Part shown: positions 1 to 64,000 of the stretch, in pieces
Numbering within the stretch: the first letter of the stretch is position 1
How the letters are laid out: each line of letters begins with the position of its first letter
IMG/VR virus record: IMGVR_UViG_3300009093_000008
Coordinates: 1 to 64,000 of that record
Origin: a virus
DNA length: 64,000 nucleotides
Direction: 5' to 3' (one strand)
The notes under the pieces: generated by a model
Databases searched by the model: none
Told to the model about the DNA's origin: nothing
What the model saw: only the letters and a program-made list of their open reading frames with translations
Program-made: the position numbers and the translations under genes

Positions 1-845
1 AGCACCGTATTGCCGCCAGGGTTCACGTCGTTGTTATACATCATGATCCACTTGCCGATGCTCGGCAGGTACTTAGCCGACATCTCACCAGCCGGACCAG
101 CGGCGATCGGATGGGCGAACGCCTGAGTGCTCGACCAGCCGGTACCCGTCCAGTACCGGTACGCGGATTTGGTGAGGATGCTCGCGTTCGGCACACGCAT
201 CAGGTAGACATCGCTCCACCGGCCGGATGCGGTGCTGAACACGTAGACATAGCCGTCAGGGCCCTGGGCCATGGCCTGCTGCTGGAACTTGTCCGTGAGG
301 CCCGCGTTCTGCGGCCAGATGGCCGAGAACACCCGATGCCAGGTCAGGCCGCCGTCGTCGCTCTCCGCGATCCCGTTGGCCGTGGTCTGGGTCTGGTCTG
401 TGTGGCCCTTCGCGAACACCACGTACTTGACGTAGTCCTTGCCGTTCACGTGGATGCCGCCAGTCGGGACCACGCCATCTTCGGAGCCGGTGAACAGCGG
501 CAGGATGGGCCGCTTGATACCCGGCGACGCGTACGTGATGCCCTTGCTGATGTCCGCCGTCCGATCGAAGCCGATCGCGTTGGGCTGATATCCGTTGAGG
601 ATGGGCCCGGAGAACTGGGGCTTCACCGACGTGCCGTTGTCCCCGAACACGTGCATGACGGAGACCCCGTCGAACCACGCCACGCCGAGGTCTGCGCCGT
701 TCATCGGGGAACTTAGGGAACCGGTGATCTGCTGCACCTGCGTGGCCTGACTGACCGGGCTTGAGGTGGCGTGCGCCGAGGCTGCGCCTCCGATCCCCAG
801 GGCGACCATGGCTGCGACCCCAGCCGCCGCAATCTTCTTCTTCAT
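1..845 (-). CDS. Secreted DUF4185-like (sialidase-fold) protein, 3' end outside window
   Basis: Reading from an ATG at 845 gives at least 281 codons that run off the left edge. AGGGAGA lies about 8 nt upstream as ribosome binding site. The first 25-28 residues are a classical Sec signal: MKKK, a hydrophobic Ala/Gly/Val stretch, then ASAHA. The rest reads like the DUF4185/sialidase-like beta-propeller family: DLGVAWFDG near residue 52, VPTGGIHVNGKDYV, and an Asp-box-like SDDGGLTW. It is probably exported by the infected cell or carried on the virion to act on a surface glycan; that role is inference. It follows a terminator, so it is separated from the tRNA upstream. The longer open frame at 256-873 in another phase is a shadow, rich in Arg/Gly with no domain sense. 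Confidence 0.75.
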   Translation of the reverse strand, partial: MKKKIAAAGVAAMVALGIGGAASAHATSSPVSQATQVQQITGSLSSPMNGADLGVAWFDGVSVMHVFGDNGTSVKPQFSGPILNGYQPNAIGFDRTADISKGITYASPGIKRPILPLFTGSEDGVVPTGGIHVNGKDYVKYVVFAKGHTDQTQTTANGIAESDDGGLTWHRVFSAIWPQNAGLTDKFQQQAMAQGPDGYVYVFSTASGRWSDVYLMRVPNASILTKSAYRYWTGTGWSSTQAFAHPIAAGPAGEMSAKYLPSIGKWIMMYNNDVNPGGNTV

Positions 846-897
846 CTTGGTATCTCCCTTTGATGTCGTGCACTTACTACCCTAGCAGAACGCGGTA

Positions 898-936
898 GGG
901 CGGCCCCGGCCCTGTAGGAAGGGGTCGGGACCGCCC
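898..936 (-). terminator. GC-rich hairpin between tRNA-Met and the DUF4185-like gene
   Basis: GGGCGGCCCCGGCCC at 898-912 pairs, with two interruptions, with the complementary arm at 921-936 around an 8-nt loop. It lies 53 nt upstream of the start of the leftward gene at 845 and downstream of the tRNA. It is well placed to end leftward transcripts or define the tRNA 3' side. There is no clear U-tract, so Rho-independent termination is only probable. Confidence 0.5.
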
Positions 937-1056
937 AGTTCGAGGAGTTAACGTCGTCCACGAAATATGACGGCCGCCTGTTTAACGCCTGGGCGGCGAG
1001 GACGGGGGATGCTCAGCTTTTGTTTGAGGTCATCAGAGCCACCAATTTGGACCTCG

Positions 1057-1129
1057 TGGCCGGGGGGAGATTCGAACTCCCAAATGCGAGCGTTATGAGC
1101 GCTCCGGCTTACCGTTGGCCTACCCGGCT
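1057..1129 (-). tRNA. tRNA-Met (anticodon CAT)
   Basis: On the minus strand the cloverleaf is complete. The acceptor is AGCCGGG/CCCGGCC, with the first pair A-C mismatched. T8-A9 is followed by a three-pair D stem GGC/GCC with GG in the loop. The anticodon stem is GAGCG/CGCTC with loop CTCATAA, anticodon CAT. The T arm is GGGAG-TTCGAAT-CTCCC and the discriminator is A, with no encoded CCA. A CAT anticodon could be elongator Met or a lysidine-modified Ile2; Met is the default. The reverse translation GGRFELP of the T arm creates a false plus-strand ORF here. It is the only canonical tRNA found in the window. Confidence 0.93.
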
Positions 1130-1344
1130 TTGCGCCCCCTTCCCAGCTACTTCGTCCGGGGGCGAGACGAGCTACAGCGCTGGGATACCGCTCGCCTTAT
1201 CTGCGTTTCAGGTCGAGAGAGGGTGTCGTGTCGTGCCGCGCATACCCTGAGCTTGTTTCCCACCCGGCGGCAGCTTCCGGCGTAGTTAGGTGCCCACCGG
1301 ATGGGAAGTCTCTGTGTTGTTGTCAACGAGCAAAGCCTACAGGA

Positions 1345-1608
1345 CTACACCCACCCGCCGCAACACCAGCACAGCGAAGGGTCCTCGGCCACGGCGTGAG
1401 CCACGCCCCACGTCACGTCGCAGTCGAGGCAGCGTTTGATGATCGGGCCCGGCGTGTACGCCTGGTATCCCTCTTTCAACCACTGACCGGCGTCGGCGGG
1501 CGGCTTGTACCAGGGCAGTCGGATGTTCTCCTGATACGTTCCGCCGCTGTGGTCGGAGTGGTAAGGGCGGTCAATCATGGTGATCGGGAAGGGGGGTAGT
1601 ACGGACAC
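1345..1608 (-). CDS. Small Cys-rich protein, last gene of the left operon
   Basis: 87 aa from a GTG at 1608 that follows the upstream stop (1611-1613) by 2 nt; GAGG-type SD sequences lie in the end of the preceding gene. An internal ATG at 1578 has no SD. The C-terminus carries CLDCDV and CWCCGGW, consistent with a one-zinc ribbon. No family recognised. It ends the leftward run of overlapping genes, with about 215 nt of non-coding sequence before the tRNA. Confidence 0.7.
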   Translation of the reverse strand: MSVLPPFPITMIDRPYHSDHSGGTYQENIRLPWYKPPADAGQWLKEGYQAYTPGPIIKRCLDCDVTWGVAHAVAEDPSLCWCCGGWV

Positions 1609-1610
1609 GG

Positions 1611-1943
1611 TCAGGCCTCGGCCTCGGTGACAACGACACGGCGGGTCGGGACGGTGGGACCGAAGAAGATGTCACGGTCTTGCTGGGTGTGGCACCACCG
1701 GGGGCGTTGCTTGTGCTGCGGCTCCCGTACGGCCTGGTAGAACCCGGGCACGAACTGCTTCCGGGTGAACTTCATCTCCAGATCCCAGTCGTTCGGGTCG
1801 AAGTACCTGCCGCCGTCCGGGTGGGATATGCCCATGTACCAGCGGTAGTCGTTCGCCTCTTGAGGCTTATCGAGTTCCGGCACCACCATGCCGCTGACGC
1901 GGGCGTACTTCACCTTGTAGGTGTACTCGTCCTTGTCAGTCAT
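1611..1943 (-). CDS. Hypothetical protein, paralogous in style to 1936-2466 and 3992-4354
   Basis: 110 aa. The ATG at 1943 is chosen because GGAGGTGG precedes it and it overlaps the upstream stop within ATGACTGA; earlier in-frame starts give an Arg/Ser-rich shadow. The segment KQFVPGFYQAVREP resembles KFVPGYYRVRGG in the next gene upstream and FEPGYYRLNYA in 3992-4354. The three products appear to share a small beta-rich module whose function is unknown. The C-terminus TRRVVVTEAEA also matches KRVVVTEVDDD of the neighbour, so recent duplication is likely. Confidence 0.75.
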   Translation of the reverse strand: MTDKDEYTYKVKYARVSGMVVPELDKPQEANDYRWYMGISHPDGGRYFDPNDWDLEMKFTRKQFVPGFYQAVREPQHKQRPRWCHTQQDRDIFFGPTVPTRRVVVTEAEA

Positions 1944-2466
1944 CGTCCACCTCCGTGACGACGACGCGCTTCGCCTCGCGGCGCGTGAGCGCAGACCAGC
2001 CGCCCGGCCAATTGGCATGATTGGTCAGGTCCATGATCGCACCACCACGGACCCGGTAGTAGCCCGGGACGAACTTGCGTTCCCGGCGGGTCAGGGTGAC
2101 GTCGAGACGCCACTCCTTCGGGTCGTACTCGAACGCCGTAGGGCCATCGTAGTTGTTGTTGTTCTTGCCCCAGTTGTGGACCTTGCGCCAGCTCCCGTCG
2201 CCCACCACACAGGTAACGTCCTTGAAGGTCTTAGTCTCTTCCACGGTAGGCCTCTCGCCGTACTTGTAGGTGTGGGTGATGGTGCCGCACTTGCACATAG
2301 CGCATACGGTCTTGTGGGCTTCTGCTCTGCACAGGCCGCACACCGAGCAGATAGCGCCGAGGTCGCCGCCTTTGAAGACGGGCGTACCTTCGTAGCGCCC
2401 GACTGCTGCGGGGGTGTAGAAGCCGTACGGATCGTTCGGCCAGAACAGGCCGTTAGGAGGAGGCAC
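1936..2466 (-). CDS. Hypothetical Zn-ribbon protein with FVPGYY module
   Basis: 176 aa from GTG 2466, preceded by GGAAGG at the right spacing and overlapping the upstream gene by 14 nt. Residues ~40-60 hold CSVCGLCR...CAMCKCG, a probable zinc site. The C-terminal half carries the KFVPGYYRVRGG motif shared with its neighbour and ends KRVVVTEVDDD. Role unknown. Overlapping starts and stops on both sides imply translational coupling. Confidence 0.75.
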   Translation of the reverse strand: MPPPNGLFWPNDPYGFYTPAAVGRYEGTPVFKGGDLGAICSVCGLCRAEAHKTVCAMCKCGTITHTYKYGERPTVEETKTFKDVTCVVGDGSWRKVHNWGKNNNNYDGPTAFEYDPKEWRLDVTLTRRERKFVPGYYRVRGGAIMDLTNHANWPGGWSALTRREAKRVVVTEVDDD

Positions 2467-2713
2467 GATGTTCCTTCCAGGTGAAGTAGGCGGCGGTTCC
2501 GATGATGGCAGGAGCATAGCCCCACCACCCGAGCAGCGTCAACGAGGTGAAGAACACGGCCGAGATCACGCATACAGTGGTGAAGTTGCGGATGATCTTC
2601 AGATACAGGGCGCGACGTTTCCACTTCCGCCGGTCCGCCGCTATGGCCGCGCGTAAACCCGGATCGTCAGGCCACCCGCGTTCACGCTTCACGTCGGACC
2701 ACTTGTAGGTCAC
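2453..2713 (-). CDS. Small membrane protein, two predicted helices
   Basis: 86 aa if started at GTG 2713, whose GTGA overlaps the stop of the 23-codon ORF upstream; GTG 2737 is an alternative adding eight residues. After a charged N-terminus (KRERGWPDDP) come two hydrophobic spans, FTTVCVISAVFFTSLTLLG and YAPAIIGTAAYFTW. The polar tail is KEHRASS. An inner-membrane location is likely; no family recognised. Confidence 0.65.
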   Translation of the reverse strand: MTYKWSDVKRERGWPDDPGLRAAIAADRRKWKRRALYLKIIRNFTTVCVISAVFFTSLTLLGWWGYAPAIIGTAAYFTWKEHRASS

Positions 2714-2781
2714 TTCCTGTGCCGCGCTCTGTCCCACAGGATGAACGCGACGATCATAGCGGTGATGATGAGCAGGGTCAC
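2710..2781 (-). CDS. 23-aa one-helix membrane peptide
   Basis: GTG 2781 overlaps the stop of the AAA+ ATPase gene as GTGA. The product starts VTLLIITAMIVAFILW, a single hydrophobic helix, then a basic tail DRARHRK. It ends in a GTGA overlap with the next membrane gene. The back-to-back stop/start overlaps on both sides are the main evidence that it is translated. It has no recognised family and could be only a coupling leader. Confidence 0.5.
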   Translation of the reverse strand: MTLLIITAMIVAFILWDRARHRK

Positions 2782-3995
2782 AGGTAGTGTCCGATCGCAG
2801 TCTCTGCTTCTTCGACGGTGTGCCCGCGAAGTTCGGTCTCGGTCTTCAGAGCATACAGCTCCGCAAGCGAGTGCGGTGACGCGACGTCCTTCCCGAGCCA
2901 CTTCGACGCCTGCTCGGCCGGAAGCTTGTCCACCTCGATCTTAGCCAGACACCGCCCGGGCCGGGACACGGCCGGGTGGAGCTGCTGGATACGTTCGTTC
3001 GAGGTGATGAGGAACATCACACGCATGCCCTGCCCGAGGATCCCGTCCGCCATGTTCAACAGCCGCGCGAGAGACTGCCCCGTCACGCCGCCCTCGCGGG
3101 CGCACAGCAGCTCGCCGGAGTCTTCCATGACGAGCACACGCCACGGCACCCTGGCGCCGCCCGGCCCGTTATAGTGATCACCCATGGCCAACTCGAACAG
3201 GTAGTTCGGGTCGCCCCACAGGTTCTCCGGATCCACAATGCAGTGGAAGGTGGACCAGTCTTTCCACGCGTGCGCCAGGCTGCGGATCATCGTGGTCTTC
3301 CCAGTTCCGGCCGGGCCGTGCAGCAGGATGATGCGAGGGCCGTTCGGGTCCGGGTGCTCGATCTTGTGCAGCTCGGCGAACCGGGACTGTACTTCCGTGT
3401 CGTAGTTGTCGCTGATCTCTGACCAGTGCGGAACGACAATGTCACGATAGGACGGCTTCGGGCCCATGCTGGTTGCGCGCCAGAAGTAGAACGGCACCAG
3501 GTGTGACCGGTCTTCTTCCTTGCCCATGGGAAGCTCGCCGTCGAGCTTGAGGCGCAGTCCCTTCAGGATCTTGTCGGCGCGGGCCGAAGAGTCCGCCCAC
3601 ACGCTGATAGATCCGAGACACCGGTTGCCGTCAGAAAGTTCCACGCCGATGATCGCGCCCCAGTCATCGCCGAGGCGGCAGGATGAGAGAAGGCCGGGTA
3701 CGGGGGCTTCATCGCCGGGATAAGCCCACGTAGCTACCTCGGTTCCCATCAGATTCCTGTGTGGTTTCACGAGACGCGAGAACCCGTCCGGCTGCCAGCG
3801 GCGGAAGTGGCGGAACCGCTTGTATAGCTGCGCCATGAGGACCGTGGTCATGGACAGGTCGTCGCCGTTCAGCGCGATGTCCGGCGCTTCCAGGCCGATG
3901 CGACGCATAAGCTCGTCAAAAGCGTCGGGAAGGGGAATGACAATGGTCATGTTGTCGGGGATGTCAGTGGTCATGGTCATCGGCTGTCTGGTCAT
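2778..3995 (-). CDS. AAA+ ATPase (DUF5925-like N-terminal region)
   Basis: 405 aa from ATG 3995 (ATGA overlap with the previous stop; GAGGACAG SD). Walker A GPAGTGKT lies near residues 226-234 and Walker B VLVMEDSGE near 287. The sensor-like Asn is in FLITSNE, and SRPGR is the arginine-finger region typical of classical AAA proteins. The first ~200 residues resemble the N-terminal domain found with actinobacterial DUF5925 ATPases (moderate certainty). Such proteins remodel protein or nucleoprotein substrates by hexameric ATP hydrolysis. The partner here is unknown; neighbours are small Cys-rich proteins. An interaction with host proteolysis is possible but not shown. Confidence 0.85.
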   Translation of the reverse strand: MTRQPMTMTTDIPDNMTIVIPLPDAFDELMRRIGLEAPDIALNGDDLSMTTVLMAQLYKRFRHFRRWQPDGFSRLVKPHRNLMGTEVATWAYPGDEAPVPGLLSSCRLGDDWGAIIGVELSDGNRCLGSISVWADSSARADKILKGLRLKLDGELPMGKEEDRSHLVPFYFWRATSMGPKPSYRDIVVPHWSEISDNYDTEVQSRFAELHKIEHPDPNGPRIILLHGPAGTGKTTMIRSLAHAWKDWSTFHCIVDPENLWGDPNYLFELAMGDHYNGPGGARVPWRVLVMEDSGELLCAREGGVTGQSLARLLNMADGILGQGMRVMFLITSNERIQQLHPAVSRPGRCLAKIEVDKLPAEQASKWLGKDVASPHSLAELYALKTETELRGHTVEEAETAIGHYL

Positions 3996-4354
3996 CGGCT
4001 GTCCTCTTCCAGTTGATCCCAGTCGGTATCCGGATCCATCTTGTTCAGCAGGACGCGGGGGAGCACGATCACCCGTTCCCATTCCCGAGTGTCGTACCCC
4101 GGTTCGGCGGGCTCGTTGAACCAGTACGCGCTACACGCATTGTAAGGGCTGTTCGGGGTCGCGTAGTTGAGGCGGTAGTAGCCCGGCTCGAACGGCGGTT
4201 CCTCCACGATCTCCTCGATCTCGGCTTCGTCGGGTACGTAGATGTTCCGCCCCGTGCTGTCGATCGCGTACTTATGGCGGGGTGTGGCGACCGACTGCAC
4301 GAATCCCTCGTCGGTGGTTTCCATCTCGTAGGTGACCCGGAAACGCTTGCTCAT
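3992..4354 (-). CDS. Hypothetical protein with PGYYRL module
   Basis: 120 aa, ATG 4354 in an ATGA overlap with the upstream gene. It contains FEPGYYRLNYA, similar to the FVPG[YF]Y segments in the products of 1611-1943 and 1936-2466, set in an acidic context (EIEEIVEEPP). No domain recognised; the repeated module suggests a small family expanded in this operon. Confidence 0.75.
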   Translation of the reverse strand: MSKRFRVTYEMETTDEGFVQSVATPRHKYAIDSTGRNIYVPDEAEIEEIVEEPPFEPGYYRLNYATPNSPYNACSAYWFNEPAEPGYDTREWERVIVLPRVLLNKMDPDTDWDQLEEDSR

Positions 4355-4647
4355 CGCACCTTCTCCCATCTGACGAACTTCGACTCCTTGCCGCACGTAG
4401 TGCACTCCCACGTAAACATCTCGCACGACTCGTCGAACATGTCGCGGTGCTCTTGGCAGGCGTAGCCGGGACTGGAGCAGTAGTGGGACATGACGCACGT
4501 CCACAAGGCGACCTTCGTACAAGGGTCCTCACAGAGATCACACATCGTGTCCCGGTCGGGGACCTCGAACTTGTACATCTCATTGAGGATTGTGGTCTCG
4601 TACTCGCGGAGCGCGCGAGAGATGTGCTCGTAGGGGTCACCGATCAT
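4351..4647 (-). CDS. Cys-rich Zn-binding protein
   Basis: 98 aa from ATG 4647, 11-nt overlap with the upstream gene; upstream in-frame starts only extend into that gene. Ten cysteines in CDLCEDPC, CVMSHYC, YACQEH, CEMF and CTTCGKE suggest two zinc sites of RING or ZZ style. Function unknown. ATGA overlap follows at the 3' end. Confidence 0.75.
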   Translation of the reverse strand: MIGDPYEHISRALREYETTILNEMYKFEVPDRDTMCDLCEDPCTKVALWTCVMSHYCSSPGYACQEHRDMFDESCEMFTWECTTCGKESKFVRWEKVR

Positions 4648-4867
4648 GGCTGGCTCTGAAGGCCGCACGCTTGAGATGGTCGGCGTACTCCCGAAGGGCC
4701 CGAGCCGTAGCCAGGCTGTTCCCGATGGCCGAATTCTGGGGGTCGTCCGGGTGCCGCTTGGACGCACCCCGGAAGGTTTCCCCCTGGGGCGGGATCACCT
4801 CCGCCACGGTGACGTCACCGACGCGGTAGATCTCGACGTTCAGCCAACCTTTGATGTCTGGTTTCAT
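4637..4867 (-). CDS. Hypothetical protein, 76 aa
   Basis: ATG 4867 overlaps the preceding stop as ATGA and has AGGGAAG upstream. The first half predicts beta strands (WLNVEIYRVGDVTVAEVIPPQG). The second half is a helix (LATARALREYADHLKRAAF). No family recognised. The strand-then-helix layout looks like a small single domain. Confidence 0.72.
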   Translation of the reverse strand: MKPDIKGWLNVEIYRVGDVTVAEVIPPQGETFRGASKRHPDDPQNSAIGNSLATARALREYADHLKRAAFRASHDR

Positions 4868-5088
4868 AGTGCTTCCCTTTCCTGGTTCTCTTCTTCTGCC
4901 GCCCTGGCCTCATCCGACCCGGCGTCTAGGTTGTCGGCGTGACGTAGGAACTCGGCCACCATCTGCGCGACGTCTCTGTTGTGCCACTCGCCATAGTCTT
5001 GCAGCGGAGTGCCGACGCGGAACCGGGTCACCTTCCAGCGGGACAGCACGCCGTTGACGATGATGGGTCGCACCTCATAGCCACTCAT
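4864..5088 (-). CDS. Hypothetical protein, 74 aa
   Basis: ATG 5088 overlaps the upstream stop (ATGA). Basic beta-rich start (YEVRPIIVNGVLSRWKVTRF), then a helical acidic tail (VAEFLRHADNLDAGSDEARA). Similar in organisation to the 76-aa product downstream. The longer frame to 5286 lacks a sensible N-terminus and would run inside the upstream gene. Confidence 0.72.
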   Translation of the reverse strand: MSGYEVRPIIVNGVLSRWKVTRFRVGTPLQDYGEWHNRDVAQMVAEFLRHADNLDAGSDEARAAEEENQEREAL

Positions 5089-5372
5089 CTTCCAGCCGTT
5101 CCGTGGCGATGCTTCGCGACAAGCCTGATCAGGCTCTCCTCGTCCGTGGAGTTGAGCCACGCCAGGCACTCCGCACAGTTGTAATGCTGGGAGTGCTGGC
5201 GCCTCAGGTCCGCCAGCTCCTCGGCGGTGTCGCCGTGCAGCCCGGTAAGACACGTGTTGCACGAACCGTGGAACCGCTTGTCCCACCCCTCCGTGACGCG
5301 CGGCCCCGTCCCGTACACATGGCTGAAGTCGAGATCATCATCAGCGCCCGATCGGTTGTTCGGCAGGGGCAC
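5085..5372 (-). CDS. Zn-ribbon protein with paired CxxC
   Basis: 95 aa from GTG 5372 with AAGGAG 6 nt upstream. CNTC near residue 38 and CAEC near 67 are separated by a charged helix containing H residues, the spacing of a treble-clef or zinc ribbon. Function unknown; ATGA coupling to the next gene. Confidence 0.72.
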   Translation of the reverse strand: MPLPNNRSGADDDLDFSHVYGTGPRVTEGWDKRFHGSCNTCLTGLHGDTAEELADLRRQHSQHYNCAECLAWLNSTDEESLIRLVAKHRHGTAGR

Positions 5373-5751
5373 GACGACTCCTTACCTTGCTCTGAAGCCA
5401 CAGCGCCTCCACCAACAGCGTCTCGTAACACTCCAGCGTGTCCGCGTCGCCCTCCTCGTCGGCGAGCGCACGGGCGTACAGAGCCGCGTCCAGCGTCTCC
5501 TCAAGCGCGTCGCGGAGAAGGTCACGGCCGTTGTGCGACTGAAGGCCCGGAACGCCGTAGCGTTGCTCTCCGAGCTTCTGCCGCTCATCCAGCAGTTTCA
5601 GCAGGTCGTCGAAGTCCTGCGTCACGTGGACGTCGTCGATCTCCGAGCGACACCCCGCCAATTCCTCACGGATGAGATCTTGCACGTACGGCCGGTCGTT
5701 CTGTACGGGCAGTTGCTGGTCTTCCGGTCGTCCTACTCCGATTGGACTCAC
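5341..5751 (-). CDS. Helical hypothetical protein, 136 aa
   Basis: Start GTG 5751 overlaps the upstream stop (GTGA), with GAGAGGGAG as SD. Mostly alpha-helical and acidic (DFDDLLKLLDERQKLG; DALEETLDAALYARALADEE). It ends in a basic tail PAEQPIGR that overlaps the next gene's start. No family recognised. Confidence 0.7.
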   Translation of the reverse strand: MSPIGVGRPEDQQLPVQNDRPYVQDLIREELAGCRSEIDDVHVTQDFDDLLKLLDERQKLGEQRYGVPGLQSHNGRDLLRDALEETLDAALYARALADEEGDADTLECYETLLVEALWLQSKVRSRRAPAEQPIGR

Positions 5752-5936
5752 TCCCTCTCGTCGTCCACGATTTCGTGGGTGCAGATCAGTTTGCCGTTCT
5801 CGTTCTTGTAGCGATGGGTCATGCCGACTGTCCAGCCCTCGGGAAAGGTCTGCCGGTTCCACGCGTTCAGCTCGTCCCAGTCCTTGAACGTCTTCGACCA
5901 CGGCGTGATCGTGGAGCGCGTGATCAAGGTGAGCAT
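5748..5936 (-). CDS. Hypothetical protein, 62 aa
   Basis: ATG 5936 with GAGGAATTAGG upstream and a 13-nt overlap with the previous gene. MLTLITRSTITPW followed by WDELNAWNRQTFPEGW and the C-terminus GKLICTHEIVDDERE suggests a small alpha/beta fold. No function assigned. Confidence 0.7.
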   Translation of the reverse strand: MLTLITRSTITPWSKTFKDWDELNAWNRQTFPEGWTVGMTHRYKNENGKLICTHEIVDDERE

Positions 5937-6310
5937 CCTAATTCCTCTTCCACCTCGCTGAGGACCGGGCACGGCCACGGCGTATGCGATCCACAGCCAG
6001 CACACGTCGTCACGCCGTACTCTACACGCATCGGCCAGTGGACATAGAAGACGTCCAAACGCTCTTGGAAGTCCCCGGATCCCATCTCTCCACCCCGGAA
6101 GGAACGCCGCAGCGCCGCCCTGCCTCTCGCCCAGCGCCCCTGTGCCTCGGCCAGAGCTTCGAACTCGCTGCTGCTCGCCTCAGGGGCCCTGAGGCCAAAC
6201 ATCACCGCATCCAGCCATATCCCGCGACCGGCGGCACGGAACACCTCCCGCGTGCCCTCGTCCCCGAAGTCGTGAGGCTTGAAGTCGGCGAAGCGTTGCC
6301 TACCGCTCAT
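5924..6310 (-). CDS. Hypothetical protein, 128 aa, C-terminal CxxC
   Basis: ATG 6310 lies inside the end of the HNH/HTH gene (11-nt overlap). The body is Arg/Ala-rich helix (EALAEAQGRWARGRAALRRS). The C-terminal TTCAGCGSHTPWPCP could bind one zinc. Family unknown. Confidence 0.7.
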   Translation of the reverse strand: MSGRQRFADFKPHDFGDEGTREVFRAAGRGIWLDAVMFGLRAPEASSSEFEALAEAQGRWARGRAALRRSFRGGEMGSGDFQERLDVFYVHWPMRVEYGVTTCAGCGSHTPWPCPVLSEVEEELGCSP

Positions 6311-7076
6311 TCGGATACATCTCCCGGAGGTCTTCCGTCACCGCCTTGTGCGTCTGACCGCGCACAATAGCCAATACCGTAGGGTACGCCACGCCCATCT
6401 TCCTGGCCAGAGCCGTGGCCGAGATGCTGGGGTTCTCGTACGCGACCATGTAGATCTCTCGCACCCGGGAGGCTTCGATCTGGACGTTGCCGCGAATCGG
6501 CACGAACTCCTCAAGGATGTCCGCTATCCACTCCCGATGCCACCCGCCGCAGCAGATGTTCCGCACCGCCGACAGGGAGTAGCCCGTCAGCTCGGCGACC
6601 GTCCGCGCGTCCTTACCGTCCCGGCGGACCATGAGTGCGACCTCGCGGAACTCCTCGCGCGTAAGGCGCGGCTCCCGCAGCTTCATCGGAGCCTTAGCGA
6701 TGTGCTGAAGATTCACACAGCGGTGATGGCCGCACGTGGGATTCAGCCGGGTAGGCTTCTTCAGGGTGGGGAAATACAGATCGAGCAACAGCCGGGCAAG
6801 CGCACGCTGCGCCACCGGGGCACGGGAGCCGACAGGGCCTTTGACGCCCCTCGGGTAAGCGATGATCGGCCAAGAGATCTCGCTACGGGTGGAGAAGCTT
6901 GGGTCGCCATAGAACAGGCAGCCCTCCGGACTTACGGTGATCTCCTTCAGGACCGCCACCAGACGCTTGCGGCGCCGCTCGATCAGCCCGACCGTCTCGC
7001 CCTTGATGACAGGCCTTGTGGTCTTCAGCCACTCAAGGAGTTCAAGCCCCCTCAGTTGCGCCGGAGTCTGAGCCAT
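6300..7076 (-). CDS. HNH-type endonuclease with two HTH modules
   Basis: 258 aa from ATG 7076. The middle holds NPTCGHHRCVNLQHI, the Cys/His core of the phage HNH family related to homing enzymes. Two helix-turn-helix segments follow: REVALMVRRDGKDARTVAEL...SLSAVRNI and ISATALARKMGVAYPTVLAI. The N-terminal third (TVSPEGCLFYGD) fits the beta part of such nucleases. Together this suggests a sequence-specific nicking or homing endonuclease; a regulator that keeps only the fold is an alternative. It sits inside the operon with overlaps on both sides. Confidence 0.78.
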   Translation of the reverse strand: MAQTPAQLRGLELLEWLKTTRPVIKGETVGLIERRRKRLVAVLKEITVSPEGCLFYGDPSFSTRSEISWPIIAYPRGVKGPVGSRAPVAQRALARLLLDLYFPTLKKPTRLNPTCGHHRCVNLQHIAKAPMKLREPRLTREEFREVALMVRRDGKDARTVAELTGYSLSAVRNICCGGWHREWIADILEEFVPIRGNVQIEASRVREIYMVAYENPSISATALARKMGVAYPTVLAIVRGQTHKAVTEDLREMYPNER

Positions 7077-7353
7077 GGGTGAGCCTTTCGATTACGTCAT
7101 CGAGGGTGGCGTCAAAGTCATCCGACTGGATGAGTCCGACGAGATCGATGCTGCGTCGCGCGGAACCGAGTTCGTATCCACAGTCCCTAACCAGCGACAA
7201 GCAGTCTAGTGGCTTGGAGTCGGGTTGTCCAAGGATGCCCAGGCGACGACATAGCGGGACAGCGAACACCGCAGAAGTCAGAGGGTGCACCATGCGGGCC
7301 CAGCCCACACCAGGGGCACAAGGACGACCGCAATGGGTGCACATGATTGACAT
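7042..7353 (-). CDS. Small protein with N-terminal CxxC, first gene after promoter
   Basis: 103 aa from ATG 7353 (ATG 7344 possible). TATAAT ends only 6 nt before the ATG, so the mRNA may be leaderless. CTHCGRPC near the N-terminus suggests a zinc or metal site. The rest is helical and acidic towards the C-terminus. The 3' end overlaps the HNH gene by 35 nt. Function unknown. Confidence 0.68.
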   Translation of the reverse strand: MSIMCTHCGRPCAPGVGWARMVHPLTSAVFAVPLCRRLGILGQPDSKPLDCLSLVRDCGYELGSARRSIDLVGLIQSDDFDATLDDVIERLTHGSDSGATEGA

Positions 7354-7365
7354 GCGGCAATTATA
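7354..7365 (-). promoter_or_regulatory. -10 element TATAAT, likely leaderless start for the left operon
   Basis: A perfect TATAAT reads leftward at 7365-7360, six bases before ATG 7353. No convincing -35 hexamer is present 16-18 nt upstream. The same layout (TATAnT, 6-7 nt, ATG) occurs twice at 11140-11155. It follows a 48-nt gap in an otherwise overlapping gene chain, which supports a transcription start here. Confidence 0.55.
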
Positions 7366-7401
7366 TCTTGCCGCCGGAAGCGAAGTGCACGACAACCCAG
7401 G

Positions 7402-7617
7402 TCAGAAACCCTGCCGTGAACACCTTGCTTGCCGTGGGATGCGGTGTGGTTGACGGGTGGAATCCCACACATGCGAACTGAGCGTCGAACCTTCCTCGGC
7501 GAGGTACAAGGTCACGGTTTCGAGGATGACACCGGCAACCGCCCAGGCCGCCCATGCCGCCGTGGCATGATGACGCTTCACAACCTTACGGCGTACCTCT
7601 TCCACTGATCCCGTCAT
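7402..7617 (-). CDS. Small one-helix membrane protein
   Basis: 71 aa from ATG 7617 with GAGGAG 9 nt upstream and 4 nt after the previous stop. A basic N-terminus (EEVRRKVVKRHH) precedes one hydrophobic span (AAWAVAGVILETVTLYLA). A basic cytosol-like tail follows. The longer upstream frame overlaps the zinc-knuckle gene and is a shadow. Confidence 0.65.
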   Translation of the reverse strand: MTGSVEEVRRKVVKRHHATAAWAAWAVAGVILETVTLYLAEEGSTLSSHVWDSTRQPHRIPRQARCSRQGF

Positions 7618-7621
7618 CGTT

Positions 7622-7870
7622 CTACTCCTCTTCAGGGAAAGGCAACAGGTCAGCGAACACGACCTCCTGCCATGGCCATTCCCCGTGAGGCCAGAACTCG
7701 ACCTCACGTACCTTCGTCTCCGCCGACTCGTAGTACGCGATTCGCCGGACGCGCGGACACTCACGGGCGTGGTGGCCGCCGCAAAACACACACTGCGGTG
7801 TGTCTTCTACCAGCTTCCACGCGGCAGCCAACAGCTCCGGAGTCCACTCCGGTTCAGGCTTCTTCCGCAT
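7622..7870 (-). CDS. Zinc-knuckle protein (CCHC)
   Basis: 82 aa from ATG 7870, preceded by GGAGGGTTCC. QCVFCGGHHARECP fits a CX2CX4HX4C-type knuckle, as in nucleic-acid-binding CCHC peptides. Trp-rich acidic C-terminus (WPHGEWPWQEVVF). It overlaps the upstream gene by 17 nt. Binding of RNA or ssDNA is inference from the motif. Confidence 0.75.
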   Translation of the reverse strand: MRKKPEPEWTPELLAAAWKLVEDTPQCVFCGGHHARECPRVRRIAYYESAETKVREVEFWPHGEWPWQEVVFADLLPFPEEE

Positions 7871-8057
7871 GGAACCCTCCGCACTTACACCCAACCGACT
7901 CACGTAGAAAGAACATTACGTAGGTGTCGCCTAGGGCGTTCGTTGAAATCTTCAACTCTTCGCCAGTGCAAACCCCGAAAACCCTATCCCCGTGGGCAAT
8001 CAGGGGATGGCCGCACTGGCACATCCGCGCGCCATCCCCGTTACCCCCAAAGAGCAC
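7854..8057 (-). CDS. Cys-rich Zn protein, start uncertain
   Basis: The C-terminal ~60 residues are clearly coding: CQCGHPL near the start, GVCTGEELKIST in the middle, and GCKCGGFH at the end, a likely zinc ribbon. GTG 8057 gives 67 aa; ATG 8024, with GGGGAT upstream, gives 56 aa. The long frame up to 8444 is antisense-like and overlaps two better genes. Confidence 0.6.
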   Translation of the reverse strand: MLFGGNGDGARMCQCGHPLIAHGDRVFGVCTGEELKISTNALGDTYVMFFLRESVGCKCGGFHAEEA

Positions 8058-8083
8058 GTACCCGTATGCGTGATCTTTGATAC

Positions 8084-8317
8084 TCAGCGCGCCCGTAGAA
8101 CGCTCGGCAGGCTCGCAGGGCGTCGCCCGCCACATACCCGGCCCTCCCCGAGCAGGCTCTTGGCGCCCTTGATGTACTGGTCCCACGTGTACGGACCGGC
8201 CTCCGGCCACACTTCTTCCTGATTCAGGTAGATTGGCTGGTTGATCTCCAGCGGGCCCAGAGAGCGCAGGAACTCCGCTGCATGCTGGCGCCCCATCTGA
8301 AACGGGCCCATCATCAT
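8084..8317 (-). CDS. Hypothetical protein, 77 aa
   Basis: ATG 8317 in an ATGA overlap; AAAGGG upstream. MMMGPFQMGRQHAAEFLRSL then PIYLNQEEVWPEAGPYTW and a Gly/Arg-rich tail. No family recognised. Confidence 0.68.
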   Translation of the reverse strand: MMMGPFQMGRQHAAEFLRSLGPLEINQPIYLNQEEVWPEAGPYTWDQYIKGAKSLLGEGRVCGGRRPASLPSVLRAR

Positions 8318-8541
8318 CCCTTTCGGTACGGCTCATTCTCGGAATCCGGAGTGTAGGCCGAGAGCGGTTCTCTGCCGCCGCGAGCCTTGCGCACCATCCT
8401 GGCAACGCGGCGCCGGACGGACCGGCTGGCTTCCTTCTGCTCATCGATCACCGCCACGGTCGGACTCGGCTGCGAGTAGTTGCGCCAATCGACGGAGCCC
8501 GAGAAGAAGTGGTCCCGGTTCTGGTACTTGCGTGTCCCCAT
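8314..8541 (-). CDS. Basic hypothetical protein, 75 aa
   Basis: ATG 8541 shares its A with the upstream TGA (TGATG). Strongly basic centre (RSVRRRVARMVRKARGGRE) suggests nucleic-acid binding. No domain recognised. Confidence 0.68.
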   Translation of the reverse strand: MGTRKYQNRDHFFSGSVDWRNYSQPSPTVAVIDEQKEASRSVRRRVARMVRKARGGREPLSAYTPDSENEPYRKG

Positions 8542-8879
8542 CAGAGCTGAACGCTGGTCTCCGGAACCAGCCGCTCACTGGTTTCCGGGGCGTCCTTCTC
8601 CGGGGGGAGCTTGTCCGAGACGAGCCGGGCGTGCGAGCCGAGCAGGTACGCTTCGAGGTCCACGGCGAACCCGAACTTCGCGGTGTCGCTCTTGGCCTGC
8701 TGCGTCTGGAGGGCGGTCTGGATCGCCCAGATACGCGCCTGCCGGACGCCCATCTCTTCCTTCAGCTGGCCATTCTCTTCCTCCAGCTCGACGATGCGAG
8801 CGGCTGCGAGCTTGAGCGCCGCCTGCGTCTCTTCGAGCTGGGCCCAGCCATCGTCGTGCTTAACGTCAACGTCGGTCAT
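8541..8879 (-). CDS. Coiled-coil protein, 112 aa
   Basis: ATG 8879. Residues ~15-60 form a heptad-type coiled coil (LEETQAALKLAAARIVELEE and onward). A short globular or extended tail rich in Pro/Glu follows. First gene after a 78-nt gap with a promoter-like sequence at 8932-8961. Function unknown; oligomeric. Confidence 0.7.
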   Translation of the reverse strand: MTDVDVKHDDGWAQLEETQAALKLAAARIVELEEENGQLKEEMGVRQARIWAIQTALQTQQAKSDTAKFGFAVDLEAYLLGSHARLVSDKLPPEKDAPETSERLVPETSVQL

Positions 8880-8931
8880 TAGGTTGCCTTTCAGGGGGGG
8901 GGACAGGGTCGAGAAAGTATCGCCAAGTGAG

Positions 8932-8961
8932 ACTATCCCACGGGAGATGGCACGCGGTCAA
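8932..8961 (-). promoter_or_regulatory. Possible promoter TTGACC-18-GATAGT
   Basis: Leftward -35 TTGACC (8961-8956) overlaps the stop of the preceding gene. GATAGT (8937-8932) follows with an 18-nt spacer. It would start a transcript about 45 nt upstream of ATG 8879. It is in one of the few intergenic gaps of this operon. Confidence 0.4.
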
Positions 8962-9245
8962 GGTTTGCGGAGCGGGCGGATGCGCTGTAGATATGTCTGC
9001 CGCTTACAGTGTCCGCACTGGAACGCACCAAAGTACTCGCGATCGATCGCGCGTACTCGCTCGGCGTGTGCGTCGCAGAGAAAAACGACCCGCTCGCCGC
9101 ACACACAGGGCCTCTGCGAAAAGATGGGGCAGAACGTGACACGCCAGATCGCCGCCTGCGGGCAGTCGGTGACGAACGTCCCGCACGGTTCCTCGTGCGA
9201 CTCGTCGGTGAAGGTGATGACGAGATCTTCCAGCGCAGTACTCAT
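8958..9245 (-). CDS. Zn-binding protein with three Cys pairs
   Basis: 95 aa from ATG 9245: AAGGG lies 8 nt upstream, while ATG 9251 would be adjacent to it. CVCGE, FLCDAH and FQCGHCKRQTYLQRI give paired metal ligands, similar to the CxxC-rich mini-proteins common in actinophages. Function unknown. Confidence 0.7.
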   Translation of the reverse strand: MSTALEDLVITFTDESHEEPCGTFVTDCPQAAIWRVTFCPIFSQRPCVCGERVVFLCDAHAERVRAIDREYFGAFQCGHCKRQTYLQRIRPLRKP

Positions 9246-9268
9246 GGGCATCCCTTTAGACAGGAGGT

Positions 9269-9292
9269 GGGCGCCTTTAGCCTCGGGCGCCC
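9269..9292. terminator. Hairpin between terminase and the next gene
   Basis: GGGCGCC (9269-9275) pairs with GGCGCCC (9286-9292) around a 10-nt loop. It lies downstream of the terminase gene, before the next ribosome binding site. No U-run follows on the minus strand, so it may pause or protect rather than terminate. Confidence 0.45.
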
Positions 9293-9308
9293 TACGAGGA
9301 GATACGGA

Positions 9309-9362
9309 TCACCCCCTGATCGGAGCGGCAACCTCTTCCATGATGGCTAACAGCTGCTTCAT
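9309..9362 (-). CDS. Possible 17-aa peptide after terminase
   Basis: ATG 9362 has GGAGTG 9 nt upstream and encodes MKQLLAIMEEVAAPIRG. The SD is good but the peptide is too short to judge. It fills most of the 150-nt gap between the terminase and the hairpin at 9269. Confidence 0.25.
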   Translation of the reverse strand: MKQLLAIMEEVAAPIRG

Positions 9363-9411
9363 GGGCATCACTCCAATCAGAGAGGGACTGCATTACATAC
9401 AGGGTAACGCA

Positions 9412-10938
9412 TCAGGTCGGAGCATGACAGAACGGGCAGGCCTTCGGATGGGACGCGAAAACGTACCCTCGCGCACAACGCTGACACGTTACCGTGCCGT
9501 ACGCCGCCGCGTAGTCCATGGACTGTAGACCCTTCAGCTCCGTGATGGCCCAGACGAGGGCATCCAGACGGTCCGGGCTCTGCGACGAATGCGGAGTCCA
9601 CCGCGTCATCTGAGTTTCCAGATCGGCGAACGTACCGTAGTGATGCACACGGCCTTGGTTGTAGAGCGACGCCACCGGCTCCGCGCGCAGGGCCTTACCC
9701 CGCGACGCCCGGACCGTCCGCACCGGAACGTTCTCGTCAACCGTGGCGATGAGGCTGGGGACCCAGTCGGCGCCGTGGTTCACCTCGGCCACGATGCAAT
9801 CTGCGTGCCACTCGTTGTAGGCCTTGATCAGCTGGTGACACGCCTGGTTCGGCGTGCCCTTCAGCGAGTAGTCCGCGAGTATGTAGCCGTGGCCGTTGTA
9901 GTCCACGCCCGCGACGACGATACCGTGCTCGTCGGAATCCGGGTTGTCCGAACCGGCGGGGTCGTAGCCGACCACGACACGTTCGAGCGAGATCAAGTCC
10001 AAGTCGTCGTGCCAGGTGCCCGCAGTGTCGAGCCACTTGCCCTTCAGGCGCCCGGAAGAGATCATGTCGCGGGTCCACAGCGCACCCTCGATGTCTTCCA
10101 GCAGCTGACCCTCAAGCTCCTGAAGTCCAAGCCGCGTGCCCTCGTACCGGCGTTTCATCTCGGCCAGGGCGATGGCGGACAGGTTGTCCTGGTTCTCGAA
10201 CGTCGTGCCTCGGGTGAGGTGAACCGTCCCGTCATCACGGCTCACCAGGTCGAGCATCAAGTCAGTAGGACGCGGGGTGGTGGTTACTACAATGCGCGGG
10301 TGCAGGCCCTTACGGACCGCCGGGACCAGCGCCGCATACCACGTCTCGCTATACCGCCAGGAACCCAGCTCGTCACACCAGGCGCCCGACAGGTTGTAGC
10401 CACGGACCTTCTCCGGGTTGTCGGCGGTGAACCCGTAGATGACGGAGCCGTTCGGAAGCGACAGCTCCAGCTCGTTCCGGCGGTAGCCGTAATCGATCTT
10501 GGCGTTCTTCAGGGCCGGGATGATGGCGTTTCCGAAACAGGTCTTCTGGCACGCGTTGAAGGTAGGGGCCAGAACGGCGTACTCGCCGGGCTCCGTGATC
10601 GCACGGGACAGGATCCAGTTCGATCCGACGAACGTCTTCCCGATGCCACGACCGGCCATGAGAAGCCAGATCATCCAGTCGTCATCGACCCCGCTACAGC
10701 CACAGGAGAAGCCACGGGAGTCTTCCAGGTGGTGCGACGGATGCTCAGGCGGAAGCTGCTTCGGTCTGGCCAAGTCGAAGTAGGGAAGCGGCGCCTTGGC
10801 CTTGGCTTCCCACTCCAGCTTTGCTAGAAGCTTCTGTTTCGCGTCAAGCGGCCAGCTACGCCAGTCGTCATAGGACTGGACAGGTGGAAGCTCCACCCGG
10901 TGGACGTTGACATTCGGGTCTTCCGGATCGAGTGCCAA
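9412..10938 (-). CDS. terL: Terminase large subunit with C-terminal zinc ribbon
   Basis: 508 aa. The motor packages DNA into proheads. Walker A is MAGRGIGKT (residues 94-102) and Walker B is AWCDE (186-190) with its catalytic Glu. The RNase H-like nuclease begins at VVGYDPAGSD, followed by VAEVNHGAD and SPDRLDALVWA carrying the other acidic residues. After the nuclease, residues ~485-505 hold CQRC...CPFC, a zinc ribbon not usual at this end of TerL. The start is TTG 10938 with AAGGGGG upstream; a later GTG is possible. The gene is 36 kb away from the portal gene. Downstream of the AlpA-like gene, 8 nt apart. Confidence 0.95.
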   Translation of the reverse strand: MALDPEDPNVNVHRVELPPVQSYDDWRSWPLDAKQKLLAKLEWEAKAKAPLPYFDLARPKQLPPEHPSHHLEDSRGFSCGCSGVDDDWMIWLLMAGRGIGKTFVGSNWILSRAITEPGEYAVLAPTFNACQKTCFGNAIIPALKNAKIDYGYRRNELELSLPNGSVIYGFTADNPEKVRGYNLSGAWCDELGSWRYSETWYAALVPAVRKGLHPRIVVTTTPRPTDLMLDLVSRDDGTVHLTRGTTFENQDNLSAIALAEMKRRYEGTRLGLQELEGQLLEDIEGALWTRDMISSGRLKGKWLDTAGTWHDDLDLISLERVVVGYDPAGSDNPDSDEHGIVVAGVDYNGHGYILADYSLKGTPNQACHQLIKAYNEWHADCIVAEVNHGADWVPSLIATVDENVPVRTVRASRGKALRAEPVASLYNQGRVHHYGTFADLETQMTRWTPHSSQSPDRLDALVWAITELKGLQSMDYAAAYGTVTCQRCARGYVFASHPKACPFCHAPT

Positions 10939-10946
10939 TGACCCCC

Positions 10947-11132
10947 TTACAGGTCACGGCCGCGAGCGCGGAAGACTTCCCTTACCTCGCCGAGGTCCCA
11001 GATGCGGGCACACTTCAACTGAACAGGTTCCGGAAACCATGGCTTCTCTGTGAGCTGGAAGGCGCGCTGACGTGACACCCCCAACATTTGGGCGATTTCG
11101 AAGACGCCCCCCACGTCGAGCTTACTAGTCAT
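10947..11132 (-). CDS. AlpA/MerR-like small HTH protein
   Basis: 61 aa from ATG 11132. VGGVFEIAQMLGVSRQRAFQL is a winged helix-turn-helix of the excisionase/AlpA kind, followed by FPEPVQLKCARIWDLGEVRE (wing). Such proteins bind operator or att DNA. It is the first gene leftward from the divergent promoter at 11140-11147 and precedes terL, so it may regulate this promoter pair. The long frame up to 11228 is antisense to the opposite gene. Confidence 0.75.
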   Translation of the reverse strand: MTSKLDVGGVFEIAQMLGVSRQRAFQLTEKPWFPEPVQLKCARIWDLGEVREVFRARGRDL

Positions 11133-11139
11133 GGAAGCA

Positions 11140-11147
11140 ACTATACT
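11140..11147. promoter_or_regulatory. Overlapping divergent -10 elements, both leaderless
   Basis: ACTATACT contains TATAGT for the minus strand (11145-11140) and TATACT for the plus strand (11142-11147), sharing four base pairs. Each lies 7 nt from an ATG (11132 leftward, 11155 rightward), so both mRNAs would start at or next to their start codons. No -35 boxes are evident. The two promoters cannot be occupied by polymerase at the same time. Confidence 0.6.
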
Positions 11148-11154
11148 AGACGTC

Positions 11155-11616
11155 ATGGGCAAACCAGACGAGGAACGGCTGATACGTCGCCGGACAGACG
11201 CTCTCGCCATGAAAGCTGAGTCCGCCACCTACGAACAGATAGCCGATGCCCTGGGTTACAGCAACAAGAGCCACGCCTGGAAAGACGTACAGGCCGGGCT
11301 GGAGAAGCTGCGGCAGGAGGAGCGCGAGGAGGCCGAGCGGCTGCGCGTGTTGCAGCGCATACGCCTCGAAGCGCTGCTACAGGCGGTGTGGCCACAGGCC
11401 ACCGGACAGGATCCCGCACGCCCCGGCGTCAACCTGCGACACGTCGAGGTGGCGCTGAAGATCATGGAACGACAGGCCAAGAACGAGGGCTCCGACGCCC
11501 CGGTGAAGACGGACCTGACGATCAGCACCAACGTAGACGCGCGGATCGTCGAGCTGATGGAACAGCTGGGCATAACACAAGCTCCCCGGACGATCGCCGG
11601 GGAGCTTGAGGACTAG
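11155..11616 (+). CDS. terS: Terminase small subunit-like HTH protein
   Basis: 153 aa from ATG 11155. ATYEQIADALGYSNKSHAWK is the N-terminal helix-turn-helix seen in actinophage small terminases. A coiled coil follows (LEKLRQEEREEAERLRVLQR), and the C-terminal part includes RHVEVALKIMERQAK. Such subunits bind pac/cos DNA and feed it to TerL, whose gene lies just across the divergent promoter. An HTH regulator of the same fold is the alternative. The last 10 codons encode a terminator hairpin. It is transcribed opposite to its neighbours. Confidence 0.72.
   Translation: MGKPDEERLIRRRTDALAMKAESATYEQIADALGYSNKSHAWKDVQAGLEKLRQEEREEAERLRVLQRIRLEALLQAVWPQATGQDPARPGVNLRHVEVALKIMERQAKNEGSDAPVKTDLTISTNVDARIVELMEQLGITQAPRTIAGELED
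11579..11607. terminator. Perfect 11-bp hairpin inside the end of the terS-like gene
   Basis: AAGCTCCCCGG (11579-11589) pairs exactly with CCGGGGAGCTT (11597-11607). It lies within the coding sequence, 7 nt before the TAG, and between convergent genes (rightward terS-like, leftward Pup). It can work for both directions; no long U-run is visible. Confidence 0.6.
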
Positions 11617-11618
11617 GT

Positions 11619-11807
11619 CTACTGTCCGCCCTTTTGCACGAACTGCTTCACGAACTCCTCGGAGTTCTTTTCCAGGACGTCATCGATCTCGTCGAGGAAA
11701 TCTAGGGCTTCGTCGGCTGCGGGGGTTTCCGGGGTGACTGACTCGGCAGTCTCGGGCTGTTCTTCCTCTTGGGAGGACTTGCCAGGCTTCACGAGCTTCT
11801 GTCCCAT
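11619..11807 (-). CDS. pup: Phage-encoded prokaryotic ubiquitin-like protein Pup
   Basis: 62 aa from ATG 11807, with GAAAGGAGG upstream; the frame to 11846 is an extension without SD. Pup is conjugated through its C-terminal Glu to lysines of targets by PafA, after Dop deamidates Gln, and Mpa/ARC then threads the conjugate into the proteasome. The sequence shows the hallmark C-terminal half: DEIDDVLEKN (39-48), FVKQFVQKGGQ (52-62), with terminal GGQ and the amphipathic helix that binds Mpa, Dop and PafA. The N-terminal half is acidic and disordered (SSQEEEQPETAES), as in host Pup, and the length matches (64 aa in Mycobacterium). No Dop, PafA or proteasome genes are in the window, so it would use host enzymes. 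It lies between a replication/regulation cluster and the terS-like gene. Confidence 0.9.
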   Translation of the reverse strand: MGQKLVKPGKSSQEEEQPETAESVTPETPAADEALDFLDEIDDVLEKNSEEFVKQFVQKGGQ

Positions 11808-11830
11808 GAAACCTCCTTTCGGCCATGCCC

Positions 11831-12082
11831 TCAGGATGCGCTCCACGTTGGCTCGCCGTCAACCGGCGTCTTGTCTCCACTGCACACGTTCATGTGCGAG
11901 ACCAGCGCCGCCATGGCCTTCTCATAGTCACTTCCTGCGCTCCGCACGAGTCCGCAGGAGTGATAGATACGGAACGCCCGATCATGGCGTGACCAGTGGA
12001 TACAGTCCAGATCGTAGCAATCCACCTTGTGAGAGACGACCTTCTCCCGACGTCGGGATGCCTCGTTGTCCTGCGTGCTCAT
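11831..12082 (-). CDS. Hypothetical protein upstream of Pup, 83 aa
   Basis: ATG 12082 (ATGA overlap). CYDLDCIHWSRHDRAFRIYH and CGLVRSAGSDYEKAM, later HMNVCSGD: four Cys and several His suggest a metal site. It is co-transcribed with Pup 23 nt downstream, but nothing in its sequence ties it to pupylation. Confidence 0.72.
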   Translation of the reverse strand: MSTQDNEASRRREKVVSHKVDCYDLDCIHWSRHDRAFRIYHSCGLVRSAGSDYEKAMAALVSHMNVCSGDKTPVDGEPTWSAS

Positions 12083-13086
12083 CGCCGCGTCTCTCTTCCC
12101 GTAGCCCGATAGAAGGTGCGACCGCTGACCTTCAGTCTCTCCATGATCTGCTTCTCGGACAGATCACCCCGGGTGAAGAGGATCCGGGCCGCCTCGTCCC
12201 GCTCGGCGCGGGTGAACCCTTCGGGTCGCTTGCCCTCCATGAGCCGTTCGACAACCACCCGGTCAGGCTCATCGGATTCACACTCCGCAGCCATCACGAC
12301 AGGCACGCCGGACCCCAGAGTGCCCGGGTCATCCCAGGAAGCAGGGGTACCCCAGCCCTCCCTCTCGGCCCGTCTCCGCGCCGAGGTGACGGCCGCCTTC
12401 TCCCGGTCACCAATCGGAGTCGGAGGCGTGTCGCCGATCTTGTCGTACAGCTCGGCCACAGCTACCGCCGTCTCCAGATACACGCGCTCCACCTGACCGT
12501 TGACTACCTTGTGCAAGGGGCCACCGCCGTTCAGCGGCCTACGCCCGATCATCTCAACCAAGGTATTGACCGGATAGCCAAGGGCAACCAGCGAACGGAG
12601 ACGGTACCTGGTCAGGTCAGCCGGAACGTAATCCTGGCTATGCCGCTGCATTACCTCGTCCCCAGTGATTGCCAAGATGGCGTCGCCCGTTCGAGCCTGA
12701 ACACGAGGAGGCGGAGGAATGCGTCCCGCCTCACCATCGCTGCGGCCGGTCAAGATTCGCAACAGGCTACGTACGTGGATACCCGAAACCCGCGCCTGCG
12801 AAGGCAGCCCCATCCCCTTGACGTCCCGCAACCAAATCATATGCTCGCGGATCACGTCGCCGTCATGCATCGGACGCGAACGCAACTTCGCGAGCTTGTG
12901 CGTCCTGTAGCGCTCCCGGTAGCAGCGAGCGCAGCGGCAACCCGCCGAATAGGTGGCGGAGAATCCGTGGCGCCGCCGGTACACCCTGCCGTACTGGTCT
13001 GGTAGACGTATGTACGTCTCGTCATTCTCGACGGCGTCCGTGGGGATGCCGTTCTCGTCCCACGTTCGCTCACTCGGCTTCGTCAT
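12079..13086 (-). CDS. DNA-binding protein with Cys motif and C-terminal HTH
   Basis: 335 aa from ATG 13086. The N-terminal part has SAGCRCARCYRERYRTH, the GCRCxxC motif seen in many actinophage proteins. A helical segment follows (GIHVRSLLRILTG). The C-terminus is a resolvase-like helix-turn-helix: RAERDEAARILF, then LSEKQIMERLKVSGRTFYR. It probably binds DNA, as regulator or replication accessory. The middle region (TLVEMIGRRPLNGGGP) is not recognised. It overlaps the HNH gene by 17 nt. Confidence 0.75.
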   Translation of the reverse strand: MTKPSERTWDENGIPTDAVENDETYIRLPDQYGRVYRRRHGFSATYSAGCRCARCYRERYRTHKLAKLRSRPMHDGDVIREHMIWLRDVKGMGLPSQARVSGIHVRSLLRILTGRSDGEAGRIPPPPRVQARTGDAILAITGDEVMQRHSQDYVPADLTRYRLRSLVALGYPVNTLVEMIGRRPLNGGGPLHKVVNGQVERVYLETAVAVAELYDKIGDTPPTPIGDREKAAVTSARRRAEREGWGTPASWDDPGTLGSGVPVVMAAECESDEPDRVVVERLMEGKRPEGFTRAERDEAARILFTRGDLSEKQIMERLKVSGRTFYRATGRETRR

Positions 13087-13492
13087 CTTCGCTCCTAGGC
13101 AGAACGGCTATACCGTCCGCATCCGCGAGCCGGTGGTTCGAATGCACGTGAACCGGGACTTCCCACGGAAACAGCCACGAATGGACGAGCAGGCCATCCT
13201 CATAGGCTTCGGAGCGGTGCGACTCAACCCAGCCGTGACAGCCGGTCGTGCCAGTGCCGCACAGCAACAGCAGATTAGACATGTCATTGATCCACGGGTT
13301 CTTAGTCCCGCCCATGCCGCGCGGCATCCGATGGTGGATCGAGAAGGCGCCACCGCCGACGATGTAAATTCCGCACCGCTCACACTTGTCATCAGCCCGC
13401 GTCCACACATCTATGCGCGTCTCAACGGCAGGACCCGTGTTCTTCTTCTTCGGCTTGATTCGGTTTCGTTGGAGCCTGGTCTTACGCTGCAT
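13070..13492 (-). CDS. HNH endonuclease
   Basis: 140 aa from ATG 13492 (AAGG at 5 nt); ATG 13522 with GGAGG is an equally plausible start adding 10 residues. The basic N-terminus MQRKTRLQRNRIKPKKK is typical. The core is RIDVWTRADDKCERCG, then SIHHRMPRGMGGT (catalytic His) and NLLLLCGTGTTGCHGW with VESHR. This is the single-domain HNH family found near packaging genes in many actinophages, where it assists terminase; here it is 2.5 kb from terL. Confidence 0.85.
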   Translation of the reverse strand: MQRKTRLQRNRIKPKKKNTGPAVETRIDVWTRADDKCERCGIYIVGGGAFSIHHRMPRGMGGTKNPWINDMSNLLLLCGTGTTGCHGWVESHRSEAYEDGLLVHSWLFPWEVPVHVHSNHRLADADGIAVLPRSEDDEAE

Positions 13493-13910
13493 CGGGACCT
13501 TGCGCCTCCAGGGCTTGTCCATCGTCCTCCTTGGCCAACTGCCGCCGTAGTCGTGGAGTGAACACCATACCACCGGCTACGCCACTGAAGGCCACATCTT
13601 GTTCTGCCCACCGGAAGCAGTTCGCCAGAACCGGGCAACGGCGACAGGATTCCAGAGCTTTCCCAATGGACTGCTCATCGTTGGTCACCCAAAAGACGGT
13701 GGTCTTGTCGCCGAGACACGCGGCCTCTTCATGCCAGTCCGGGTTGTCCGGGACGCTAAGCGGGGAATGCTCCCGCTTGTCTCCGCCGGGACACTCAGCC
13801 CCCTTAGCCTTATGGTACGGCAACACTGGGGTGGGTGACCGGAACCACCCGTCGCACCAGGCGCAACGCCTAGGCTGACGGGTGGGATACCGGGGAGGCT
13901 TACCGGCCAT
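13482..13910 (-). CDS. whiB: WhiB-family iron-sulfur regulator (variant G-rich turn)
   Basis: 142 aa from ATG 13910. WhiB proteins bind [4Fe-4S] through four cysteines and pair with sigma factor region 4. Here the cysteines are C65, C89, C92 and C98 (AACLG; CRRCPVLANC). The turn normally GVWGG reads GVAGGM, losing the conserved Trp. The basic tail TPRLRRQ follows. An N-terminal extension has CAWCDGWF and a later Cys, a possible zinc ribbon. A second WhiB gene is at 53012-53491. Phage WhiB proteins are known to interfere with host WhiB; that role is inferred here. Confidence 0.88.
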   Translation of the reverse strand: MAGKPPRYPTRQPRRCAWCDGWFRSPTPVLPYHKAKGAECPGGDKREHSPLSVPDNPDWHEEAACLGDKTTVFWVTNDEQSIGKALESCRRCPVLANCFRWAEQDVAFSGVAGGMVFTPRLRRQLAKEDDGQALEAQGPDAA

Positions 13911-14094
13911 GGCAGCAGCCGGGGCGCCAGCCGCCGGTCACCTTGTCGGATAGCCGACGCTTAGGCGGCCGGAACATCCCAAACGGAACGTCATCCACAT
14001 CACAGGCCTGATACGGAGACTCAGGCTCGGGTGCGATGAACACCGTGGGCCCCGTTGGTGTCCCGTAGGTGGGTTCCGGCTTGAAGTACCTCAC
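13900..14094 (-). CDS. Hypothetical protein, 64 aa
   Basis: GTG 14094 overlaps the upstream stop (GTGA). Pro-rich start (PEPTYGTPTGPTVFIAPEPE), then basic FRPPKRRLSDKVTGG and a CCHGR end that overlaps whiB by 11 nt. No family recognised. Confidence 0.62.
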   Translation of the reverse strand: MRYFKPEPTYGTPTGPTVFIAPEPESPYQACDVDDVPFGMFRPPKRRLSDKVTGGWRPGCCHGR

Positions 14095-14618
14095 GATGAG
14101 CCCCCGAGTTCGTTCCAGACGCTGACCCGTTGCGGGTCCTCGTAGTCAGCCTGCTGAGACATCCGCTTGTGCTTCTGGAAGTCCTGGCCCTGAAGCCTGG
14201 CCATCCACTGCAACCGTGACTCGCCCTTGGACGAAACCCGATCGGGGTGACACGTCGGGCAGTGCTTCACGGCGCCGCCGTACGAGAGCGGGAGGCCCTT
14301 CACCTCGATCATCCCGTGATCGCAGGGGGCTGTATGCGTACACGAACAGCTCGGGCGACCACAATGGTTCTCGACGTTGGGAGCGAACGACGGGGCGCTA
14401 GCCTGACGGCGGACCTTGATCTGCTCCATGACGACGCCGGGCGCCATCGTCGGGTAGTGCCACGCCGGAGCCACGTCGAGGAGGGCCGAGCGGACTTCGA
14501 TGTAAGTGTTCTTCTTAAACACCTCAAGCCACATGTTCGTCATGGCGTTGGTGGGTACCTGGGTGGGACAGATCGCCGCGACCATGCCGAGCAACTGCTC
14601 GGTTTCCCTGCGATTCAC
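14091..14618 (-). CDS. Possible helicase-loader-like protein with Zn motif
   Basis: 175 aa from GTG 14618 (GTGA overlap; GAGGAG SD). The N-terminal ~90 residues (NRRETEQLLGMVAAI; MWLEVFKKNTYIEVRSALLD; WHYPTMAPGVVMEQIKVRR) are helical and resemble the G39P-type loader/inhibitor region of phage replication modules. A Cys/His-rich part follows (CGRPSCSC; CDHG; CPTCHPD). Its place directly downstream of the replication-initiator-like gene supports a replication role. Confidence 0.65.
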   Translation of the reverse strand: MNRRETEQLLGMVAAICPTQVPTNAMTNMWLEVFKKNTYIEVRSALLDVAPAWHYPTMAPGVVMEQIKVRRQASAPSFAPNVENHCGRPSCSCTHTAPCDHGMIEVKGLPLSYGGAVKHCPTCHPDRVSSKGESRLQWMARLQGQDFQKHKRMSQQADYEDPQRVSVWNELGGSS

Positions 14619-15658
14619 TCCGGCTCCTCGTTCCCGAACCAGTCGGCTTCCCAAGCCTCCTGGGACATCCAGTCTGGTTTTCCTGTCGTCTTCCCCGCCG
14701 CCGTCGCCTGCTGCTTCTCACCTTCGAGGTCATCATCCCACGACCCGCGATTGATCCACGTGGCGGGGTGCGGAATGAACCTGACTTCACGGTTGGTAGC
14801 CTTGCAGAGGTCACCATAGCACACGGCCGCCTCCGAGAGTCGGCTAGGGCTGGCGCCAGCTCGGATGGCCTTCGTCCAGTTCCGCAGTGCGTCGGCCTTG
14901 CCGATCTTGCGAGGGTAGTTGATCCAGAACTGTTCGAACTCGGGGGGGTAGTTTCCATTCCCCTTCCTAGTTCCACTTCCCTTACCTTTCCCTTCCTCCT
15001 GGGAATAGTCTGGGAACAGTCCCGGACCGTTCTGGGAATTACCCGAACCAGCAGGTGGGGGGCTGTCACCCCTAGCCTTGTTACAGTGGATGTGCGCGGT
15101 TTTGATGTTTGACGGGTAGTCAGAACCTCCGCGTGAACGTGGGATGAGGTGGTCGGGTGACGGGTCGTTTTCCGGCTGCGGAGCGTCAGGGGCGTACTGC
15201 GGAGAGTCATGATCGTAGACGTTGCCAACTAGGGCGCGGCTTTCGTTGGTGGGGGCGCCGCAGATGTGACACATGTAGCCATCTCGGCGAAAATACATCT
15301 CGCGGTTGTCCCGATTGCTCAAGGACGGGGGCGCCAGACGCCCCGGCTGGGGCTTGTCGATCCGCTGGTGCTTACGGAAGTTTACGATGTAGACGGCGCG
15401 CTCTTGAGCCCGCCCCGCACGGTAGGCGTGGACGAGTTCCGCTTTCTCCAGCGCCTCCATCCAGTCGGCCACTTGAGACAGCGTGTGGTCATCGTACACA
15501 AAGGCCTTGGCCTTCATGTACTCCGGAGTCCACCGCAACAACCCCTCGTCATCGGCCACGTTCCAGGCCGCTATGAACAGCAGCCGGGCCCCGAGAGGGA
15601 GGGCGCCTATCGTCTCGTCTTCCCAGAACTCCGGCTTGATGGTGCGGATTCGGCTCAT
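14615..15658 (-). CDS. Replication initiator-like protein with inserted HNH domain
   Basis: 347 aa, ATG 15658 with GGGAG. Residues 1-110 (RIRTIKPEFWEDETIGAL; ARLLFIAAWNVADDEG) match the winged-helix region of phage replication proteins. Residues ~124-195 form an HNH nuclease: RRDGYMCHICG, DHLIPRSRGGSDYPSN, AHIHCNKARGD. After a low-complexity linker (GKGKGSGTRKGNG), residues ~238-290 carry FEQFWINYPRKIGKADALRN, the DnaD-like C-terminal part. All three blocks are in one uninterrupted frame. It probably binds the origin or loads helicase; whether the HNH is active is unknown. Confidence 0.8.
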   Translation of the reverse strand: MSRIRTIKPEFWEDETIGALPLGARLLFIAAWNVADDEGLLRWTPEYMKAKAFVYDDHTLSQVADWMEALEKAELVHAYRAGRAQERAVYIVNFRKHQRIDKPQPGRLAPPSLSNRDNREMYFRRDGYMCHICGAPTNESRALVGNVYDHDSPQYAPDAPQPENDPSPDHLIPRSRGGSDYPSNIKTAHIHCNKARGDSPPPAGSGNSQNGPGLFPDYSQEEGKGKGSGTRKGNGNYPPEFEQFWINYPRKIGKADALRNWTKAIRAGASPSRLSEAAVCYGDLCKATNREVRFIPHPATWINRGSWDDDLEGEKQQATAAGKTTGKPDWMSQEAWEADWFGNEEPE

Positions 15659-15697
15659 TCGCAGCTCCCTAGCGGAACGGTCTTGGAACTATCCCAT

Positions 15698-15706
15698 GCT
15701 ACACTG
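15698..15706 (+). promoter_or_regulatory. Extended -10 (TGcTACACT) for the recombination operon
   Basis: TG-C-TACACT at 15698-15705 lies 25 nt upstream of ATG 15731, in the only 72-nt gap between divergent genes. No good -35 box is seen, as expected for an extended -10 promoter. GGGAG at 15721 is the SD of the first gene. Confidence 0.45.
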
Positions 15707-15730
15707 ACCGAACCACCGAAGGGAGCACAC

Positions 15731-15925
15731 ATGGAGAACACGCCCGTCACCGCAAAATGCGGTTGCGTCCTCATCATCGGCGAGGTCGGTGTGCCGCTGC
15801 ACATCCGGGAAGACGGCACTACGGTCGGTACAGATGCCCTGGTCAGAGTGTCGTGGTGCAACGAACACGCCCCGGCAGATGAGAAGCTGCACAAGTACAG
15901 CGTCCAGCCGAAGGAACCGGCGTGA
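15731..15925 (+). CDS. Small protein opening the rightward operon, 64 aa
   Basis: ATG 15731 with GAAGGGAG upstream. MENTPVTAKCGCVLIIGEVG contains CGC, with a second Cys/His pair at SWCNEH. Probably a small zinc-stabilised beta fold. GTGA overlap couples it to the Rad52-like gene. Confidence 0.75.
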   Translation: MENTPVTAKCGCVLIIGEVGVPLHIREDGTTVGTDALVRVSWCNEHAPADEKLHKYSVQPKEPA

Positions 15926-16608
15926 ACCGGCGCGCCCTCAGCCCGGCGCAGATGGAGCAGCTGCTCACCCCGATGCAGCGGGACCGCGTCCGGTTCCTGA
16001 AGAGTCAGGCCCATCTGGAGTCCTGGGACGTCCGTCGCTGGCTGATCCGAATCTTCGGGTTCGACGGGTGGGATTTCCGCATCCTGGAAACAGCGCTCGT
16101 ATATGAGCGCGTCACCTACGCCACGAAGGACAACGTCGAGAAGCCTCGCGCTACAGTGGTGTACCGTGTGACTGGTCAGCTCACGGTCAAGTTCGCTGAT
16201 GGTAGTTTCGGGGTGTGGGAAGACGGCGCAGCCGGGGATGCGGTGAACCTGCCGAGCGTGGGATCCGCGCATGACTTCGCGCTCAAGACTGCCATGTCTC
16301 AGGCTCTCAAGCGTTGTGCAGTGAACCTCGGCGACCAGTTCGGTCTGTCGCTTTACAACAAGGGCAAGCCTTCGGAAGCCGTGGTGGTCCGGGTCATGAA
16401 CAACGGCGCAGACAAGGAACCGATGCCGAAGGATCGGGCCGTTGTGGCGGGTGAGTTGGATCCGCCCGAGGTGGAAGACGTTGCGGCGGATCAGGATTTG
16501 GCCGCCGAGATGGCGCCCGCCGACCCTGCCGAGATCGAGGAACAGATCCGCAAACTACAGAAGGAATACAGTGCGGCGTATAGCGAAGAGGAGAACAAGG
16601 ATGTCTAA
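15922..16608 (+). CDS. Rad52/22-type single-strand annealing protein
   Basis: 228 aa from GTG 15922 (GTGA overlap). The annealing core is visible: RWLIRIFGFDGWDFRI, YRVTGQLTVKFADGS, and FALKTAMSQALKRCAVNLGD followed by QFGLSLYNKG, the signature of the Rad52 superfamily. Such proteins anneal complementary ssDNA during phage recombination and replication restart. The C-terminal 60 residues are acidic (EVEDVAADQDLAAEMAP), often the site for SSB or partner binding. It is paired with a RecB/Cas4-like nuclease two genes downstream. Confidence 0.85.
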   Translation: MNRRALSPAQMEQLLTPMQRDRVRFLKSQAHLESWDVRRWLIRIFGFDGWDFRILETALVYERVTYATKDNVEKPRATVVYRVTGQLTVKFADGSFGVWEDGAAGDAVNLPSVGSAHDFALKTAMSQALKRCAVNLGDQFGLSLYNKGKPSEAVVVRVMNNGADKEPMPKDRAVVAGELDPPEVEDVAADQDLAAEMAPADPAEIEEQIRKLQKEYSAAYSEEENKDV

Positions 16609-16828
16609 CGGAGTGCACACCCCCTACGAGCCGATCCCCTGTGCAGCACACAGGGACTACCACACGTGGCAACTGGAATGCTACCGCGCATGGCTGGCCT
16701 GGCTTGACGAGTACTGCGACCTTCGGCCCACCCCCGAACACCCGTACCTCGCCCCGACCGAAGCGCTCTGGCGCAAGTGGCACCTGCACGTCGAGCAGCT
16801 CATGGCTAAGGAGATGGTGAATGGTTGA
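16601..16828 (+). CDS. Hypothetical protein between annealase and nuclease, 75 aa
   Basis: ATG 16601 with GAGGAG upstream, 8-nt overlaps on both sides. Trp-rich (YHTWQLECYRAWLAWLDEY; ALWRKWHLHVEQLM). No family recognised; tight linkage suggests a part in the recombination module. Confidence 0.75.
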   Translation: MSNGVHTPYEPIPCAAHRDYHTWQLECYRAWLAWLDEYCDLRPTPEHPYLAPTEALWRKWHLHVEQLMAKEMVNG

Positions 16829-17714
16829 ACCGCCGCTCATCTCCAGCCTGCTGCTGCTCGGAGATCAGGAACGTCCGCGCAGTAAGCAGGTAGCCCCCGG
16901 TCCCAGTGATCTCGGGGGCTGTCGGCGTCGGTTCGGGTACAAGGCTGCCGGGGTCGAGCCGTGCAACCCTACAAGCTCCATCCAGGCCGCTATGGGTACG
17001 GCTATCCATGAGACGGTCGCGCGGACCGTGCAGAAGCTGAACAAGCCTGGGTGGCTCGTAGAGCAGAAGGTCACGCTTGCCGGGATCAGCGGCACCTTCG
17101 ACCTGTATGTGCCGAGCACGGTCATCGACTGGAAGACCACCAACACCAACGGTGCGAAGACGATCGGGGTTCACGGGCCGTATCTGAGCCAGCTCTGGCA
17201 AGTCCATCTCTACGGCGCGGCTGCCGTTGCGACGCTCGGCGTGCAGGTCGAGCGGGTGCGGTTGAACTACATCGTCCGGGACTCCGGGGCCGAGGTCATC
17301 TACGATGCGGCCCTCGATTTGAATCTTGTGAGGGATGCGCTAAAGTGGGCGCATGACATCAAGATCATGGACCTTGACGACCTACCCAGGGACTACGCGC
17401 CCGACTCGGTGTTCTGTAGGGGCTGCCCCTATGGTGGAGACGACGGCGGGATATGCTGGGACGGTGGAGTGCCGGACCGGGATCCTCGTTCCGTGGAGTA
17501 TCACGGCAATCTAGAGGAACTGGTCGAAGAACTCTACAACGTACGGCAGACCATTAAAACCCTGAGGGAACGAGAGGCGAACTTGAAGGGTACGCTCTCG
17601 GCCGTAGAGCCGGACGACGATACGGTTATCGTTGCTGGTTCCCGTGCGATACAGTGGAAGGGTAGCAACAGGGCCCTGACGTTCGTTCCCCCACCCCAAG
17701 GACCCTCTTCCTAG
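16821..17714 (+). CDS. Cas4/RecB-like PD-(D/E)XK exonuclease
   Basis: 297 aa from ATG 16821 (AAGGAG SD). Motifs: MGTAIHETVARTV (helix with His), GTFDLYVPSTVIDWKTTN (catalytic D...DxK; the Lys is in DWKTT), YLSQLWQVHLYG (QxxxY motif) and CRGCPY...GICWDGG (three or more Cys, possible Fe-S or zinc). This fits a RecB/Cas4-family 5'-3' exonuclease that makes ssDNA for the Rad52-like protein. The last part contains a coiled coil (LYNVRQTIKTLREREANLK). Confidence 0.85.
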   Translation: MVEPPLISSLLLLGDQERPRSKQVAPGPSDLGGCRRRFGYKAAGVEPCNPTSSIQAAMGTAIHETVARTVQKLNKPGWLVEQKVTLAGISGTFDLYVPSTVIDWKTTNTNGAKTIGVHGPYLSQLWQVHLYGAAAVATLGVQVERVRLNYIVRDSGAEVIYDAALDLNLVRDALKWAHDIKIMDLDDLPRDYAPDSVFCRGCPYGGDDGGICWDGGVPDRDPRSVEYHGNLEELVEELYNVRQTIKTLREREANLKGTLSAVEPDDDTVIVAGSRAIQWKGSNRALTFVPPPQGPSS

Positions 17715-17743
17715 TAGGCCCGATCCCTCTTGCTAGGAAGAGG
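17704..17743 (+). terminator. Hairpin at end of recombination operon
   Basis: CCTCTTCCTAG (17704-17714) pairs with CTAGGAAGAGG (17733-17743). The first arm overlaps the nuclease stop codon. A second, stronger terminator follows at 17785. Confidence 0.55.
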
Positions 17744-17784
17744 ACAGAGCCCGCGCTGTAGGTGGCAGCGGCAGTGGCTCCGCG

Positions 17785-17813
17785 AAGCCCCCGACTTGAC
17801 CAGTCGGGGGCTT
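17785..17813 (+). terminator. Strong Rho-independent-type terminator
   Basis: AAGCCCCCGACT and AGTCGGGGGCTT form a perfect 12-bp stem around a 5-nt loop, followed by AGTGTTG. It separates the recombination operon from the next promoter. Confidence 0.8.
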
Positions 17814-17817
17814 AGTG

Positions 17818-17846
17818 TTGCCACGGCCTCTGTTGTGGACTACGGT
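17818..17846 (+). promoter_or_regulatory. Possible promoter TTGCCA-17-TACGGT
   Basis: TTGCCA at 17818-17823 and TACGGT at 17841-17846 have a 17-nt spacer. They stand right after the terminator, 47 nt upstream of ATG 17894. Sequence match is moderate. Confidence 0.45.
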
Positions 17847-17893
17847 TGATGGGACGAAGCAAAATTCATGGGCTCCCTAGGGAGATGGTCCAC

Positions 17894-18067
17894 ATGAGCC
17901 CGAAGATGTACAAAGGCCGCCACGTCCGTCTGGAAGACGGAACGGGCGGTCTTGTGTTTTCTGCCGATCAGGTCGACGAGGTGGTCTTTCTGACCGTCGA
18001 GACTGCCGGGGGCGGCATGGTACGCGTCGAGATCGAGCACGCCGAGGTGATTACGCCGAACGGGTGA
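17894..18067 (+). CDS. Small KOW/SH3-like protein, 57 aa
   Basis: ATG 17894 with AGGGAG 9 nt upstream; two earlier ATGs lack a site. YKGRHVRLEDGTGGLVFSAD, then VVFLTVETAGGGMVRVEI, five short strands with a Gly-rich turn as in KOW/SH3-like barrels. Function unknown. It stands alone between two promoters. Confidence 0.65.
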   Translation: MSPKMYKGRHVRLEDGTGGLVFSADQVDEVVFLTVETAGGGMVRVEIEHAEVITPNG

Positions 18068-18093
18068 ACTTGAGCGGGGTCCCCCTTGACCGC

Positions 18094-18121
18094 TTGACAA
18101 CCCCCCACGATTTGGTATCTT
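18094..18121 (+). promoter_or_regulatory. Strong sigma-A-type promoter TTGACA-16-TATCTT
   Basis: Perfect -35 TTGACA (18094-18099), 16-nt spacer, -10 TATCTT (18116-18121). A second TTGAC is directly upstream (18087). The expected start is near 18128, so the transcript would begin with about 250 nt lacking a gene, followed by a 34-codon ORF. It is the best consensus promoter seen in the window. Confidence 0.75.
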
Positions 18122-18127
18122 AGAAGT

Positions 18128-18370
18128 AGAGGGAAACCCACCGGGGACTCGGAGCAAGTGGAGGCCGAGGAAGCGGAAAGGTCCCGAGGTCACCGGAAGC
18201 CTTGTCAACCGGGAAGCAAGATCCGAAAGGGATCTTGGAGAACCACCCCAAAGCCGCGTAGTGCAGGGTGAGCAACCGACCCCAGAGGCCGCGAGACAGA
18301 GAGCCATCCCGAAAGGGCCGTGAAACTGTCCCTCCCCCGCACTACGCTCCACTACACAGCACCAAGAGGG
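18128..18370 (+). ncRNA. Structured RNA leader or independent ncRNA
   Basis: No ORF fits this purine-rich stretch. Complementary arms are plentiful. GGGAC/GTCCC encloses TCGG/CCGA at 18144-18185. AAGATCC-GAAAG-GGATCTT forms a 7-bp hairpin at ~18218-18236. GCGTAGTGC (18256-18264) pairs perfectly with GCACTACGC (18339-18347), enclosing GGGT/ACCC and GACAG/CTGTC; a CCC-GAAA-GGG hairpin lies inside the last. GGAAGC recurs three times. It lies directly after a strong promoter. RNase P RNA, tmRNA and group I intron signatures were looked for and not found. It could be a stable RNA or a regulatory leader of the next ORF. Confidence 0.6.
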
Positions 18371-18376
18371 GCAGTC

Positions 18377-18481
18377 ATGACCAACAGGACCAGTAAGCAC
18401 AGGGGCGAAAAGAAGGACATCCGCACCTCGGCGGCGATCGCCAGGATCATCGCCCGTAGCCACGAAGACGGAGGCAACTGA
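18377..18481 (+). CDS. 34-aa basic peptide
   Basis: ATG 18377 with AGAGGGG 6 nt upstream. Sequence begins MTNRTSKHRGEKKDIRT, then a helix SAAIARIIARSHEDG. Strongly basic. It is the first possible gene on the transcript from 18094, lying between the structured region and the tRNA-like element. Confidence 0.55.
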   Translation: MTNRTSKHRGEKKDIRTSAAIARIIARSHEDGGN

Positions 18482-18517
18482 CAACTGAACGAAACGACCG
18501 GCCCTCGCGGGCCGCGT

Positions 18518-18583
18518 GGCACGTAGTATCCAGGATGACTAGCGGACACCCGCTGAAGCCGGGTTCGATTCCCGGTCGTGCCT
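18518..18583 (+). ncRNA. tRNA-like element with intact T arm and degenerate anticodon arm
   Basis: GGCACG (18518-18523) pairs with CGTGCC (18577-18582), followed by T. The T arm is perfect: CCGGG-TTCGATT-CCCGG. A D-like arm TAGT/ACTA encloses a loop containing GG. The anticodon position holds only GCGG-ACAC-CCGC, a 4-nt loop that cannot present an anticodon. Total length is 66 nt. It is preceded by a GGCCC-TCGC-GGGCC hairpin at 18500-18513. It may be an RNase P or RNase Z processing signal, a tRNA relic, or an attachment-site remnant. Confidence 0.6.
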
Positions 18584-18651
18584 CTACGACCTGGTCCGCT
18601 TACCAAGCGAACTGGAAGAAACGGAACCCTAGGTAAGGAAAGGAACATCTC

Positions 18652-18894
18652 ATGAACAACTACCGTGTCGAGTACAGTCATAACCGGTCGGCTGCCGTGG
18701 GCCGGTCGGCTGCCGTGGGACGGGACGTCATCCACGTCAGCGCCACCACCCGCGAAGACGCCGTGTACGCCGCGTTCGACGCCGTCGCGGATCTGGGCCG
18801 CAAGGTCCACCACATCGGGGATGTCCTCATGCAGGATGGTGACCGTTGGGTCATGACCCACGACCACCGCGCGGTGTCTGCGATGGTGAAGTGA
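18652..18894 (+). CDS. Hypothetical protein with in-frame 18-bp duplication, 80 aa
   Basis: ATG 18652 with AAGGAAAGGA upstream. RSAAVG occurs twice in tandem because of a perfect 18-bp DNA repeat. The remainder (RDVIHVSATTREDAVYAAFD; GRKVHHIGDVLMQDGDRWVM) predicts a small alpha/beta domain. Function unknown; part of the rightward operon. Confidence 0.75.
   Translation: MNNYRVEYSHNRSAAVGRSAAVGRDVIHVSATTREDAVYAAFDAVADLGRKVHHIGDVLMQDGDRWVMTHDHRAVSAMVK
18685..18719 (+). repeat. Tandem 18-bp repeat, two copies
   Basis: CGGTCGGCTGCCGTGGG is present at 18685 and again 18 bases later at 18703, in frame within the 80-aa gene, with no mismatch over 17 bases. It looks like a recent slip duplication. 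Confidence 0.85.
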
Positions 18895-18900
18895 GGGATC

Positions 18901-19173
18901 ATGGACCAGAAGATCTGTAGTGCAGTCGAACAGCTCGGCTCCTACATAACCGGCGACCGGCTCTTGGTCACCGACCACACCAGTGGAAGCCACGTCTACG
19001 AAATGACCGTCACCCGCCCCCTGCACCGTTGCGACGGAGCGTTCGGGTCGTACGAGTCCAGCCGGATATCGGCACAGATCAGGATCGCTGGCTACGCCCG
19101 CGAGATCACCGCCGAGCAGATCGCCAGCGGACAGGTTGAGGTCAGCGTCTCAACCGGAGAGGACCAGCCGTGA
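18901..19173 (+). CDS. Hypothetical protein, 90 aa
   Basis: ATG 18901 with GAGGGATC upstream, 6 nt after the previous stop. Predicted beta-rich (RLLVTDHTSGSHVYEMTVTR; SGQVEVSVSTGEDQP). GTGA overlap with the next gene. No family recognised. Confidence 0.75.
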   Translation: MDQKICSAVEQLGSYITGDRLLVTDHTSGSHVYEMTVTRPLHRCDGAFGSYESSRISAQIRIAGYAREITAEQIASGQVEVSVSTGEDQP

Positions 19174-19349
19174 GCTTCAACGCGGACGGCGTCTACGTCG
19201 GCCACACCCACGAAGACGACGAGTACACTAGCGACCACCACACCGAGCGGAGCGGCTGCGTCTACTGCGGCAGCCCCAATCACGACGACTGCGGGGGCGG
19301 CCCGTCCGTCTACCTCGTCGGCGGCTCGAACGAGTACGACGACGACTAA
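19170..19349 (+). CDS. Zinc-knuckle protein, 59 aa
   Basis: GTG 19170 overlaps the upstream stop as GTGA. The product is very acidic (HTHEDDEYTSDHHTE; NEYDDD), with a central GCVYCGSPNHDDCGGG, a CX2CX4HX2C knuckle. Metal binding is likely; partner unknown. Confidence 0.72.
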   Translation: MSFNADGVYVGHTHEDDEYTSDHHTERSGCVYCGSPNHDDCGGGPSVYLVGGSNEYDDD

Positions 19350-19358
19350 GAAGGGATC

Positions 19359-19817
19359 ATGAAAGACAACAAGACCATAGCCATCCTCGGCACTCTCGGG
19401 GCCGTCGTCTTTGCGACTGGCTTCGCCGCCCTCGTCGCCGAGCTGCCCAGCCACCACCACGCCGCGCCTACCACCGTAACGGCTTCTGAATCGGCCGCAC
19501 AGACAGCCTCCCGGGTCGAGACCCAGATCTCGGCACACCTGCCCGGGGGTACCTGGTCGGAGCGCGGAGCGGACGTTACAGGGGCGTACGCGGTCGAGTC
19601 CTACCTCAACGCCGACAGCGTCCCCCCGGTCGTTGTCTCCCAGTACCGAGACCCGGCAGTCGCCGAGCAGGCAGTCACCTACTACCAGAGCCTCGGCGAG
19701 TACAGCCCGGTGGTCGCAGACGGGTCGATCGTTATACTCGTCTCGAACACCGCCACCCCGGCGGAGGCCGCAGCCGTTCAGGCCGTGCTTCCCGCCGGAG
19801 CAGCACAGAACCACTAA
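19359..19817 (+). CDS. Membrane-anchored or secreted protein, 152 aa
   Basis: ATG 19359 with AGAAGGGATC upstream. MKDNK then a hydrophobic segment TIAILGTLGAVVFATGFAAL, either an uncleaved anchor or a signal. The outside part is Ala/Thr-rich (APTTVTASESAAQTASRVET) followed by an alpha/beta region (TYYQSLGEYSPVVADGSIVI). Probably displayed on the outer face of the membrane; superinfection exclusion is a guess. Confidence 0.75.
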   Translation: MKDNKTIAILGTLGAVVFATGFAALVAELPSHHHAAPTTVTASESAAQTASRVETQISAHLPGGTWSERGADVTGAYAVESYLNADSVPPVVVSQYRDPAVAEQAVTYYQSLGEYSPVVADGSIVILVSNTATPAEAAAVQAVLPAGAAQNH

Positions 19818-19837
19818 GCAGAAAGGGATCAACCACC

Positions 19838-20857
19838 ATGGCTCACAACATCGACACCAGCACCGGATCCGCCGCCTTCTACATGCACAAGAAGAACCCC
19901 GACGACGCGCCGTGGCACATGCTCGGCCAGTGGCAGGGCGAAGCCGCCACCGCCGACGAGGCTCTCCGCCTGGCCCATCTGGACTGGGGCGTCAAGCTCA
20001 CCCCGGTTCTGGCCAACGTCGAGGAACTGATGACCATCGAAGTTCCCGGCAAGTTCGTCACCTACCGTGACGACACCTGCGAGCCGCTCGGCGTCGTCGG
20101 GAAGCAGTACCTCCCGACTCAGAATCTCGACGCGTTCGAGTGGGTGTCGGAGATCTCCGGGGAAGCCACCTTCGAAACCGCCGGGGCACTCGACGGCGGA
20201 CGGCGGGTGTTCGTCTCGGCGAACCTGAACCGGGAAATCCTGATCGACCCGAACGGCGCCGCCGACAAGTCCGATCTGTACCTGGTGTTCTACACCGCGC
20301 ACGACGGAACCATGGAGAACGTCGGATTCATCACCTCGGTCCGGCCGGTCTGCCACAACACCGTCAGCTACGGCCTGAAGAACGCCGAGCACAAGATCAG
20401 CCGGAAGCACACCCGCAACGGCATGCGGAACATGGCCAGCGACGCCCGGGGCATCCTCGGGATCGTGGACACCTACGCCGAGGCCTACCAACGCGAAGCG
20501 GAAGACCTGTTCCACCAGCACGCCCGCGTGGACCAGTTCTTCAAGGTCGCCAACCGGGTGCTCGGCCTGACCGCCACCATCGGTTCGGGCAAGACCCGGC
20601 AGGACAAGGTCCGGGACACCCTGGAAACCATCTGGGACGGCGAGACCTTGGACGGGATCCGCAACACCGCGTGGGGCGTCGAGCAGGCCCTCACCGAGTA
20701 TGTCGATTGGTGGGCGCCGATCAACGGCTCCAAGGGCCTGTCCGACGCCGCCGTGAAGGTCATGCGCGCCGAGCGCGCCATGGTCGGCGGGACCTCGGGC
20801 ACCTCCGAGAAGAAGTCTGAGATCCACCGGGCCGTGCGTCAGCTGTTCCTGGTCTGA
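19838..20857 (+). CDS. DUF932 protein (phage/plasmid-like family)
   Basis: 339 aa from ATG 19838 with AAAGGGATC upstream. Family motifs: WHMLGQ near residue 26, YRDDTCEPLGVVGKQYLPTQN (40-100 region), VCHNTVSYGL and HTRNGMRNM. DUF932 proteins are common on phages and plasmids; their role is unknown, perhaps in DNA maintenance. It ends the rightward block; a strong terminator follows immediately. Confidence 0.88.
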   Translation: MAHNIDTSTGSAAFYMHKKNPDDAPWHMLGQWQGEAATADEALRLAHLDWGVKLTPVLANVEELMTIEVPGKFVTYRDDTCEPLGVVGKQYLPTQNLDAFEWVSEISGEATFETAGALDGGRRVFVSANLNREILIDPNGAADKSDLYLVFYTAHDGTMENVGFITSVRPVCHNTVSYGLKNAEHKISRKHTRNGMRNMASDARGILGIVDTYAEAYQREAEDLFHQHARVDQFFKVANRVLGLTATIGSGKTRQDKVRDTLETIWDGETLDGIRNTAWGVEQALTEYVDWWAPINGSKGLSDAAVKVMRAERAMVGGTSGTSEKKSEIHRAVRQLFLV

Positions 20858-20861
20858 GCAG

Positions 20862-20895
20862 AACCCCCCATCCCTTCGCGGGGTGGGGGGTTTTT
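20862..20895 (+). terminator. Rho-independent terminator, usable from both sides
   Basis: AACCCCCCATCCC pairs with GGGGTGGGGGGTT around TTCGC and is followed by TTTTT at 20891-20895. It lies between convergent genes (DUF932 rightward, exonuclease leftward). Confidence 0.9.
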
Positions 20896-20900
20896 GCGTT

Positions 20901-21623
20901 CTAGGCCAGGGCCCGCGCCGAGGTGGTATCCAGCCTCGTGGCGCCCCGGTACCACTTGCCGCAGTTGAGGCACTGGAACCGCTGGAACTTAGACGAGGCG
21001 GTATAGGTGAAGCCGCGCCGCTCCGCCTTCATGCTGCCGCAGTTCGGGCAACCCTCGCGGAACCCGTCGAGCATGGGGACGCTCGGGTGCGGTTGGATCC
21101 ACGGGAGCGCCTTGCGGTAGCACTTCTTCATGATCACCACGTCGTTGCGGTTGTACCGCTCCATGGTCTTCCAGGCCTTCGGATCATCATCCATGCAGTC
21201 GAGCCACAGCTGGAACCCGGGGTGTTTCGTCTTGCCGCCCACGCCGAGCTGCTGGGAAATCCAGTCCAGCTTGTTCGAAGCGTGCTTGAACCGCTTCCGC
21301 ATCGTCTTCAGGAGATCGATCGAGGCATACGGCGCCGGTGGCTTGAGTCCCGCGTGAAGGAACTCGCGGTTCAGGTGGGGGATGTCGAACCGGTCACCGT
21401 TGTACGTACACAGCGCGTCGGCCTCTGATAGGAGATCGTGGGCGGCCTGCACCATGCCGTCGCCTCGGAAGAACATCGTCTCCCGCGAGCCCTCCCAGGA
21501 AGCGGCGAAGCAGAGCAGGCCGCCGGGTTTTTCTATCTGCGTGATCCCGATGTTCTGGTCGAACAGCCCCCACGTGTAGGTGAGGTGGGGGGTGGTTTCG
21601 ATATCCAGGTGCAAAAGCTTCAT
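20901..21623 (-). CDS. DEDD-type 3'-5' exonuclease with zinc ribbon
   Basis: 240 aa from ATG 21623 with AAGGGC upstream. RNase H-fold motifs: LHLDIETTP (Asp-x-Glu), LCTYNGDRFDIPHL (second Asp) and RYNRNDVVIMKKCY (Tyr...Asp, DEDDy type). The C-terminus holds CPNCGSMKAERRG and QCLNCGKWYRG, a zinc ribbon. Likely a ribonuclease H-like exonuclease in nucleotide scavenging or replication. Long frame to 21878 is only upstream open sequence. Confidence 0.85.
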   Translation of the reverse strand: MKLLHLDIETTPHLTYTWGLFDQNIGITQIEKPGGLLCFAASWEGSRETMFFRGDGMVQAAHDLLSEADALCTYNGDRFDIPHLNREFLHAGLKPPAPYASIDLLKTMRKRFKHASNKLDWISQQLGVGGKTKHPGFQLWLDCMDDDPKAWKTMERYNRNDVVIMKKCYRKALPWIQPHPSVPMLDGFREGCPNCGSMKAERRGFTYTASSKFQRFQCLNCGKWYRGATRLDTTSARALA

Positions 21624-21646
21624 AGCCCGTGCCCTTCCTGCAAGGA

Positions 21647-21670
21647 AGCCCCCGACCGTGGCCGGGGGCT
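21647..21670 (-). terminator. Terminator after the lysis genes
   Basis: AGCCCCCG (21647-21654) pairs with CGGGGGCT (21663-21670). It lies just after the holin stop (leftward) and before the exonuclease start. Confidence 0.65.
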
Positions 21671-21676
21671 GCGCTC

Positions 21677-21898
21677 TTACTTTCCGGGCGGGTTGCTGGT
21701 GTAGGTCGTTTGAACCGCCTTCACCACGGCCAGAAGGCCAGTGACCAGGGCTGCGAGGATCGAGCCGTTCGCCGCGTTCGACGTGTGCGAAAGGACCAGC
21801 GTAAGCTCGGCCCCAACGAACGTCAGGATCAGGTCCACGGAGTGGGCGGACAGGAACCGCGCCCGCAGCGCGGACCACAGCTTACCGAGCGTAGACAT
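21677..21898 (-). CDS. Holin
   Basis: 73 aa, ATG 21898 directly after the lysin stop. Two hydrophobic helices (VDLILTFVGAELTLVL; GSILAALVTGLLAVVKAV) with a short polar loop and a small charged tail fit class II holins. It is placed downstream of two endolysin genes, which supports the role of timed membrane permeabilisation. Confidence 0.8.
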   Translation of the reverse strand: MSTLGKLWSALRARFLSAHSVDLILTFVGAELTLVLSHTSNAANGSILAALVTGLLAVVKAVQTTYTSNPPGK

Positions 21899-22504
21899 CT
21901 ACGCACCCACCTTCAGTTTGATCGCGTCCAGCTCCAGCTTGAGAGCTGCGATCTGAGACGTGAGGGTCTTCACGGCCGCCAACAGGGTGGCCGAGTTGTC
22001 GCGCGTCGTGAGCAGCGACTGGTGAACGTCCGGGGTGTCGGCGGGGCCGGTAGCGTCGCCGCCGTGGTAGGCCCAGATTGACATGACGTCAGCTGAAGAC
22101 AGGGACACGGTTCCTCCTGGGGGTTGCGTGAGAACGGCGAACTGGTTTTGAAACTGCGGGACAGTCCATCCGAGATAGGGTTTCCCCCACTTGGTGGCGA
22201 TCTGGGTAGCCGCGACCAGAGACACGGTTCCGTTGCCGGAGATATCCGTACTCCAGATCAGGCCGCCGCCAGCGCTCAGCGCCACGTGACCCTGGCCGCC
22301 GCCCCAGAACTGAAGGGCTCCCGCCGGGGCGTTCGTGTCCCCGGGATGCCTCTGCGTCGAGGCGTTCCAGTGGTCGAGCGCCGTGTTGTAGCCGGAAGCC
22401 GTGAGCCCGTAGCATGCGGCAACGAAGTAGTCGCACATGTCCATGGGCCACGTCTTGTGAGACTGCGCAAACGCCAGGGCCTGCGCGGGTGTGTTCAGGG
22501 CCAT
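21899..22504 (-). CDS. Endolysin subunit, CHAP/NlpC-like peptidase with shared C-terminal module
   Basis: 201 aa, ATG 22504 in a TAATG overlap. The N-terminal ~130 residues: DMCDYFVAACYG (possible catalytic Cys), then GQGHVALSAGGGLIW (His), as in CHAP/NlpC peptidases that cut peptidoglycan cross-links. The last ~70 residues (SLSSADVMSIWAYHGG; VHQSLLTTRDN; a helix rich in Leu) closely match the end of the upstream lysin gene. The two proteins probably assemble through these coiled-coil ends. Confidence 0.78.
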   Translation of the reverse strand: MALNTPAQALAFAQSHKTWPMDMCDYFVAACYGLTASGYNTALDHWNASTQRHPGDTNAPAGALQFWGGGQGHVALSAGGGLIWSTDISGNGTVSLVAATQIATKWGKPYLGWTVPQFQNQFAVLTQPPGGTVSLSSADVMSIWAYHGGDATGPADTPDVHQSLLTTRDNSATLLAAVKTLTSQIAALKLELDAIKLKVGA

Positions 22505-23292
22505 TAAGCCCCCAACTTGTTTTTGATCTTGCCCGCTTCGGTCTGCATGAGAGACACCAGGCCCGCAGCCTTCGCTACCGCAGCGATGAGCGCCGTGGTG
22601 TTGTCCCTCGTAGTCAGCAGGGACTGATGCGCGTCCGGCGAATCGCCGGGGCCCTTGTAGGCCCACACGGCCTGCACGTCCGCCGCCGACAGCGAACCAC
22701 CGCCGGAGGGCGGAGGGATCGGCGGCCCGCCGACGAACCACTGGCCGAAGTCGGCCGTGACCGACTCGTTGTGGTCATAGGTGTTGTTGAACGGAGGGTA
22801 GATCTGCATGACGTTGAAGTCGCTCGGGACACCGGCGCCGCCGTTCCAGCCGGTTGACATGGTCCGCCACGTCCACTGAACCAGCCCGGCCGCCTTCAGC
22901 GCCTTGCACACTCCAGTGGAAGCGTAGACGCCGGTCCGTCCCGCGCCGAGCACGGAGTTGATGCCCTGGAAGTATCCAGAGTTCACTACGGCCGTAGGGT
23001 CAGCGTCCATGTCAACTGAGAAGTAGATCGGACGCCCGGCGGGCATGCCGCAAGCGGTAGCCACGCGAAGGCCCGTATTGGCGTTCGTAACGCCCTGAGC
23101 GTGTCCGCCCTGCCAGTCCGTAGTGTAGTGCTCATAGTTCGAGACGATGGCGATACCGGCAGCGGTGAGCGCCTGCGCTTCGGACGGAGTCAGAGCCCAC
23201 GACTGTTCGGACGTGTACCGGCTGATGAACGTACAGCCGAGAGCCTTAAGCGCCGAAACGCTCGAAGTTGTAGAGTCGGCTCCAGTAGCCAT
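22504..23292 (-). CDS. Endolysin, DUF1906 glycoside-hydrolase-like
   Basis: 262 aa, ATG 23292 with GGAGG. Residues 1-190 match the DUF1906 (Rv2525c-like, GH25-like TIM barrel) family: FISRYTSEQSWALTP, GIAIVSNYEHYTTDW, PIYFSVDMDADP, RTGVYASTGVCKALK. These probably act on glycan strands. A Pro/Gly linker (GGPPIPPPSGGG) leads to SLSAADVQAVWAYKG and AHQSLLTTRDN, the same module found in the next gene. Together they would make a two-component lysin. Confidence 0.85.
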   Translation of the reverse strand: MATGADSTTSSVSALKALGCTFISRYTSEQSWALTPSEAQALTAAGIAIVSNYEHYTTDWQGGHAQGVTNANTGLRVATACGMPAGRPIYFSVDMDADPTAVVNSGYFQGINSVLGAGRTGVYASTGVCKALKAAGLVQWTWRTMSTGWNGGAGVPSDFNVMQIYPPFNNTYDHNESVTADFGQWFVGGPPIPPPSGGGSLSAADVQAVWAYKGPGDSPDAHQSLLTTRDNTTALIAAVAKAAGLVSLMQTEAGKIKNKLGA

Positions 23293-23318
23293 TAACCTCC
23301 AAAGGTCCGTCTTTCAGT

Positions 23319-24719
23319 TTACGCGTCGGCGAGTGCCACGACTAGGTAGTTCGCCGCCGAGGTCCCCACCGTGGTTCCGGAGGCCGTAGACATGATCCCG
23401 GCCTTGACGATGTCACCGCTGTTGAACGCCTGAACATCCGACACCACGCCGCCGCCGTTGCCGGAGACCGTGGGGCCGTCGTAGCCCCTGGATATCTCCG
23501 TGGTGACACCCGCGCGCGTACGAGTGATAGCCGTGTAGATACGGCCGTTGCTCGCCCCGAGCGATATGTGCTGTCCAGCGATCACGCGCCACCGCGCCCC
23601 AGAGAACGGGATCGTGAAGCCGTTAGACGCTCCGGTCCACATGCTCTTGGGGTCGAAGTCCGCCGTATTCGTAGTCACGAGCTGGAGAGACGACGAGCCC
23701 GTGATCGACTGCGGCGCGTTCTGGTAGGCCCGGCCGAGGTAGCCGTTGATCCCGACCCGCTGCCAGGTTCCCGGCGAACCGGCGGCAGTGCAGATGAACA
23801 AACAACCCGACTGATCCACCGACCAGTCCCCCACGAAGTGACTCCCGGACGTCGGGGAACCGGACACCGTTCCGCCGACGTAGCCGGACAGCGCAGCCGA
23901 GCCGGTGAGCGCCGCCTGAATCCGGTTGGACACCAGAACCGGCACGCCGGTCGTAGAACCGTTGAGTAGATTGATGACCTGGTTCACGTCCGCCGATGCC
24001 GCCGCGTTGCCGGGGAACACCTGAGTCAAACCACCCACCCCGGGCGTCGAAGCCTTCAGGGAAATGCTGGACCAGGCGAAGTTGGTGGAGCTTACAGAAG
24101 ACCATGTCGTCAAGACAGTAGCGACAGGCGAGCCTATAAAGGTCGCCACGCTGGCCATAACGCCCGCTCCCGCCGTGCCAGCCGAGTATGGGGCACCTAC
24201 CATCTCCAGACTTCCCGTGCCGTCAGCGGGGTGCGTGAGGCTCTGCCCGCCGGTCGCCCCGAACAGGAAGACCGCATCCCCGTTCGTGGTGGTGGCGTTC
24301 GTAGCCGTGGCTAGAACCGCCGAGGTTGCCGTGCCGCCGTTGTTTACGTCGATCGGCGAGGCCGTGCACCCGGCAATCTCGACGAACGACACCGTCACCT
24401 GTTTCAGGTTCGCGTTCGGCGTGACCTTGAACCACGTAGCCGACGAGGTAGACCCCACGGCCGCGAAGATCTGAGTGGCGATGTGCCCGGAGCCGGATCC
24501 TGAACTCTGCGTCGAACCGGCCTGAGCCCACGTATTCGATGCCGAATCCACTACGCCGGTGACGTGGTTCGCCCCAGATGTCTGATTGCTGGCGATGAAA
24601 GCGAGCAGCGTGCTGCCAGCCGTGGTCGCGGGCACCGGGATCTGCTGGCTCTGCGCCGCAAGGTCGCTGATAGTCCAGCTCACCGGGGCGCCGATGATCC
24701 GCAGACTTGAGCTTGTCAC
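23319..24719 (-). CDS. Tail fibre / minor tail protein, 466 aa
   Basis: GTG 24719 with AAAGGAG upstream. Ser/Thr/Gly-rich and beta-predicted throughout. The first ~230 residues look like an immunoglobulin or lectin-like domain. In the middle is ASADVNQVINLLNGST...VLVSNRIQAA, the module shared with 24730-25566 and 26391-27011. The C-terminal ~200 residues form another beta domain (RWRVIAGQHISLGASNGRIY). Probably a virion receptor-binding protein. No catalytic motif. Confidence 0.7.
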   Translation of the reverse strand: MTSSSLRIIGAPVSWTISDLAAQSQQIPVPATTAGSTLLAFIASNQTSGANHVTGVVDSASNTWAQAGSTQSSGSGSGHIATQIFAAVGSTSSATWFKVTPNANLKQVTVSFVEIAGCTASPIDVNNGGTATSAVLATATNATTTNGDAVFLFGATGGQSLTHPADGTGSLEMVGAPYSAGTAGAGVMASVATFIGSPVATVLTTWSSVSSTNFAWSSISLKASTPGVGGLTQVFPGNAAASADVNQVINLLNGSTTGVPVLVSNRIQAALTGSAALSGYVGGTVSGSPTSGSHFVGDWSVDQSGCLFICTAAGSPGTWQRVGINGYLGRAYQNAPQSITGSSSLQLVTTNTADFDPKSMWTGASNGFTIPFSGARWRVIAGQHISLGASNGRIYTAITRTRAGVTTEISRGYDGPTVSGNGGGVVSDVQAFNSGDIVKAGIMSTASGTTVGTSAANYLVVALADA

Positions 24720-24729
24720 TTTTGCTCCT

Positions 24730-25566
24730 TTAGATCGACAGGCTGGAGTACAGCATTTCGATCACCACATAGACCGTGAAGTCGTCCGGAAGCGGATCGT
24801 TCGCCGCCGTGCCGAGGATGGCCGTTCCAGTCAGCTGCACATAGGGCTGGATGAAATCGCCCTTACTGAGCTGGAGAACGTCTTCGCTGACCGATCCGCC
24901 GTCGCTCGGCGTGTAGTACGGATCATGCTGCGATATGTCTCCCGTGCTGACGATCGAGCCGTTCTTTATCCAGTTCAGCCTATACCAGGAACTAACCAGA
25001 GTGGCCTTCATCGAGCAGGTCACCGAGTAGTAGCCGGTCGTCGGAACCAGGAAGCCGTTACTCGGTGCCGTCCCCACATAGTTGTACTGGATACCGCCGT
25101 AGTCCCATCCGGCGAAGTTCTGCGCAGGTCCAAGCGGAGCGCCCCCAACCGCGCCCCTGACGCCCGTCAGCAGGGTGGCGCGGGTCCGCTGCGCGTCGCC
25201 GCCCTTGCCCACGCTCGCCCACGGCGTTGTTCCGGACGTGTTTGCCGTAGCAATCCAGAACAGGCCCGCAGCGTCCGTGGCCAGGTCCCCAGCGGTCCAC
25301 GTCGTACCCGCAGCGGGAGGCGCGGCCTTGACCGCCGAATCTTGCTGGCCGGAGTGGATGCGAGGCAGGCCGTTCTGTGCCTTATCGCCCGTCGTCTTCA
25401 CGCCGCCGACGAGGGCACTCGATGCAGTAGAGCCGGGCATGGCGGCCTGGATCCGATTCGACACCAGAACCGGCGTATCGGTCGTTGTACCATTCAGCAG
25501 CAGCGGGAGTTGATCGACGTCCCCGCTGCTGCTTTTGTTGCCGGGTGCGATCTGCTGAAGCGTCAT
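24730..25566 (-). CDS. Tail fibre protein with C1q-like tip
   Basis: 278 aa, ATG 25566 overlapping the upstream stop (ATGA). N-terminus SSGDVDQLPLLLNGTTTDTP...VLVSNRIQAAM repeats the module of its neighbours. The C-terminal ~130 residues (GFLVPTTGYYSVTCSMKATL; YTPSDGGSVSEDVLQL; DDFTVYVVIEML) read like the jelly-roll of C1q/TNF-like phage fibre tips. Likely trimeric receptor binding. Confidence 0.72.
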   Translation of the reverse strand: MTLQQIAPGNKSSSGDVDQLPLLLNGTTTDTPVLVSNRIQAAMPGSTASSALVGGVKTTGDKAQNGLPRIHSGQQDSAVKAAPPAAGTTWTAGDLATDAAGLFWIATANTSGTTPWASVGKGGDAQRTRATLLTGVRGAVGGAPLGPAQNFAGWDYGGIQYNYVGTAPSNGFLVPTTGYYSVTCSMKATLVSSWYRLNWIKNGSIVSTGDISQHDPYYTPSDGGSVSEDVLQLSKGDFIQPYVQLTGTAILGTAANDPLPDDFTVYVVIEMLYSSLSI

Positions 25567-25778
25567 CGGTCCAGCAGGCGAGCGAGCGCCTGGATGGCTG
25601 GGTCGTCGGAGGCTTTCAGCAGCGCCAGGTCAGCCTCGCGCTTGACCCTTCTCTCCGTCTCCTTCGCCTTCGCGGCGGCGTGCGAATCGGAAGACACGCC
25701 CTTCTGGCGCAGCTCCTCCTCAGTCATCGGGCGGACGGTCTGTTCACCCGTCATGCAGTCGATGATCAGATGGTCCAT
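25563..25778 (-). CDS. Small protein between fibre genes, 71 aa
   Basis: ATG 25778 with GGGAG 8 nt upstream. MTGEQTVRPMTEEELRQKG then a Lys/Glu-rich helix (AKAKETERRVKREADLALL). Short proteins with TGE..RPMTxEE are often encoded beside tail fibres and are thought to help assembly; not certain here. Confidence 0.68.
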   Translation of the reverse strand: MDHLIIDCMTGEQTVRPMTEEELRQKGVSSDSHAAAKAKETERRVKREADLALLKASDDPAIQALARLLDR

Positions 25779-25779
25779 G

Positions 25780-26391
25780 TCACTGACTCCCATACATAGA
25801 GAAGATGCAGGGCGCAGTTGCCCCGTCGTACTTGGCGAAGCCCGATGCGGCAAGAGTGATGGACGTGAAGTTCGTGCCGTTCACTCCGTAGATTCCGCTG
25901 CGGACCTCAACGCCTTGTTGGCCTGGGACTACGTCGGTCACCACCCCGGAGATGCTGACAATGCCCAGTGCGTTCTGGTTTACGCCCAGGTTTGGTATTG
26001 CCGCGAACGCCCATCCCGTCATGTTAGCATCCATGGCTCCGGTACCCGGTATGTCGCCGAGGCTGAAGAAAGCGACGGTCTGCACCGAGGAAGCCAGCGG
26101 GGTGGTTCCGAACCCCGAGAACTCTTGGGCAAAGTAGTTGTTTGTGGTATCCCCGTTCACCGTCAACAGAACACTACCGGTTGTGGCGGCCTCCGTTGTC
26201 CGTGCCTCATAGGTGATGAGTAGGTTATTGTAGGAACCCAAATTATTGAACGTCACCTGAGCGGTGGTGTTATTGGTGATGGTCGTAGTGGCGATAAGCT
26301 TTATTGGGCTTACGAGAAGACCGGCGACTATAGAGGTGGCCTGCCCCATGTCGTAGGCGCTAGGCGTCCCTCCGTTGGGGACGAAATACAT
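25780..26391 (-). CDS. Tail tip protein A, paralogue of the upstream gene
   Basis: 203 aa, ATG 26391 (TGATG overlap). Sequence IATTTITNNTTAQVTFNN, ANMTGWAFAAIPNLG and the end APCIFSMYGSQ correspond segment by segment to the 26391-27011 product (IATTTVSTSIGFITFTN; SNMTGWGFATFLNW; CPAIFTLYGSM). All-beta. Likely receptor binding. The two are a tandem duplication. Confidence 0.7.
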   Translation of the reverse strand: MYFVPNGGTPSAYDMGQATSIVAGLLVSPIKLIATTTITNNTTAQVTFNNLGSYNNLLITYEARTTEAATTGSVLLTVNGDTTNNYFAQEFSGFGTTPLASSVQTVAFFSLGDIPGTGAMDANMTGWAFAAIPNLGVNQNALGIVSISGVVTDVVPGQQGVEVRSGIYGVNGTNFTSITLAASGFAKYDGATAPCIFSMYGSQ

Positions 26392-27011
26392 CACATGCTC
26401 CCGTACAGGGTGAAGATCGCAGGGCACACATTGCCAGCTATGTTGCCGCCTGCACAATAGGCCGTGATCTTCGTGAATGCGGCCCCGTTCACCCCGTAAA
26501 TCCCAGAATAGATCCCTGCTATCATGCCACCGGCCCCGGTACCCTTAATGCACCCACCCATCGACACGAACCCAAGGGCGTTGGCATTTGCATTCCAGTT
26601 CAAGAATGTGGCAAATCCCCAACCGGTCATGTTGCTTGCGCTCGCGCTTGCACCGGCCACGTCGGAAACGTGGAGATGGTTGATAGCCTGCTCTGAGTCC
26701 ACAATGGTAGTAGTGTTCGTACCCGCAAGGCGCTGGTTGAAGTAGTTCGTCGAGCTGTCGAAGTTGATCTGAACAGCTAGAACGTCGGTCGCCGCAGCGA
26801 CGGTGGACCGGACTTGCCAACTCAGATAGATGGTGTTGTACGGGGGAATGTTCGTGAAGGTTATGAAACCAATGCTAGTCGAGACGGTGGTGGTAGCTAT
26901 CTGAAGCGTAGCCCCCGGGATCGCTACGGCAGTACCGTTCAACACCGAAATGACCTGGTTTACGTCATTAGCGCTCGATGCGTTCCCTTGTACCGGTGGT
27001 ACCAGAGTCAT
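26391..27011 (-). CDS. Tail tip protein B, paralogue of the downstream gene
   Basis: 206 aa, ATG 27011 with GGAGATTCC. It starts with NASSANDVNQVISVLNGTA, the N-terminal module shared by several fibre genes here. The C-terminal ~165 residues are paralogous to 25780-26391. The virion probably carries both on the same structure. Confidence 0.72.
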   Translation of the reverse strand: MTLVPPVQGNASSANDVNQVISVLNGTAVAIPGATLQIATTTVSTSIGFITFTNIPPYNTIYLSWQVRSTVAAATDVLAVQINFDSSTNYFNQRLAGTNTTTIVDSEQAINHLHVSDVAGASASASNMTGWGFATFLNWNANANALGFVSMGGCIKGTGAGGMIAGIYSGIYGVNGAAFTKITAYCAGGNIAGNVCPAIFTLYGSM

Positions 27012-27019
27012 GGAATCTC

Positions 27020-27853
27020 CTACACGCTCGACAGGGTCAGTTGCACGGACAGGGTAGCAACTTCGGTGTTCGTCTTAACTGTAGCCGGAGTAAGCAACCC
27101 ATGGTCGAACAAGATGCCGCCGTTGACGGTCGGGTTCGGCTGACCCGAACCGTTCGGGCCATACTCCACGCCAGTACCCACGGCGTAGTTGGCGTTCGCC
27201 GTGAACGTCCCACCCCCCGGGGCGGAAATGCTGATAGTCGTGTCCCCGTTGTTTACTACGGCCGTAGTCTTGGCGTACTGGGTGGGGTTCACGTTGCCGT
27301 AGCCGATGCAGAAGAAACTACCGATGGGGATCGACGTGGGGTTGCCGTTGGCGTCGATGAGGAGCATGGGCTTAACGGCCAGTGACGTATAGGTCGAACC
27401 GTTCAGCAGGGACGAGGTGAGGGTGGTCAGGTTCGTGGTTCCGTACACGAACAGCCCCGCTTCCGTGATGGTTCCGTTTCCCTGGTTCGCCCCGAAGAAG
27501 CAGTCCACCTCCACCGACGTGGGCCCCGTGTTGGAAGCGTTCGTGATGATCGCACGCGCCACCTCGTTGCCTAGCGCTATGTCGGCGGCGTTCGGCGTTG
27601 CCGAAGAGGTCCCGATGGCTCCGAAACAGTCGCTGAGATCTCCGTACGCCAAAGGCAGCGGTGACCCCCACCCCGAATTTTGCCGGAAGGCCAGCGCGTA
27701 TATGAACGCGTTGCCGATGTACCCGAGCCCCGCCGTGGTGATCAGGTTGCCGCCCTCGGCCTCCTCGTGGATCTGGCCGGTCTCGGCGTCGCGCGTGGTC
27801 AGCTTCAGGTGTCCTTCGATCGCCAGATCGCCCAGGTTTTGCAGATGCTTCAT
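27020..27853 (-). CDS. Minor tail protein, 277 aa
   Basis: ATG 27853 with GGAG 8 nt upstream; TTG 27865 would overlap the previous gene. The start DLAIEGHLKLTTRDAETG and GNLITTAGLGYIGNAF resemble baseplate/fibre proteins. A long beta-rich body includes NGTITEAGLFVYG and an Ig-like C-terminus (GDTTISISAPGGGTFTA). No enzymatic motif. Confidence 0.7.
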   Translation of the reverse strand: MKHLQNLGDLAIEGHLKLTTRDAETGQIHEEAEGGNLITTAGLGYIGNAFIYALAFRQNSGWGSPLPLAYGDLSDCFGAIGTSSATPNAADIALGNEVARAIITNASNTGPTSVEVDCFFGANQGNGTITEAGLFVYGTTNLTTLTSSLLNGSTYTSLAVKPMLLIDANGNPTSIPIGSFFCIGYGNVNPTQYAKTTAVVNNGDTTISISAPGGGTFTANANYAVGTGVEYGPNGSGQPNPTVNGGILFDHGLLTPATVKTNTEVATLSVQLTLSSV

Positions 27854-27855
27854 GA

Positions 27856-29355
27856 TCAGCTCCAAACGAACGTGCCGTAGAGTATCCCAGTGTCCCAGCC
27901 CGAGTTACCAGGGGCCGGAAGAACGGGATACTGGAAGTAACCCCACTGTCCATACTTGGCAGGGATGTTACCGCCCGTGGCGGTGTAGGAAAGGCCGTAT
28001 CCGGAACTGACGGGCACCTGCGCATTGGCCCCGTATCCTGCCCAGCTGTAATGATTGGCTACCTGCGTAGCGGTCAAAGACCGATTGTAGATAGCTACTT
28101 CGCCCACCGTAAGACCGACAAGCGTATTACGCGAGGAGTTCGCTCCGATAACAACCGGGTTCGTGGTCACCGGCGGCGGGCTGAAGAATGACTGCGAAGA
28201 CTTCACCGCACCGTTCACGTATCCCGTGATGCTGCGAATTCCGTACTGCCGCACCACCACGATATGTGACCACTGGTTCGTACCCGCCAAGCTTCCCGCA
28301 GCGGCAACCACCAGCCCGGTATTGCCGTTCTGGCTAAAGACGACAGACCCATCTCCACGAATGTAGAGGGAGTATTCTGACGTATCGTTGGTCTTGGCGA
28401 TGATCCCATACGTATCCGTCACAAGCCCGGACAGCGCGACCGTAGGTTTAATCCAGGCCTCGATCGTCAAGTTGCTGGATATCTGAAGCTGCGTAGAGTT
28501 CGGGATCGATATCTTGTCGTTCACCGTAGTGAACTTGCACGCCCCGCTAAAGGTACTACCGTCCGGGTTGTTGTACGGACCGCTCACACTCGGGATGATT
28601 CCAGGGTTAGTTGACGTTCCCGTGGCCGAGTTCTTTACGTAGCCAGTGACGCCCATGTACGCGCTGGAGTCGTACCCGAATTGCGACAACTGCACGAGAT
28701 CGAGATAGTAGATGTTCGTATTCGCCGAGTTCGTACACGTGACCGTGACCTTCAAGTAAAACGCATTCGACGGAGCCGCCCCGCCGAACGGAACCTGAGT
28801 CCACGCGTTCAGCGTGCCCGTGACCGTGGCCGAGGTCGTGGTGGATATCAAAGTAGCTGAAGAGTCATACCAAGATATGGCAGCGGTGAAGGTCTTCGAA
28901 GCAACAGTGCTGAAGACCCAGGCCGACCCCGCGTAGACGAGCCCCGGCAGCGTGGCGAAGTAGAACCCGGTCGTGGCCCCGGCGTTCGTCGTAGTCGCCG
29001 TCAGCCGCAACGAATGCGTACCGTCCTTTGCCTGCGTAGTGGACTGAGCGGCGGCGGCGTTGGACGCAACCCACGTTCCCACGCCGGACTCGAAGCTCTG
29101 GTCCGCCGCCGACAAGACGTTGCCGAACTCGTTCAGGCGCCAGTATCCCACCGGCCCCGCATCCTGAATGATCGCCACGTCGTAAGGCGTCAACATCTGA
29201 GCCTGACTGAGCGCGAACTGGCTTTCGTGGACACCAGCGTTCGGGTTGTCTCCGAGGAAGACGGTGATGGCCTCGGTCGGCGACAGCGGGATGACCGGAC
29301 CGGCGGCGTTGTTCAGCTGGTTTATGACGTCCGTAAGCGTAAGAACCCGAGGCAT
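27856..29355 (-). CDS. Tail fibre with LamG-like lectin domain
   Basis: 499 aa, ATG 29355 (TAATG). N-terminus LTLTDVINQLNNAAGP is a variant of the DVNQVI module of neighbours. Residues ~90-210 form a carbohydrate-binding-like beta sandwich (SFESGVGTWVASN). Residues ~275-425 are a laminin-G/concanavalin-like fold (NLTIEAWIKPTVAL; WSHIVVVRQYG; VGEVAIYNRSLTATQVANHY). This supports binding to host surface sugars. Confidence 0.78.
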   Translation of the reverse strand: MPRVLTLTDVINQLNNAAGPVIPLSPTEAITVFLGDNPNAGVHESQFALSQAQMLTPYDVAIIQDAGPVGYWRLNEFGNVLSAADQSFESGVGTWVASNAAAAQSTTQAKDGTHSLRLTATTTNAGATTGFYFATLPGLVYAGSAWVFSTVASKTFTAAISWYDSSATLISTTTSATVTGTLNAWTQVPFGGAAPSNAFYLKVTVTCTNSANTNIYYLDLVQLSQFGYDSSAYMGVTGYVKNSATGTSTNPGIIPSVSGPYNNPDGSTFSGACKFTTVNDKISIPNSTQLQISSNLTIEAWIKPTVALSGLVTDTYGIIAKTNDTSEYSLYIRGDGSVVFSQNGNTGLVVAAAGSLAGTNQWSHIVVVRQYGIRSITGYVNGAVKSSQSFFSPPPVTTNPVVIGANSSRNTLVGLTVGEVAIYNRSLTATQVANHYSWAGYGANAQVPVSSGYGLSYTATGGNIPAKYGQWGYFQYPVLPAPGNSGWDTGILYGTFVWS

Positions 29356-30734
29356 TAAGGCCCCCCTCCTGTCGCTATCCGGGCCGCCGTGATGTTGTAC
29401 TGACGATATCCTACCAGGGTCCCCGTGACCTGGTTACTGACGACCAGGAAGGTATCCTCGATGCCCGGGAGGTAGCTGTTCTGGCTGTCCTGGACATACG
29501 TACTCTTCCAGGTGATGACGTCCCCGCTACGAATGTGTCCGCTGAAGGTCTCACTCGTAACGAACGATACCCGTTCTTCGGGCAGGGCAAAGGTGTGCAA
29601 CTCCTGGCGCCCGCGAACCTGTGCCTGCCCGACGCTCTGAAAGTTGGAGTCCGCGATGTACTGGCCGAAGATGCCCTGATTGGGGAGGCCCGAAAACTGG
29701 CTTATCGACGTCGTGTCTTGGACCCTCGTCAACACGGGGGCGTCATAGTTGTACTGGAAGGTGATCAGCGCAGCGGCAGCCGGAGCGGTGTCGGAGTTGT
29801 TCGTCAGCGACCAGTTCCCTACGGCGTTCTTAACCATCAGCCACTGGGTGGTCGGGAGACCCAGCGTAGGATCGGCGATGGAAACGGTTTTGAAAACCCC
29901 TCCGATGACTAGTTCGGCATTGGGGTTTTGCGTGTCGGGGGTGAAGGTCATCGGCCACGTAGTCTGCGTTCCGTCCCCGAGCCATGCCTCTTGCTGCCGT
30001 GCCGTAAAAGAGGCTCCACGAAGTGTGATGGAGTTCCGGATCGACGAGGCATCCCACAGATACTGACAGTTCTTTTCATACGTCCCGGTGAAGCCGGGAA
30101 CGTAGTTTACGCCACTGACGTCTGACACATTGTCCGACAGGAAAGCGGTGGGAGCGCCCGCCTGCGTTTCGTTGTAGAAATGAACGTCCCGATTCTCATC
30201 TATGAACCAGCCATATGTCGCAACGGTGCTTGCATAACCGCACACGGTCGTCAGGGCGCTACTCAAGTCGGAATAGACGATCTGGAATCGCGGCAGCAGC
30301 GGGCCGGGGCTCACGTTGTTGGACGTCAACCCACAGTTGGCTTGAGAGACGATGGTTTTGACAACCTGATCAGCCGTTTGATTGCTGAAGTCACCGAAGA
30401 CGGTGGCGTGGTCCGCTAGGTAGGTCCAATCGGAACACTGGAGTTCCCACTCCTGAAGGGTTGAGCTGGTGACTAGGAAGTTCGGAACGGTCACTACGCC
30501 GGAGAATATGACCTCGTTCAAACCCAAATCTGTGAACACGATCGTGGAAAGGGGGGGAACCGATATGTTCACCCCCTGCTTTTCGAACCACAGGTAGAAA
30601 GTCGCGGTGGAAGACTGCCGCGTCCACTGTTGCGTGATCGTCCACGAAGCATCCTCAAGGTACGGCGACAGATCAACACCGTTGATCACGCACGAGTATT
30701 GAGGGTTGGAGATGTTATCGGCCGAGGCAACCAT
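29355..30734 (-). CDS. Tail hub / distal tail protein
   Basis: 459 aa, ATG 30734 overlapping the tape-measure stop (TAATG). Position right after the tape measure plus YSCVINGVDLSPYLEDASW, QTADQVVKTIVSQ and FIDENRDVHFYNETQAG fit the hub (gp27/Tal-like) that closes the tube. The C-terminal part includes a ring-forming beta domain (SGHIRSGDVITWKSTY). No peptidase motif. Confidence 0.75.
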   Translation of the reverse strand: MVASADNISNPQYSCVINGVDLSPYLEDASWTITQQWTRQSSTATFYLWFEKQGVNISVPPLSTIVFTDLGLNEVIFSGVVTVPNFLVTSSTLQEWELQCSDWTYLADHATVFGDFSNQTADQVVKTIVSQANCGLTSNNVSPGPLLPRFQIVYSDLSSALTTVCGYASTVATYGWFIDENRDVHFYNETQAGAPTAFLSDNVSDVSGVNYVPGFTGTYEKNCQYLWDASSIRNSITLRGASFTARQQEAWLGDGTQTTWPMTFTPDTQNPNAELVIGGVFKTVSIADPTLGLPTTQWLMVKNAVGNWSLTNNSDTAPAAAALITFQYNYDAPVLTRVQDTTSISQFSGLPNQGIFGQYIADSNFQSVGQAQVRGRQELHTFALPEERVSFVTSETFSGHIRSGDVITWKSTYVQDSQNSYLPGIEDTFLVVSNQVTGTLVGYRQYNITAARIATGGGP

Positions 30735-33700
30735 TAAGACCTCATGTTCACGCCAGCGGAACCGAGGTGCTTCTGAACGAAGTATTTGTCGATCTTATCC
30801 ACGAAGGAACGCATACTACGATCGTCCATGATGGTGCAGCCGTCGAAGTTCCAGTGGTGATGGTGGTTGGTGATGTGGGTGTGCCCGCCGAAGCCACCGG
30901 AACGGATCGCCGACGCCGGACCCGCCGGGATGATCATCTCCCGGGGGTGGATCTCCGCCATGTGCGCCTGGTAGCCAGTGTCCCATGCCCCTACGGCGTA
31001 ACCGCCGGGACGGGACGCGACAGCCGCGACAGAGCCATACCTGGCCAGGATGTACCGCACGGCCGCGACGATGTTGGCGACCGGGTCATAGATGTTGCTC
31101 GACAGCTTCGGGTCCCGGTACGCCATGAACGTCGTCATGATGGTCTGCATCAGACCACGCGAGGGGTCGCCCGCCTTGGCGTTCGAGTCAGTCAGGTTGA
31201 TCGCGTTCGGGTTACCGCCGGACTCGCGCATGATGATCGTGTTGATCGCGCTCGACCACGACGAGGGCCAGCCTTCCGCAGCCTCGGCGGCAGCGATCCA
31301 GGTAGCCACGTTGCCACCAGGGGCCGTCCCAGCGCCCGCGACACCACCCGGGCGGCGGATACCCATGAACGTGTTGCCAGGCAGTGAGAGCGGGTCGTAG
31401 CCGATCGGACGAGACGTGTTGTACGCGTCGAAGATCTTGCCAGGGCTCACGTAGAACCCGACGTGACCCGGGAGCCCGGCCGGAGCGCCCGACGTGCCCG
31501 GGTTGTAGAACGCCAAGTCGCCGGGGACGGCGGTGGACTCCGACACCGCGACGGAAGCGCCCCACTGCGCCGAGGACACGCGCGGCAGGCTCACGCCCTG
31601 AGCGGCGTAGGACTTCTGCACGATGCCGGAACAGTCGTTGTTACCCCAGGTGTACGGCAGCCCGGAGAAGTGAGAGATGGCGTACGCCAGTGCCGCCGCC
31701 TCCTGCGCGACCGACACCGAACCGGTAACACCGTTGCCGGAGGCTACGGGGGCGACGCCTAGTTCTTGGTCCTTCTGCGAGATGAAACTGAAGATCCCGT
31801 TTACAGCCATGTTGGCCGCGCCCTTACCCGCAGCAGCGGCAAGCGGCGAGTCCGGGAGCGCACCCACGGCCGCCTTCAGCGGCGCCAGAGCCACCGAAGC
31901 GGCAGCGATCAGCGCACCCTGGATGAACACCTTGCCCAGGCCCGCCAGAGCCGACACGACCAGACCGGGGATGCCTGCCACCGTCTTAGCTGCGCCAGCC
32001 ACGGCGCCCGCAGCGGTAGCCACGGCGCCACCAATCTGCGAGGCGCCAGACGGCCCGCTCACGGGAGAAGCAGAGCCGTTTACGTATGACGTAAGCGTGG
32101 CAGCATCGACGAAGTGCCCGCCGCTCGGGTTGGTGTCCTGGTAGGTGATGCCGTTTACGCTGTCCTTCCACGCACCGTGGAACACGCCGCTGGACACGCC
32201 GCCGCTGACGATACCGCCCGCGTCGAAGTGCGGGATGCTCTCGACCACACCGCCTCGGGCAAAGCTCGCGTTGATAGCGTCGATAGCGGCCTTCCCGCCG
32301 ATACCGCGCGTCGCCTGAGGGGTGAGGATGCCCTCGCCCGGAGACAGGTACGCGTGAACCGAGTCAACCCCCGGGCCGTAGCCCGGCAGCACACCGCCGG
32401 ACGCGAAGCTGACGTTCGGGATGTGCGCGCCGTCGAGCGCATGCACGCCGACGATGTCCAGCACCTTCGCCGCACCGCCGGTGAAAGCGTTCACCACGTT
32501 GATCACGACGTTAATCGGATCCGCAACGACCTTCTTAACCGCATTCCACGCCGAACTAATGCCTGAAACGATCGCGTTCCACATCGTGATGGCGGCCGAG
32601 TGGATGTTATCCCACACGCCCTGAATGACGTTCTGGATGCCAGTAAATACGATCTGGGCTGTCGCCTTAAGCGTATTCCAGATCCCAGAAACCGTGTTGG
32701 ATATCGCGTTCCACATCGTAGTGGCAGCGGCCTGGATGTTATTCCATATTCCTTGAATGGTGTTCTGCATCGTAGTGAATATGAGTTTGGCTGCGTTGAG
32801 AAGCGCATTCCAGATCGTTTGGATAACGGTCGAGATGGTATTCCAAATTGCAGTTCCGACCGCCAAAAGCGTATTCCACACGCCCTGGATTGTCTGCGAG
32901 ATCGCATTCCAGATCGCCGACGCTGCGACCTGAAGAGCGTTCCAGATCGTTTGGATGGTCGTGGATATCGCATTCCAGGTAGAGGTGGCGATCACCAGAA
33001 GCGTATTCCACACGCCCGAGATGGTGGCCATGATGGCATTCCATGTCGCATTCGAAGCAGTCAGAAGCGCATTCCATACCGTCGTGATAACAGTCTGGAT
33101 TTCACCGAATACCGTTGTGGCAAGGGCCTTTACCTGGCCCCAGTTCGTACCGAAGAAGCTGAATATCGCATTCCAGACCGCGACCGTTACGGACTGGATC
33201 GTATTCCACACATTCGTTATCGTCGCAGAGATCGCGTTCCAGACGGTTGTCGCGGCGGACCTCAACGCATTCCAGGTCGCCATGATAGCCGTCGACATGC
33301 CGGAGAAAATTACATCCGCCGCTACCTTGAGGCCAGACCATATCTGCTTCAGGGCGTTACCGATGTTCGTCCATGCGGCATTCCAGGTGGCGGGGATGGC
33401 ATCCCAGGCATGCGAGAGCGCGTTAAAGACGTTCCCGAAGGCATGGCCGACGTTCTCGAAGGCGTGAACGACGTTTTCGATGGCGTGCCCGACGTTCTCG
33501 AAGGCGTGCCCGACGTTCTCGGCGGCGTGCCCGAGCTGCTGGTGAAACAGGATGACGCCACCGATGACGGTACCCAGCGCCACCATCACGGACGCTACCT
33601 TGATGATGGTCGATATGAGATGTTCGTGCGCCGCAGTGAACCCGACCAGAGGGTCGAGGATCTCCACAAGGAGCTTCATAAGCTCCGTCAGGACGGGGAG

Positions 33701-35725
33701 CAGCAGGTTGCCTACCACAACCTCGGCGTTCTTGAATGCCGCGCTCAGCTTCTCCTGGTTCCCCTTGAAGGTGTCGCTCGCCGCCGCCGCACCCTTGGCC
33801 GCCGAGCCCTGGGCATCCACGCTCTTGGTGTACTTGTCGAGCCCCGCCTGGCCACCCTCGATGACAGCCTGCATCTCCTTGGCGTTCTTGCCGAACAAGT
33901 CCGTCAGGATGGCCGAACGGCTGGAAGCACTACCGTTCTCATCAAGGCGCATGTTGTAGCCCTTGATGACCTTGTCCACCGCACCAGCGCTCTTGCCGAA
34001 CGTATCCGTCAGGATGGTGTGATACTGGGTAGCGCTCGAAGCCCCTTCCAGCTGCTTAGTCAGCGCATCAAACTTCGGAACGGCATCCGCCGCCGAACCG
34101 CCGAAGATGCCCACCGCAACGGAGGACTTGTATTGAGCCTGCGCAGCGGCGGTACTCGCCCCCGCCGTGCCGTCAATGTAGCCCTTGAGCTGCTGAAGCG
34201 CGGGGCCTACCCCGATGAACTGGCCTTGAGCGTTCTTGAACGACAGACCAGCGCCCTCAATCGCCGCCTGCGCCTTGCTGGTCGGCTCGACGAGGGACTG
34301 GAGATCGGAACCGATCGACATGATCGCCTTGCGACCACTACCGACCTTGTCTGTCAGGTCGAGGAACAGGCCGCCCATCTGCTGCACCGTAACGCCAGAC
34401 CCCTGCAATGCGACACCGAGACGCATGATCGTGGATTGCAGCTGATCCAGGCCTACGCCGGACTTGTTCGACGCGTTGTAGAGCACGTCAGCAGCGCCAG
34501 CCGCGTCCTGCGTGTTCAGGTGGAAGATCTTCATGGTGTTGGCAAGGTCTTTGGTGGTCGAGTCCAAGTTGTTGCCGGACGCCTCCGCCAGGTCGGTCGC
34601 AGCGGACATGAACTGCATCGCGTCCTTGGTGCTCAGGGCATGCCCTGCCACCTCGGCCAGCTGACCTGACACCGGCCCGTACGCGGCCATCATCTGCTGA
34701 GCAGAGAACTCAACCTGCCCGGCCGTGGCCAAGAACGCCGTACCGATGCTAGATGCGGCCTTAGACGAGATGTCCGCAGTGTTCTGCATCTGCTGCTGAC
34801 TCTTCTGGAAAGCCTCGGCAGCAGGGGCGGTGATAGCGACGATACCGACCAGGGCGGCCCCAGCCGCCGCCAGACCCATCGCCAGCGGACCGGCTGCGGT
34901 GGAACCCGAGAGCATCCCCTGAGCCATGCCCGAGAGGCTGCCAACGGTGTTCTTCGCGGCGCCGTCCACATTCTTGACGGAACCCGCTGCCTTTTCCGCA
35001 GCATCGCCAGCGGTCTTCGTAGAGGCCCCGGCCTTCTCCTGCGCGCCCCCGAAACCCAGCACCGACGCCGCAGCGTTGGCCATGGTCCCCATCAGGCCCT
35101 TGGCCTTGGTGTCGGCCGCCTCGGTAGCCGTGGCGTCCTTCGCCGCCGATACGGCGGTCTTCTCGTGGGCGGTGCCCATGCCTCCGACAGCGGCGGCGGC
35201 GTTGGCCGCGTCCGCCGCAACGGTCTTAGCGGAGCTGCTGACCTTGCCCTCTGCCGTCGCGGCCGAGGTGGCAGCCGTGGCGGTCTTGGTGTGGGCAGAC
35301 TCGACAGTCCCCAGCGCCCCGGCAAGGTTCGCGGAGTCGGTAGCGAGGGCCCCGGAACTCTTGGCCGCAGAGTCGAGACTTGCGGCGTTCCTAGTGGCCG
35401 AAGTCGAGGCCTTGTCGTGCGCGCCCGCAACAGCGGTCTGAGCGTTCGCCAGGTTCGCCGAGCTTGAAGTGAGCGCCTGAGACTTCTGCGCGTCACCCTC
35501 AAGCGCCGTAGCGTGCTTCTGGGCTGCCACCGAGGAGTTGTTGAAGGACACCGCCGACTTGTCCATCTCGGCGCGCTGAGCCTGCAAAGCGGCGGTGGTT
35601 TCAGCCGCCGCCGCCTTGATCTTCGCTTCCATCTCGACAGCCTGAGCGCTGATCTGTTTGAAGGCAGCGGAGACGCCGGAGTCAAGGGCCTTGATCGTCA
35701 GAAGTAGCGCGACGTCGTCAGCCAT
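30734..35725 (-). CDS. Tape measure protein with NlpC/P60 and lytic transglycosylase domains
   Basis: 1663 aa from ATG 35725. It sets tail length and carries cell-wall-cutting domains. The first ~250 residues are Ala/Ser-rich coiled coil. Near 320-700 lies the phage-tail-measure core. At ~728-768 are seven-residue repeats GHAFENV; at ~780-1065 WN repeats about every 11 residues. Near 1360 is NNDCSGIV (NlpC/P60 Cys) with GHVGFYV at ~1422. Near 1500 is MRESGGNPNA and then SRGLMQT (transglycosylase Glu). A length near 1650 residues predicts a tail of about 250 nm. Confidence 0.95.
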   Translation of the reverse strand: MADDVALLLTIKALDSGVSAAFKQISAQAVEMEAKIKAAAAETTAALQAQRAEMDKSAVSFNNSSVAAQKHATALEGDAQKSQALTSSSANLANAQTAVAGAHDKASTSATRNAASLDSAAKSSGALATDSANLAGALGTVESAHTKTATAATSAATAEGKVSSSAKTVAADAANAAAAVGGMGTAHEKTAVSAAKDATATEAADTKAKGLMGTMANAAASVLGFGGAQEKAGASTKTAGDAAEKAAGSVKNVDGAAKNTVGSLSGMAQGMLSGSTAAGPLAMGLAAAGAALVGIVAITAPAAEAFQKSQQQMQNTADISSKAASSIGTAFLATAGQVEFSAQQMMAAYGPVSGQLAEVAGHALSTKDAMQFMSAATDLAEASGNNLDSTTKDLANTMKIFHLNTQDAAGAADVLYNASNKSGVGLDQLQSTIMRLGVALQGSGVTVQQMGGLFLDLTDKVGSGRKAIMSIGSDLQSLVEPTSKAQAAIEGAGLSFKNAQGQFIGVGPALQQLKGYIDGTAGASTAAAQAQYKSSVAVGIFGGSAADAVPKFDALTKQLEGASSATQYHTILTDTFGKSAGAVDKVIKGYNMRLDENGSASSRSAILTDLFGKNAKEMQAVIEGGQAGLDKYTKSVDAQGSAAKGAAAASDTFKGNQEKLSAAFKNAEVVVGNLLLPVLTELMKLLVEILDPLVGFTAAHEHLISTIIKVASVMVALGTVIGGVILFHQQLGHAAENVGHAFENVGHAIENVVHAFENVGHAFGNVFNALSHAWDAIPATWNAAWTNIGNALKQIWSGLKVAADVIFSGMSTAIMATWNALRSAATTVWNAISATITNVWNTIQSVTVAVWNAIFSFFGTNWGQVKALATTVFGEIQTVITTVWNALLTASNATWNAIMATISGVWNTLLVIATSTWNAISTTIQTIWNALQVAASAIWNAISQTIQGVWNTLLAVGTAIWNTISTVIQTIWNALLNAAKLIFTTMQNTIQGIWNNIQAAATTMWNAISNTVSGIWNTLKATAQIVFTGIQNVIQGVWDNIHSAAITMWNAIVSGISSAWNAVKKVVADPINVVINVVNAFTGGAAKVLDIVGVHALDGAHIPNVSFASGGVLPGYGPGVDSVHAYLSPGEGILTPQATRGIGGKAAIDAINASFARGGVVESIPHFDAGGIVSGGVSSGVFHGAWKDSVNGITYQDTNPSGGHFVDAATLTSYVNGSASPVSGPSGASQIGGAVATAAGAVAGAAKTVAGIPGLVVSALAGLGKVFIQGALIAAASVALAPLKAAVGALPDSPLAAAAGKGAANMAVNGIFSFISQKDQELGVAPVASGNGVTGSVSVAQEAAALAYAISHFSGLPYTWGNNDCSGIVQKSYAAQGVSLPRVSSAQWGASVAVSESTAVPGDLAFYNPGTSGAPAGLPGHVGFYVSPGKIFDAYNTSRPIGYDPLSLPGNTFMGIRRPGGVAGAGTAPGGNVATWIAAAEAAEGWPSSWSSAINTIIMRESGGNPNAINLTDSNAKAGDPSRGLMQTIMTTFMAYRDPKLSSNIYDPVANIVAAVRYILARYGSVAAVASRPGGYAVGAWDTGYQAHMAEIHPREMIIPAGPASAIRSGGFGGHTHITNHHHHWNFDGCTIMDDRSMRSFVDKIDKYFVQKHLGSAGVNMRS

Positions 35726-36387
35726 TCATCCCCTCTCGTCGCTCCGCTGCCGCAGCGCTCATCATCTCGAAAGCTCTCTCTGTGTCGGCGTCTCGGCTGG
35801 GATCGGATCCACCACCGTCTTGCTCCGCCGCGAGCTTGCCTTCGAGAGTCATGATCTCCAGATAGTCACGGATCTTCGCCTGGGGCCAGAGATGCAGCTC
35901 CTCTAGACGAATACCGAACCTGGTCCAAAACGCCTCACGAAGCCGAAACTCCGTCACTATCGGGGGATGCTTCTCCGGATCCCCCGTCCGCTTCACCGCC
36001 ATCAGCAGCTGCTCCGGGAAAGTCGGCCTCACGGTCCGGAACGGCCTTGATGTGCGAGACGAACAGTTCGAGGATCTTCCGGGGAAGACGACCCATGGAC
36101 TGCCGCTTCTCCTTGATGTTGCCGCACGGTAGCGGCTTGTCGTTGGCGTCGGTGAGGTTCCACGCGATGAGAGACTGAGCGCCCATCTCGATCAGGTACG
36201 CGCCCTGATCGAAGTTGCCCTCGGCCTTCACCTCGGCGGTAGCCGGATCCAGCACGGCGCGCATACTCACCAATGCGCGCTGCGCCGCCAGCTCCGAGTC
36301 AGAGTCGAGGTAGACCTTCAGCTCAGCCCAGTAGCCGTTGCCGAGATCTACCTTCGCGACCTCTTCATACTCGCTCAGAAAGCCCAT
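35718..36387 (-). CDS. Tail assembly chaperone long form via frameshift
   Basis: The frame ending at 35718 (last ~90 residues, EFRLREAFWTRFGIRLEELH...) has a first ATG only at 36032, inside the preceding gene and without SD. Tailed phages make the second chaperone as a frameshift fusion of the first. Here a run of five G (35985-35981) lies where both frames read GGG: one moves from GAC GGG GGA to GGG GAT. The shift required is +1 or -2, not the usual -1. The product would be about 220 aa. It precedes the tape measure with an 8-nt overlap. Confidence 0.72.
35935..36387 (-). CDS. Tail assembly chaperone, short form
   Basis: 150 aa from ATG 36387. Sequence DLGNGYWAELKVYLDSD, FDQGAYLIEMGAQSLIAWN and SMGRLPRKILELFVSHI resemble the actinophage gpG-like chaperones that coat the tape measure during tail assembly. 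Acidic low-complexity end (AAADGGEADGGSGE), where the frameshift occurs. It lies between the tail tube and tape-measure genes, as in other siphophages. Confidence 0.85.
   Translation of the reverse strand: MGFLSEYEEVAKVDLGNGYWAELKVYLDSDSELAAQRALVSMRAVLDPATAEVKAEGNFDQGAYLIEMGAQSLIAWNLTDANDKPLPCGNIKEKRQSMGRLPRKILELFVSHIKAVPDREADFPGAAADGGEADGGSGEASPDSDGVSAS
35980..35988 (-). other. Programmed frameshift site (GACGGGGGA)
   Basis: On the minus strand positions 35988-35980 read GAC GGG GGA in the short-form frame. Slipping +1 on GGG or -2 on GGA makes GAT at 35981-35979 the next codon, in the long-form frame. Mu-like phages use -2 shifts on G runs. No other homopolymer of the right frame lies in the 98-nt overlap except CCCCC at 35965-35961. 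Confidence 0.55.
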
Positions 36388-36419
36388 GGGGCTGCGTTCC
36401 TTTCAGGGGGAAGGGTTGG

Positions 36420-37670
36420 TTAGTACGGAAGGTAGGTTGCGTTCACCATCGTTGCCGAGATGGTCTTGGCGGTCACCGGGTCGAACCCCATGTTGAAGTT
36501 CAACGTGGTCGTGACGATGTCCTTCATGGTGATCGTGTCGCTCAGCGTGTTGATGCGGACGTACGGCATGTTGAACGTGATCGTCCCGCCGTTCGACGGG
36601 TGAACGAACGTCAGCACCATCGCGCCAAGCGAGGTGTTGTTCTTCATGAGGTTGAAGTAACCCCAGTCCGCGTCGTTCAGGTTGTGGAACACCACGTCTG
36701 CCTTGCCGCCGACCGTCAGGGCAAGCGGAGTGAGGAACTGGAGTTCGTGGCTGCCGTTGAGGGTGTAGGTGTCCTTCAGGCCGTTGTCGATGGTCAGATC
36801 GACACTGATCGCTTGCGCCACCAGCTGGCTGTTCAGGGTCAGAGAACCCTCGGCGAACACATACGGGAACTCCTGCACGTACGAGGTAGCCGTGGGCGGG
36901 TCGAGGACGGTCGCCGTCTTGGCCATCATGTCAACCGTCTGGGAGACCTCGGAGTTCGTGGCCTGCACAGAAAGGCTGTACTTGTTCACCTTGGCACCGG
37001 CGAACTGGATCGACTGCGTACCGCCGATGTTCTTCTCGACCGTCAGCGACGGGATGTTGTCCGACTGCACGATGGTGTGGGTGAACGGAGCCACCACCGT
37101 AGCCGCAGCCGCGCCGGTCAGGTGCGTGAAGTTGAACGGAGCGTCCACGGTGACCACGGAGCCGACCAGGTTCGAGACCTTCCGGACCTCGGACGTGGTC
37201 GCGGGCGGACCCGCGCCGTTGACGTCCACCTGGCAGATCTGGCCGATCGCCCAGCCGGTGGGGCTCGTCACGGTGAAGTTGCTGTCACCCGCGTTGATCG
37301 CACCCACCGTCGTGGTCGAGTGCGTAGGGGTTGAACCCGTGACACCAGCGCCACCGCCGGAAGCGGTCGGGCCAGAGCCGGTAGCCCCGCCGTCGCCGCC
37401 GATAGCCGCCGGGATCAGAAGCCCCGCCTGGGTCGGGAACAGAGGGCCATCGATGGAACCGGCGCTCTTACGCTGCCCCTGCAACGCGTAGATCTGGGCG
37501 TCTCGAACGCCCTGCATGATCGAGGGCCAGAACAGCCCCGGGTCGAGTTCCAGTTTGTTGCCCGTCATGGGCAGGAACGTGGTTGCCGCCACAGGAGTAC
37601 CGAAGACGGTCTCCTTGGCGAGGCCTGTCGCCGACTTGACGCCGAATCGAGCTTGAACGGCTGTGGTCAC
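36420..37670 (-). CDS. Major tail tube protein
   Basis: 416 aa from GTG 37670 with GGAGG upstream. Start VKSATGLAKETVFGTPVAAT with N-terminal features typical of tail tube proteins. Residues ~100-200 form an Ig-like insert (GDSNFTVTSPTGWAIGQICQ). The C-terminal half is the tube fold (SQTVDMMAKTATV; VDLTIDNGLKDTYTLNG). It precedes the chaperones, which fits the canonical order. Confidence 0.85.
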   Translation of the reverse strand: MTTAVQARFGVKSATGLAKETVFGTPVAATTFLPMTGNKLELDPGLFWPSIMQGVRDAQIYALQGQRKSAGSIDGPLFPTQAGLLIPAAIGGDGGATGSGPTASGGGAGVTGSTPTHSTTTVGAINAGDSNFTVTSPTGWAIGQICQVDVNGAGPPATTSEVRKVSNLVGSVVTVDAPFNFTHLTGAAAATVVAPFTHTIVQSDNIPSLTVEKNIGGTQSIQFAGAKVNKYSLSVQATNSEVSQTVDMMAKTATVLDPPTATSYVQEFPYVFAEGSLTLNSQLVAQAISVDLTIDNGLKDTYTLNGSHELQFLTPLALTVGGKADVVFHNLNDADWGYFNLMKNNTSLGAMVLTFVHPSNGGTITFNMPYVRINTLSDTITMKDIVTTTLNFNMGFDPVTAKTISATMVNATYLPY

Positions 37671-37700
37671 TAACCTCCGAGGGGGGCTTGCACGTGCGTC

Positions 37701-37904
37701 CTACTCGACGCTTTTGTCTTCTTTCAGCTTACTATCTGCCTTGTCCTTCGGCGATGCCTTCGGGACTACTTCCGTGAAGTCCCCGCGCTTCAGCAGGGTT
37801 TCCGCCACCGAATCGAGGTAGACCTTCTCTTCGTCCACCTTCACCAGGCCTACGTCCTGGAAGAACGTGTCCTGCTGGCCGTTGAACTTCAGTCGTTTCG
37901 TCAT
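37701..37904 (-). CDS. Small tail-region protein, 67 aa
   Basis: ATG 37904 overlaps the previous stop (ATGA). Start KRLKFNGQQDTFFQDVGLVK then KVYLDSVAETLLKRGDFTEV, ends in a charged Lys/Asp tail. The position between connector and tail tube genes suggests a head-tail joining or assembly role, with no family recognised. Confidence 0.7.
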   Translation of the reverse strand: MTKRLKFNGQQDTFFQDVGLVKVDEEKVYLDSVAETLLKRGDFTEVVPKASPKDKADSKLKEDKSVE

Positions 37905-38374
37905 AGCGAAAACGCCTTTCTGAGTGCTTCCAAGTAGCTGGCTATCAGCTCAGTCCTGGTGTTTTCCAGGGCCCTTTGTGGGAAGTTATTCGGCTTCGTT
38001 CCCGGATGGTGAACCACCGCCGCAAAGAACTCGGTACCGCTCTTATCATGCCAGTGCAAAGCTTGCGCCGCAACGGGCTCGATGATGTGCGGAGCGGTAC
38101 CGTGAACCACATACGGCGCATAGGGAACGTTCGAATGGAACTGGAGTTCCACAAAGAGCGGGTCGGTCTGGCGCTGATAGCGCAGAGAATCCCGCAACCG
38201 ACCAGTGCTAACGGGGGCTTCACGCCGCAGCTCGTCAGCGACCAGCGGCCCGGCGATGTCCGCCCACGCCACGGTTGCGGCCTTCCAGTACAACGGACTG
38301 CCCTCGAACCGCGTGATCATCTTCGCCATGCTGTCGCCGAAGAAAGATTCCAGCGAAATCACGCGTGTAGCCAT
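37901..38374 (-). CDS. HK97 gp10-like tail connector protein
   Basis: 157 aa from ATG 38374. ELRREAPVSTGRLRDSL is the hallmark of the HK97-gp10/minor tail family, followed by YAPYVVHGT and FPQRALENTRTEL. These proteins sit at the head-tail joint. 16-nt overlap with the upstream gene. Confidence 0.8.
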   Translation of the reverse strand: MATRVISLESFFGDSMAKMITRFEGSPLYWKAATVAWADIAGPLVADELRREAPVSTGRLRDSLRYQRQTDPLFVELQFHSNVPYAPYVVHGTAPHIIEPVAAQALHWHDKSGTEFFAAVVHHPGTKPNNFPQRALENTRTELIASYLEALRKAFSL

Positions 38375-38871
38375 TCCTCGAACTTGACCGTGATGCGCCC
38401 GTCGAACCGGGCAATGTCCGAACCCTCTTCAACGGCCCGGACCGGGGCATAGTCCCACGTCAGGTGTTGGCCGAAGTTGAGTAGATCACTTGTCCGGCCC
38501 GTCTCTGTATCAAGTAGCCCCTCAACCGGCTTCGGGGTCGAGCGCAGCTTCTGCATGACCGCTTCCAGCACAGACGGGAACACCGAATCCTGCCCGGCGA
38601 AATCGTTGATCGAGGCGAAGCAGGTGATCCATATGTCGAGCTTGTGCGTCACCTTCTTAAACGATGACGGACTCGGCATGGTCGAGGCATCCTCGTAGCC
38701 GGTCGATCCCCATATATAGGCGCGCGGAGTGGTGCGGTAGTCCACAACCGGCGGAGTGACCAGCGCGGTGAGGACATCGCCGCCAGCCCCGGCAGGACCA
38801 CCCATGGCGACAGGAAGCGGCAGGCCATCCAGCAGGCCCTTAGCGTAGAGCTGAACAGAGTTGATCGACAT
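38359..38871 (-). CDS. Tail terminator/neck protein
   Basis: 170 aa, ATG 38871 (TAATG overlap). Beta-rich: RAYIWGSTGYEDAS, FKKVTHKLDIWITCF and FDGRITVKFEEWLHA. The strand pattern with conserved TKHxLDIW-like core and genomic place fit the tail terminator (gpU-like) slot. Medium certainty between terminator and neck. Confidence 0.68.
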   Translation of the reverse strand: MSINSVQLYAKGLLDGLPLPVAMGGPAGAGGDVLTALVTPPVVDYRTTPRAYIWGSTGYEDASTMPSPSSFKKVTHKLDIWITCFASINDFAGQDSVFPSVLEAVMQKLRSTPKPVEGLLDTETGRTSDLLNFGQHLTWDYAPVRAVEEGSDIARFDGRITVKFEEWLHA

Positions 38872-39113
38872 TACGGCCGCCCGTGGTGCTCGGTAGTGCG
38901 GGCCGTCGCCGAGATCTTCGCGCGCACCTTCTCGGCCAGATGCTCGGCCTTGTGATGCCGCTTCTCGGCCAAGGCCCCAACCATCCGCGTCCGTGCCACC
39001 TTGGCCAGATCACGAGAGACGTGGGCAGTGCGGAAAGCACGGTGAGACAACCCGGTCGAGTGCCGACCCGTGACCGTGCCGCCTCGGCGGCCGGAACCCC
39101 CGTGCCTGCCCAT
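38871..39113 (-). CDS. Small basic connector-region protein, 80 aa
   Basis: ATG 39113 overlaps the upstream stop (TGATG). Very basic: MGRHGGSGRRGGTVTGRHST and RKHHKAEHLAEKVRAK-like helices with many His. Packed between connector genes. Perhaps a DNA-contacting neck component; no family recognised. Confidence 0.68.
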   Translation of the reverse strand: MGRHGGSGRRGGTVTGRHSTGLSHRAFRTAHVSRDLAKVARTRMVGALAEKRHHKAEHLAEKVRAKISATARTTEHHGRP

Positions 39114-40075
39114 CACCACACCCGCTTATACGGATGGATGAGGACTTCCGCCTCATTCGCGAGATCGGCGCTGTTTATGCCCGCAGCACCACCACGGTTC
39201 GCGCCGCCGCCGAACGACTGGACCACCGTCGCCGTAGCTCCACGCTGAAGCGCCATCGACGAAGCCATCAGAATCGCCGCCTGCTGGACCGTGGCGGGCA
39301 GTGTGGTAAACAGGTCACCGGCCCTATGCGAGTACGCCAGCGGCGCCGTCAGGTGCAGTGTGCCCGGTCCTGCGATCATTCCCGCAGTCGCCGGAGTCAC
39401 CGAAGCCACCACAGCGGCTTCCTGGATGGCGTCGTCGCCGCTATACAGCGTGCAGAATGCGCCAGCCCCGGTCAGCTGTGAAACCATGCCGGTGATGTCG
39501 TCTACCAGGATGTCCTGTGCACCCGCAGCGACGTTCGCGGTCAGCTGGGTGTGCGGATAGCCGTTCAGGTAGGTAATCACCATCTCGGTACCCATGCGCC
39601 CACCCGCGTACGACAGATACCCGGGGGCGACGATCACCGCCTGCCCCACCTCGGCCACCGAACCCGGAGACACCGAACCGTAGATGCTCATCACCGGCTT
39701 CTCCGGCGCCATCATGTTCGCCGGGATCACGTTGCCCCCGACCTTGGGGAACTGGGCTGCGAGCCGCATCACACCCGAGATCACCTCAACGACAGGCGGG
39801 CGGGAGAGCAGCAGGCGCGCCGTGCCGTCCCTGCGCAGCTGGCAACGCTCGTCACCGGGGCCGTAGACCGTCTCCGTGTTGATCGTGGCCCGGAGGGGAA
39901 GTTCCAGATACGCGTCGATGGTCGAAGTTGCACGGGCACACAAGTTCAGCGCCTGCACCACCTGCTCGGCACCTGACGCGTTCAGACCAGGGATCGTATT
40001 CCACGAGACACCAGTGGGAGCGTTGATCAGCATGGCGGGAGTCACGTACGGCGCCCCGCTACTCAGAACCGCCAT
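39113..40075 (-). CDS. Head-tail connector (adaptor) protein
   Basis: 320 aa, ATG 40075 (TAATG). Helical start LNLCARATSTIDAYLELP is the gp6/gp15-like adaptor pattern; then a beta insert (YLNGYPHTQLTANVAAGA) and a final helix (VQQAAILMASSMAL). Its slot two genes after the major capsid protein supports an adaptor that binds the portal. Confidence 0.75.
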   Translation of the reverse strand: MAVLSSGAPYVTPAMLINAPTGVSWNTIPGLNASGAEQVVQALNLCARATSTIDAYLELPLRATINTETVYGPGDERCQLRRDGTARLLLSRPPVVEVISGVMRLAAQFPKVGGNVIPANMMAPEKPVMSIYGSVSPGSVAEVGQAVIVAPGYLSYAGGRMGTEMVITYLNGYPHTQLTANVAAGAQDILVDDITGMVSQLTGAGAFCTLYSGDDAIQEAAVVASVTPATAGMIAGPGTLHLTAPLAYSHRAGDLFTTLPATVQQAAILMASSMALQRGATATVVQSFGGGANRGGAAGINSADLANEAEVLIHPYKRVW

Positions 40076-40254
40076 TAACCTCGCTTACCGGAGTGGCAAC
40101 GACTGCACACCCACGCGCCACCTACATCGGACCACCGGACATGCTTCGAACAGACCGGCCCGTGGCACTCGGCACAGTCGCCGACGATGTCCGGTACAGA
40201 TCTACGCCGCGCCGAACCACCGCAGCGGACACAAGCCGAGTGTCCACGTCCCAT
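40075..40254 (-). CDS. Double zinc-ribbon protein, 59 aa
   Basis: ATG 40254 with AAGG upstream, 3 nt after the previous stop; its TAA overlaps the ATG at 40075 (TAATG), so it exactly fills the gap. Sequence: ACVRCGG, CAECHGPVC, and WVCSRCHSGKRG, four Cys pairs that can hold two zinc ions. Short enough to be missed by length filters. Located among head genes, function unknown. Confidence 0.78.
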   Translation of the reverse strand: MGRGHSACVRCGGSARRRSVPDIVGDCAECHGPVCSKHVRWSDVGGAWVCSRCHSGKRG

Positions 40255-40257
40255 CGG

Positions 40258-40560
40258 CTAGCCCGCCTTGCGCTTGGTACCAGCCACCCGCTCGGCGACC
40301 AGCTCGCCCAGCGCCACACCAGCGGCAGCGGTGAGAGCCGCGCCCTTCTCCTGGTCGGCCTGCCGCTGCTCCTCTTCTTCCTCGGTCAGCGCAGCACCTT
40401 CGGGACGGTCGCCCCAGCCGGTGAAGTACTTGCGGATCGTCTCTTCACACGTCGCACACGTCACGGAGAGCCGTTCGCCCTTCTTCGCAGTGTGCGCCTT
40501 ACCGCAGCCGCCCACGGCCAGATTCACGGCCGGAACAGACAGGGGAGCGTAAACCGTCAT
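40258..40560 (-). CDS. Hypothetical head-region protein, 100 aa
   Basis: ATG 40560. CGKAHTAKKGERLSVTCATCEE contains Cys, His and CxxC for a zinc site, followed by an acidic helix (LTEEEEEQRQADQEKGA) and a C-terminal helix. Encoded just after the capsid protein. Could be a capsid accessory or decoration partner. Confidence 0.7.
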   Translation of the reverse strand: MTVYAPLSVPAVNLAVGGCGKAHTAKKGERLSVTCATCEETIRKYFTGWGDRPEGAALTEEEEEQRQADQEKGAALTAAAGVALGELVAERVAGTKRKAG

Positions 40561-40562
40561 GA

Positions 40563-40847
40563 TTACCTCTCAGGGGGGTAGGTAGTGGTGTCCTCACCGC
40601 AGCGGGGACAAGTGTCAGACCATGCATTCCACATGCGCTTACAGGGGGAGCAGAGCTTGCCCTTCTTCGTTCCGAAAGACAACCGGGCGTTGGTGTTCAG
40701 GACACCCGACCGGTTGTTCCAGGACTTGCCGATAGCCGAAGCTTGCGCATCGGTCACTTCGACAGGCTGCCCGGACTTACCATCTACCTTAGAGCCATCC
40801 TCGAAGCTGAGGCCGTAACAACCTTCGGGCAGATTCACTTTCGGCAT
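40563..40847 (-). CDS. Zn-ribbon protein next to major capsid gene, 94 aa
   Basis: ATG 40847 with GAGGACAAAG upstream. The start LPEGCYGLSFEDGSKVDGK and VTDAQASAIGKSW are short-repeat-like. The C-terminus CSPCKRMWNAWSDTCPRCG is a clear two-CxxC ribbon. Could stabilise capsid or be a regulator; unknown. Confidence 0.72.
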   Translation of the reverse strand: MPKVNLPEGCYGLSFEDGSKVDGKSGQPVEVTDAQASAIGKSWNNRSGVLNTNARLSFGTKKGKLCSPCKRMWNAWSDTCPRCGEDTTTYPPER

Positions 40848-40914
40848 TCTTTGTCCTCACTCGGTAAGGTCGGTCCTGCGCCCCCCTGAAGTGCGCAGGA
40901 CCGACCAGCTTGTG

Positions 40915-42783
40915 TTACGCCCAGGGAGTGGACGAACCGTTACCGTCCTTGGTCTGGAGACCCTGGAGCAGGCCGCAGTACTGCGGCGCGTTGAACACGA
41001 GCGCCCCGTACATGAACATGCTGTACCGGAACGACGCGTCGATCACGGGCCACGAGATGGACAGGTAGTCCTGAACCACGACCTTCTCGACGACGTTGGA
41101 GACGTTGCTCCACGCCATCGGCAGGGTGTAGGACATCAGCAGGGCGGTGCCCTGAGACATCCACGGGTGGACCATGAACTTGATGACCGAGCGGGTGATC
41201 GGGTTCTGGAACTCCGACACGGCCGCACCATCGCGGACGCTACCCACCTCGGACTGCTGGATGTTGATGCGGTAGGCGCCGTTGGAGCCCTTCGCGAGGA
41301 TGTCGTCAGACACCCGCTGGATGTCGCTACCTTCAGCGATCAGCTCAGACGGGTCAGCCTTGAACGCCTGCATGCCGGTCGCGGCGTTGGTGCCGGACCA
41401 CAGACCACCACACGCCGCGTTCAGGACGTTGCTGTTCAGCGTGTCCCCGACCGCGTTGTTGTAGTAGCCAGCACCCCAGTTCGTGGGGTACATGCTGCCG
41501 TCAGAAGCGTTGCCGGACAGAACCGAGATCAGGCCTTCCTGGTCGGTCGCGGCGTGCGTGCCCGTGTTCGAAGCGGGAGCCGCCCCGGTCGTGGGCAGAG
41601 CGCCCTGCACGGTGAACTTCACGCCACCCACACCACGCGCCTTCAGGAACAGGCCCGCAGCAGCCGGAGCCGAAGCGGCGCCCGCAGCGTACACGTTGAA
41701 CGCGGTCGTACCGGAGGGAACCCCGGCAATGACAACGTCCGCGACCTGAGTACCGGTGGCGTAGGTGCCAGCGGCCTGAACCACGTTGGAAATCGTGGTC
41801 TCGCCGTACGCGTTGGTAGCGGTGACCGCCACATACACGTTCGTACCGGAGCCGGTGATCGCCGTCTCACCCGCGCCCTTAGCCCGCAGCGTTGCCGAAA
41901 CGACAACCGGAGAGGACGGAGCGTGAGAAGTCGCGAACAGGTCCGCGTACTCCTCGGCCAGCATGAACTCCTGAAGCAGGATCAGGTTCGCCAGAGCCGA
42001 CAGGTCTTCGAAGCCCTGCGACGCGAACTGAGACAGCCACGACAGCGCCTCGGTCATACCCCAGTACCGGTAGGGGACGTCGATGTTCTCGGAGATCTGC
42101 GTACCGGAACCCGGCAGGCTCAGAGGCCAGTTGCCCGAAAGGGAACCGCCCATCAGCTCGGTCTGGGTGATGCGCAGGGCCGGAGCCGCGTTCTGGCCGG
42201 AGCCGGAGATCGCGGTGACGACCTTCTCTTGCCGCGCGACACCCTGACCGGGCGTACGCGGGATCTTGTTCCGCAGCGGGCTGTAAACCGGGTACAGCAG
42301 GCGCGACGGAGACACCAGGTCGAACGGCACGAAGCCAGTCGCGTTCGGCGACGTCAGCGTGAAGTTCTTGCCGGAGATCTCGGACAGCGCGCCCTGGATC
42401 TCGCCGACGAGGGTGTTGATACCCTGCATCGAGGGGTGCTGAGTCATCAGCGACCCGAGCTGGTTCGAGAACTGCGGGTTCAGGCCCTTGTAGACACCGG
42501 TGGGGTCAGCCACACCGTTCTTCACGGCCTTGCGGAGGGCGTCCTCCGCCTTCATGCTGTCGCGCAGGATCTCTTCCGGGTCCTCGGTCGGGGCCAGCTT
42601 GCGCTTACCCGTGTCCTGGTCCCGGATCCCCGAGATGTAGCCCTTGCCCTTGACAGAGTTGGGCATCCGTGCGGAAAGCATGCTGTCGGCGGAGCCGTAG
42701 CGGCCCGCCTCCGAAGCCACGGCGGCCTTGAAGATAGCCGCAGCTTCGCCCGCGTTCTGCGGGGTTGCAACGTCCGTTGCCAT
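40915..42783 (-). CDS. Major capsid protein (HK97 fold) with Ig-like insert
   Basis: 622 aa from ATG 42783 with GGGAGG. The N-terminal ~110 residues are a helical delta/scaffold-like arm. HK97-like core: FVPFDLVSPSRLLYPVYSPL and TEALSWLSQFASQGFED, with HPWMSQGTALLMSYTLP near the end. Residues ~285-405 break the core with an Ala/Thr/Val-rich beta domain (TNVYVAVTATNAYGETTISN) similar to fibronectin/Ig-like sugar-binding modules. The domain probably projects from the capsid. Gene follows the protease/scaffold gene by 21 nt. Confidence 0.9.
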   Translation of the reverse strand: MATDVATPQNAGEAAAIFKAAVASEAGRYGSADSMLSARMPNSVKGKGYISGIRDQDTGKRKLAPTEDPEEILRDSMKAEDALRKAVKNGVADPTGVYKGLNPQFSNQLGSLMTQHPSMQGINTLVGEIQGALSEISGKNFTLTSPNATGFVPFDLVSPSRLLYPVYSPLRNKIPRTPGQGVARQEKVVTAISGSGQNAAPALRITQTELMGGSLSGNWPLSLPGSGTQISENIDVPYRYWGMTEALSWLSQFASQGFEDLSALANLILLQEFMLAEEYADLFATSHAPSSPVVVSATLRAKGAGETAITGSGTNVYVAVTATNAYGETTISNVVQAAGTYATGTQVADVVIAGVPSGTTAFNVYAAGAASAPAAAGLFLKARGVGGVKFTVQGALPTTGAAPASNTGTHAATDQEGLISVLSGNASDGSMYPTNWGAGYYNNAVGDTLNSNVLNAACGGLWSGTNAATGMQAFKADPSELIAEGSDIQRVSDDILAKGSNGAYRINIQQSEVGSVRDGAAVSEFQNPITRSVIKFMVHPWMSQGTALLMSYTLPMAWSNVSNVVEKVVVQDYLSISWPVIDASFRYSMFMYGALVFNAPQYCGLLQGLQTKDGNGSSTPWA

Positions 42784-42804
42784 GTACCTCCCAGTACAGT
42801 TCGG

Positions 42805-44799
42805 TTAGTCTTCGTCAGACGGCTTGTGCCCGAGCTTTTCGAGCGTTTCGTATGCCATCTTTCGCCAAGCGGGATCACCGTCGTTGATCCGTGCCAGGGC
42901 ATACGCCTTGAGACGGTCATCTTCGGTAGGCTCGCGCCGCTCCACAGACGAAGTCCGCTCCACCGGAGTGACTACCGTACTGTCTGCCGACTTCGCGACT
43001 ACTCCCCGCACTGGGGCCAGAGCCGGATCGGGTTGGGCACCGAGTTCATCGATCGCAGCCTGCAACACTGCGATCTGGTCTTCCTGGCGTGCACTCTTCT
43101 CGACGAGTGCATCCATCTTCGCGAGGAATTCCTCGCTGAAGCCTGCGCCCTTCGGGGGCGTCACCGGAGTGAGCGTCGCACCCGCATGCATATCTGCGGG
43201 GATCTCACTCTTCCTGTCCACGAGAGGGCACACCTCGGAACGAGTGTCCGTGATGTGATCGTGGAGATTCTGAAGCATGTTCCGGGTGAACGCGGCCGAA
43301 CCGGCGGCGTACTCGGGAGAGATCCCGGAAGCACGCTTGTTACCCGGAGACGGGCGTTCCTGGCCGGAGGTCAGCGGGCCACGGTTGAACTGTGACGCAT
43401 CCACCCGCTGATTCGACGTCGGGATCCGAGCGCCGGAGTCAGAACCCGTAGCGTTCTCCCGCTGATGCCCCGAAGAGAGGTAGCCGCGCCGGAACTGGCC
43501 GGGAGACATGCTCGTCGGAGACACGTGGGCAGTCGGGTACATGTCCGCGAAAGCCTTGTGCAGCTGCGCGCGGGCGTCGGCCAGCATGTCCGGGTCTGCG
43601 GCCTTGAGGTCGGTCGCCAGCTCCCCAGCCTCGTCGCCGAGGAACGCACGGACAGCGTCCACGTTGATGGCGTCGTTCCACGACTTCAGCGAAGCGTACT
43701 CGCGGGACACCGCACCATCGGAGTACACCGGGCACAGCACGTCGTGCAGGCGCTTCACCGTATACGGCATCTCGCCCTTCTTCTTCGCGTTGGCCTCGTC
43801 CTCGTCCTCGTCGTTGTCGCCGTCACCATCCGGGTCAGCCTGGTTGCCGCCACCGAACGGGGGCTTCTTCTGGTCGGGAGCAGGCTTCTTCGCCTTCTCC
43901 TCCTCAGGCTCCGCCACGGACTTGTCGGCGTGAGGCAGATCAGCGTCGCACTTCGCACAGTTGCGGAGCTTGCTGTCCCCGTCGTAGGACGCGCCGCAGC
44001 TCGGGCAGTCCTTCTGGCCCTTCTCGACCTCGGGCTCTACGGTCTTGCCTTCCCGCTTGGCCAGCCACGCGGTACGGGACTCGTCGGTGCCAGCGAAGTA
44101 GAGGTCCTTCTCGGACTTCCACGCACGCCACGCCTCGGGCTCCTCCACGTCGGGCATGTTGTTGACGAACCGGTCACGGTCCGCAGCCCACTCGGCCAAC
44201 AGGTCGGCCGGGAACTCACCCTCGGCGGACTTCTCCACCACCGGCTCGGCGGTCTTCTCGGCCGCTTCCAGCGCTTCCTGAAGGTTGCCGAACATCTCCT
44301 CGGTGTCCACCGGGACACCATCCGCCGACTTCACGATCTTGAACCCGCAGTTCGCGTTGGCCGGACGGTCCACCAGGGAGATCTCGGCGAGGGAACCGCC
44401 GACGATACGGCCGTTCTTCGCCGCCGAGTCATGAATCACCTTCGGCTGACTGATGCCGATGGAGAAGGCCTGAAGCACGCCAGCACGGCACAGCTTCTTC
44501 GCGTTGTCCTCAACGACAAGCGCCTTCACGTAGTGGCCATCGTCGCTGGTCTGGACCTCGATGCCCTTGCCCGCCGGGTACAGGAACGGGGAATGCTGAA
44601 CACGGACGTTCGCGCCCGACGTCAGCCAATCCTCGATCGCCTTGGCCGACCACTTCTGATCGACGATCTGCTCGTCGGAGTCGAGAGAGGCATCGGTAGC
44701 CTTCCCGAAAACTATCAGATCCCCTTCGGGCGTCTCATCCATCTTCAAGATGGGAAAAGACATCCGGAGCTGATCGGTAGGGCTGGTCGTATTGGCCAC
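42805..44799 (-). CDS. Prohead protease fused to scaffold region
   Basis: 664 aa from GTG 44799 with GGAGG. Residues 1-160 have protease features: FPILKMDETPEGDLIVFGKA, VRVQHSPFLYPAGKG (His), and LQAFSIGISQP and LAEISLVDRPANANC (Ser, Asp/Glu region of the S78 herpes-protease-like class). The remaining ~500 residues are acidic and low-complexity (PDGDGDNDEDEDEANAKKKG), typical of an internal scaffold. A zinc ribbon (CPSCGASYDGDSKLRNCAKC) at ~269-288 is unusual. Cleaves scaffold and capsid during maturation. Confidence 0.85.
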   Translation of the reverse strand: MANTTSPTDQLRMSFPILKMDETPEGDLIVFGKATDASLDSDEQIVDQKWSAKAIEDWLTSGANVRVQHSPFLYPAGKGIEVQTSDDGHYVKALVVEDNAKKLCRAGVLQAFSIGISQPKVIHDSAAKNGRIVGGSLAEISLVDRPANANCGFKIVKSADGVPVDTEEMFGNLQEALEAAEKTAEPVVEKSAEGEFPADLLAEWAADRDRFVNNMPDVEEPEAWRAWKSEKDLYFAGTDESRTAWLAKREGKTVEPEVEKGQKDCPSCGASYDGDSKLRNCAKCDADLPHADKSVAEPEEEKAKKPAPDQKKPPFGGGNQADPDGDGDNDEDEDEANAKKKGEMPYTVKRLHDVLCPVYSDGAVSREYASLKSWNDAINVDAVRAFLGDEAGELATDLKAADPDMLADARAQLHKAFADMYPTAHVSPTSMSPGQFRRGYLSSGHQRENATGSDSGARIPTSNQRVDASQFNRGPLTSGQERPSPGNKRASGISPEYAAGSAAFTRNMLQNLHDHITDTRSEVCPLVDRKSEIPADMHAGATLTPVTPPKGAGFSEEFLAKMDALVEKSARQEDQIAVLQAAIDELGAQPDPALAPVRGVVAKSADSTVVTPVERTSSVERREPTEDDRLKAYALARINDGDPAWRKMAYETLEKLGHKPSDED

Positions 44800-44823
44800 T
44801 AACCTCCATGAGTTAGGGGAAAG

Positions 44824-44852
44824 GGGCTCACATAGCCCACGGATCTATTCTA
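44824..44852 (-). promoter_or_regulatory. Possible promoter (-10 TAGAAT) and leader hairpin of head operon
   Basis: TAGAAT reads leftward at 44852-44847, followed by GGGCT-ATGTG-AGCCC (44838-44824) in the 5' leader, then the GGAGG of GTG 44799. No convincing -35. It fills the only gap of note between the fibre/EndoVII genes and the protease. Confidence 0.4.
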
Positions 44853-44878
44853 GTCTGACGCACGCACAACCGTGTTGT

Positions 44879-45277
44879 CTATGCGCCATGTGCTTTCTTG
44901 TATCCTATGGCTTTCGGAGCCGGAGGATCATCCAGATACGCCGCTGCTTTTCGAAGCAGATCGGCATCGTCGCGTGCCGCCTTCAAGATCTCGCGGTTAC
45001 AGCGCTTGCACAGCAACCCACGAACGTAACCGGTCTTGTGGTCGTGGTCCACGTCGAGGCGGTACGGCCGGTCACCGACACAGATGGCACACTTCGCAGT
45101 TTGGGACACCAGCAGCCGCTCATAGTCGCCAGCATCCATCCCGTACGTACGCGACACCCTCAGGTTGTGAGCAGACTCGGAACGCTTCTTCTTACGACAC
45201 GAATGGCAGACCCTGCCGCGCTCGCTCACGTAGAACTTCTCGTCGCGGTTCTTGCCGCACGTAGCGCACTTCTTCAT
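44879..45277 (-). CDS. Endonuclease VII-like HNH protein
   Basis: 132 aa from ATG 45277 (or ATG 45295). MKKCATCGKNRDEKFYV, CHSCRKKK, then TYGMDAGDYERLLVSQTAKC, CAICVG and LDVDHDHKTGYVRGLLCKRC: the recombination endonuclease VII zinc/HNH pattern with the catalytic DHDHxTG. Such enzymes resolve branched DNA before packaging. Inserted between fibre and protease genes. Confidence 0.88.
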   Translation of the reverse strand: MKKCATCGKNRDEKFYVSERGRVCHSCRKKKRSESAHNLRVSRTYGMDAGDYERLLVSQTAKCAICVGDRPYRLDVDHDHKTGYVRGLLCKRCNREILKAARDDADLLRKAAAYLDDPPAPKAIGYKKAHGA

Positions 45278-45279
45278 GG

Positions 45280-46647
45280 CTAGATCTTGTACCATCCGCT
45301 AATGACCATGAAATCGCCGGTGGCGATCGCTTCCGGTGACGTATTCGTCAGAAGGGCGTCGTTGTCCACGCCAGAAGCCAACGTGCCAGTCCGCGCCCAG
45401 GTGACAGTGCAGGTAGCAGTGCCAGACGACTGGGTGTACGCGTAAAGCGGGTGGTTCGAAAGAGCGGCAGACTTCCACGTGCCTTGCAGAATGGCGTACG
45501 TAGCCGCAGCAACAGGCAGCGTCAGGATCACGCCGGAAGAACCGAGGTTCGTACCGCTGCCGACAACAAGTTCCGCATGTACCCAACAGAGGTTCCCGGC
45601 CCGCACGAAATAGCCACTCTGGGCACCACCGGCGCCAATGGCGAACCCAGTAGTGGCACTGAACGGGGTGAACGTTGAAGGCGCAACGACAGCCACGCCG
45701 CCAGCCCCGACAGACAGGCCCCCGTTCGTGGCAGGGGTAACCACCACCCCGCCAGAGCCAACCGCTATCCCGTTGCCAGCGGTAACCGATACCCCGCCAG
45801 CCGCGACCGTGATACCGCCGTTGGTGAGAGGAGCAACCGAGAAAGACCCCGACGTGTTGGTGATGCCGTTACCGGCGGTGTAGACACCCACGCCGTATAC
45901 CTGAGTCCACGACAACGAGGTGGTGCCGGGGGTCACACCTCCCGTGATGTTCAGTGCCCACCCGGTACCGGCGTTGGTGGTGCCGCCCTCAACGTGGACC
46001 ACCGCGCCGTTGTACTTCTGGAGACCCGTGTTCGTGACCGTGGCGGAATCCATGTCCGTCGAGCGCGTCAGCACATACTTTCCTGAAGCCGCGCCCTTGT
46101 TGGTAACGACGTAGATGCCGTTGCGCGAGGTGGTGGCCTCGTTCTTCACCAGGATCCGACAAGCCTGCCCTACCACGGTCCCACCCGACGAGTAGGTTCC
46201 GGTCGGTGCGTTGTTGACGATGACCGTAAAGCTAGTGGAGCTACCGGCAGTGTTGACCGTGAAGTTTCCGTTTGGGTTGTTCGTGGTGAACCCGGTAACC
46301 CCGGCGATGGTCACCGGCTGACCTACCGCCATGCCCGTAGTCGAAGCCACCGTGAATGTCACGGTTGTACCCGAGTTGGTGACGTTCGTGATGGTCTGGG
46401 AGACGGCGGTCCAGGGAGTACCGCCGTCAAACGTCAAGATGCCGTTAGACGCCGCCGTGAGGGTGTCACCGACACCCCCGTTGCCCGCCGAAGCGTACAC
46501 GGCAGGACCGAACGGCAGCGCCGCACCGGCGGTAGCGAACGAGCACGGCAGTTTGAAGTTCTCGCCGGACTGGAAGTCGTCCACGTACTGCTTCGAAGCG
46601 GCATCCGTGCTGTTCGCCGGATAAGCACCCAGTTGCTTAACGGCCAT
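45280..46647 (-). CDS. Trimeric fibre-like protein, 455 aa
   Basis: ATG 46647 right after the upstream stop. N-terminus SKQYVDDFQSG matches the DA(A/S)xKxYVD motif of trimeric fibres, shared with 49988-50878. Body of short Gly/Thr/Val repeats (TNGGITVAAGGVSVTAGNGI) typical of beta-helical stalks. C-terminal receptor-like domain (GNLCWVHAELVVGSG). Located within head genes, it could be a capsid fibre. Confidence 0.72.
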   Translation of the reverse strand: MAVKQLGAYPANSTDAASKQYVDDFQSGENFKLPCSFATAGAALPFGPAVYASAGNGGVGDTLTAASNGILTFDGGTPWTAVSQTITNVTNSGTTVTFTVASTTGMAVGQPVTIAGVTGFTTNNPNGNFTVNTAGSSTSFTVIVNNAPTGTYSSGGTVVGQACRILVKNEATTSRNGIYVVTNKGAASGKYVLTRSTDMDSATVTNTGLQKYNGAVVHVEGGTTNAGTGWALNITGGVTPGTTSLSWTQVYGVGVYTAGNGITNTSGSFSVAPLTNGGITVAAGGVSVTAGNGIAVGSGGVVVTPATNGGLSVGAGGVAVVAPSTFTPFSATTGFAIGAGGAQSGYFVRAGNLCWVHAELVVGSGTNLGSSGVILTLPVAAATYAILQGTWKSAALSNHPLYAYTQSSGTATCTVTWARTGTLASGVDNDALLTNTSPEAIATGDFMVISGWYKI

Positions 46648-46911
46648 CTATTCGGCCTCGTCTTCCTCGAACACGATCTCCGCCGCCTGGTCGTCCACGC
46701 TAAGCCGCGTAGCCACAGCCAGGTCGAGATCGAAATCGGATGAATCCATAACCCCCGACTCAACCGCCTGCGTGATCTTGGCCATTCCCATGGCTACTAT
46801 CTGCTCGTAAGCTCCGCTCTCCAAGAGGTCTAGAACATCTCGCGAGTCATCCTCGTACGCGACAGCCAGTTCACCGTATTCAACAGCCAGACGAAACGCC
46901 ACGGCAATCAC
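46648..46911 (-). CDS. Hypothetical protein, 87 aa
   Basis: GTG 46911 (or GTG 46902 with GAGGG at 8 nt). An acidic, helical small protein (YEDDSRDVLDLLESGAYEQI; DLDLAVATRLSVDD). Sandwiched between portal and fibre genes; no family recognised. Confidence 0.65.
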   Translation of the reverse strand: MIAVAFRLAVEYGELAVAYEDDSRDVLDLLESGAYEQIVAMGMAKITQAVESGVMDSSDFDLDLAVATRLSVDDQAAEIVFEEDEAE

Positions 46912-46930
46912 CCTCTTCCTGATGTCCAGT

Positions 46931-49900
46931 CTACTGCCCGGAAGACAACCGGTCGCGTACGTCAGAGGCAGCTACATCCTCAGGCCAAGCCGTATAGCCC
47001 TGGTGTGCACCCATCTCCGTAGCGATTTGCTGCCGGGCATCATCCCGGGCCTGCGCATCCGCCTGCACACTCGACGGGAGATTGTCCACGAACGTCTGCC
47101 GCAGATCGTTCACCTGCTGCATCCGTTCCTGCTGGTCAGATGCCAAAGCGGCACGTTCCGCAGCGTAACCATCCAGCTTGATGCCATTCTCGGCAGTCAC
47201 ATCATCCCAGGACAGGTCGCAATTGCAGTTCGGCCCACCCTCGCACAACTCCCCGAAGAACCCGTCACCAGGCCAGCCGGGCAACGTCTCGATGGTGTAC
47301 TGCTCACCATCCCGCTCAGCACACAGGGCACAATCCCCGCCGCTCCACGTGATCATCTGCTCGCCGGGCGCCAGGTCGGTACCGTCGTCGAGGGTCACCC
47401 CATCGTCGCCGTTGCTGGAAGCCTCTACCTGTGCAGCCGCTACCCTGGTGATGCCGTAGGCCTGCTCATAGGACGACTGGGCCTGCTGCCCGTACAAGTC
47501 GAGCCTTCCAGCCATCCCAGCGAACGCGGCAGTGGTAGCGCCAGCCGCAGTCACATCCCGCATCAGCTTCTCAAGGAAGTGCCTACCATCCTGGGCTTGA
47601 GCCTCCGCCTGCTCATCCCAGTAGTCCCCCACCTGGTCATGGAGATCTTCGTAGTCGTCACTCTCGAAATCGACAGGCGGAGTCTTCCTCGGCGCGAACT
47701 TGACCAGCCGGTGAGAACCCGGGTGGCCAAGATCAGACATAGCGTGTGAAGCACCCAGCCGCATCGCCTTGGAAGTGCCATCCGTCATAGCGGCAACTCC
47801 CCTGGAGATGAATTCCGGTCCACCGATCCTTCCGGTACGGAGGCCGTTAACGGCTTTTCCCAGTTCTGCCGCCACCGAATCCTTGATTGGCGCCAGTGCG
47901 GCCTCACGTCTGGATTGGGTAACCGACTGCCTAGCTTTCTCGACTACGTCGAGTGGATCCTCACCCATCTGCAACGCGTAGACCATGGCGTCTAGCACAC
48001 CGTGCTCGATCGCCCTGCACTCCCAGTCCTCGATCGACTTGCCCTGCTTCAACCGGCGCCGTAGGGCATCCAGCTCGGCAAGAGCAGCCTTCGTGACCAT
48101 CGCCTCCAGCGCCTTCGCGCCCGCGCCCGTGGTCTTACCGCCGTTACCTTCCCCAGCGCCAGGCTTAGAGCCAACAGCACGGTCAGAAGCCGCAGCCCCG
48201 GCAGAAGCCCCGGACGCGCCGGGGTTCGGCTTCGGCTTGGGCTTAGCCGCCCCACCACCACTATCCGGCGGAGCCTCACCAGGCGGAGCTATCGAGCCTG
48301 CCTCGGCGTTCGGCTGCAACCCCTCCGGCTTGCCCGTACTCGGGTCGATCGAGCCGAGGGCCAGGTAGCCCATGCTCGTCGCCACCAGGGGTTCAGTCGT
48401 CATCGGCAGACCGAACGGCTGTTCGCCCAGCTCGTTCCGGCCCTCGTCGATCGTGAGCAGTCCAGCGTTGATCTTGGAAACGAGGATGGAGACCTGAGTA
48501 GCCTCGTCCAGACCCTGCTCCATACCCTCCCACTGCCACTCCATGTCGGACTGGCCGCAGATGTCCTGAAGGATGTAGTCGAAGACAGCGGACTTCAGCC
48601 ACATCAGAAGCGGCTTCAGCGCCTTACGCTCGATGATCGAGTTCGCTGCACGGGTCTGCATGTTCGACGTCGAGGAGGACTGCACCATGGACACGCGCGG
48701 CGTGATACCGATCTCCACCGGAAGCACGTTGAACGCCATACACACCGAGGACATCACGATCTCGTCGAACTGGTCGGCGAGCGCCGTGGGCTTCTGCGGA
48801 TCCACCCGGGAACCGGGAGGGAGCACAACCACCCGATGCTTGTGCGCGGAGTCCCCGGCAAGAGCGTTCAGCGAATCCTGCAAACTGCGCATCTGGCCCA
48901 CGGTCATGTTCGTGTCGCCGGGGGAGATGAACACGCCGGGGATGGATCCCTCGTTGAAGTAGTCCAGCTGGAACTGTTGCCGATACAGGCCAGTCATCAC
49001 CGGGATGAGGGCACGCTCGACCGGCGGGAACCCGTACGGGGTCCACCGTCGAGGCACGTACGGCAGGTAGAGCAGCTGGTTGGAGCGGTACTCCGCGACC
49101 ATCTCGATGTCGTCGAAGGTCTCCGGGTCCGGGGGTGTCATCAGGTCGGTACGCGGCACGCCATACAGGTATTGCTGGTAGGCCACGTTCGGGGGTTTCG
49201 GCCGTGCACCACGGACGTCGATCATCGGACGGATCGAGGTACCGTCGATCAGCTGAAGCTCCGCCAGATCAGAACCCAGCAGTCCCTTACCCTTCATGCG
49301 GGTAGGCGCCATATACAGCGACAGCGCATCCACCTGGAACACGTCGTACAGCAGAGCAGCCAACCACGTGGAGTGGTCGGCGTAGTCGGTGTCCGGGCGT
49401 TTCCAGAACCTCATCGCCTCGGCGCGGCGTTCCTGGAAGTCCTTGTGCGCGGCATGGTCAGACGCCATGTCCTTCTCGGCTTCCTTGGTGGGGACGATGT
49501 CCCACTCCAAACCACGGATCTCCGAGATGCGAGTATCGATACAGGCATTCGCCACCGAGTACATGTCGCAGATGCTGCGCAGGTTGTCGAACGAGGCCAG
49601 CTTGTAACCTTCAGATCCAGGAACACCATGCGGCAGGTTCCACGCGACCGGGTACTCATACCGGCGCGGATCCACCAGGCCATCATCGTTGAGCTGATCC
49701 AGTCCGGGACCCACCATCGGCACACCAGGGCCGAACAGGGCATTCGCGAACGTGTTCGGGTCCCGCTGCAACCCAGCGGAACCCATGTTGAACGACGCGT
49801 ACTGGGGCTGCTGAGCGGTCCCCGGACCGTAGTTGGCGACACCCCCGGAACCGTACCCACCCTCGGCAGGATAGGATCCCTTGCGCTGACGCTGCGCCCG

Positions 49901-49933
49901 GCTTATCGAACGCGGATCGACTGGGAACGCCAA
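46931..49933 (-). CDS. Portal protein fused to a MuF-like domain
   Basis: 1000 aa. Start TTG 49933 with AAAGGTGG. The portal part (~1-560) contains SVANACIDTRISEIRGLEWD, LDYFNEGSIPGVFISPGD and FNVLPVEIGITPRVS. A Pro/Ala linker (KPKPKPNPGASGASAG) follows. The C-terminal half has the MuF fold: WSGGDCALCAERDGEQY (near 866) and GGPNCNCDLSW (near 900). MuF proteins enter the head and are ejected with DNA. The portal forms the 12-fold packaging ring. Fusion of the two is seen in some actinophages. Confidence 0.9.
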   Translation of the reverse strand: MAFPVDPRSISRAQRQRKGSYPAEGGYGSGGVANYGPGTAQQPQYASFNMGSAGLQRDPNTFANALFGPGVPMVGPGLDQLNDDGLVDPRRYEYPVAWNLPHGVPGSEGYKLASFDNLRSICDMYSVANACIDTRISEIRGLEWDIVPTKEAEKDMASDHAAHKDFQERRAEAMRFWKRPDTDYADHSTWLAALLYDVFQVDALSLYMAPTRMKGKGLLGSDLAELQLIDGTSIRPMIDVRGARPKPPNVAYQQYLYGVPRTDLMTPPDPETFDDIEMVAEYRSNQLLYLPYVPRRWTPYGFPPVERALIPVMTGLYRQQFQLDYFNEGSIPGVFISPGDTNMTVGQMRSLQDSLNALAGDSAHKHRVVVLPPGSRVDPQKPTALADQFDEIVMSSVCMAFNVLPVEIGITPRVSMVQSSSTSNMQTRAANSIIERKALKPLLMWLKSAVFDYILQDICGQSDMEWQWEGMEQGLDEATQVSILVSKINAGLLTIDEGRNELGEQPFGLPMTTEPLVATSMGYLALGSIDPSTGKPEGLQPNAEAGSIAPPGEAPPDSGGGAAKPKPKPNPGASGASAGAAASDRAVGSKPGAGEGNGGKTTGAGAKALEAMVTKAALAELDALRRRLKQGKSIEDWECRAIEHGVLDAMVYALQMGEDPLDVVEKARQSVTQSRREAALAPIKDSVAAELGKAVNGLRTGRIGGPEFISRGVAAMTDGTSKAMRLGASHAMSDLGHPGSHRLVKFAPRKTPPVDFESDDYEDLHDQVGDYWDEQAEAQAQDGRHFLEKLMRDVTAAGATTAAFAGMAGRLDLYGQQAQSSYEQAYGITRVAAAQVEASSNGDDGVTLDDGTDLAPGEQMITWSGGDCALCAERDGEQYTIETLPGWPGDGFFGELCEGGPNCNCDLSWDDVTAENGIKLDGYAAERAALASDQQERMQQVNDLRQTFVDNLPSSVQADAQARDDARQQIATEMGAHQGYTAWPEDVAASDVRDRLSSGQ

Positions 49934-49987
49934 GGAACCACCTTTTACTTAAGGTCTGTACGGGATCTGTGCTAGGTCTGTGTTGGA

Positions 49988-50878
49988 TTAGCCGTGGCAG
50001 ACGACGCGGTACTGGTTCGTAGTCGGGGCCGTCGCGAACGTGATGATGTCGGTGTTCGTGGTGGCGTGCTGAATGTCCGGCTGCACCACGTTGCCGGTGG
50101 AAACCTCGAACACCTGCGTCACCACATCTGTGGTACCCAGGTTGTGGGTAACCGTGATCGCGGTCAGCGAGCCGTTGCCGATCGAGGCGGCGAACTTACG
50201 CACCACCAGTGACGTGTCGATCTGGAGAGCGCCGGAGTTGAACGTCAGGCCAGTGCCGTTGTTGACGCTGACGACCGTACCGGAACCACCGGTCAGACCG
50301 TTGCCCAGCGCAGCCGAAGCGATACGCACACCAGACGAGGAGACGTCGATCGAGGTACCGTTCGGCAGAACCGAGAAGGTAGTCGAGGACAGCTGAAGGC
50401 CGTTACCGGCTGAGTAGGAAGTACCCGCACCGAACTGCGCGAACACGATGTTCGACACGCCGACGTTCGGATCGTTGGTGGTCTGGGTCCACGCCGTGTC
50501 AGCGTTGGCGGTGCCCTTGACGACCATCACCGTAGCCGACTGAAGGCCGGGGGTGGTGGATGCGTCGGCAGCGCGAGCGGGAGCACCCGACGCCGCGACG
50601 ACGTAGATACCGTTCTCGGTCTGGGTGGTCTGGTTCTTCAGCAGGATCCGGTCACCGGTGACAAGCGTGTAGCCGTCCACGGTCTGACCGTTCGCGTACG
50701 CCGTAGCCAGCGTGCCGTTCGTGGTGGTCGCTACGACCACTTCCTGCTTCCACTCCAGTCCCGCAGCGAAGTTGTCCACGTACGCTTTGGTTGCCGCGTC
50801 GCTCGAAGACGACGGGTCGGCGACATTGATGATCCGCTGTGACGCCGAGTCAATGCCATTGAGAAACTTAACCGCCAT
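49988..50878 (-). CDS. Trimeric fibre-like protein, 296 aa
   Basis: ATG 50878 with AAAGGAG. Start SSSSDAATKAYVDNFAAGLE carries the DAATKAYVD motif. The middle ILLKNQTTQTENGIYVVAA is a module also present in the 45280-46647 protein (ILVKNEATTSRNGIYVVTN). C-terminal VTHNLGTTDVVTQVFEVSTG is shared with 50927-51256 in style (LVHNLGRPPLVELFV). Probably virion fibres or capsid spikes. Confidence 0.75.
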   Translation of the reverse strand: MAVKFLNGIDSASQRIINVADPSSSSDAATKAYVDNFAAGLEWKQEVVVATTTNGTLATAYANGQTVDGYTLVTGDRILLKNQTTQTENGIYVVAASGAPARAADASTTPGLQSATVMVVKGTANADTAWTQTTNDPNVGVSNIVFAQFGAGTSYSAGNGLQLSSTTFSVLPNGTSIDVSSSGVRIASAALGNGLTGGSGTVVSVNNGTGLTFNSGALQIDTSLVVRKFAASIGNGSLTAITVTHNLGTTDVVTQVFEVSTGNVVQPDIQHATTNTDIITFATAPTTNQYRVVCHG

Positions 50879-50926
50879 GAACTCCTTTTACGGGTTTAGC
50901 CGTGGACCATCGCGGTCCCTACTACG

Positions 50927-51256
50927 TCAAGAATATATGGCCTGGCCGGTTTGTGGCGTCGCGAAAACGATGGTCGTGGTATTCGCGTCGCTGACAATCA
51001 CATCCGCCATGACCTGAGCACCGGCGACGAACAGTTCCACCAACGGAGGGCGGCCGAGGTTGTGGACGAGGATCCACGTAGCCGCTGGGGAGGATTGCGT
51101 GAACACCCCCACACTGCCGGACCCGACAGGACCCCTAGGGCCGGGTGGTCCTTGTGGGCCAGCCGCAGCGGTGGTTACGGACATCGTCTCCGGCTGCGTT
51201 ACCCTCACCGCCACCGAACTAGCCTGCCGTACCGTCACCACAATCGGGTCAGACAT
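50927..51256 (-). CDS. Collagen-like fibre protein, 109 aa
   Basis: ATG 51256. GPQGPPGPRGPVGSG is a G-X-Y collagen segment of about five triplets, after a short N-terminal domain. The C-terminal part (ILVHNLGRPPLVELFVAGAQ) matches the tail of the previous fibre. Probably trimeric. Confidence 0.75.
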   Translation of the reverse strand: MSDPIVVTVRQASSVAVRVTQPETMSVTTAAAGPQGPPGPRGPVGSGSVGVFTQSSPAATWILVHNLGRPPLVELFVAGAQVMADVIVSDANTTTIVFATPQTGQAIYS

Positions 51257-51260
51257 CGGG

Positions 51261-51626
51261 CTACCACCCGATCCCGGGGTTCAGGAGTATCGGGCCCTCC
51301 AACAGCGGCGTAATGGTGCCGCTGGGGGACCTCACAAGGATGGAGTACACGCCTTCAGTCCACGGCTGGGCGGCCGAGGCGGTGGCGGTGAGGCCGATGG
51401 CCAGCGTCCCATCCGTAGTACCCACTACCAGTGAGGTACCGGTACCGCCGCCACTGACACTGTCGAAGCTGAGCAGCGGAGCTTTGTTGGACAGGTTGTC
51501 CACCACATGCATGCGGGCAGAATAGCCGGTCAGATCAACCGGCGTACCATCCGGGTTCTCCCAAGTAAGAACAAGAGAGAATGTGGTGCCCGACTCAAGG
51601 GCAAGAGCAAACGAACCAACCGACAC
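51261..51626 (-). CDS. BppU-like upper baseplate/fibre attachment protein
   Basis: 121 aa from GTG 51626 with AGGTGATCC upstream; the ATG at 51662 would overlap the previous gene. FSLVLTWENPDGTPVDLTGY then ARMHVVDN resembles the N-terminal domain of BppU-type proteins that anchor receptor-binding proteins. The end is beta-rich (GVYSILVRSPSGTITPLL). Confidence 0.7.
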   Translation of the reverse strand: MSVGSFALALESGTTFSLVLTWENPDGTPVDLTGYSARMHVVDNLSNKAPLLSFDSVSGGGTGTSLVVGTTDGTLAIGLTATASAAQPWTEGVYSILVRSPSGTITPLLEGPILLNPGIGW

Positions 51627-51636
51627 TGGATCACCT

Positions 51637-52053
51637 CTATTCGAGTGTACCGACTTCGGCATCCAGCAGTCTCAGCAGGATAGACGCTGCCAGCTGCTCA
51701 CCAGGATCCCCCACTGTCTCGGCTCCACCGATGGCGTAGACGAGCCTCCCCCGCAGTTCCAACATCTCCTCGTCGTCGAGTTCGTGAGCGAGGAGCTTTT
51801 CGAGGAGTTCATCCCGGCGGGCATGCTCGGCGTGGGGATGGTGCAGGATCGTGGCTGCGTCTTTCATGAGACCAGTCCAGAACACATCTGTCTTAACTTC
51901 AAGTGCGGTGATCCGGTTGCCCAGAGCGTCCACGGCATCCACCACTTCCTTGCGATGTTGTCTTGACGCGTTCCGCTCACTGAAGTACAAACCAAAAGCG
52001 CCTGTGACAGCAATGATAGCCGTCAACAAGACGCCGAGGTCTTCCGGGTTCAT
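51637..52053 (-). CDS. Membrane-anchored helical protein, 138 aa
   Basis: ATG 52053. DLGVLLTAIIAVTGAFGLYF is one transmembrane helix at the N-terminus, followed by coiled-coil-type helices (EVVDAVDALGNRITALEVKT). The C-terminal half is acidic and helical. Resembles small phage membrane proteins of the 58178 type, but inverted topology. Confidence 0.7.
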   Translation of the reverse strand: MNPEDLGVLLTAIIAVTGAFGLYFSERNASRQHRKEVVDAVDALGNRITALEVKTDVFWTGLMKDAATILHHPHAEHARRDELLEKLLAHELDDEEMLELRGRLVYAIGGAETVGDPGEQLAASILLRLLDAEVGTLE

Positions 52054-52055
52054 GG

Positions 52056-52634
52056 CTAGCGCCTTACCGCGAGCAGGCGCTGGAGTTCCTTTTTGATCTG
52101 CTTCACCCGCTGCACCCGGGCCACAGACAGGGCGGTGATCGGGGATGCCAGGGAGACGGCGCGGACTACACACGCAATCACCAGAACAGAGATGATCACT
52201 TCCGAGATGACCGGATAGAGCACCGGGGTTCGAGCGGCAGTGGTGCCGACAGAGAAGTTGCTGTAGCCGTACCATCCGAACGCGAAGGCGTAGATCCACA
52301 TCCCGAAGATCTCCAGACGGCGCGTCTTCATCAGGTTGTAGTTGTGCATGCGGAACAGCGACCACAGCAGCGAGCAGCTGGCTACGAGCATGGACGAGGC
52401 CCAGATGTATAGTCCGGCGGCGCCATGGTAGTAGGCCAGCAGGGGCCGGTCTGTGCCGTGTTCGTGCCTGATGAGGAGCGACACCGCATCCAGCAGCGCC
52501 AGGACGACGAGGAACACCTCGAACGGCTCGGCGATCAGGGACGAGGGTGTCTTGATGAACCCGTGGAAGAACAGCCGACGCCAAAAGCCGAGGCGATCGT
52601 CTGCCTCGGCTCTGCGCTTGAAAAACCTACCCAT
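52056..52634 (-). CDS. Polytopic membrane protein, 192 aa
   Basis: ATG 52634 with AAGGGATTTC. After basic RFFKRRAEADDRLG come several hydrophobic helices (EVFLVVLALLDAVSLL; GLYIWASSMLVASCSLLWSL; IFGMWIYAFAFGWYGYSNF; VISEVIISVLVIACVV). Basic C-terminal helix (RVQRVKQIKKELQRLL). No family recognised. Confidence 0.72.
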   Translation of the reverse strand: MGRFFKRRAEADDRLGFWRRLFFHGFIKTPSSLIAEPFEVFLVVLALLDAVSLLIRHEHGTDRPLLAYYHGAAGLYIWASSMLVASCSLLWSLFRMHNYNLMKTRRLEIFGMWIYAFAFGWYGYSNFSVGTTAARTPVLYPVISEVIISVLVIACVVRAVSLASPITALSVARVQRVKQIKKELQRLLAVRR

Positions 52635-52638
52635 GAAA

Positions 52639-52684
52639 TCCCTTCCGAAGCTAGCACTACTAACTAGCTTATCGCGGGAAGGGA
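52639..52684 (-). promoter_or_regulatory. Stem-loop overlapping the ribosome binding site of 52056-52634
   Basis: TCCCTTCC/GGGAAGGGA (outer) and AAGCTAG/CTAGCTT (inner, 52648-52654 with 52664-52670) form a strong hairpin right before ATG 52634. The arm nearest the gene holds its AAGGGA ribosome binding site, so folding would hide it. It can also act as terminator of the small gene that ends at 52685. Confidence 0.55.
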
Positions 52685-52849
52685 CTACTGAGGTCGGTTG
52701 TTCGCGATTGTAGTTTTCAGGGACTCCAGAATCATGATGAACGCCTGTTCCTCGGAGAACCCGGCTTCGACGAACGCACGATACAGCTCGTGCATGCCGA
52801 TGGCGCCAGCCGCCGTCGAGGTGAACGGGTCTTCAGGCTTGTCCGTCAT
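52685..52849 (-). CDS. Small acidic helical protein, 54 aa
   Basis: ATG 52849 in an ATGA overlap. GMHELYRAFVEAGFSEEQAF, then IMILESLKTTIANN: amphipathic helices common in actinophage 50-60-aa proteins. Function unknown. Confidence 0.7.
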   Translation of the reverse strand: MTDKPEDPFTSTAAGAIGMHELYRAFVEAGFSEEQAFIMILESLKTTIANNRPQ

Positions 52850-53040
52850 GCGTTCTCCTTCAGATGGCCTATCAGCCAATCACGGGCTTCCGCCCAGGTC
52901 TTGAAGCTGGACAGGTGGTAGAAGGTCCCGATGTCCCACCTCAGCCACGAGGAAGGGGACCAAGAGCCTTCAACGCGGTACACGTCCCACCGGCGCCGCC
53001 AGTAGGTATCCTCAACCGCTTCGATCCGATACCGGCTCAC
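52846..53040 (-). CDS. Hypothetical protein, 64 aa
   Basis: GTG 53040 with AAGGGG upstream, overlapping the WhiB gene by 29 nt. Aromatic/basic (DTYWRRRWDVYRVEGSW; KTWAEARDWLIGHL). No family recognised. Confidence 0.65.
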   Translation of the reverse strand: MSRYRIEAVEDTYWRRRWDVYRVEGSWSPSSWLRWDIGTFYHLSSFKTWAEARDWLIGHLKENA

Positions 53041-53491
53041 GCTCGGCCCCTTCGGTCCTAGTCCACGAGGTACTGTCGTACGGACGGAACTCCCCACCCC
53101 ACACACCAGACGACCCCGACAGCTTACCCCACTCGCCACACTGAAGGCGAACCGGGCAGTTGTCGCAGATGGGCTTCCACGCCTGTCGGTTGATCTCACC
53201 CAGCCCGTTCGGGAAGAACAACACTTCCAGATCAGCCTCTGTCAGCAGGCGCCGTGACTTCGGGTCGGCAGGCTTGTTCTTGATATGGCAGGCAGCCAAC
53301 TCCCACCATCCGGTTCTGCGCTTCGGCGCCTCAAACCCGGACCGCACTATGCGGCAGGTGTTGCAGTGGTTGTTGCTGTACCGGCCGCGCTGCATCGAGA
53401 AGTAGGCCATGGTCTTGTGCTGTAGGCAGGTTTCACAGCGCACCTTCTCGGCGAGGAAGTTCACCGAGGCGGAGTGGTCATCACTTGCCAT
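53012..53491 (-). CDS. whiB: WhiB-family regulator with canonical GVWGG turn
   Basis: 159 aa from ATG 53491. Cysteines C68, C109, C112, C118 (LAACHI; CDNCPVRLQC) are the Fe-S ligands, and SGVWGGEFRP is the canonical turn. An N-terminal zinc ribbon (CETC 19-22, CNTC 43-46) is added, as in the first WhiB. Between C68 and C109 is an insert (LTEADLEVLFFPNG). Phage WhiBs can repress host whiB genes. The two paralogues in this window differ in the turn, so they may divide roles. Confidence 0.9.
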   Translation of the reverse strand: MASDDHSASVNFLAEKVRCETCLQHKTMAYFSMQRGRYSNNHCNTCRIVRSGFEAPKRRTGWWELAACHIKNKPADPKSRRLLTEADLEVLFFPNGLGEINRQAWKPICDNCPVRLQCGEWGKLSGSSGVWGGEFRPYDSTSWTRTEGAEREPVSDRSG

Positions 53492-53675
53492 TCTGAGTCG
53501 CCGCCTTGTAGAGATCGTCGAGGTCCCGCTGCATGGCGTCGTACTCGATCCAGATGCGGTTCCAGTAGTTGACTTTGTCCGCCGGGACGTCCAGCTCCAC
53601 CATGCCCGTGTGCCGCCGGTCCCCGTATGGCGTGTAGTCCGGGTAACGCTCGTCTTTGTCGATGTAGATCTTCAT
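53481..53675 (-). CDS. Hypothetical protein, 64 aa
   Basis: ATG 53675. MKIYIDKDERYPDYTPYGDR, GMVELDVPADKV, then a helix to the C-terminus. Overlaps the WhiB gene by 11 nt. No family recognised. Confidence 0.68.
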   Translation of the reverse strand: MKIYIDKDERYPDYTPYGDRRHTGMVELDVPADKVNYWNRIWIEYDAMQRDLDDLYKAATQNGK

Positions 53676-53685
53676 GGTCGGGATC

Positions 53686-53856
53686 CTACCGTTCAGGTTG
53701 ACGAGGGGTCAATACCAGGTCCGTCGCATAGGCGAGGCAGTCGATCCAAGGCAGGTCCGGATGGTTACGCTGGACATCCTCGGCGAGGTTCAGCACGCGG
53801 TTCTCTTCACGCTGCGAGGTCTTGTGGCAGTCACAGCTAGGACAGTGCAGACACAT
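53686..53856 (-). CDS. Cys-rich N-terminal mini-protein, 56 aa
   Basis: ATG 53856 (TGATG overlap). MCLHCPSCDCHKT holds two overlapping CxxC; the rest is a helical acidic segment (ENRVLNLAEDVQRNHPDLPW). Metal binding likely. Confidence 0.65.
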   Translation of the reverse strand: MCLHCPSCDCHKTSQREENRVLNLAEDVQRNHPDLPWIDCLAYATDLVLTPRQPER

Positions 53857-54242
53857 CAGCTCAGACCTACTTCCTGTTCTAGGTGTGTGATCCACGAACG
53901 CGACACGTAGCCGCGCCGGGAGTTCTCCTCCCGAACCCTGGCCCACTCCGCAGCATGCTTGGGACACACAGGCACAAGACCGTTGCCCAACTCCCGCAGT
54001 GGGGCGGAGTCGGAAACGAACTCGTCACACACCGGGTCTCTCCTGCGCGTCCCTCCCCAGCGGCACAAGGAGGAGACGTAAAGCGGACCAGCTGAACGCC
54101 GCGACCAGAGGACAGTGGGCTTCCCACGTTGGTGGCGCATCACCCGATAGCGTACGTACCTCGGCAACCGACGACCGGCGGCGAACGACAGCACGTGCAA
54201 CCAGCCGAGCAGCAGGACCCGGTACAGCCAGAAGCGTCTCAC
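53856..54242 (-). CDS. Basic membrane-linked protein, 128 aa
   Basis: GTG 54242 (GTGA overlap). A hydrophobic N-terminal stretch FWLYRVLLLGWLHVLSFAAG, then a basic region (RRLPRYVRYRVMRHQRGKP). A later region has LCRWGG, PVCDEF and PVCPKH. Possible anchored cytosolic metal-binding domain. No family recognised. Confidence 0.65.
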   Translation of the reverse strand: MRRFWLYRVLLLGWLHVLSFAAGRRLPRYVRYRVMRHQRGKPTVLWSRRSAGPLYVSSLCRWGGTRRRDPVCDEFVSDSAPLRELGNGLVPVCPKHAAEWARVREENSRRGYVSRSWITHLEQEVGLS

Positions 54243-54427
54243 CGCCGCCCACCCCCAGGCCTGCGCTTGCTCTTGCTGGCCTCCCGCGCCTCACGGAAAG
54301 CGGCTATCTCTGCCTCAGGGTCGGCCGGAGGAATAGAGGGTACGTCGATCGTTTCGATACGAATGGCGGTCTCCATGATTTCTTTGTCGGTCAGCTTCGC
54401 GCCCCGGAGGATATCCCAGAATTTCAT
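54239..54427 (-). CDS. Hypothetical protein, 62 aa
   Basis: ATG 54427 (TGATG). MKFWDILRGAKLTDKEIMET, then an acidic and finally basic tail (KRRPGGGRR). Coupled to both neighbours. Function unknown. Confidence 0.68.
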   Translation of the reverse strand: MKFWDILRGAKLTDKEIMETAIRIETIDVPSIPPADPEAEIAAFREAREASKSKRRPGGGRR

Positions 54428-54531
54428 CAGCTCTTACCTCCTCCCGGGCTGCGCTTGCACCACCACGCGTGATGGCCTTTGGAGTCGCACTCCAGACAGC
54501 GACCGGAAGCACCGGGCCCCAGGATACCCAT
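54427..54531 (-). CDS. 34-aa zinc-knuckle peptide
   Basis: ATG 54531, stop TGA at 54429-54427 shared with the next ATG (TGATG). CLECDSKGHHAWWC fits C-X2-C-X4-H-X4-C, the CCHC knuckle. Basic tail CKRSPGGGKS. Too short for the usual length threshold but locked in place by overlaps. Confidence 0.65.
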   Translation of the reverse strand: MGILGPGASGRCLECDSKGHHAWWCKRSPGGGKS

Positions 54532-54532
54532 C

Positions 54533-54619
54533 TTAGTCACCACGTCCGAATACCGTCAGAGAGAATATGAGTAGCGCCAGCATTACTACAGGGAACCACC
54601 ACGGGACACCAAGTATCAT
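54533..54619 (-). CDS. 28-aa one-helix membrane peptide
   Basis: ATG 54619 (TGATG overlap) with AAGGGTGG upstream; ATG 54625 is an alternative. MILGVPWWFPVVMLALLIFS is strongly hydrophobic, ending TVFGRGD. It exactly fills the gap between two coding genes. Confidence 0.55.
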   Translation of the reverse strand: MILGVPWWFPVVMLALLIFSLTVFGRGD

Positions 54620-55113
54620 CACCATCCACCCTTCCGGGGCTTGGTGCAGCCAGAGCAGCGGCACGGAGCCTTGCCCATCAGGCGCGGACCGATCTCACTG
54701 TGCATCTGCTTCACCGCCTTCAGGATCTCCTCGGTGTCCTCGAACGTCTTCGTTGCCCTGGCATCCGAGGCCGCGCCCTGAAGGTTCTGCCCCACCATGA
54801 TGGCAGGAAGCAGCACCAGCTGAAGGAACGACTGGGCAATCCACGACACAAGCGCGATGATCGACACCCGCACCAGGGCATCAGGGAAGGTGTGGGCGAA
54901 CAGGTGGAACTGGGACAGGATCGCCGGGAGGGAACACAGCGCCAGTAGGCAGAACACCCATGCACAGGTCATGGTGCCGACCTTGCTGGTGATCTTCTCT
55001 GCGGCGCGTTTGTTGAACCGCTGGTATGCGGTGTCGGTGCGGTGGTGGTCCATGCGGTGTCCGTGGACCGGGGTACCGGCGTTGGTGTAGCCGTGGGTGG
55101 GTTCGTGGGTCAT
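54619..55113 (-). CDS. DUF1003-like membrane protein
   Basis: 164 aa from ATG 55113 (ATGA). Hydrophobic helices MTCAWVFCLLALCSLPAIL and VSIIALVSWIAQSFLQLVLL, then PAIMVGQNLQGAASDARATK, the QN-x-A/R-rich stretch of DUF1003 membrane proteins. C-terminal CRCSGCTK gives a small metal site. Function in phage unknown. Confidence 0.72.
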   Translation of the reverse strand: MTHEPTHGYTNAGTPVHGHRMDHHRTDTAYQRFNKRAAEKITSKVGTMTCAWVFCLLALCSLPAILSQFHLFAHTFPDALVRVSIIALVSWIAQSFLQLVLLPAIMVGQNLQGAASDARATKTFEDTEEILKAVKQMHSEIGPRLMGKAPCRCSGCTKPRKGGW

Positions 55114-55385
55114 CGTGTTTCTCCTATCGCTCCGACGAGTGTACCGCCTACCTCGTCGGCGAACCGCTGGCAGGCTTCCTCGAACGGCAGTCCGGCCCAT
55201 TCCGGTGAGAACGGGTTCTTCCTGATGCCGAAGCACCGTGAGCAGATCAGGTCGAGGCTGAAGCTGAAGACTGGCGCCACGTAGAGCAGGTGGTCACAGT
55301 CAGGCAACAGCGGGTTGACCACGATCAGGGGTGCGTCGGCGAAGATCTCCGCTGCATCCTCGAACGAGACAGTGGGGATCATCAT
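55110..55385 (-). CDS. Hypothetical protein with CSRC, 91 aa
   Basis: ATG 55385 (ATGATGA region overlapping upstream stop). A hydrophobic-beta start (APLIVVNPLLPDCDHLLYVA) and ICSRCFG with a later C. Predicted alpha/beta. No family recognised. Confidence 0.68.
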   Translation of the reverse strand: MMIPTVSFEDAAEIFADAPLIVVNPLLPDCDHLLYVAPVFSFSLDLICSRCFGIRKNPFSPEWAGLPFEEACQRFADEVGGTLVGAIGETR

Positions 55386-55567
55386 TCCTCGTTCAGCTTG
55401 TCGGCGATGCGCTGGAACAGCTCAGCATGTTCGGGCACGCTGCTGTCGGAGATGAACTCGTCATCGACGTACAGCTGCCAGTGCTTCACGGTGGTGAGCG
55501 TGAGTGTACGGCCGTAAACCTCGCCGGTTCTTTCTTCCCCGCCGTACGTCCGCACCTCGGCTTTCAC
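55382..55567 (-). CDS. Hypothetical protein, 61 aa
   Basis: GTG 55567 (GTGA overlap). Beta-rich start (VKAEVRTYGGEERTGEVYGR), then a helical end (HAELFQRIADKLNEE). No family recognised. Confidence 0.68.
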   Translation of the reverse strand: MKAEVRTYGGEERTGEVYGRTLTLTTVKHWQLYVDDEFISDSSVPEHAELFQRIADKLNEE

Positions 55568-55740
55568 TCGCCCTGCTCCCGCCGCTTCAACTCTGCCTCG
55601 TACTTCTTAATTGAGCGTTTCGTGCTGGCCTTGGCCACCTTGATTTCCACTAGGTTGCGCTTCAACCAGAGCAGGTTAGACCTCACCTCGGTGTCGGTGA
55701 GCTTCCGTAGCCAGTCGTTTTCAGGGCTCGGGTCAGACAT
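55564..55740 (-). CDS. Basic helical protein, 58 aa
   Basis: ATG 55740 (TAATG) and stop TGA in a GTGA overlap with the next gene: the gap is precisely filled. LRKLTDTEVRSNLLWLKRNL and KVAKASTKRSIKKYEAELKR. Lys/Arg-rich helices suggest nucleic-acid or membrane contact. Missed by a 60-aa cutoff. Confidence 0.72.
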   Translation of the reverse strand: MSDPSPENDWLRKLTDTEVRSNLLWLKRNLVEIKVAKASTKRSIKKYEAELKRREQGE

Positions 55741-55952
55741 TACTCGCCCTCCTGGTAGTGCGGGTTCGGCTGGCCGATCAAGGGGATCAGCTCAAACGAC
55801 ACTGACCGCCACCGAGTACCGCCGCTGTTACGCCGGTCGATCTCGTACCGGTAGAAGCCCCACAGCCACTTCTGGCCCTCGAACGCGAACAGCCTGTCCT
55901 GGTCGAAGAAGTCGATGAGCGCGGGCAGGCGGATGATTTCCGGGTCGGTCAC
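55740..55952 (-). CDS. Hypothetical protein, 70 aa
   Basis: GTG 55952 (GTGA overlap). IIRLPALIDFFDQDRLFAFE, WLWGFYRYEIDRRNS and VSFELIPLIGQPNPHY, beta-rich with many aromatics. No family recognised. Confidence 0.68.
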   Translation of the reverse strand: MTDPEIIRLPALIDFFDQDRLFAFEGQKWLWGFYRYEIDRRNSGGTRWRSVSFELIPLIGQPNPHYQEGE

Positions 55953-56071
55953 AGCACCCCCAGCGAAACCAACAGGATGGCGACGAGCCCCCACAGCATC
56001 AGGGCAACCGCCAAGGAGGTGGAGATAGCGCCTTCGGTCCTGAAGTACCAGCCTTCGTCTTTCTTGCTCAT
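55949..56071 (-). CDS. 40-aa one-helix membrane peptide
   Basis: ATG 56071 (ATGA overlap). MSKKDEGWYFRTEG then one transmembrane helix (AISTSLAVALMLWGLVAILL) at the C-terminus. Overlaps with neighbours on both sides support it. Confidence 0.65.
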   Translation of the reverse strand: MSKKDEGWYFRTEGAISTSLAVALMLWGLVAILLVSLGVL

Positions 56072-56316
56072 GCTTCGATCTCCAGATCTTTCACACGGTA
56101 GACGGCGGTGCGTTTCCGTTTCTTCGGGTACCGGTACCACGGCCACGGCAGCTCCACGCGGACGAGGCCGTAGCTGTAGTCCACGTCAAGGACGGTACCA
56201 TGCTCGCCGGATGGGGTTCGCACCCGCACCTTGTCGCCGAGCATCGGGACGAACTGAAGCATGTCGTCGTCCTCGTCGTAGTCGGTGATGTCGTAGCCGG
56301 GGATACGGCGGGTCAC
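56068..56316 (-). CDS. KOW/SH3-like protein, 82 aa
   Basis: GTG 56316 (GTGA). ITDYDEDDDMLQFVPMLGDK then VRVRTPSGEHGTVLDVDYSY and LVRVELPW, a five-strand barrel pattern like KOW domains. Basic-aromatic tail (RYPKKRKRTAVYRV). Possibly RNA/ribosome or DNA contact; unproven. Confidence 0.68.
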   Translation of the reverse strand: MTRRIPGYDITDYDEDDDMLQFVPMLGDKVRVRTPSGEHGTVLDVDYSYGLVRVELPWPWYRYPKKRKRTAVYRVKDLEIEA

Positions 56317-56480
56317 AGTGCCACCCACCGGCCGTGTTCGTCCTTCACGAACCACTGGCCGTCACCGCGCCACTTGAGCCGGATGTAGTCCATGCCTCCG
56401 TGCAGCACCTTAAACAGGCGGTTACCGTCATGGAACGCTTCTTCAGACACGAGGAACATGCGTGCCAGCGGATCAGCCAT
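56313..56480 (-). CDS. Hypothetical protein, 55 aa
   Basis: ATG 56480 with AGGAGGGG. MADPLARMFLVSEEAF, then IRLKWRGDGQWFVKDEHGRW, short beta domain. 8-nt overlap with the gene upstream, GTGA downstream. Confidence 0.65.
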   Translation of the reverse strand: MADPLARMFLVSEEAFHDGNRLFKVLHGGMDYIRLKWRGDGQWFVKDEHGRWVAL

Positions 56481-56859
56481 CGCCCCTCCTGTACTTGAGG
56501 TCTTCGTAGGTCTCGCGTAGCTCATCCTCTGCCTTGCGGGCGCCGCTGATAGCTTTCCGCAGACGCTGCGCCTCACTCTTCGGAATGATCGCCCACACGC
56601 CATCGTAGGACCACTCCGGCCGTCCCTTGTAGATCTCCATGTGGGGGCATTCGTACTCGCCGCCCTCACGGATCCACACAGCGGCCATGCCGTCAGGGGC
56701 ATCCGGCTTCGGGGGTGCTACCGGCTTCGGACGCGGACCGGTCAGCGGGCGGCGCAGCGGCTGCCACAGCGGGACAGGCGTGTTCATCGTCTCGAACGCT
56801 CGTACCATCGCCATGGACAGGTCGAACGGATCGATCCCCTGTGGTTCATCGTTCGGCAT
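56473..56859 (-). CDS. Hypothetical protein, 128 aa
   Basis: ATG 56859. Pro-rich centre (PLRRPLTGPRPKPVAPPKPD) and a C-terminal helix (AQRLRKAISGARKAEDELRE) with YECPHMEI. No family recognised. Overlaps on both sides. Confidence 0.68.
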   Translation of the reverse strand: MPNDEPQGIDPFDLSMAMVRAFETMNTPVPLWQPLRRPLTGPRPKPVAPPKPDAPDGMAAVWIREGGEYECPHMEIYKGRPEWSYDGVWAIIPKSEAQRLRKAISGARKAEDELRETYEDLKYRRGDG

Positions 56860-57043
56860 GGGCAGTCTCCAAGTGTTCTTGGCCGGACCGTACGGCCGCA
56901 GCGTAGTCCCCCTCGATGTAGTCGCACCACTGCCCGCACAGACAGCACGTCCACATCCATGCGGTGTTGCCGACCATGTCGGTGTCGTGGCCGAGGTGTA
57001 CGCCGTTGTCGCAGTTGGTGTTACATTCCGGCTTGTCCGGCAT
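56846..57043 (-). CDS. Cys/His-rich mini-protein, 65 aa
   Basis: ATG 57043. ECNTNCDNGVHLGHDTDM, then WTCCLCGQWCDY and a helix to the end (AAVRSGQEHLETAHAER). Several Cys/His suggest one or two zinc sites. It overlaps the upstream gene by 23 nt. Confidence 0.65.
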   Translation of the reverse strand: MPDKPECNTNCDNGVHLGHDTDMVGNTAWMWTCCLCGQWCDYIEGDYAAAVRSGQEHLETAHAER

Positions 57044-57203
57044 CCTCAGTCTCCTTCTGCACGTCGGGATTGGCCCACTGCCACGCCTTGATGGCGCAGC
57101 GGCGCGTACCGCGCGGGTTCTTCATGGTGGACTTCAGGCTGTCCCGCTGGATCTGCTTCTCGGCGTTGATCCAGAACGAGAGGTGCTCCGGGGAGAGGTT
57201 CAT
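57021..57203 (-). CDS. Paralogous small protein A, 60 aa
   Basis: ATG 57203 (ATGA). HLSFWINAEKQIQRDSLKST then RRCAIKAWQWANPDVQKE. The sequence lines up with that of the gene upstream (LSFWLNAERQIQRERL; RRCAVRAWIFANP). A tandem duplication of a short helical protein. Confidence 0.7.
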   Translation of the reverse strand: MNLSPEHLSFWINAEKQIQRDSLKSTMKNPRGTRRCAIKAWQWANPDVQKETEDAGQAGM

Positions 57204-57385
57204 CGCTTGCCTCCTATGCGGGTGGGGTTGGCGAAGATCCATGCTCTCACGGCGCAGCGGCGGCGATGCATGATGGACGCTGCGGTGAGCGGGGGTTCAG
57301 CGTGGTGGTCGAGGAGACGTTCCCGTTGGATCTGGCGTTCAGCGTTGAGCCAGAACGACAAGAAACCCGGGTCTTGCTCGGGCAT
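57200..57385 (-). CDS. Paralogous small protein B, 61 aa
   Basis: ATG 57385 (TAATG). Same core as its downstream neighbour, with different linker (LLDHHAEPPLTAASIMH). Function unknown. Confidence 0.7.
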   Translation of the reverse strand: MPEQDPGFLSFWLNAERQIQRERLLDHHAEPPLTAASIMHRRRCAVRAWIFANPTRIGGKR

Positions 57386-57531
57386 TAGTTCTCCACCTTA
57401 CGGATGCGTACGACGAGCTTCCGGATCAGCCGCAGCGGATGCCGCCGGACGCACCGCCAGCAACCCGAGATAGGGCCCCAGTTGTCACAGTAGCGGCAGC
57501 CGGTTGCGTAAGCCCGCATGGTGTCTTTCAT
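57385..57531 (-). CDS. Zn-ribbon protein, 48 aa
   Basis: ATG 57531 (ATGA overlap with upstream); TAA overlaps the next ATG. GCRYCDNWGPISGCWRCVRR is a two-CxxC ribbon; basic tail (LIRKLVVRIRKVEN). Fills the gap exactly. Not detectable by length thresholds. Confidence 0.68.
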   Translation of the reverse strand: MKDTMRAYATGCRYCDNWGPISGCWRCVRRHPLRLIRKLVVRIRKVEN

Positions 57532-58145
57532 GATTCCTTCGCGTACTTCAGGATTGCGGTGAGGGTGTCCAGGTTGATGGACGCCCAGCCGTCACGCCCA
57601 TTGATCGAGAGGTACAGAGACGTGTTCAGGTCGGCGGCAGGATCCACCAGCTCTGCCATGTCCATCTCGGCTTCTTCCTTCTGCTTCTCCCACGCCCAGA
57701 GCTGCGCCGAGCGTTCCTCGCGCTGTATCGCCCGCTCTGCCCTCTCCGCGTCCGCTTTGGCCTTGACCTCATCCCACGGGCCGACGAGGTGGCGGTTGTT
57801 CACGAGTTCCAGGCGTGCACCTTCGGGTTGCAGGTCGTTCACGTACAGGCCCTCTTCGTCGATCATCTTGTCGAGGGCGCCGAACTCCATCTCGTCGTAG
57901 TACTTCTGTGCCTTCTCCGGGTCATGGAACAGCATCACCGGGTAGCCGTAGGTCGTTGAGTTGAAGCCCCGGTTCTGTCGCGGCTTGCAGCTGGCGTCCT
58001 GGCGCCGCAGCTTTATGCCGCCGCCGTAGGGGAAGTGGCGGGAGTAGCAGACGGTCGCCATGAGCACGACCGGTTGCGGGGTGCCGTAGCTGCTGCTCTG
58101 GTAGGCAAGCACACCCTTGCTGGTTTCGAGCTGTTTCTTGTTCAT
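57528..58145 (-). CDS. Hypothetical protein with coiled coil, 205 aa
   Basis: ATG 58145 with GAGGATGATTC. The N-terminal ~110 residues are beta-rich (VVLMATVCYSRHFPYGGGIK) with TTYGYPVMLFHDPEKAQKYY. A charged coiled coil follows (KAKADAERAERAIQREERS) and the end contains SLYLSINGRDGWASINLDTL. No family recognised. Heads the chain of small genes downstream. Confidence 0.72.
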   Translation of the reverse strand: MNKKQLETSKGVLAYQSSSYGTPQPVVLMATVCYSRHFPYGGGIKLRRQDASCKPRQNRGFNSTTYGYPVMLFHDPEKAQKYYDEMEFGALDKMIDEEGLYVNDLQPEGARLELVNNRHLVGPWDEVKAKADAERAERAIQREERSAQLWAWEKQKEEAEMDMAELVDPAADLNTSLYLSINGRDGWASINLDTLTAILKYAKES

Positions 58146-58177
58146 GAATCATCCTCAGGTTTCATGCCGATGGGGTT

Positions 58178-58606
58178 TCACTTCTTAAGCGCAACATACA
58201 CGATGACTAGACCGCTGATCAACCCCATGAATTGGACGAGGTACACCCAAGATGCGGACTTTCCTGTGTTCTGGCCGGTCGTTTTGGCTGCGCCGTCTTT
58301 CAGTTCGTCGATCTTGTCGGACAACACATTGAGCCGTGCTTCGGCCTCACCGCGTGGCATGAACGTTGCCGCTTGATCGGACAGCTGGGCCCGGAACTCG
58401 TTGACGGACTCGAACCGGCGCTCTGCGGCAAGCTCGGCCTTGGCTACGGCCTTCTCCGCTGCGGCGAGCGCTGCGGCTACGGCTTCCTGCTGGGCCCGGA
58501 GTGCGGCATCGACGGCCTTAGTCTGGGCGTCGTAGCGCTGCTGGTCGCGGAGATCTTTCTCCCGCAGTAGGGCGGTGAGGTATTTCTTAAGCGGGATGTG
58601 GGACAT
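58178..58606 (-). CDS. Coiled-coil protein with C-terminal membrane anchor, 142 aa
   Basis: ATG 58606 with GGAGG. Long Ala-rich coiled coil (AAALAAAEKAVAKAELAAER), FRAQLSDQAATFMPRGEAEA, then WVYLVQFMGLISGLVIVYVA as tail anchor. Resembles phage membrane proteins of unknown function. Its 5' side is a 286-nt non-coding region. Confidence 0.75.
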   Translation of the reverse strand: MSHIPLKKYLTALLREKDLRDQQRYDAQTKAVDAALRAQQEAVAAALAAAEKAVAKAELAAERRFESVNEFRAQLSDQAATFMPRGEAEARLNVLSDKIDELKDGAAKTTGQNTGKSASWVYLVQFMGLISGLVIVYVALKK

Positions 58607-58892
58607 TGACCTCCCTGGTCAGCTCGGAACGCCCCAAGTCGATGGCCACGACCTGAGGCGTCCTGTTCGGCTTCGGATCCGAACGTTCCCAGCCTATCGC
58701 CGGGTTGACGGATAGGCAAGCGGCTGAAGAACCTCAAGACCAGGTCAAGACCATGATCACGCACCCTTCTTGGGGCGGATGATCATGAGGATTAAGGAAA
58801 TTTGACGACCGTCAACCCCCCGGCTTAGAGTCGAAGCATCTCCTCCGGACCACGCGGGAGAACACAACACCAAAGAAGGAACACCACCACTC
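58607..58892. promoter_or_regulatory. Divergent control region with inverted repeats
   Basis: No ORF of note is present. Rightward: TTGACG (58802-58807), 18-nt spacer, TAGAGT (58826-58831), whose -35 lies inside a palindrome TTGAC-GACC-GTCAA (58802-58815), a likely operator. Leftward: TTGAGG (58734-58729), 17-nt spacer, TATCCG for the operon beginning at 58606. GCCTATC/GATAGGC (58692-58698 and 58711-58717) is a second inverted repeat near that leftward start. CAACCCCCC also follows the -35 of the promoter at 18094. Confidence 0.55.
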
Positions 58893-59213
58893 ATGGCCAA
58901 CGGCACCCCCGACAAGGTTTTCACCATCGTTCTGAACTTCGAGCTGGGACAGCACAAGACTTCCCGCAGCAGGCTGCGCGCCGCGTACGACGAGGCGGTT
59001 CAGTCGGCTGTCGAAGCGGTAGAGGCGGAGCTGCTGCCTGGCAGCATCGTGGAAGCTAAATCCACCATGGCGTACGACTACCGGTTCATGGCTCGCACCG
59101 AGAGCCTGACCCAATACGTCGAGCAGGCCAACGCTGACGGCGGATCCGAGGAACGCAAGAGCAACGGGACCAGCTGGACCGAAGACGACGACGACTACGA
59201 CGTGCGACCGTAG
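58893..59213 (+). CDS. Isolated rightward gene, 106-aa acidic protein
   Basis: ATG 58893 with GAAGGAAC upstream. Sequence FTIVLNFELGQHKTSRSRLR and AVQSAVEAVEAELLPGSIVE predicts an alpha/beta fold with an acidic tail (SWTEDDDDYDVRP). It is the only rightward gene in the last 43 kb and has its own promoter and terminator. A regulator or early host-takeover protein is a guess. Confidence 0.75.
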   Translation: MANGTPDKVFTIVLNFELGQHKTSRSRLRAAYDEAVQSAVEAVEAELLPGSIVEAKSTMAYDYRFMARTESLTQYVEQANADGGSEERKSNGTSWTEDDDDYDVRP

Positions 59214-59229
59214 TCCGTCGAGCATGCAG

Positions 59230-59261
59230 AAAGCGGGACCCGTTCCAAGGGGTCCCGCTTT
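59230..59261 (+). terminator. Bidirectional terminator
   Basis: AAAGCGGGACCC (59230-59241) and GGGTCCCGCTTT (59250-59261) form a perfect 12-bp stem with TTT at its end. It separates the convergent rightward gene from the leftward glycosyltransferase gene. Confidence 0.85.
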
Positions 59262-59355
59262 CCTTACTTCTCCGTCCCGAGAAGCGTCAGGCCCATGTGG
59301 ACCTGGCGGTCAGCCTACCACAGGCCAACGCGGGGGCCAGAGCACATCCTCATCG

Positions 59356-60210
59356 TCAGTCCGGGCTGTCATCGCTGAACCCCTCATCGACGAGGCGACG
59401 CATCCTCACCGGGTCGTGCAGCGCGGCCCGGTACTTCATGGCGAGGTCGTTGTTCTGACCGGCCGTGCCGCCCTTCCAGAACCGCGTCACGTGGGTGTTC
59501 CCGCCGAAGCGCGGGTGCCACAGGTGATACACCGGGTTGTCGGTGGTGCGGTGTCGGCAGTACAGGGTGTCGAGGGCCCACAGGAACGACACATCCTCAC
59601 TGCCCCAGGAACGGAACCGAGGATCCATGCCACGCACCAGCTCGAACGCTCTACGCGGCATGATCGTGATCAGCGCGCCCCAGTGGTGGCCGGATGAGGT
59701 TCCGGTCCACACGTCCAGCTCCCACGACGGGGGCGGGTCTTCTAGGTGCACACGCCTGCGCGGGTTGCTCTCCAGCAGTTCCTCGGAGAACTCGGCACTG
59801 AGCCGGTAGAACCTGCGATAGGGCACATACCAGCGTCGGTGTCCTCGGCGCTCGGCGTCGCGGATGTTCTGCGCACACTCCACGATCACGTCAGGATCGA
59901 TCAGGCAGTCCGAGTCCATGATCACGAACACTTCGCCGGTCGCACGGCGGCAGCCGTCGTTGACCGCCATCGACTTCGAGAACGGGTCGAACCCGTCGTC
60001 GGTGCCCATGACGATCTCGATGCCCGGGAGGTGGTGCGTGTAGTACTCCCGCAGCCATTCCCACGTGCGCTCGCGAATGTCGTTGTCCGGCCGGAACGGT
60101 ACGACAACCGAGATACCATGCCCGCGCTGATGTCGCTTGCCCGGTCGGGTCTTCATGAGGTTGAGGCGACGCATCCACTCGAATGCGGCATCCCAAGGCT
60201 GTCGCACCAT
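59356..60210 (-). CDS. Glycosyltransferase family 2-like (GT-A)
   Basis: 284 aa from ATG 60210. GISVVVPFRPDNDIRERTWE, then EVFVIMDSDCLIDPDVI (DxD-like metal/donor site) and GALITIMPRRAFELVRGMDP and SWGSEDVSFLWALD, the galactosyltransferase-type C-terminal ED motif. Such enzymes in actinophages modify virion proteins or cell glycans. Pairs with the pyruvyltransferase-like gene 0.2 kb upstream. Cytoplasmic, no membrane helix. Confidence 0.88.
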   Translation of the reverse strand: MVRQPWDAAFEWMRRLNLMKTRPGKRHQRGHGISVVVPFRPDNDIRERTWEWLREYYTHHLPGIEIVMGTDDGFDPFSKSMAVNDGCRRATGEVFVIMDSDCLIDPDVIVECAQNIRDAERRGHRRWYVPYRRFYRLSAEFSEELLESNPRRRVHLEDPPPSWELDVWTGTSSGHHWGALITIMPRRAFELVRGMDPRFRSWGSEDVSFLWALDTLYCRHRTTDNPVYHLWHPRFGGNTHVTRFWKGGTAGQNNDLAMKYRAALHDPVRMRRLVDEGFSDDSPD

Positions 60211-60213
60211 GGA

Positions 60214-60405
60214 TTACCTCTCGACCTTGCCGAACTCGGCTTCGAGCGCGGTGATGATGTCCTGAAGCTCAGCGACTAGCGCGGAGTTCTGGGACGCGCC
60301 GGTCACGAACGCATTCGCGTCGGCCTCGTTCTGGAAAGACGCAACCCATCTGCCATCCTTCAACACGTTGAAAGACGGGTGAGCCACCACTGTGTAGTCA
60401 GCCAC
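60214..60405 (-). CDS. Hypothetical protein, 63 aa
   Basis: GTG 60405 with GGAGG upstream. MADYTVVAHPSFNVLKDGRW and SFQNEADANAFVTG, then a C-terminal helix. Small alpha/beta protein; wedged between the two glycan enzymes. No family recognised. Confidence 0.68.
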   Translation of the reverse strand: MADYTVVAHPSFNVLKDGRWVASFQNEADANAFVTGASQNSALVAELQDIITALEAEFGKVER

Positions 60406-60408
60406 TGG

Positions 60409-61167
60409 TTAACCTCCGGTTCGATCTCGGACCGACTTGCCGAACACCTCGAAGGCGTCGGCGAGCTGGTCTCGTATGTCGTTAATCTTATCGCGGTTCG
60501 CCAGCTGGAACTTCCCCACCTCGATGGGCATATCGATAGCGGCCGAATAGTCTTGCCATTTGAAACGGCCGCCCTCGTTCGGGTTGTCGAGGGTAGTGCT
60601 GTGAATCACGCGGCGGGGAATGCCGAAAGCGTCGGCCAAGATAGTCCCGTGCAGAGACGAGGTAACCACCCGGCGAGACTCCGCTATCGTCTGCGCCACC
60701 CACAGCGGATCCCGCCACGGATGGACCACGATCGAGTCGGGACCGGCGACGAACTCGCGCATCGTCTCCAGCTTGTGGTCAGTCAGGTGCGGAACGATCG
60801 CGGTACGCCAAACCTTCGTGGTGGGTGTGACGAGTTCTGGCGCGAGTAGGCCCGGGTCGCCTATGGCGTGTCCACCCTTGTAGCCCGGGGCCGTCAGCGG
60901 GCCGCGTAGCGCCAGCACGGTGGCATTCTGAAGTTGCGGGGTGAACGTGGGGTACAGGTTTCCGCATCCGAGTACCGTACCGGCGAAGTCCGGGGGTAGG
61001 TGATGCAGGATCGAGCCGATCACCGCCACGTCCGCGTCCTCCGGAGTAGAGAGGGCGCAATCGACGTTCGCGAAACGGTTCAACAGGTACGGGGCGAGCA
61101 GGTCGCCGAAGTTCTTCTTCTTCGTCCAGTAGTAGGCCTTGACTACAGGTCGCGGGCGTCGGCGCAT
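60409..61167 (-). CDS. Polysaccharide pyruvyltransferase-like protein
   Basis: 252 aa from ATG 61167. Family pattern: YYWTKKKNFGDLLAPYLLNR (NFGD), GCGNLYPTF, GYKGGHAIGDPGLLAPELV, and SSLHGTILADAFGIPRR, the conserved SxHG. CsaB-type enzymes transfer pyruvate to sugars, and some members transfer sugars. With the adjacent GT2 it may build a modified glycan on virion proteins. Confidence 0.85.
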   Translation of the reverse strand: MRRRPRPVVKAYYWTKKKNFGDLLAPYLLNRFANVDCALSTPEDADVAVIGSILHHLPPDFAGTVLGCGNLYPTFTPQLQNATVLALRGPLTAPGYKGGHAIGDPGLLAPELVTPTTKVWRTAIVPHLTDHKLETMREFVAGPDSIVVHPWRDPLWVAQTIAESRRVVTSSLHGTILADAFGIPRRVIHSTTLDNPNEGGRFKWQDYSAAIDMPIEVGKFQLANRDKINDIRDQLADAFEVFGKSVRDRTGG

Positions 61168-61304
61168 GCAGCTCTCTTCAAGATGAAAGGCGGAAGTGTC
61201 CTTCCAGTGTATCTATTTGGAGCGGTGGCACCTAGCGACAAACCGGCCCCAACGCGCGGAACCCATAAGCCAAGCGAGCCCGCCGAAGATGATACGACAC
61301 CACA

Positions 61305-61436
61305 TTATGAGGCTCCCACCCCTGAGGGGCGATCAACAAAGAACGCCCAGCCATGCACGATCAGCTGTTGCGAAGCGAGCGCGGCGATCACTAGCACGAT
61401 GAGTAGGGCGAACCCCACCATCCGGCGCAGCGCCAC
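61305..61436 (-). CDS. 43-aa one-helix membrane protein
   Basis: GTG 61436 or ATG 61421 (38 aa); the start is uncertain, with no strong SD. ALLIVLVIAALASQQLIVHG forms one helix, followed by WAFFVDRPSGVGAS. It lies 11 nt after the MsrQ-like gene and may be its small partner. The longer frame to 61784 is antisense-like to that gene. Confidence 0.5.
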   Translation of the reverse strand: MALRRMVGFALLIVLVIAALASQQLIVHGWAFFVDRPSGVGAS

Positions 61437-61447
61437 CTGTTGCCGGG

Positions 61448-62218
61448 TCAGTCCGAGGGCGGTTGCCGATCGAAGGCCAAATGTCCTTTGAAGGCCAGTT
61501 CCCGTAAGAACGGCACGAAGCCCAGAGCGCACACGCCCAGGCAAGCGAGAGCTGCTGACCACCTTAGGAACCTGTCCTTCTTCTCTTTGTGGGCCTGGTC
61601 CCACCACCGCGACACGGCGGGGATTCGCAGGATAGCAAGTGGGAGGGTAGCCAGGATGTAGTCGCCGAAGAACCGCATCCTGAAGCCGAACAGCAGCAAC
61701 AGGTGTATGGCGATAGACGCCCATACCACGTAGACGAGGCGGTGGACGATCCGCCAACGTTTGCCCAGCCACTTCAGCGCCCACTGGTTCGACGTCACCA
61801 CCATCGGGAGCAGCAGCGCGAACGACAGCGACCCCAGAACCAGGAAGGTGTGGCCGAACAGCCGCGTCAGGAACCCGCCGGGGAACGTGTCAGACGTGGT
61901 GATAGCTGCCAGGGTGATATCGAGCGCGGCGATGGCGAACATAGCCCGTCCGGCGTCTCTGCGCAGGATCAGGTGCGTACGCCACCCGCCGGTGAGTGTC
62001 GCCAGCGGGGTGACCATGAGTAGGACGATGAACGCCGATACAGCGCCCGTCCCTCCCACGTCGGCCGTAGACGCCGAGAGGTCTTGGAAACTATGCGGCC
62101 AGCCCATTACGCCAGCCCAGATCTCCGGGGCCAGGAACACAAACGGGATCAGGAACAGCGCCCGGAACAGCCACACGAACCATGGTTGACGTCCGGGTTT
62201 AGCGATAGCACCAGGCAA
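61448..62218 (-). CDS. MsrQ/YedZ-like heme-binding membrane protein
   Basis: 256 aa with six hydrophobic helices. Start TTG 62218 after GAAAGAGAG. TSNQWALKWLGKRWRIVHRL and VYVVWASIAIHLLLLFG match the MsrQ (protein-methionine-sulfoxide reductase, heme subunit) core. The His pair is spaced 13 residues, as in MsrQ. In helix 3, where MsrQ has a His ligand, RRDAGRAMFAIAALD carries Asp. MsrQ passes electrons from the respiratory chain to MsrP to repair oxidised periplasmic methionines. No MsrP is in the window. The missing ligand may alter heme binding. Confidence 0.82.
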   Translation of the reverse strand: MPGAIAKPGRQPWFVWLFRALFLIPFVFLAPEIWAGVMGWPHSFQDLSASTADVGGTGAVSAFIVLLMVTPLATLTGGWRTHLILRRDAGRAMFAIAALDITLAAITTSDTFPGGFLTRLFGHTFLVLGSLSFALLLPMVVTSNQWALKWLGKRWRIVHRLVYVVWASIAIHLLLLFGFRMRFFGDYILATLPLAILRIPAVSRWWDQAHKEKKDRFLRWSAALACLGVCALGFVPFLRELAFKGHLAFDRQPPSD

Positions 62219-62230
62219 CGCGGCTCTCTT

Positions 62231-63130
62231 TCAGAGGAAGGACTTCGTTAGCTCGACCACGGCGACGCCGTAGGCCGCGAGGAACCCCATGCCCATGGAC
62301 CACTTCGCGAACCTTACCCCTTTGCGGGAGGGCGGCGCGGGTTCAGGATAGGCGGGGGCTTCGGGGATCTTGGATGCGGCGATCCACTGATCCTTGATCC
62401 AGCTGGGCGCCTCCTGCTTCGGCGCGGGAGGCGGAACGGCGGCAGCCTCCTCAGCCACCAGCTGATCCAGGAGCGGCGTGTAGGTCGGCGGGGGCTCCGG
62501 GAAGACTTCACTCTCCAGAACCTTGTTCACCCATCGCTCGGCCTTGGCCGAATAGGTCATCTCCGGGATCATCCCGGGCTGCGGAGGAACCTCGGGTGTC
62601 TCAGCTACAGCCACAGCGCTTTCCACTGTCGCCACGCCGCCGTCAGCCTCTTCTCCTTTGACCGGCTCCGGCTCAACCGCCGGGACGTCCACGGGGGGAT
62701 TCCAGCCAGCAAACGGAGGCAACGGCTCGGCGGTGGTGGGGGTGGTGATCTCGTCGAACCGCTCCCGAGCGGCTCGCAGGTGTCGTAGGGACTCTTCGCT
62801 GATCGCGTGTTCCGGCTCCGGCTTGGGCTCCGCCGCCGGTTCGGACAGCCGCTTCCGCAGCGCCACCAACTCCGGATCCGGCTCCGCGCCGTGGGAGTCG
62901 CTAGCGTCGCTTGAGACGTCGCCTACCGGGGGTTCCTCCGCCGCCTTCGGGCGCGAGGTGGGCTTGACCTCGAACGCCTTCAGCATCCGGTCGAGCGCGT
63001 CACGGGCCGCCCAGGCGGACGGGTAGCTGTCGATGTAGTACTGGGTGCCGTCCTCATGGGTGGAGTGGAGATCCCACTTGCCATCGGAGGTCACCATCGG
63101 GTCGTAATCGTACGAGATTCTGAAACGCAC
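62231..63130 (-). CDS. Pro/Glu-rich protein with C-terminal membrane anchor, 299 aa
   Basis: GTG 63130 with GAGAACC. The N-terminal domain ISYDYDPMVTSDGKWDLHST, YYIDSYPSAWAARDALDRML is a small globular module. Residues ~60-260 are disordered Pro/Glu/Ala (EPAAEPKPEPEHAISEE). The end GMGFLAAYGVAVVELTKSFL is a tail anchor. Suggests a tether between cytosol and membrane. Function unknown. Confidence 0.72.
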   Translation of the reverse strand: MRFRISYDYDPMVTSDGKWDLHSTHEDGTQYYIDSYPSAWAARDALDRMLKAFEVKPTSRPKAAEEPPVGDVSSDASDSHGAEPDPELVALRKRLSEPAAEPKPEPEHAISEESLRHLRAARERFDEITTPTTAEPLPPFAGWNPPVDVPAVEPEPVKGEEADGGVATVESAVAVAETPEVPPQPGMIPEMTYSAKAERWVNKVLESEVFPEPPPTYTPLLDQLVAEEAAAVPPPAPKQEAPSWIKDQWIAASKIPEAPAYPEPAPPSRKGVRFAKWSMGMGFLAAYGVAVVELTKSFL

Positions 63131-63136
63131 AGGTTC

Positions 63137-63229
63137 TCACTTCTTTTTGGTAGTGTGCCGCAACCAGGCGGCAGCTAGTGCCACGATCGTATACCAGGCG
63201 CCGAGGAACGTCCAGGTTTGCCAGGGCAT
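63137..63229 (-). CDS. 30-aa one-helix membrane peptide
   Basis: ATG 63229 immediately follows the upstream stop. MPWQTWTFLGAWYTIVALAA and WLRHTTKKK: one helix and a basic end. Stops 7 nt before the next start. Confidence 0.6.
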   Translation of the reverse strand: MPWQTWTFLGAWYTIVALAAAWLRHTTKKK

Positions 63230-63433
63230 TCAGCGGCGGCGCTGTTTGAAGACGCGGTAGCCCGGGAACAGCATGGTGTTCGCTGCGGGATCGAGAGGCC
63301 AGAAGTCGCCGTCCGCCTCGATATGCATGACCTTGCCCTTATGGGTTTTCCAGAACAAGTAACCGCCCTCAACAGAGCAGTACAGGTCCCCGTACGGCAT
63401 CTCTTCGGCGCTGTTCACCACGCGCTTGCTCAT
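63230..63433 (-). CDS. Hypothetical protein, 67 aa
   Basis: ATG 63433 with GGGGGTG upstream, 1 nt after the upstream stop. YGDLYCSVEGGYLFWKTHKG and VMHIEADGDFWPLDPAAN, short beta domain, then a basic FKQRRR. No family recognised. Confidence 0.7.
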   Translation of the reverse strand: MSKRVVNSAEEMPYGDLYCSVEGGYLFWKTHKGKVMHIEADGDFWPLDPAANTMLFPGYRVFKQRRR

Positions 63434-63434
63434 G

Positions 63435-64000
63435 TCACACCCCCGGAAGGTCGAGCTTCAGCGACGCGAGGTTCATCCCGCCCATGCCCTTGACGGCGGT
63501 CAGGTCGTTCTGCGGCAGGACGCACCACGCCTCGTCGCCGTAGACGTAGTACCAGTCCCACGCGACCTTTTGCACGCTGCCCCACGTCACCACGTACAGG
63601 TAGTTCGCGTCATAGCCCAGGGCGGGCACGGCGTGACCGCCGATGATCTTCTGAGTCTGCCAGCCCGTCACCAGAGACCACGGCTGGCCGTGGTCGAACT
63701 GCGACATCGAGTTCTGCGGCAGCTGCATCCCGAGGAACGCGGCGCCGTAGAAGTTCACGGCCTGCTTCAGGTGCAGCTGGGACGTCGGCTTCACCGGGGC
63801 ATAGCCGAGGATGCGGTTGCCCCACAGGCCTGAGTGCATCCACGTGTTCAGGGTGTCGGACATCACGAGCCCGTTGTCCCTGCCGCCGGTGAGGGTGAAG
63901 TACTCCGACACCACCGCCTGCTCGGTAGGGACCGGGAGCTGCACGCCGGTCGTCGCGTCCCACGACTGGATCATGTGAGCGGCGGCAGCTGCCACACAGT
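63435..64000 (-). CDS. Papain-like cysteine protease, 5' end outside window
   Basis: The open frame continues past 64000. At 63998-63996 is TGT, giving CVAAAAAHMIQSW, the papain active-site Cys pattern. GGHAVPALGYD supplies the catalytic His about 140 residues later, and VVTWGSVQKVAWDWYY takes the place of the usual Asn-Ser-Trp-Gly, with Thr for Asn. It resembles C1-family-like proteins of actinophages. The GTG at 63995 is an internal codon, not the start. It may be secreted or virion-borne; the N-terminus is not visible. Confidence 0.8.
   Translation of the reverse strand, partial: CVAAAAAHMIQSWDATTGVQLPVPTEQAVVSEYFTLTGGRDNGLVMSDTLNTWMHSGLWGNRILGYAPVKPTSQLHLKQAVNFYGAAFLGMQLPQNSMSQFDHGQPWSLVTGWQTQKIIGGHAVPALGYDANYLYVVTWGSVQKVAWDWYYVYGDEAWCVLPQNDLTAVKGMGGMNLASLKLDLPGV

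Follow-up and report, generated by a model that had tools for sequence, protein, structure and literature searches.

Why should a virus carry a gene for Pup, the ubiquitin-like protein modifier of bacteria, and what could such a gene do without the rest of the pathway? The question is raised by one IMG/VR record of 66,281 bases, of which the first 64,000 (hereafter the window) were analysed. The first-pass annotation, made from the sequence alone, had called the product of a short minus-strand reading frame a phage-encoded Pup and named an HMM search as one of the checks. The search is positive (PF05639 and TIGR03687), the claim holds, and the finding proves wider than that annotation stated.

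The translated frame starts at an ATG, encodes MGQKLVKPGKSSQEEEQPETAESVTPETPAADEALDFLDEIDDVLEKNSEEFVKQFVQKGGQ and stops directly after GGQ. The Pfam family Pup (PF05639) matches it at E 9.7e-17 and 62.1 bits (cut-off 27), and the alignment spans residues 2–62, that is, through the last residue. The NCBIfam model TIGR03687 gives 57 bits (cut-off 41.45), and Pup chains of the PDB (3m91, 3m9d, 7px9, 7oxy and 4bjr) are matched at E 5e-9. These matches far exceed chance, and membership of the family is beyond doubt. The C-terminus reads QKGGQ with the stop codon next, meeting the expectation that a Pup ends in GGQ or GGE. The Shine–Dalgarno sequence AAAGGAGG, which had been described as excellent and is in fact perfect, lies 4 nt upstream of the ATG; a GTG 13 codons upstream is an alternative start, and the AAAGGAGG site serves the ATG only.

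Modelled by AlphaFold with an alignment of 16 Pups, residues 1–28 are unstructured and residues 29–59 form a single helix. The mean pLDDT of 68 (about 83 in the helix core and about 55 for residues 1–28) is expected, because the protein is largely disordered. Two further expectations of a Pup are met: a disordered, charged N-terminal half that can act as a threading segment (judged from AlphaFold and the host-like N-terminal length), and a C-terminal amphipathic helix (judged from sequence and AlphaFold, without data on binding to PafA, Dop or Mpa). Compared with 89 host Pups, an even sample from Actinomycetota genomes, the window Pup keeps all of the invariant or near-invariant C-terminal residues (L, D, E, I, D, V, L, E, N, A, E, F, V, Q, K, G and G) apart from a conservative A-to-S change. 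It retains both basic residues, the Lys preceding GG and the one at position -9, and is canonical in that sense; lysines are present in the N-terminal part as well as at the C-terminal position.

The record encodes terminase, portal, tape measure, endolysin and replication proteins, and the virus is therefore a tailed phage, with a siphovirus the probable type. The WhiB-like protein and an Rv2525c-like endolysin domain suggest an actinobacterial host, which is an inference, as the host itself is not identified. The pup gene is the last of a minus-strand run that is headed by the replication-initiation/HNH gene and continues through the WhiB, HNH, phrog_1590 and 83-aa genes (Table 1). The terminase gene is only 0.7 kb away, with the 161-aa phrog_645 gene in-between, which places pup within the phage genome, and a second contig matches the window over 11,696 bases at 99.98% identity. 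That the gene is expressed and belongs to a regulatory cluster, as the first-pass annotation had it, remains inference: the run does include a WhiB-like regulator and a replication-initiation/HNH protein, and early expression of pup is predicted from this WhiB/replication operon.

Table 1. Positions of pup and its neighbours in the window, and of Mpa/ARC genes in viral contigs (positions refer to the window unless preceded by a locus label)
Feature	Position	Strand	Evidence or remark
Phage pup, 62-aa Pup ending GGQ	11619..11807	-	PF05639, TIGR03687, translation, AlphaFold
Shine–Dalgarno AAAGGAGG	11812..11819	-	sequence
83-aa ORF just upstream of pup, in the minus-strand run	11831..12082	-	no family
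335-aa phage protein, unknown function	12079..13086	-	phrog_1590, E 3e-29
HNH endonuclease-like protein	13070..13573	-	phrog_740, E 1e-31
WhiB-like transcription factor	13482..13910	-	PF02467, E 2e-11; phrog_472
Replication-initiation/HNH protein, head of the minus-strand run	14615..15658	-	phrog_5718, E 3.5e-61; phrog_270, E 2e-30
161-aa protein convergent with pup	11131..11616	+	phrog_645 (labelled RNase E), E 6e-23
Terminase large subunit	9412..10938	-	PF03237, E 5e-18; PF17289, E 2e-14; phrog_979, E 2e-36
Mpa/ARC, 533 aa, complete	L256:3824-5425	+	IMGVR_UViG_3300034418_008582
Mpa/ARC, 531 aa, complete	L257:267-1862	-	IMGVR_UViG_3300025886_001308
Further Mpa/ARC of a viral contig	L260:2870-4468		98% identical
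Further Mpa/ARC of a viral contig	L263:2594-4201		
Further Mpa/ARC of a viral contig, partial	L262:3773-4978		

The usual, though not defining, adjacency of pup to dop, pafA or mpa is not met in this record. Searches with PF03136 (PafA/Dop), PF00227 (20S) and PF16450 (Mpa OB domain) find no match across the 66,281 bases, and the claimed absence of Dop, PafA and proteasome genes holds. The window phage, in which the Pup ligase PafA (PF03136) is absent, does not have a complete pupylation system, and the reliance on host conjugation enzymes that had been proposed is supported as an inference. An AAA+ protein of the window (2778–4082, minus strand) was considered as an Mpa and rejected; it is a DUF5925-type ATPase (weak match; phrog_33861) of unknown function. 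As separate observations, the minus strand of the window holds unusual host-like cargo, resembling a family-2 glycosyltransferase (59356–60210), a polysaccharide pyruvyl transferase (60409–61167) and a ferric-reductase-like membrane protein (61448–62218), and the sole tRNA found in the window is a tRNA-Met (CAT) at 1056–1129, minus strand.

Pup is not confined to this virus. Two DNA-pattern scans of IMG/VR and two protein scans, with hits confirmed by profile or by ORF reading, place Pup in 57 further viral contigs; distinct full-length phage Pups number 35, the window and the cultured Streptomyces phage Dagobah included. The phrog_2 terminase occurs in 19 of the 48 Pup records tested, the window and Dagobah among them, and in the remaining records one finds terminases of other types, portals, a T4-type major head protein or a phage DNA polymerase. 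The neighbourhoods of pup vary widely: several families have it beside or inside the terminase–portal block, others in DNA-metabolism regions, and T4-like phages immediately before the UvsW-like helicase gene. Because it is found across such differing phage types and neighbourhoods, pup is a recurrent phage gene with many unrelated gene contexts; the search of other phages that the first-pass annotation had called for thus succeeds, though mostly at loci unlike that of the window. Viruses seem to have entered the Pup–proteasome pathway repeatedly, although the benefit to the phage is untested. How often phages captured the gene independently is more than an alignment of only 67 columns can resolve: the best tree implies 11 label changes, starred branches force two, and a single phage clade is not rejected (p-AU 0.40, with too few columns).

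Profile searches find no PF03136 in any of the 57 contigs, the window or Dagobah, and no 20S gene occurs in any viral record tested. By comparison, the closest bacterial Pup loci have PafA/Dop/Mpa genes adjoining in all but one case (79 of 80); the sole exception (L148:7959-8159) lies in a Patescibacteria-labelled genome and has no PafA, Dop or Mpa within 8 kb on either side. We rely on the PF03136 profiles for the absence of PafA/Dop, because a DNA-motif scan of IMG/VR, which gave 0 hits, misses most bacterial PafA/Dop loci (the same motif recovers only 8 of 270 collected loci). No prophage Pup was seen among 247 sampled Actinomycetota genomes, 103 of which have a Pup match, always exactly one and never two. 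When cultured phages were searched by tblastn, three acidic queries gave no hits, which is not evidence of absence as the low-complexity filter probably masks the helix, and other queries gave only two credible hits, Dagobah and MT835496. The latter (MT835496.1, an INPHARED 'Bacteriophage sp.' of 159 kb from human faeces) was rejected as a Pup phage: its positions 41859–44998 (L003) are a bacterial Mpa-Dop-Pup-PafA operon, and the record is likely a bacterial contig filed as phage.

Some Pup phages carry a second component of the pathway. A PF16450 search of the Pup records puts two T4-like contigs (L256 and L257) above the cut-off. Their ATPases are 70% identical to one another and score 586 and 617 bits against the TIGR03689 'proteasome ATPase' equivalog cut-off of 504.75; the best PDB match for the phage Mpa/ARC is Mpa itself (7px9, E 4e-135). 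Each has an N-terminal stretch that aligns with the coiled coil of Mpa, the OB and AAA domains, the Walker A motif GPPGCGKT and the pore-loop WVG, and both end in the docking motif GQYL, as Mpa does. The features by which we recognize an Mpa/ARC (coiled coil, OB, AAA, GQYL and equivalog score) are thus met in L256 and L257 and not in the window. On the L065/L256 contig there are also genes for T4-type scaffold and major head proteins and for SbcC/SbcD-like (gp46/47) and UvsW-like proteins. Neither Pup nor PafA was seen in the records of the three further Mpa/ARC genes (L260, L263 and L262), which are possibly fragments. A PHROGs scan of one phage Mpa/ARC returned generic AAA families only. Some phages thus encode the tag together with its receptor-unfoldase and would have to borrow the ligase and the protease: a 20S gene is absent from every viral record tested, and PF03136 from every phage Pup record.

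In the 35 phage Pups, helix and tail retain their hydrophobic positions and the Gln-Gly-Gly, and the N-terminal segments are as long as those of host Pups (mean 38 versus 38 aa). Over the C-terminal 26 codons, dN/dS is about 0–0.1 in three families (L007/L010/L014/L015/L022, L017/L018 and the T4-like one), with some pairs having zero non-synonymous changes at pS 0.36–0.62. Related phage Pups thus show strong purifying selection on the C-terminal helix; the exception is Dagobah versus L021, with an excess of replacement in the tail. The window Pup has no divergent close relative from which its own dN/dS could be derived, its single relative being 99.98% identical.

Two basic positions differ between phage and host Pups. 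The Lys before GG is kept in 24/35 phage Pups versus 89/89 host Pups (Fisher p = 2.5e-7), and Arg or Lys at position -9 in 20/35 versus 88/89; phage Pups without a basic residue at these positions include L002, L045, L056, L076, L077 and L080. The p value for Lys is a guide only, as the phage Pups are related and one scan demanded that residue. In M. smegmatis this Lys is the acceptor for Pup–Pup products (PMC4783102), and its loss may, as a possible inference, spare abundant phage Pup from self-consumption. Two other apparent differences were set aside. That phage Pups favour GGE, bypassing Dop, seemed strong against a first, similarity-biased host set (20/35 versus 13/78) and was not significant against the even Actinomycetota sample (34/89, p = 0.07); the window Pup ends in GGQ anyway. 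A phage-specific lysine-rich N-terminus is not used either: against the even sample of hosts the difference is small (p = 0.02; 2.7 versus 1.7 lysines in the first 16 residues, p = 3e-4, uncorrected for relatedness), and some hosts are alike. We note that the Pups at L017:8606-8803 and L018:7323-7520 are identical but for the GGQ/GGE end, a natural one-codon switch between needing Dop and not needing it.

What, then, would the phage Pup do? We lean, by a modest margin, towards a working, conjugation-competent tag that uses host Dop and PafA and raises or skews proteasomal degradation. In this model, the minus-strand operon would yield Pup (GGQ) during infection, host Dop would deamidate the last Gln to Glu, and host PafA would ligate the product onto lysines of host proteins. 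Host Mpa would then bind the C-terminal helix, thread the disordered N-terminus and deliver the conjugate to the 20S proteasome of the host, and the raised, perhaps skewed, turnover would benefit the phage, either by removing host or defence proteins or by freeing amino acids. The requirements of Dop, PafA and Mpa are known, namely GGQ deamidation, ligation via Glu, helix binding and N-terminal threading (PMC3511204, PMC12288473, PMC8755798), and a disordered N-terminus with a single helix is the layout described for Mpa engagement (PMC8755798). The window Pup satisfies these requirements as far as sequence can tell, without biochemistry. An independent hint that the proteasome is relevant comes from Rhodococcus phage WC1, whose infection reportedly up-regulates both proteasome subunits (alpha and beta) of the host along with an associated ATPase (PMC10986025).

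The model rests on what is shown, namely the identity of Pup, its sequence determinants for Dop, PafA and Mpa, and the lack of other pathway genes in the window record, along with the recurrence of Pup across phages, the purifying selection in related Pups and the Mpa/ARC of some Pup phages. The expression and conjugation of Pup, like its substrates and its benefit to the phage, are inferred. Against the model, data on conjugation, binding and expression are lacking, and a host Pup system is assumed, as the host is unidentified. Since the window has no Mpa gene, the T4-like Mpa evidence bears on it by analogy only, and purifying selection on the helix is equally expected of a decoy that binds PafA, Dop or Mpa. 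The roles proposed in the first-pass annotation (redirecting host proteins, acting as a decoy, tagging defence proteins) remain hypotheses without functional data.

The decoy is the rival that survives best and remains possible: free phage Pup would flood Dop, PafA and/or Mpa as a competitive inhibitor, shielding phage or host proteins. In its favour, no ligase accompanies Pup in any viral record tested, the conserved part is the binding helix, roughly one in three of the distinct phage Pups has lost the C-terminal Lys, and Mycobacterium phages are reportedly rich in lysine-free stretches, as if evading pupylation (PMC10665810). Against it, phage Pups retain an end that can be ligated (GGQ/GGE) and an N-terminal threader of full length, neither of which a pure decoy would obviously need, and the Mpa of some Pup phages, bearing a 20S docking motif, would promote degradation and not block it. 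The working tag is favoured over a pure decoy because of these three features.

Less well supported, and unlikely, is an overload in which excess Pup leads to self-pupylation and degradation of PafA and to Pup–Pup products, so that pupylation ends during infection. M. smegmatis PafA does self-pupylate, which alters its own stability in a proteasome-dependent manner, and lysines of Pup accept Pup (PMC4783102); such lysines are present in the window Pup, both N-terminal and C-terminal. However, direct evidence is lacking, and the di-Pup acceptor Lys is gone in 11/35 phage Pups, the opposite direction for those phages. That pup is a passenger, a host gene captured by chance and not (yet) used, is very unlikely: it is a small gene at a module boundary, and the window Pup is known in just one other near-identical copy, but the strong Shine–Dalgarno sequence, the intact ORF, the lack of a linked host flank, and the purifying selection and recurrence of related Pups over many phage types speak against it. 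An artefact of assembly or binning that joined a host Pup locus to viral sequence, as MT835496 might lead one to fear, is all but excluded, and host contamination was rejected, by the phage genes on both flanks of pup, the absence of PafA/Dop, the second contig agreeing over 11.7 kb and the Pup of cultured Dagobah.

A bolder extension of the working-tag model, to which we would give slightly less than even credence, is a virus-directed branch of the Pup–proteasome pathway, operated by phages whose hosts have a proteasome. These phages would supply their own tag (the window and dozens of others) and, in the T4-like phages, their own unfoldase with a 20S docking motif, and the host proteasome would degrade host, possibly defence, proteins chosen by the virus.

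Phage Pup is not mentioned in reviews of pupylation and bacterial proteolysis from 2012, 2021, 2025 and 2026, nor is any phage in a comparative pupylation paper of 2008. No paper on phage Pup was found in the literature searched, which left out most subscription papers and all preprints, and earlier reports are possible. The statement that no role has been described stands, with one addition: the GenBank record of Dagobah already annotates a phage Pup, without functional work and without discussion in the Dagobah paper. One unstudied annotation is all that was found on phage use of Pup; the Mpa/ARC with GQYL in two T4-like Pup phages is new. An orphan Pup in so many phages, with Mpa/ARC in some, leads us to infer that pupylation or the proteasome matters in infection, and direct testing is feasible with cultured Dagobah and the laboratory host S. 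coelicolor.

Among known systems, bacterial Pup (M. tuberculosis Rv2111c, Nocardioides) shares with the window Pup its length, the disordered N-terminus and the LDEIDDVLExNxExFVxxFVQKGGQ helix and end; the best full-length bacterial match is from Nocardioides, at 55%. The window Pup differs in being encoded by a phage whose record lacks PafA, Dop, Mpa and prcBA, and in its divergent N-terminus, a helix Lys where hosts mostly have Glu, and a Ser where hosts have Ala. The Dagobah protein (HUN42_00036 in MT711977, annotated 'ubiquitin-like protein Pup'; PF05639 E 6e-11) is likewise an orphan phage Pup, but has 78 aa, ends FVQVGGE with the Lys lost, and is adjoined by endolysin and primase-polymerase genes. 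The other IMG/VR Pup phages (L005–L085) are like the window in having Pup without PafA/Dop, whereas their phage types and pup positions differ, and the T4-like phages L256 and L257 differ further by their Mpa/ARC (TIGR03689), which is absent from the window. Eukaryotic viruses hijack ubiquitin, and phage use of Pup would be the bacterial analogue.

What the first reader, a model, noticed from the sequence alone, without database searches (positions are those of the whole stretch)
18094..18376. Strong promoter driving a ~250-nt structured RNA
TTGACA-16-TATCTT is followed by a purine-rich stretch with no ORF. The stretch has a nested stem pair, a GAAA-type hairpin, and a 9-bp long-range stem GCGTAGTGC/GCACTACGC enclosing further stems. 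Known tmRNA, RNase P and group I intron signatures were not seen. It may be a novel phage RNA or riboregulator.
Basis: partly seen in the sequence, partly recalled or inferred. Interest (0 to 1): 0.72.

Follow-up and report, generated by a model that had tools for sequence, protein, structure and literature searches.

The report
Phage leader RNA behind strong promoter
An orphan soil phage carries its one textbook-strong promoter in front of about 230 bases of non-coding, foldable RNA and a run of tiny genes; this resembles the abundant but unexplained leader RNAs of other phages of actinobacteria, but it is too isolated for its structure to be proven by evolution.

Summary
The observation largely holds. 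TTGACA-16-TATCTT (18094-18121, extended -10) is the only site with at least 10/12 matches on either strand of the 64-kb window. The 230 nt after it are non-coding in all six frames and poor in T (9.6% against 19%). The 9-bp stem is there and is part of a 12/13-nt helix. Folding energy of the whole is ordinary (z -0.6 to -1.4). No Rfam family matches. The only relative found in viral, phage, plasmid or genome collections is a near-identical contig, so covariation cannot be tested. One of its four substitutions (A18265G) removes the single mismatch of the long helix, giving 13 perfect pairs; it ranks third of 693 possible single changes by predicted stabilisation. No terminator follows the RNA: it is the 5' leader of a rightward operon that begins with a 34-codon ORF, passes a tRNA-Cys-like relic with a shrunken anticodon loop, and ends at a terminator near 20865-20895. 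Best reading: a structured leader, probably also accumulating as a processed non-coding RNA, as reported for the early promoters of phages L5 and D29. Transcription and function are inferred.

The parts
18094..18121 (+). Promoter TTGACA-16-TATCTT with extended -10 (TGG)
   Evidence: 10/12 consensus; only such site in the window on both strands
18126..18355 (+). Non-coding, T-poor structured leader / candidate RNA
   Evidence: No coding signal in six frames; T 9.6%; no Rfam family
18126..18129 (+). Predicted closing stem P1, 5' arm; partner 18352-18355
   Evidence: pair probability 0.97-0.98 within 18126-18376, but lost from the minimum-energy fold when the ORF region is included; only 4 bp, and may be cut by the true start site
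18217..18237 (+). 8-bp hairpin CAAGATCC-GAAAG-GGATCTTG
   Evidence: pair probability 0.82-1.0; I15
18256..18268 (+). Long helix P2, 5' arm (GCGTAGTGCAGGG)
   Evidence: 12/13 complementary to 18335-18347; 13/13 in the relative, by A18265G
18335..18347 (+). Long helix P2, 3' arm (CCCCGCACTACGC)
18295..18330 (+). Stem GACAG/CUGUC enclosing GNRA hairpin CCC-GAAA-GGG (18308-18317)
   Evidence: pair probability about 0.9
18377..18481 (+). 34-codon ORF MTNRTSKHRGEKKDIRTSAAIARIIARSHEDGGN with Shine-Dalgarno AGAGGGG
   Evidence: codon log-odds 0.387, in the range of real genes; no known relatives
18518..18586 (+). tRNA-like cloverleaf, probable tRNA-Cys relic with 4-nt 'anticodon' loop
   Evidence: Folds as a cloverleaf; 24 nt of the 3' half identical to a tRNA-Cys gene; not called as tRNA
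18652..20857 (+). Downstream co-oriented ORFs (18652, 18901, 19170, 19359) and a DUF932 gene (19838-20857)
20865..20895 (+). Intrinsic-terminator-like hairpin (CCCCCCATCCC-TTCGC-GGGGTGGGGGG-TTTTT) at the convergent end of the operon
   Evidence: read directly in the sequence (printed)
17766..17832 (+). Hairpin (31-nt arms, 81% complementary), probable terminator of the upstream recombination genes
   Evidence: I1

Best explanation
The stretch is the 5' leader of a rightward, probably early, phage operon. It is transcribed by host RNA polymerase from the phage's single consensus promoter. It folds into a compact, GC-paired, A-rich RNA built round a 12- or 13-bp helix. It is most likely cut away from the downstream message and accumulates as a stable non-coding RNA of about 230 nt, as happens to the leader transcripts of the early promoter of mycobacteriophages L5, D29 and StarStuff. 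Shown by sequence: promoter, absence of coding, helices, absence of a terminator before the 34-codon ORF, downstream tRNA-Cys-like element and operon-end terminator. Inferred: transcription, timing, processing, stability and any role in host takeover.
For: Unique consensus promoter. Non-coding in six frames. Extreme T depletion. Helix of 12/13 in 2 of 300 shuffles. A natural substitution in the only relative repairs the single mismatch of that helix and ranks 3 of 693 possible substitutions (3 of 231 transitions) by stabilisation; the relative's RNA folds at z -2.27, 2 of 200 shuffles as good. The segment 18256-18347, chosen after the fact, has z -3.5. Precedent: abundant stable ncRNAs of 100-500 nt from the early promoter of L5/D29/StarStuff, processed from one transcript (PMC5712189), and three intergenic ncRNAs among the top transcripts of Rhodococcus phage WC1 (PMC10986025).
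Against: Whole-region fold is not better than shuffles. No homologue, so no double-sided covariation. The variant is one nucleotide in one contig and could be an assembly error. No expression data. No terminator or evident processing site marks a 3' end near 18355. P1 is short, depends on a start site at 18126 or upstream, and is not in the minimum-energy fold once the ORF is included.
Confidence: 0.45

Rival explanations
1. A purely cis-acting leader: the fold controls translation or stability of the 34-codon ORF and the genes behind it, and never acts as a separate RNA.
For: Continuous with the ORF, no terminator between; the Shine-Dalgarno lies within 20 nt of P1, itself in a weak hairpin 18359-18372; CCCTC in P2's 3' flank (18329-18333) is complementary to GAGGG of the Shine-Dalgarno (sequence).
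Against: No Rfam riboswitch or leader family; the predicted Shine-Dalgarno sequestration is only about 4 pairs.
Confidence: 0.25
2. An ordinary promoter with an ordinary, only casually structured untranslated region next to a decaying tRNA gene; the stems are what GC-rich sequence gives.
For: Whole-region z near zero; 9-bp perfect stems occur in 26/300 shuffles and 29/255 phage windows; the neighbouring tRNA is a relic.
Against: T depletion, 12/13 helix in 2/300 shuffles, helix-repairing variant, a 300-nt non-coding gap kept in a compact phage genome.
Confidence: 0.22
3. A put-like antitermination leader: the nascent RNA binds host RNA polymerase and lets it read through hairpins and terminators downstream.
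For: Position directly behind an early-type promoter, like putL of HK022 (PMC9378689); a GC hairpin at about 18497-18512 and other hairpins lie downstream.
Against: put is about 70 nt with two stem-loops; here about 230 nt and no sequence relation; the operon is only about 2.7 kb and ends at a normal terminator.
Confidence: 0.06

Closest known systems
Early-promoter (Pleft) non-coding RNAs of Cluster A mycobacteriophages L5, D29, StarStuff (PMC5712189)
   Same: Phage with actinobacterial traits, strong promoter, non-coding promoter-proximal transcript without conserved ORF
   Different: Theirs is about 500 nt at the genome end, observed experimentally and toxic to the host; here about 230 nt, mid-genome, not observed. 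No sequence or structure-model match to the D29 region (best 4.7 bits; no blastn match in 50,697 phage records)
Transcribed intergenic non-coding regions of Rhodococcus phage WC1 (PMC10986025)
   Same: Highly transcribed intergenic phage RNA, function unknown
   Different: Known from RNA-seq only; no sequence relation found (one search covered deposited phage records; whether WC1 is among them was not checked)
HK022 putL/putR RNA (PMC9378689)
   Same: Structured RNA just behind an early phage promoter
   Different: About 70 nt, two stem-loops, acts on E. coli RNA polymerase; no relation detected here
GOLLD / ROOL large ornate phage-associated RNAs
   Same: Structured non-coding RNA in phage DNA near tRNA-like sequence (association from memory)
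   Different: Far larger; Rfam models did not match

Membership tests
Any Rfam 15 family (tmRNA, RNase P, 6S, riboswitches, introns, GOLLD, ROOL) | Covariance-model score at or above gathering threshold | tested here: not met
   0 matches in the whole window; at E<=10 only chance-level matches overlap 18094-18376
Actinophage promoter-proximal ncRNA (L5/D29 kind) | Strong host-type promoter directly upstream | tested here: met
Actinophage promoter-proximal ncRNA (L5/D29 kind) | No conserved ORF in the transcribed stretch | tested here: met
   six-frame codon test
Actinophage promoter-proximal ncRNA (L5/D29 kind) | Abundant, stable, processed transcript | not testable with these tools
   needs RNA-seq/Northern
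Actinophage promoter-proximal ncRNA (L5/D29 kind) | Sequence/structure homology to the D29 right-end RNA | tested here: not met
   R1 against D29 47000-49127, best 4.7 bits over 2 kb
Structured RNA supported by covariation | Compensatory changes in homologues | tested here: inconclusive
   One relative, one-sided helix-completing change A18265G; no divergent homologue
tRNA (18518-18586 element) | 7-nt anticodon loop and tRNA model score | tested here: not met
   4-nt loop; not found by ARAGORN or RF00005
tmRNA | tRNA-like domain joined from 5' and 3' ends, tag ORF | tested here: not met
   low-threshold ARAGORN gives only noise
HK022 put-type antiterminator | Read-through of terminators by host polymerase | not testable with these tools
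   functional assay needed

The most novel reading that the evidence does not exclude
A new family of compact phage RNA of about 230 nt (13-bp backbone helix, GNRA hairpin, 5'-3' closing stem) made from the strongest phage promoter and matured with the help of a tRNA-Cys-like 3' element that has lost its anticodon, so that the mimic serves RNA processing rather than translation.
Probability: 0.1. Interest if true: 0.75.

Novelty: new member of a known kind. Interest (0 to 1): 0.4.

Why it matters
The early leader RNAs of actinobacteriophages are among the most abundant transcripts in infected cells, in one case toxic to the host, and what they do is not known. A compact, separate example with a definite fold model and a helix-completing natural variant would give something small enough to probe and mutate. 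If the tRNA-Cys-like element turns out to be used, it would be an unusual phage tRNA mimic.

Tried and rejected
Homologue searches that gave nothing beyond the near-identical contig: blastn of 17716-18660 in phages and plasmids; DUF932, Cas4-like exonuclease, annealing protein, terminase and capsid-region proteins in IMG/VR; the DnaQ-like exonuclease gave 79 distant records (about 32-51% protein identity) without the RNA; DUF932 in genome contigs. Exact P2 arms with a 55-80 nt gap in IMG/VR gave 11 other stretches, judged unrelated by their loops and by the model (L105 has a weak hit, 14.1 bits, E 0.0038, at 6276-6337, far from its own P2-like arms at 11690-11765, taken as chance but not followed up). 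Model R1, built from one phage species and so weak, found no good match elsewhere. Rejected: tmRNA; known Rfam families; a hidden gene on either strand, including the 214-codon minus-strand ORF 17840-18484 (codon score -0.26); an iteron-type origin (no direct-repeat array); attP in a host tRNA gene (the 24-nt T-arm/acceptor string occurs in one of about 85,000 genomes, a Thalassospira tRNA-Cys, and no integrase appeared among the proteins scanned; the PHROGs list for 41 of them was cut at 25 of 36 families and some ORFs were not scanned, so an integrase is not fully excluded); antisense to other phage transcripts (no complement longer than 12 nt).

Full report
WHERE IT IS. The window is 64,000 of 66,281 bases of one viral record. 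WhiB-like genes, a Pup-like gene and best protein matches in actinobacteriophages point to an actinobacterial host; this is inference. The phage is an orphan: its terminase, capsid-region, exonuclease and DUF932 proteins have no close relative in IMG/VR other than fragments of one near-identical phage (contigs 3300025913_000092 and _000127).

WHAT IS THERE. After the recombination genes (annealing protein 15922-16608, Cas4-like exonuclease 16821-17714) comes a long hairpin at 17766-17832, a small ORF (17846/17888-18067), and then TTGACA-16-TATCTT at 18094-18121. It is the only site in the window, both strands, with 10 or more of 12 matches at 16-18 spacing. From 18126 to 18355 no frame on either strand looks coded: the six frames score -0.22 to -0.48 against +0.36 for real genes, while the next ORF, 34 codons from 18377, scores +0.39 and has AGAGGGG at the right distance. 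The stretch has 9.6% T against a mean of 19%; 22 of 6377 windows are as low or lower.

THE FOLD. The 9-bp stem is part of a 13-nt helix with one mismatch, A18265.C18338. A 12/13 helix is found in 2 of 300 dinucleotide shuffles, but a plain 9-bp perfect stem in 26 of 300. High-probability elements besides P2 are the 8-bp hairpin 18217-18237, the stem 18295-18330 with its GAAA hairpin, and a short closing stem 18126-18129/18352-18355. The closing stem drops out of the minimum-energy fold when the start of the ORF is included, and the start site predicted from the usual spacing (18127-18129, 6-8 nt behind the -10; established knowledge) may cut into it. The 5' third is ambiguous. Taken whole, the energy is ordinary (z -0.58; -1.4; 0.0 with the ORF); 18256-18347, selected after the fact, has z -3.5.

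THE ONE NATURAL VARIANT. The near-identical contig 3300025913_000092 differs from the window by four substitutions in the stretches compared (16207, 17435, 18265, 33654). One is A18265G, which turns the mismatch into G-C and makes 13 continuous pairs. Of the 693 single substitutions possible in 18126-18356, this ranks third by ensemble stabilisation, third of 231 among transitions; the variant RNA folds at z -2.27. This is mild, one-sided support (about 0.5-1.5% by rank, noticed after the fact), not covariation, and an assembly error is not excluded.

THE SURROUNDINGS. No terminator separates the stretch from the 34-codon ORF, so it is a leader. Behind that ORF lie a GC hairpin (CGGCCC-TCG-CGGGCCG) and a cloverleaf-forming element at 18518-18586. 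Its T arm and acceptor share 24 nt with one genome contig among about 85,000 species, inside a Thalassospira tRNA-Cys gene; it keeps U at the discriminator position, but its 'anticodon' loop is 4 nt and neither ARAGORN nor the Rfam tRNA model accepts it. The simplest reading is a phage tRNA-Cys gene that lost part of its anticodon loop; reuse as a processing signal is possible but unsupported. Further small ORFs and a DUF932 gene follow, and the unit ends at a strong terminator-like hairpin at about 20865-20895 (sequence printed).

MECHANISM. Shown by sequence: promoter, non-coding leader, helices, ORF, tRNA-like relic, terminator. Inferred: transcription by host polymerase early in infection; separation of a stable leader RNA from the message; accumulation. 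The model is the leader RNA of Pleft in L5, D29 and StarStuff: about 500 nt, most abundant transcript, processed to 100-400 nt, toxic when cloned (PMC5712189). Rhodococcus phage WC1 also has three non-coding regions among its top transcripts (PMC10986025). No sequence or structural kinship to the D29 region was found, so 'works like' is proposed and 'is a member of' is not.

VERDICT. A real and somewhat unusual feature: the best promoter of the phage drives a non-coding, probably structured leader. It is a plausible new example of a known but unexplained class, not a demonstrated new RNA family. It cannot be advanced by covariation until relatives are found.

Noticed in passing
window 11619-11846 (-): Phage-encoded Pup-like protein (Pfam PF05639, E 1.2e-16) with a Pup-type C-terminus ...FVQKGGQ; by tblastn only one other record among 50,697 phage records has a match. 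A phage feeding its own Pup into, or decoying, the host pupylation-proteasome system would be notable.
   Followed up: partly
window 18518-18586 (+): tRNA-Cys-like cloverleaf with a 4-nt anticodon loop, missed by tRNA finders.
   Followed up: partly
window 13482-13910 (-) and 53012-53491 (-): Two WhiB-like transcription factor genes.
   Followed up: no
window 59356-62218 (-): Neighbouring genes matching glycosyltransferase family 2, polysaccharide pyruvyl transferase and ferric-reductase-like membrane domains.
   Followed up: no
window 20070-20091 and 62765-62786: A 22-nt stretch inside the DUF932 gene recurs perfectly, inverted, inside the gene at 62231-63130.
   Followed up: no
window 18680-18720 (+): In-frame tandem duplication (RSAAVGRSAAVGR) in the 80-codon ORF 18652-18894.
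   Followed up: no
L103, L107, L108, L110, L111 (about 94-bp stretch): Five IMG/VR contigs share a conserved GCGTAGTGC...GCACTACGC inverted repeat with further GCGTAG-like copies next to it; unrelated to this RNA, possibly a DNA-level element.
   Followed up: no
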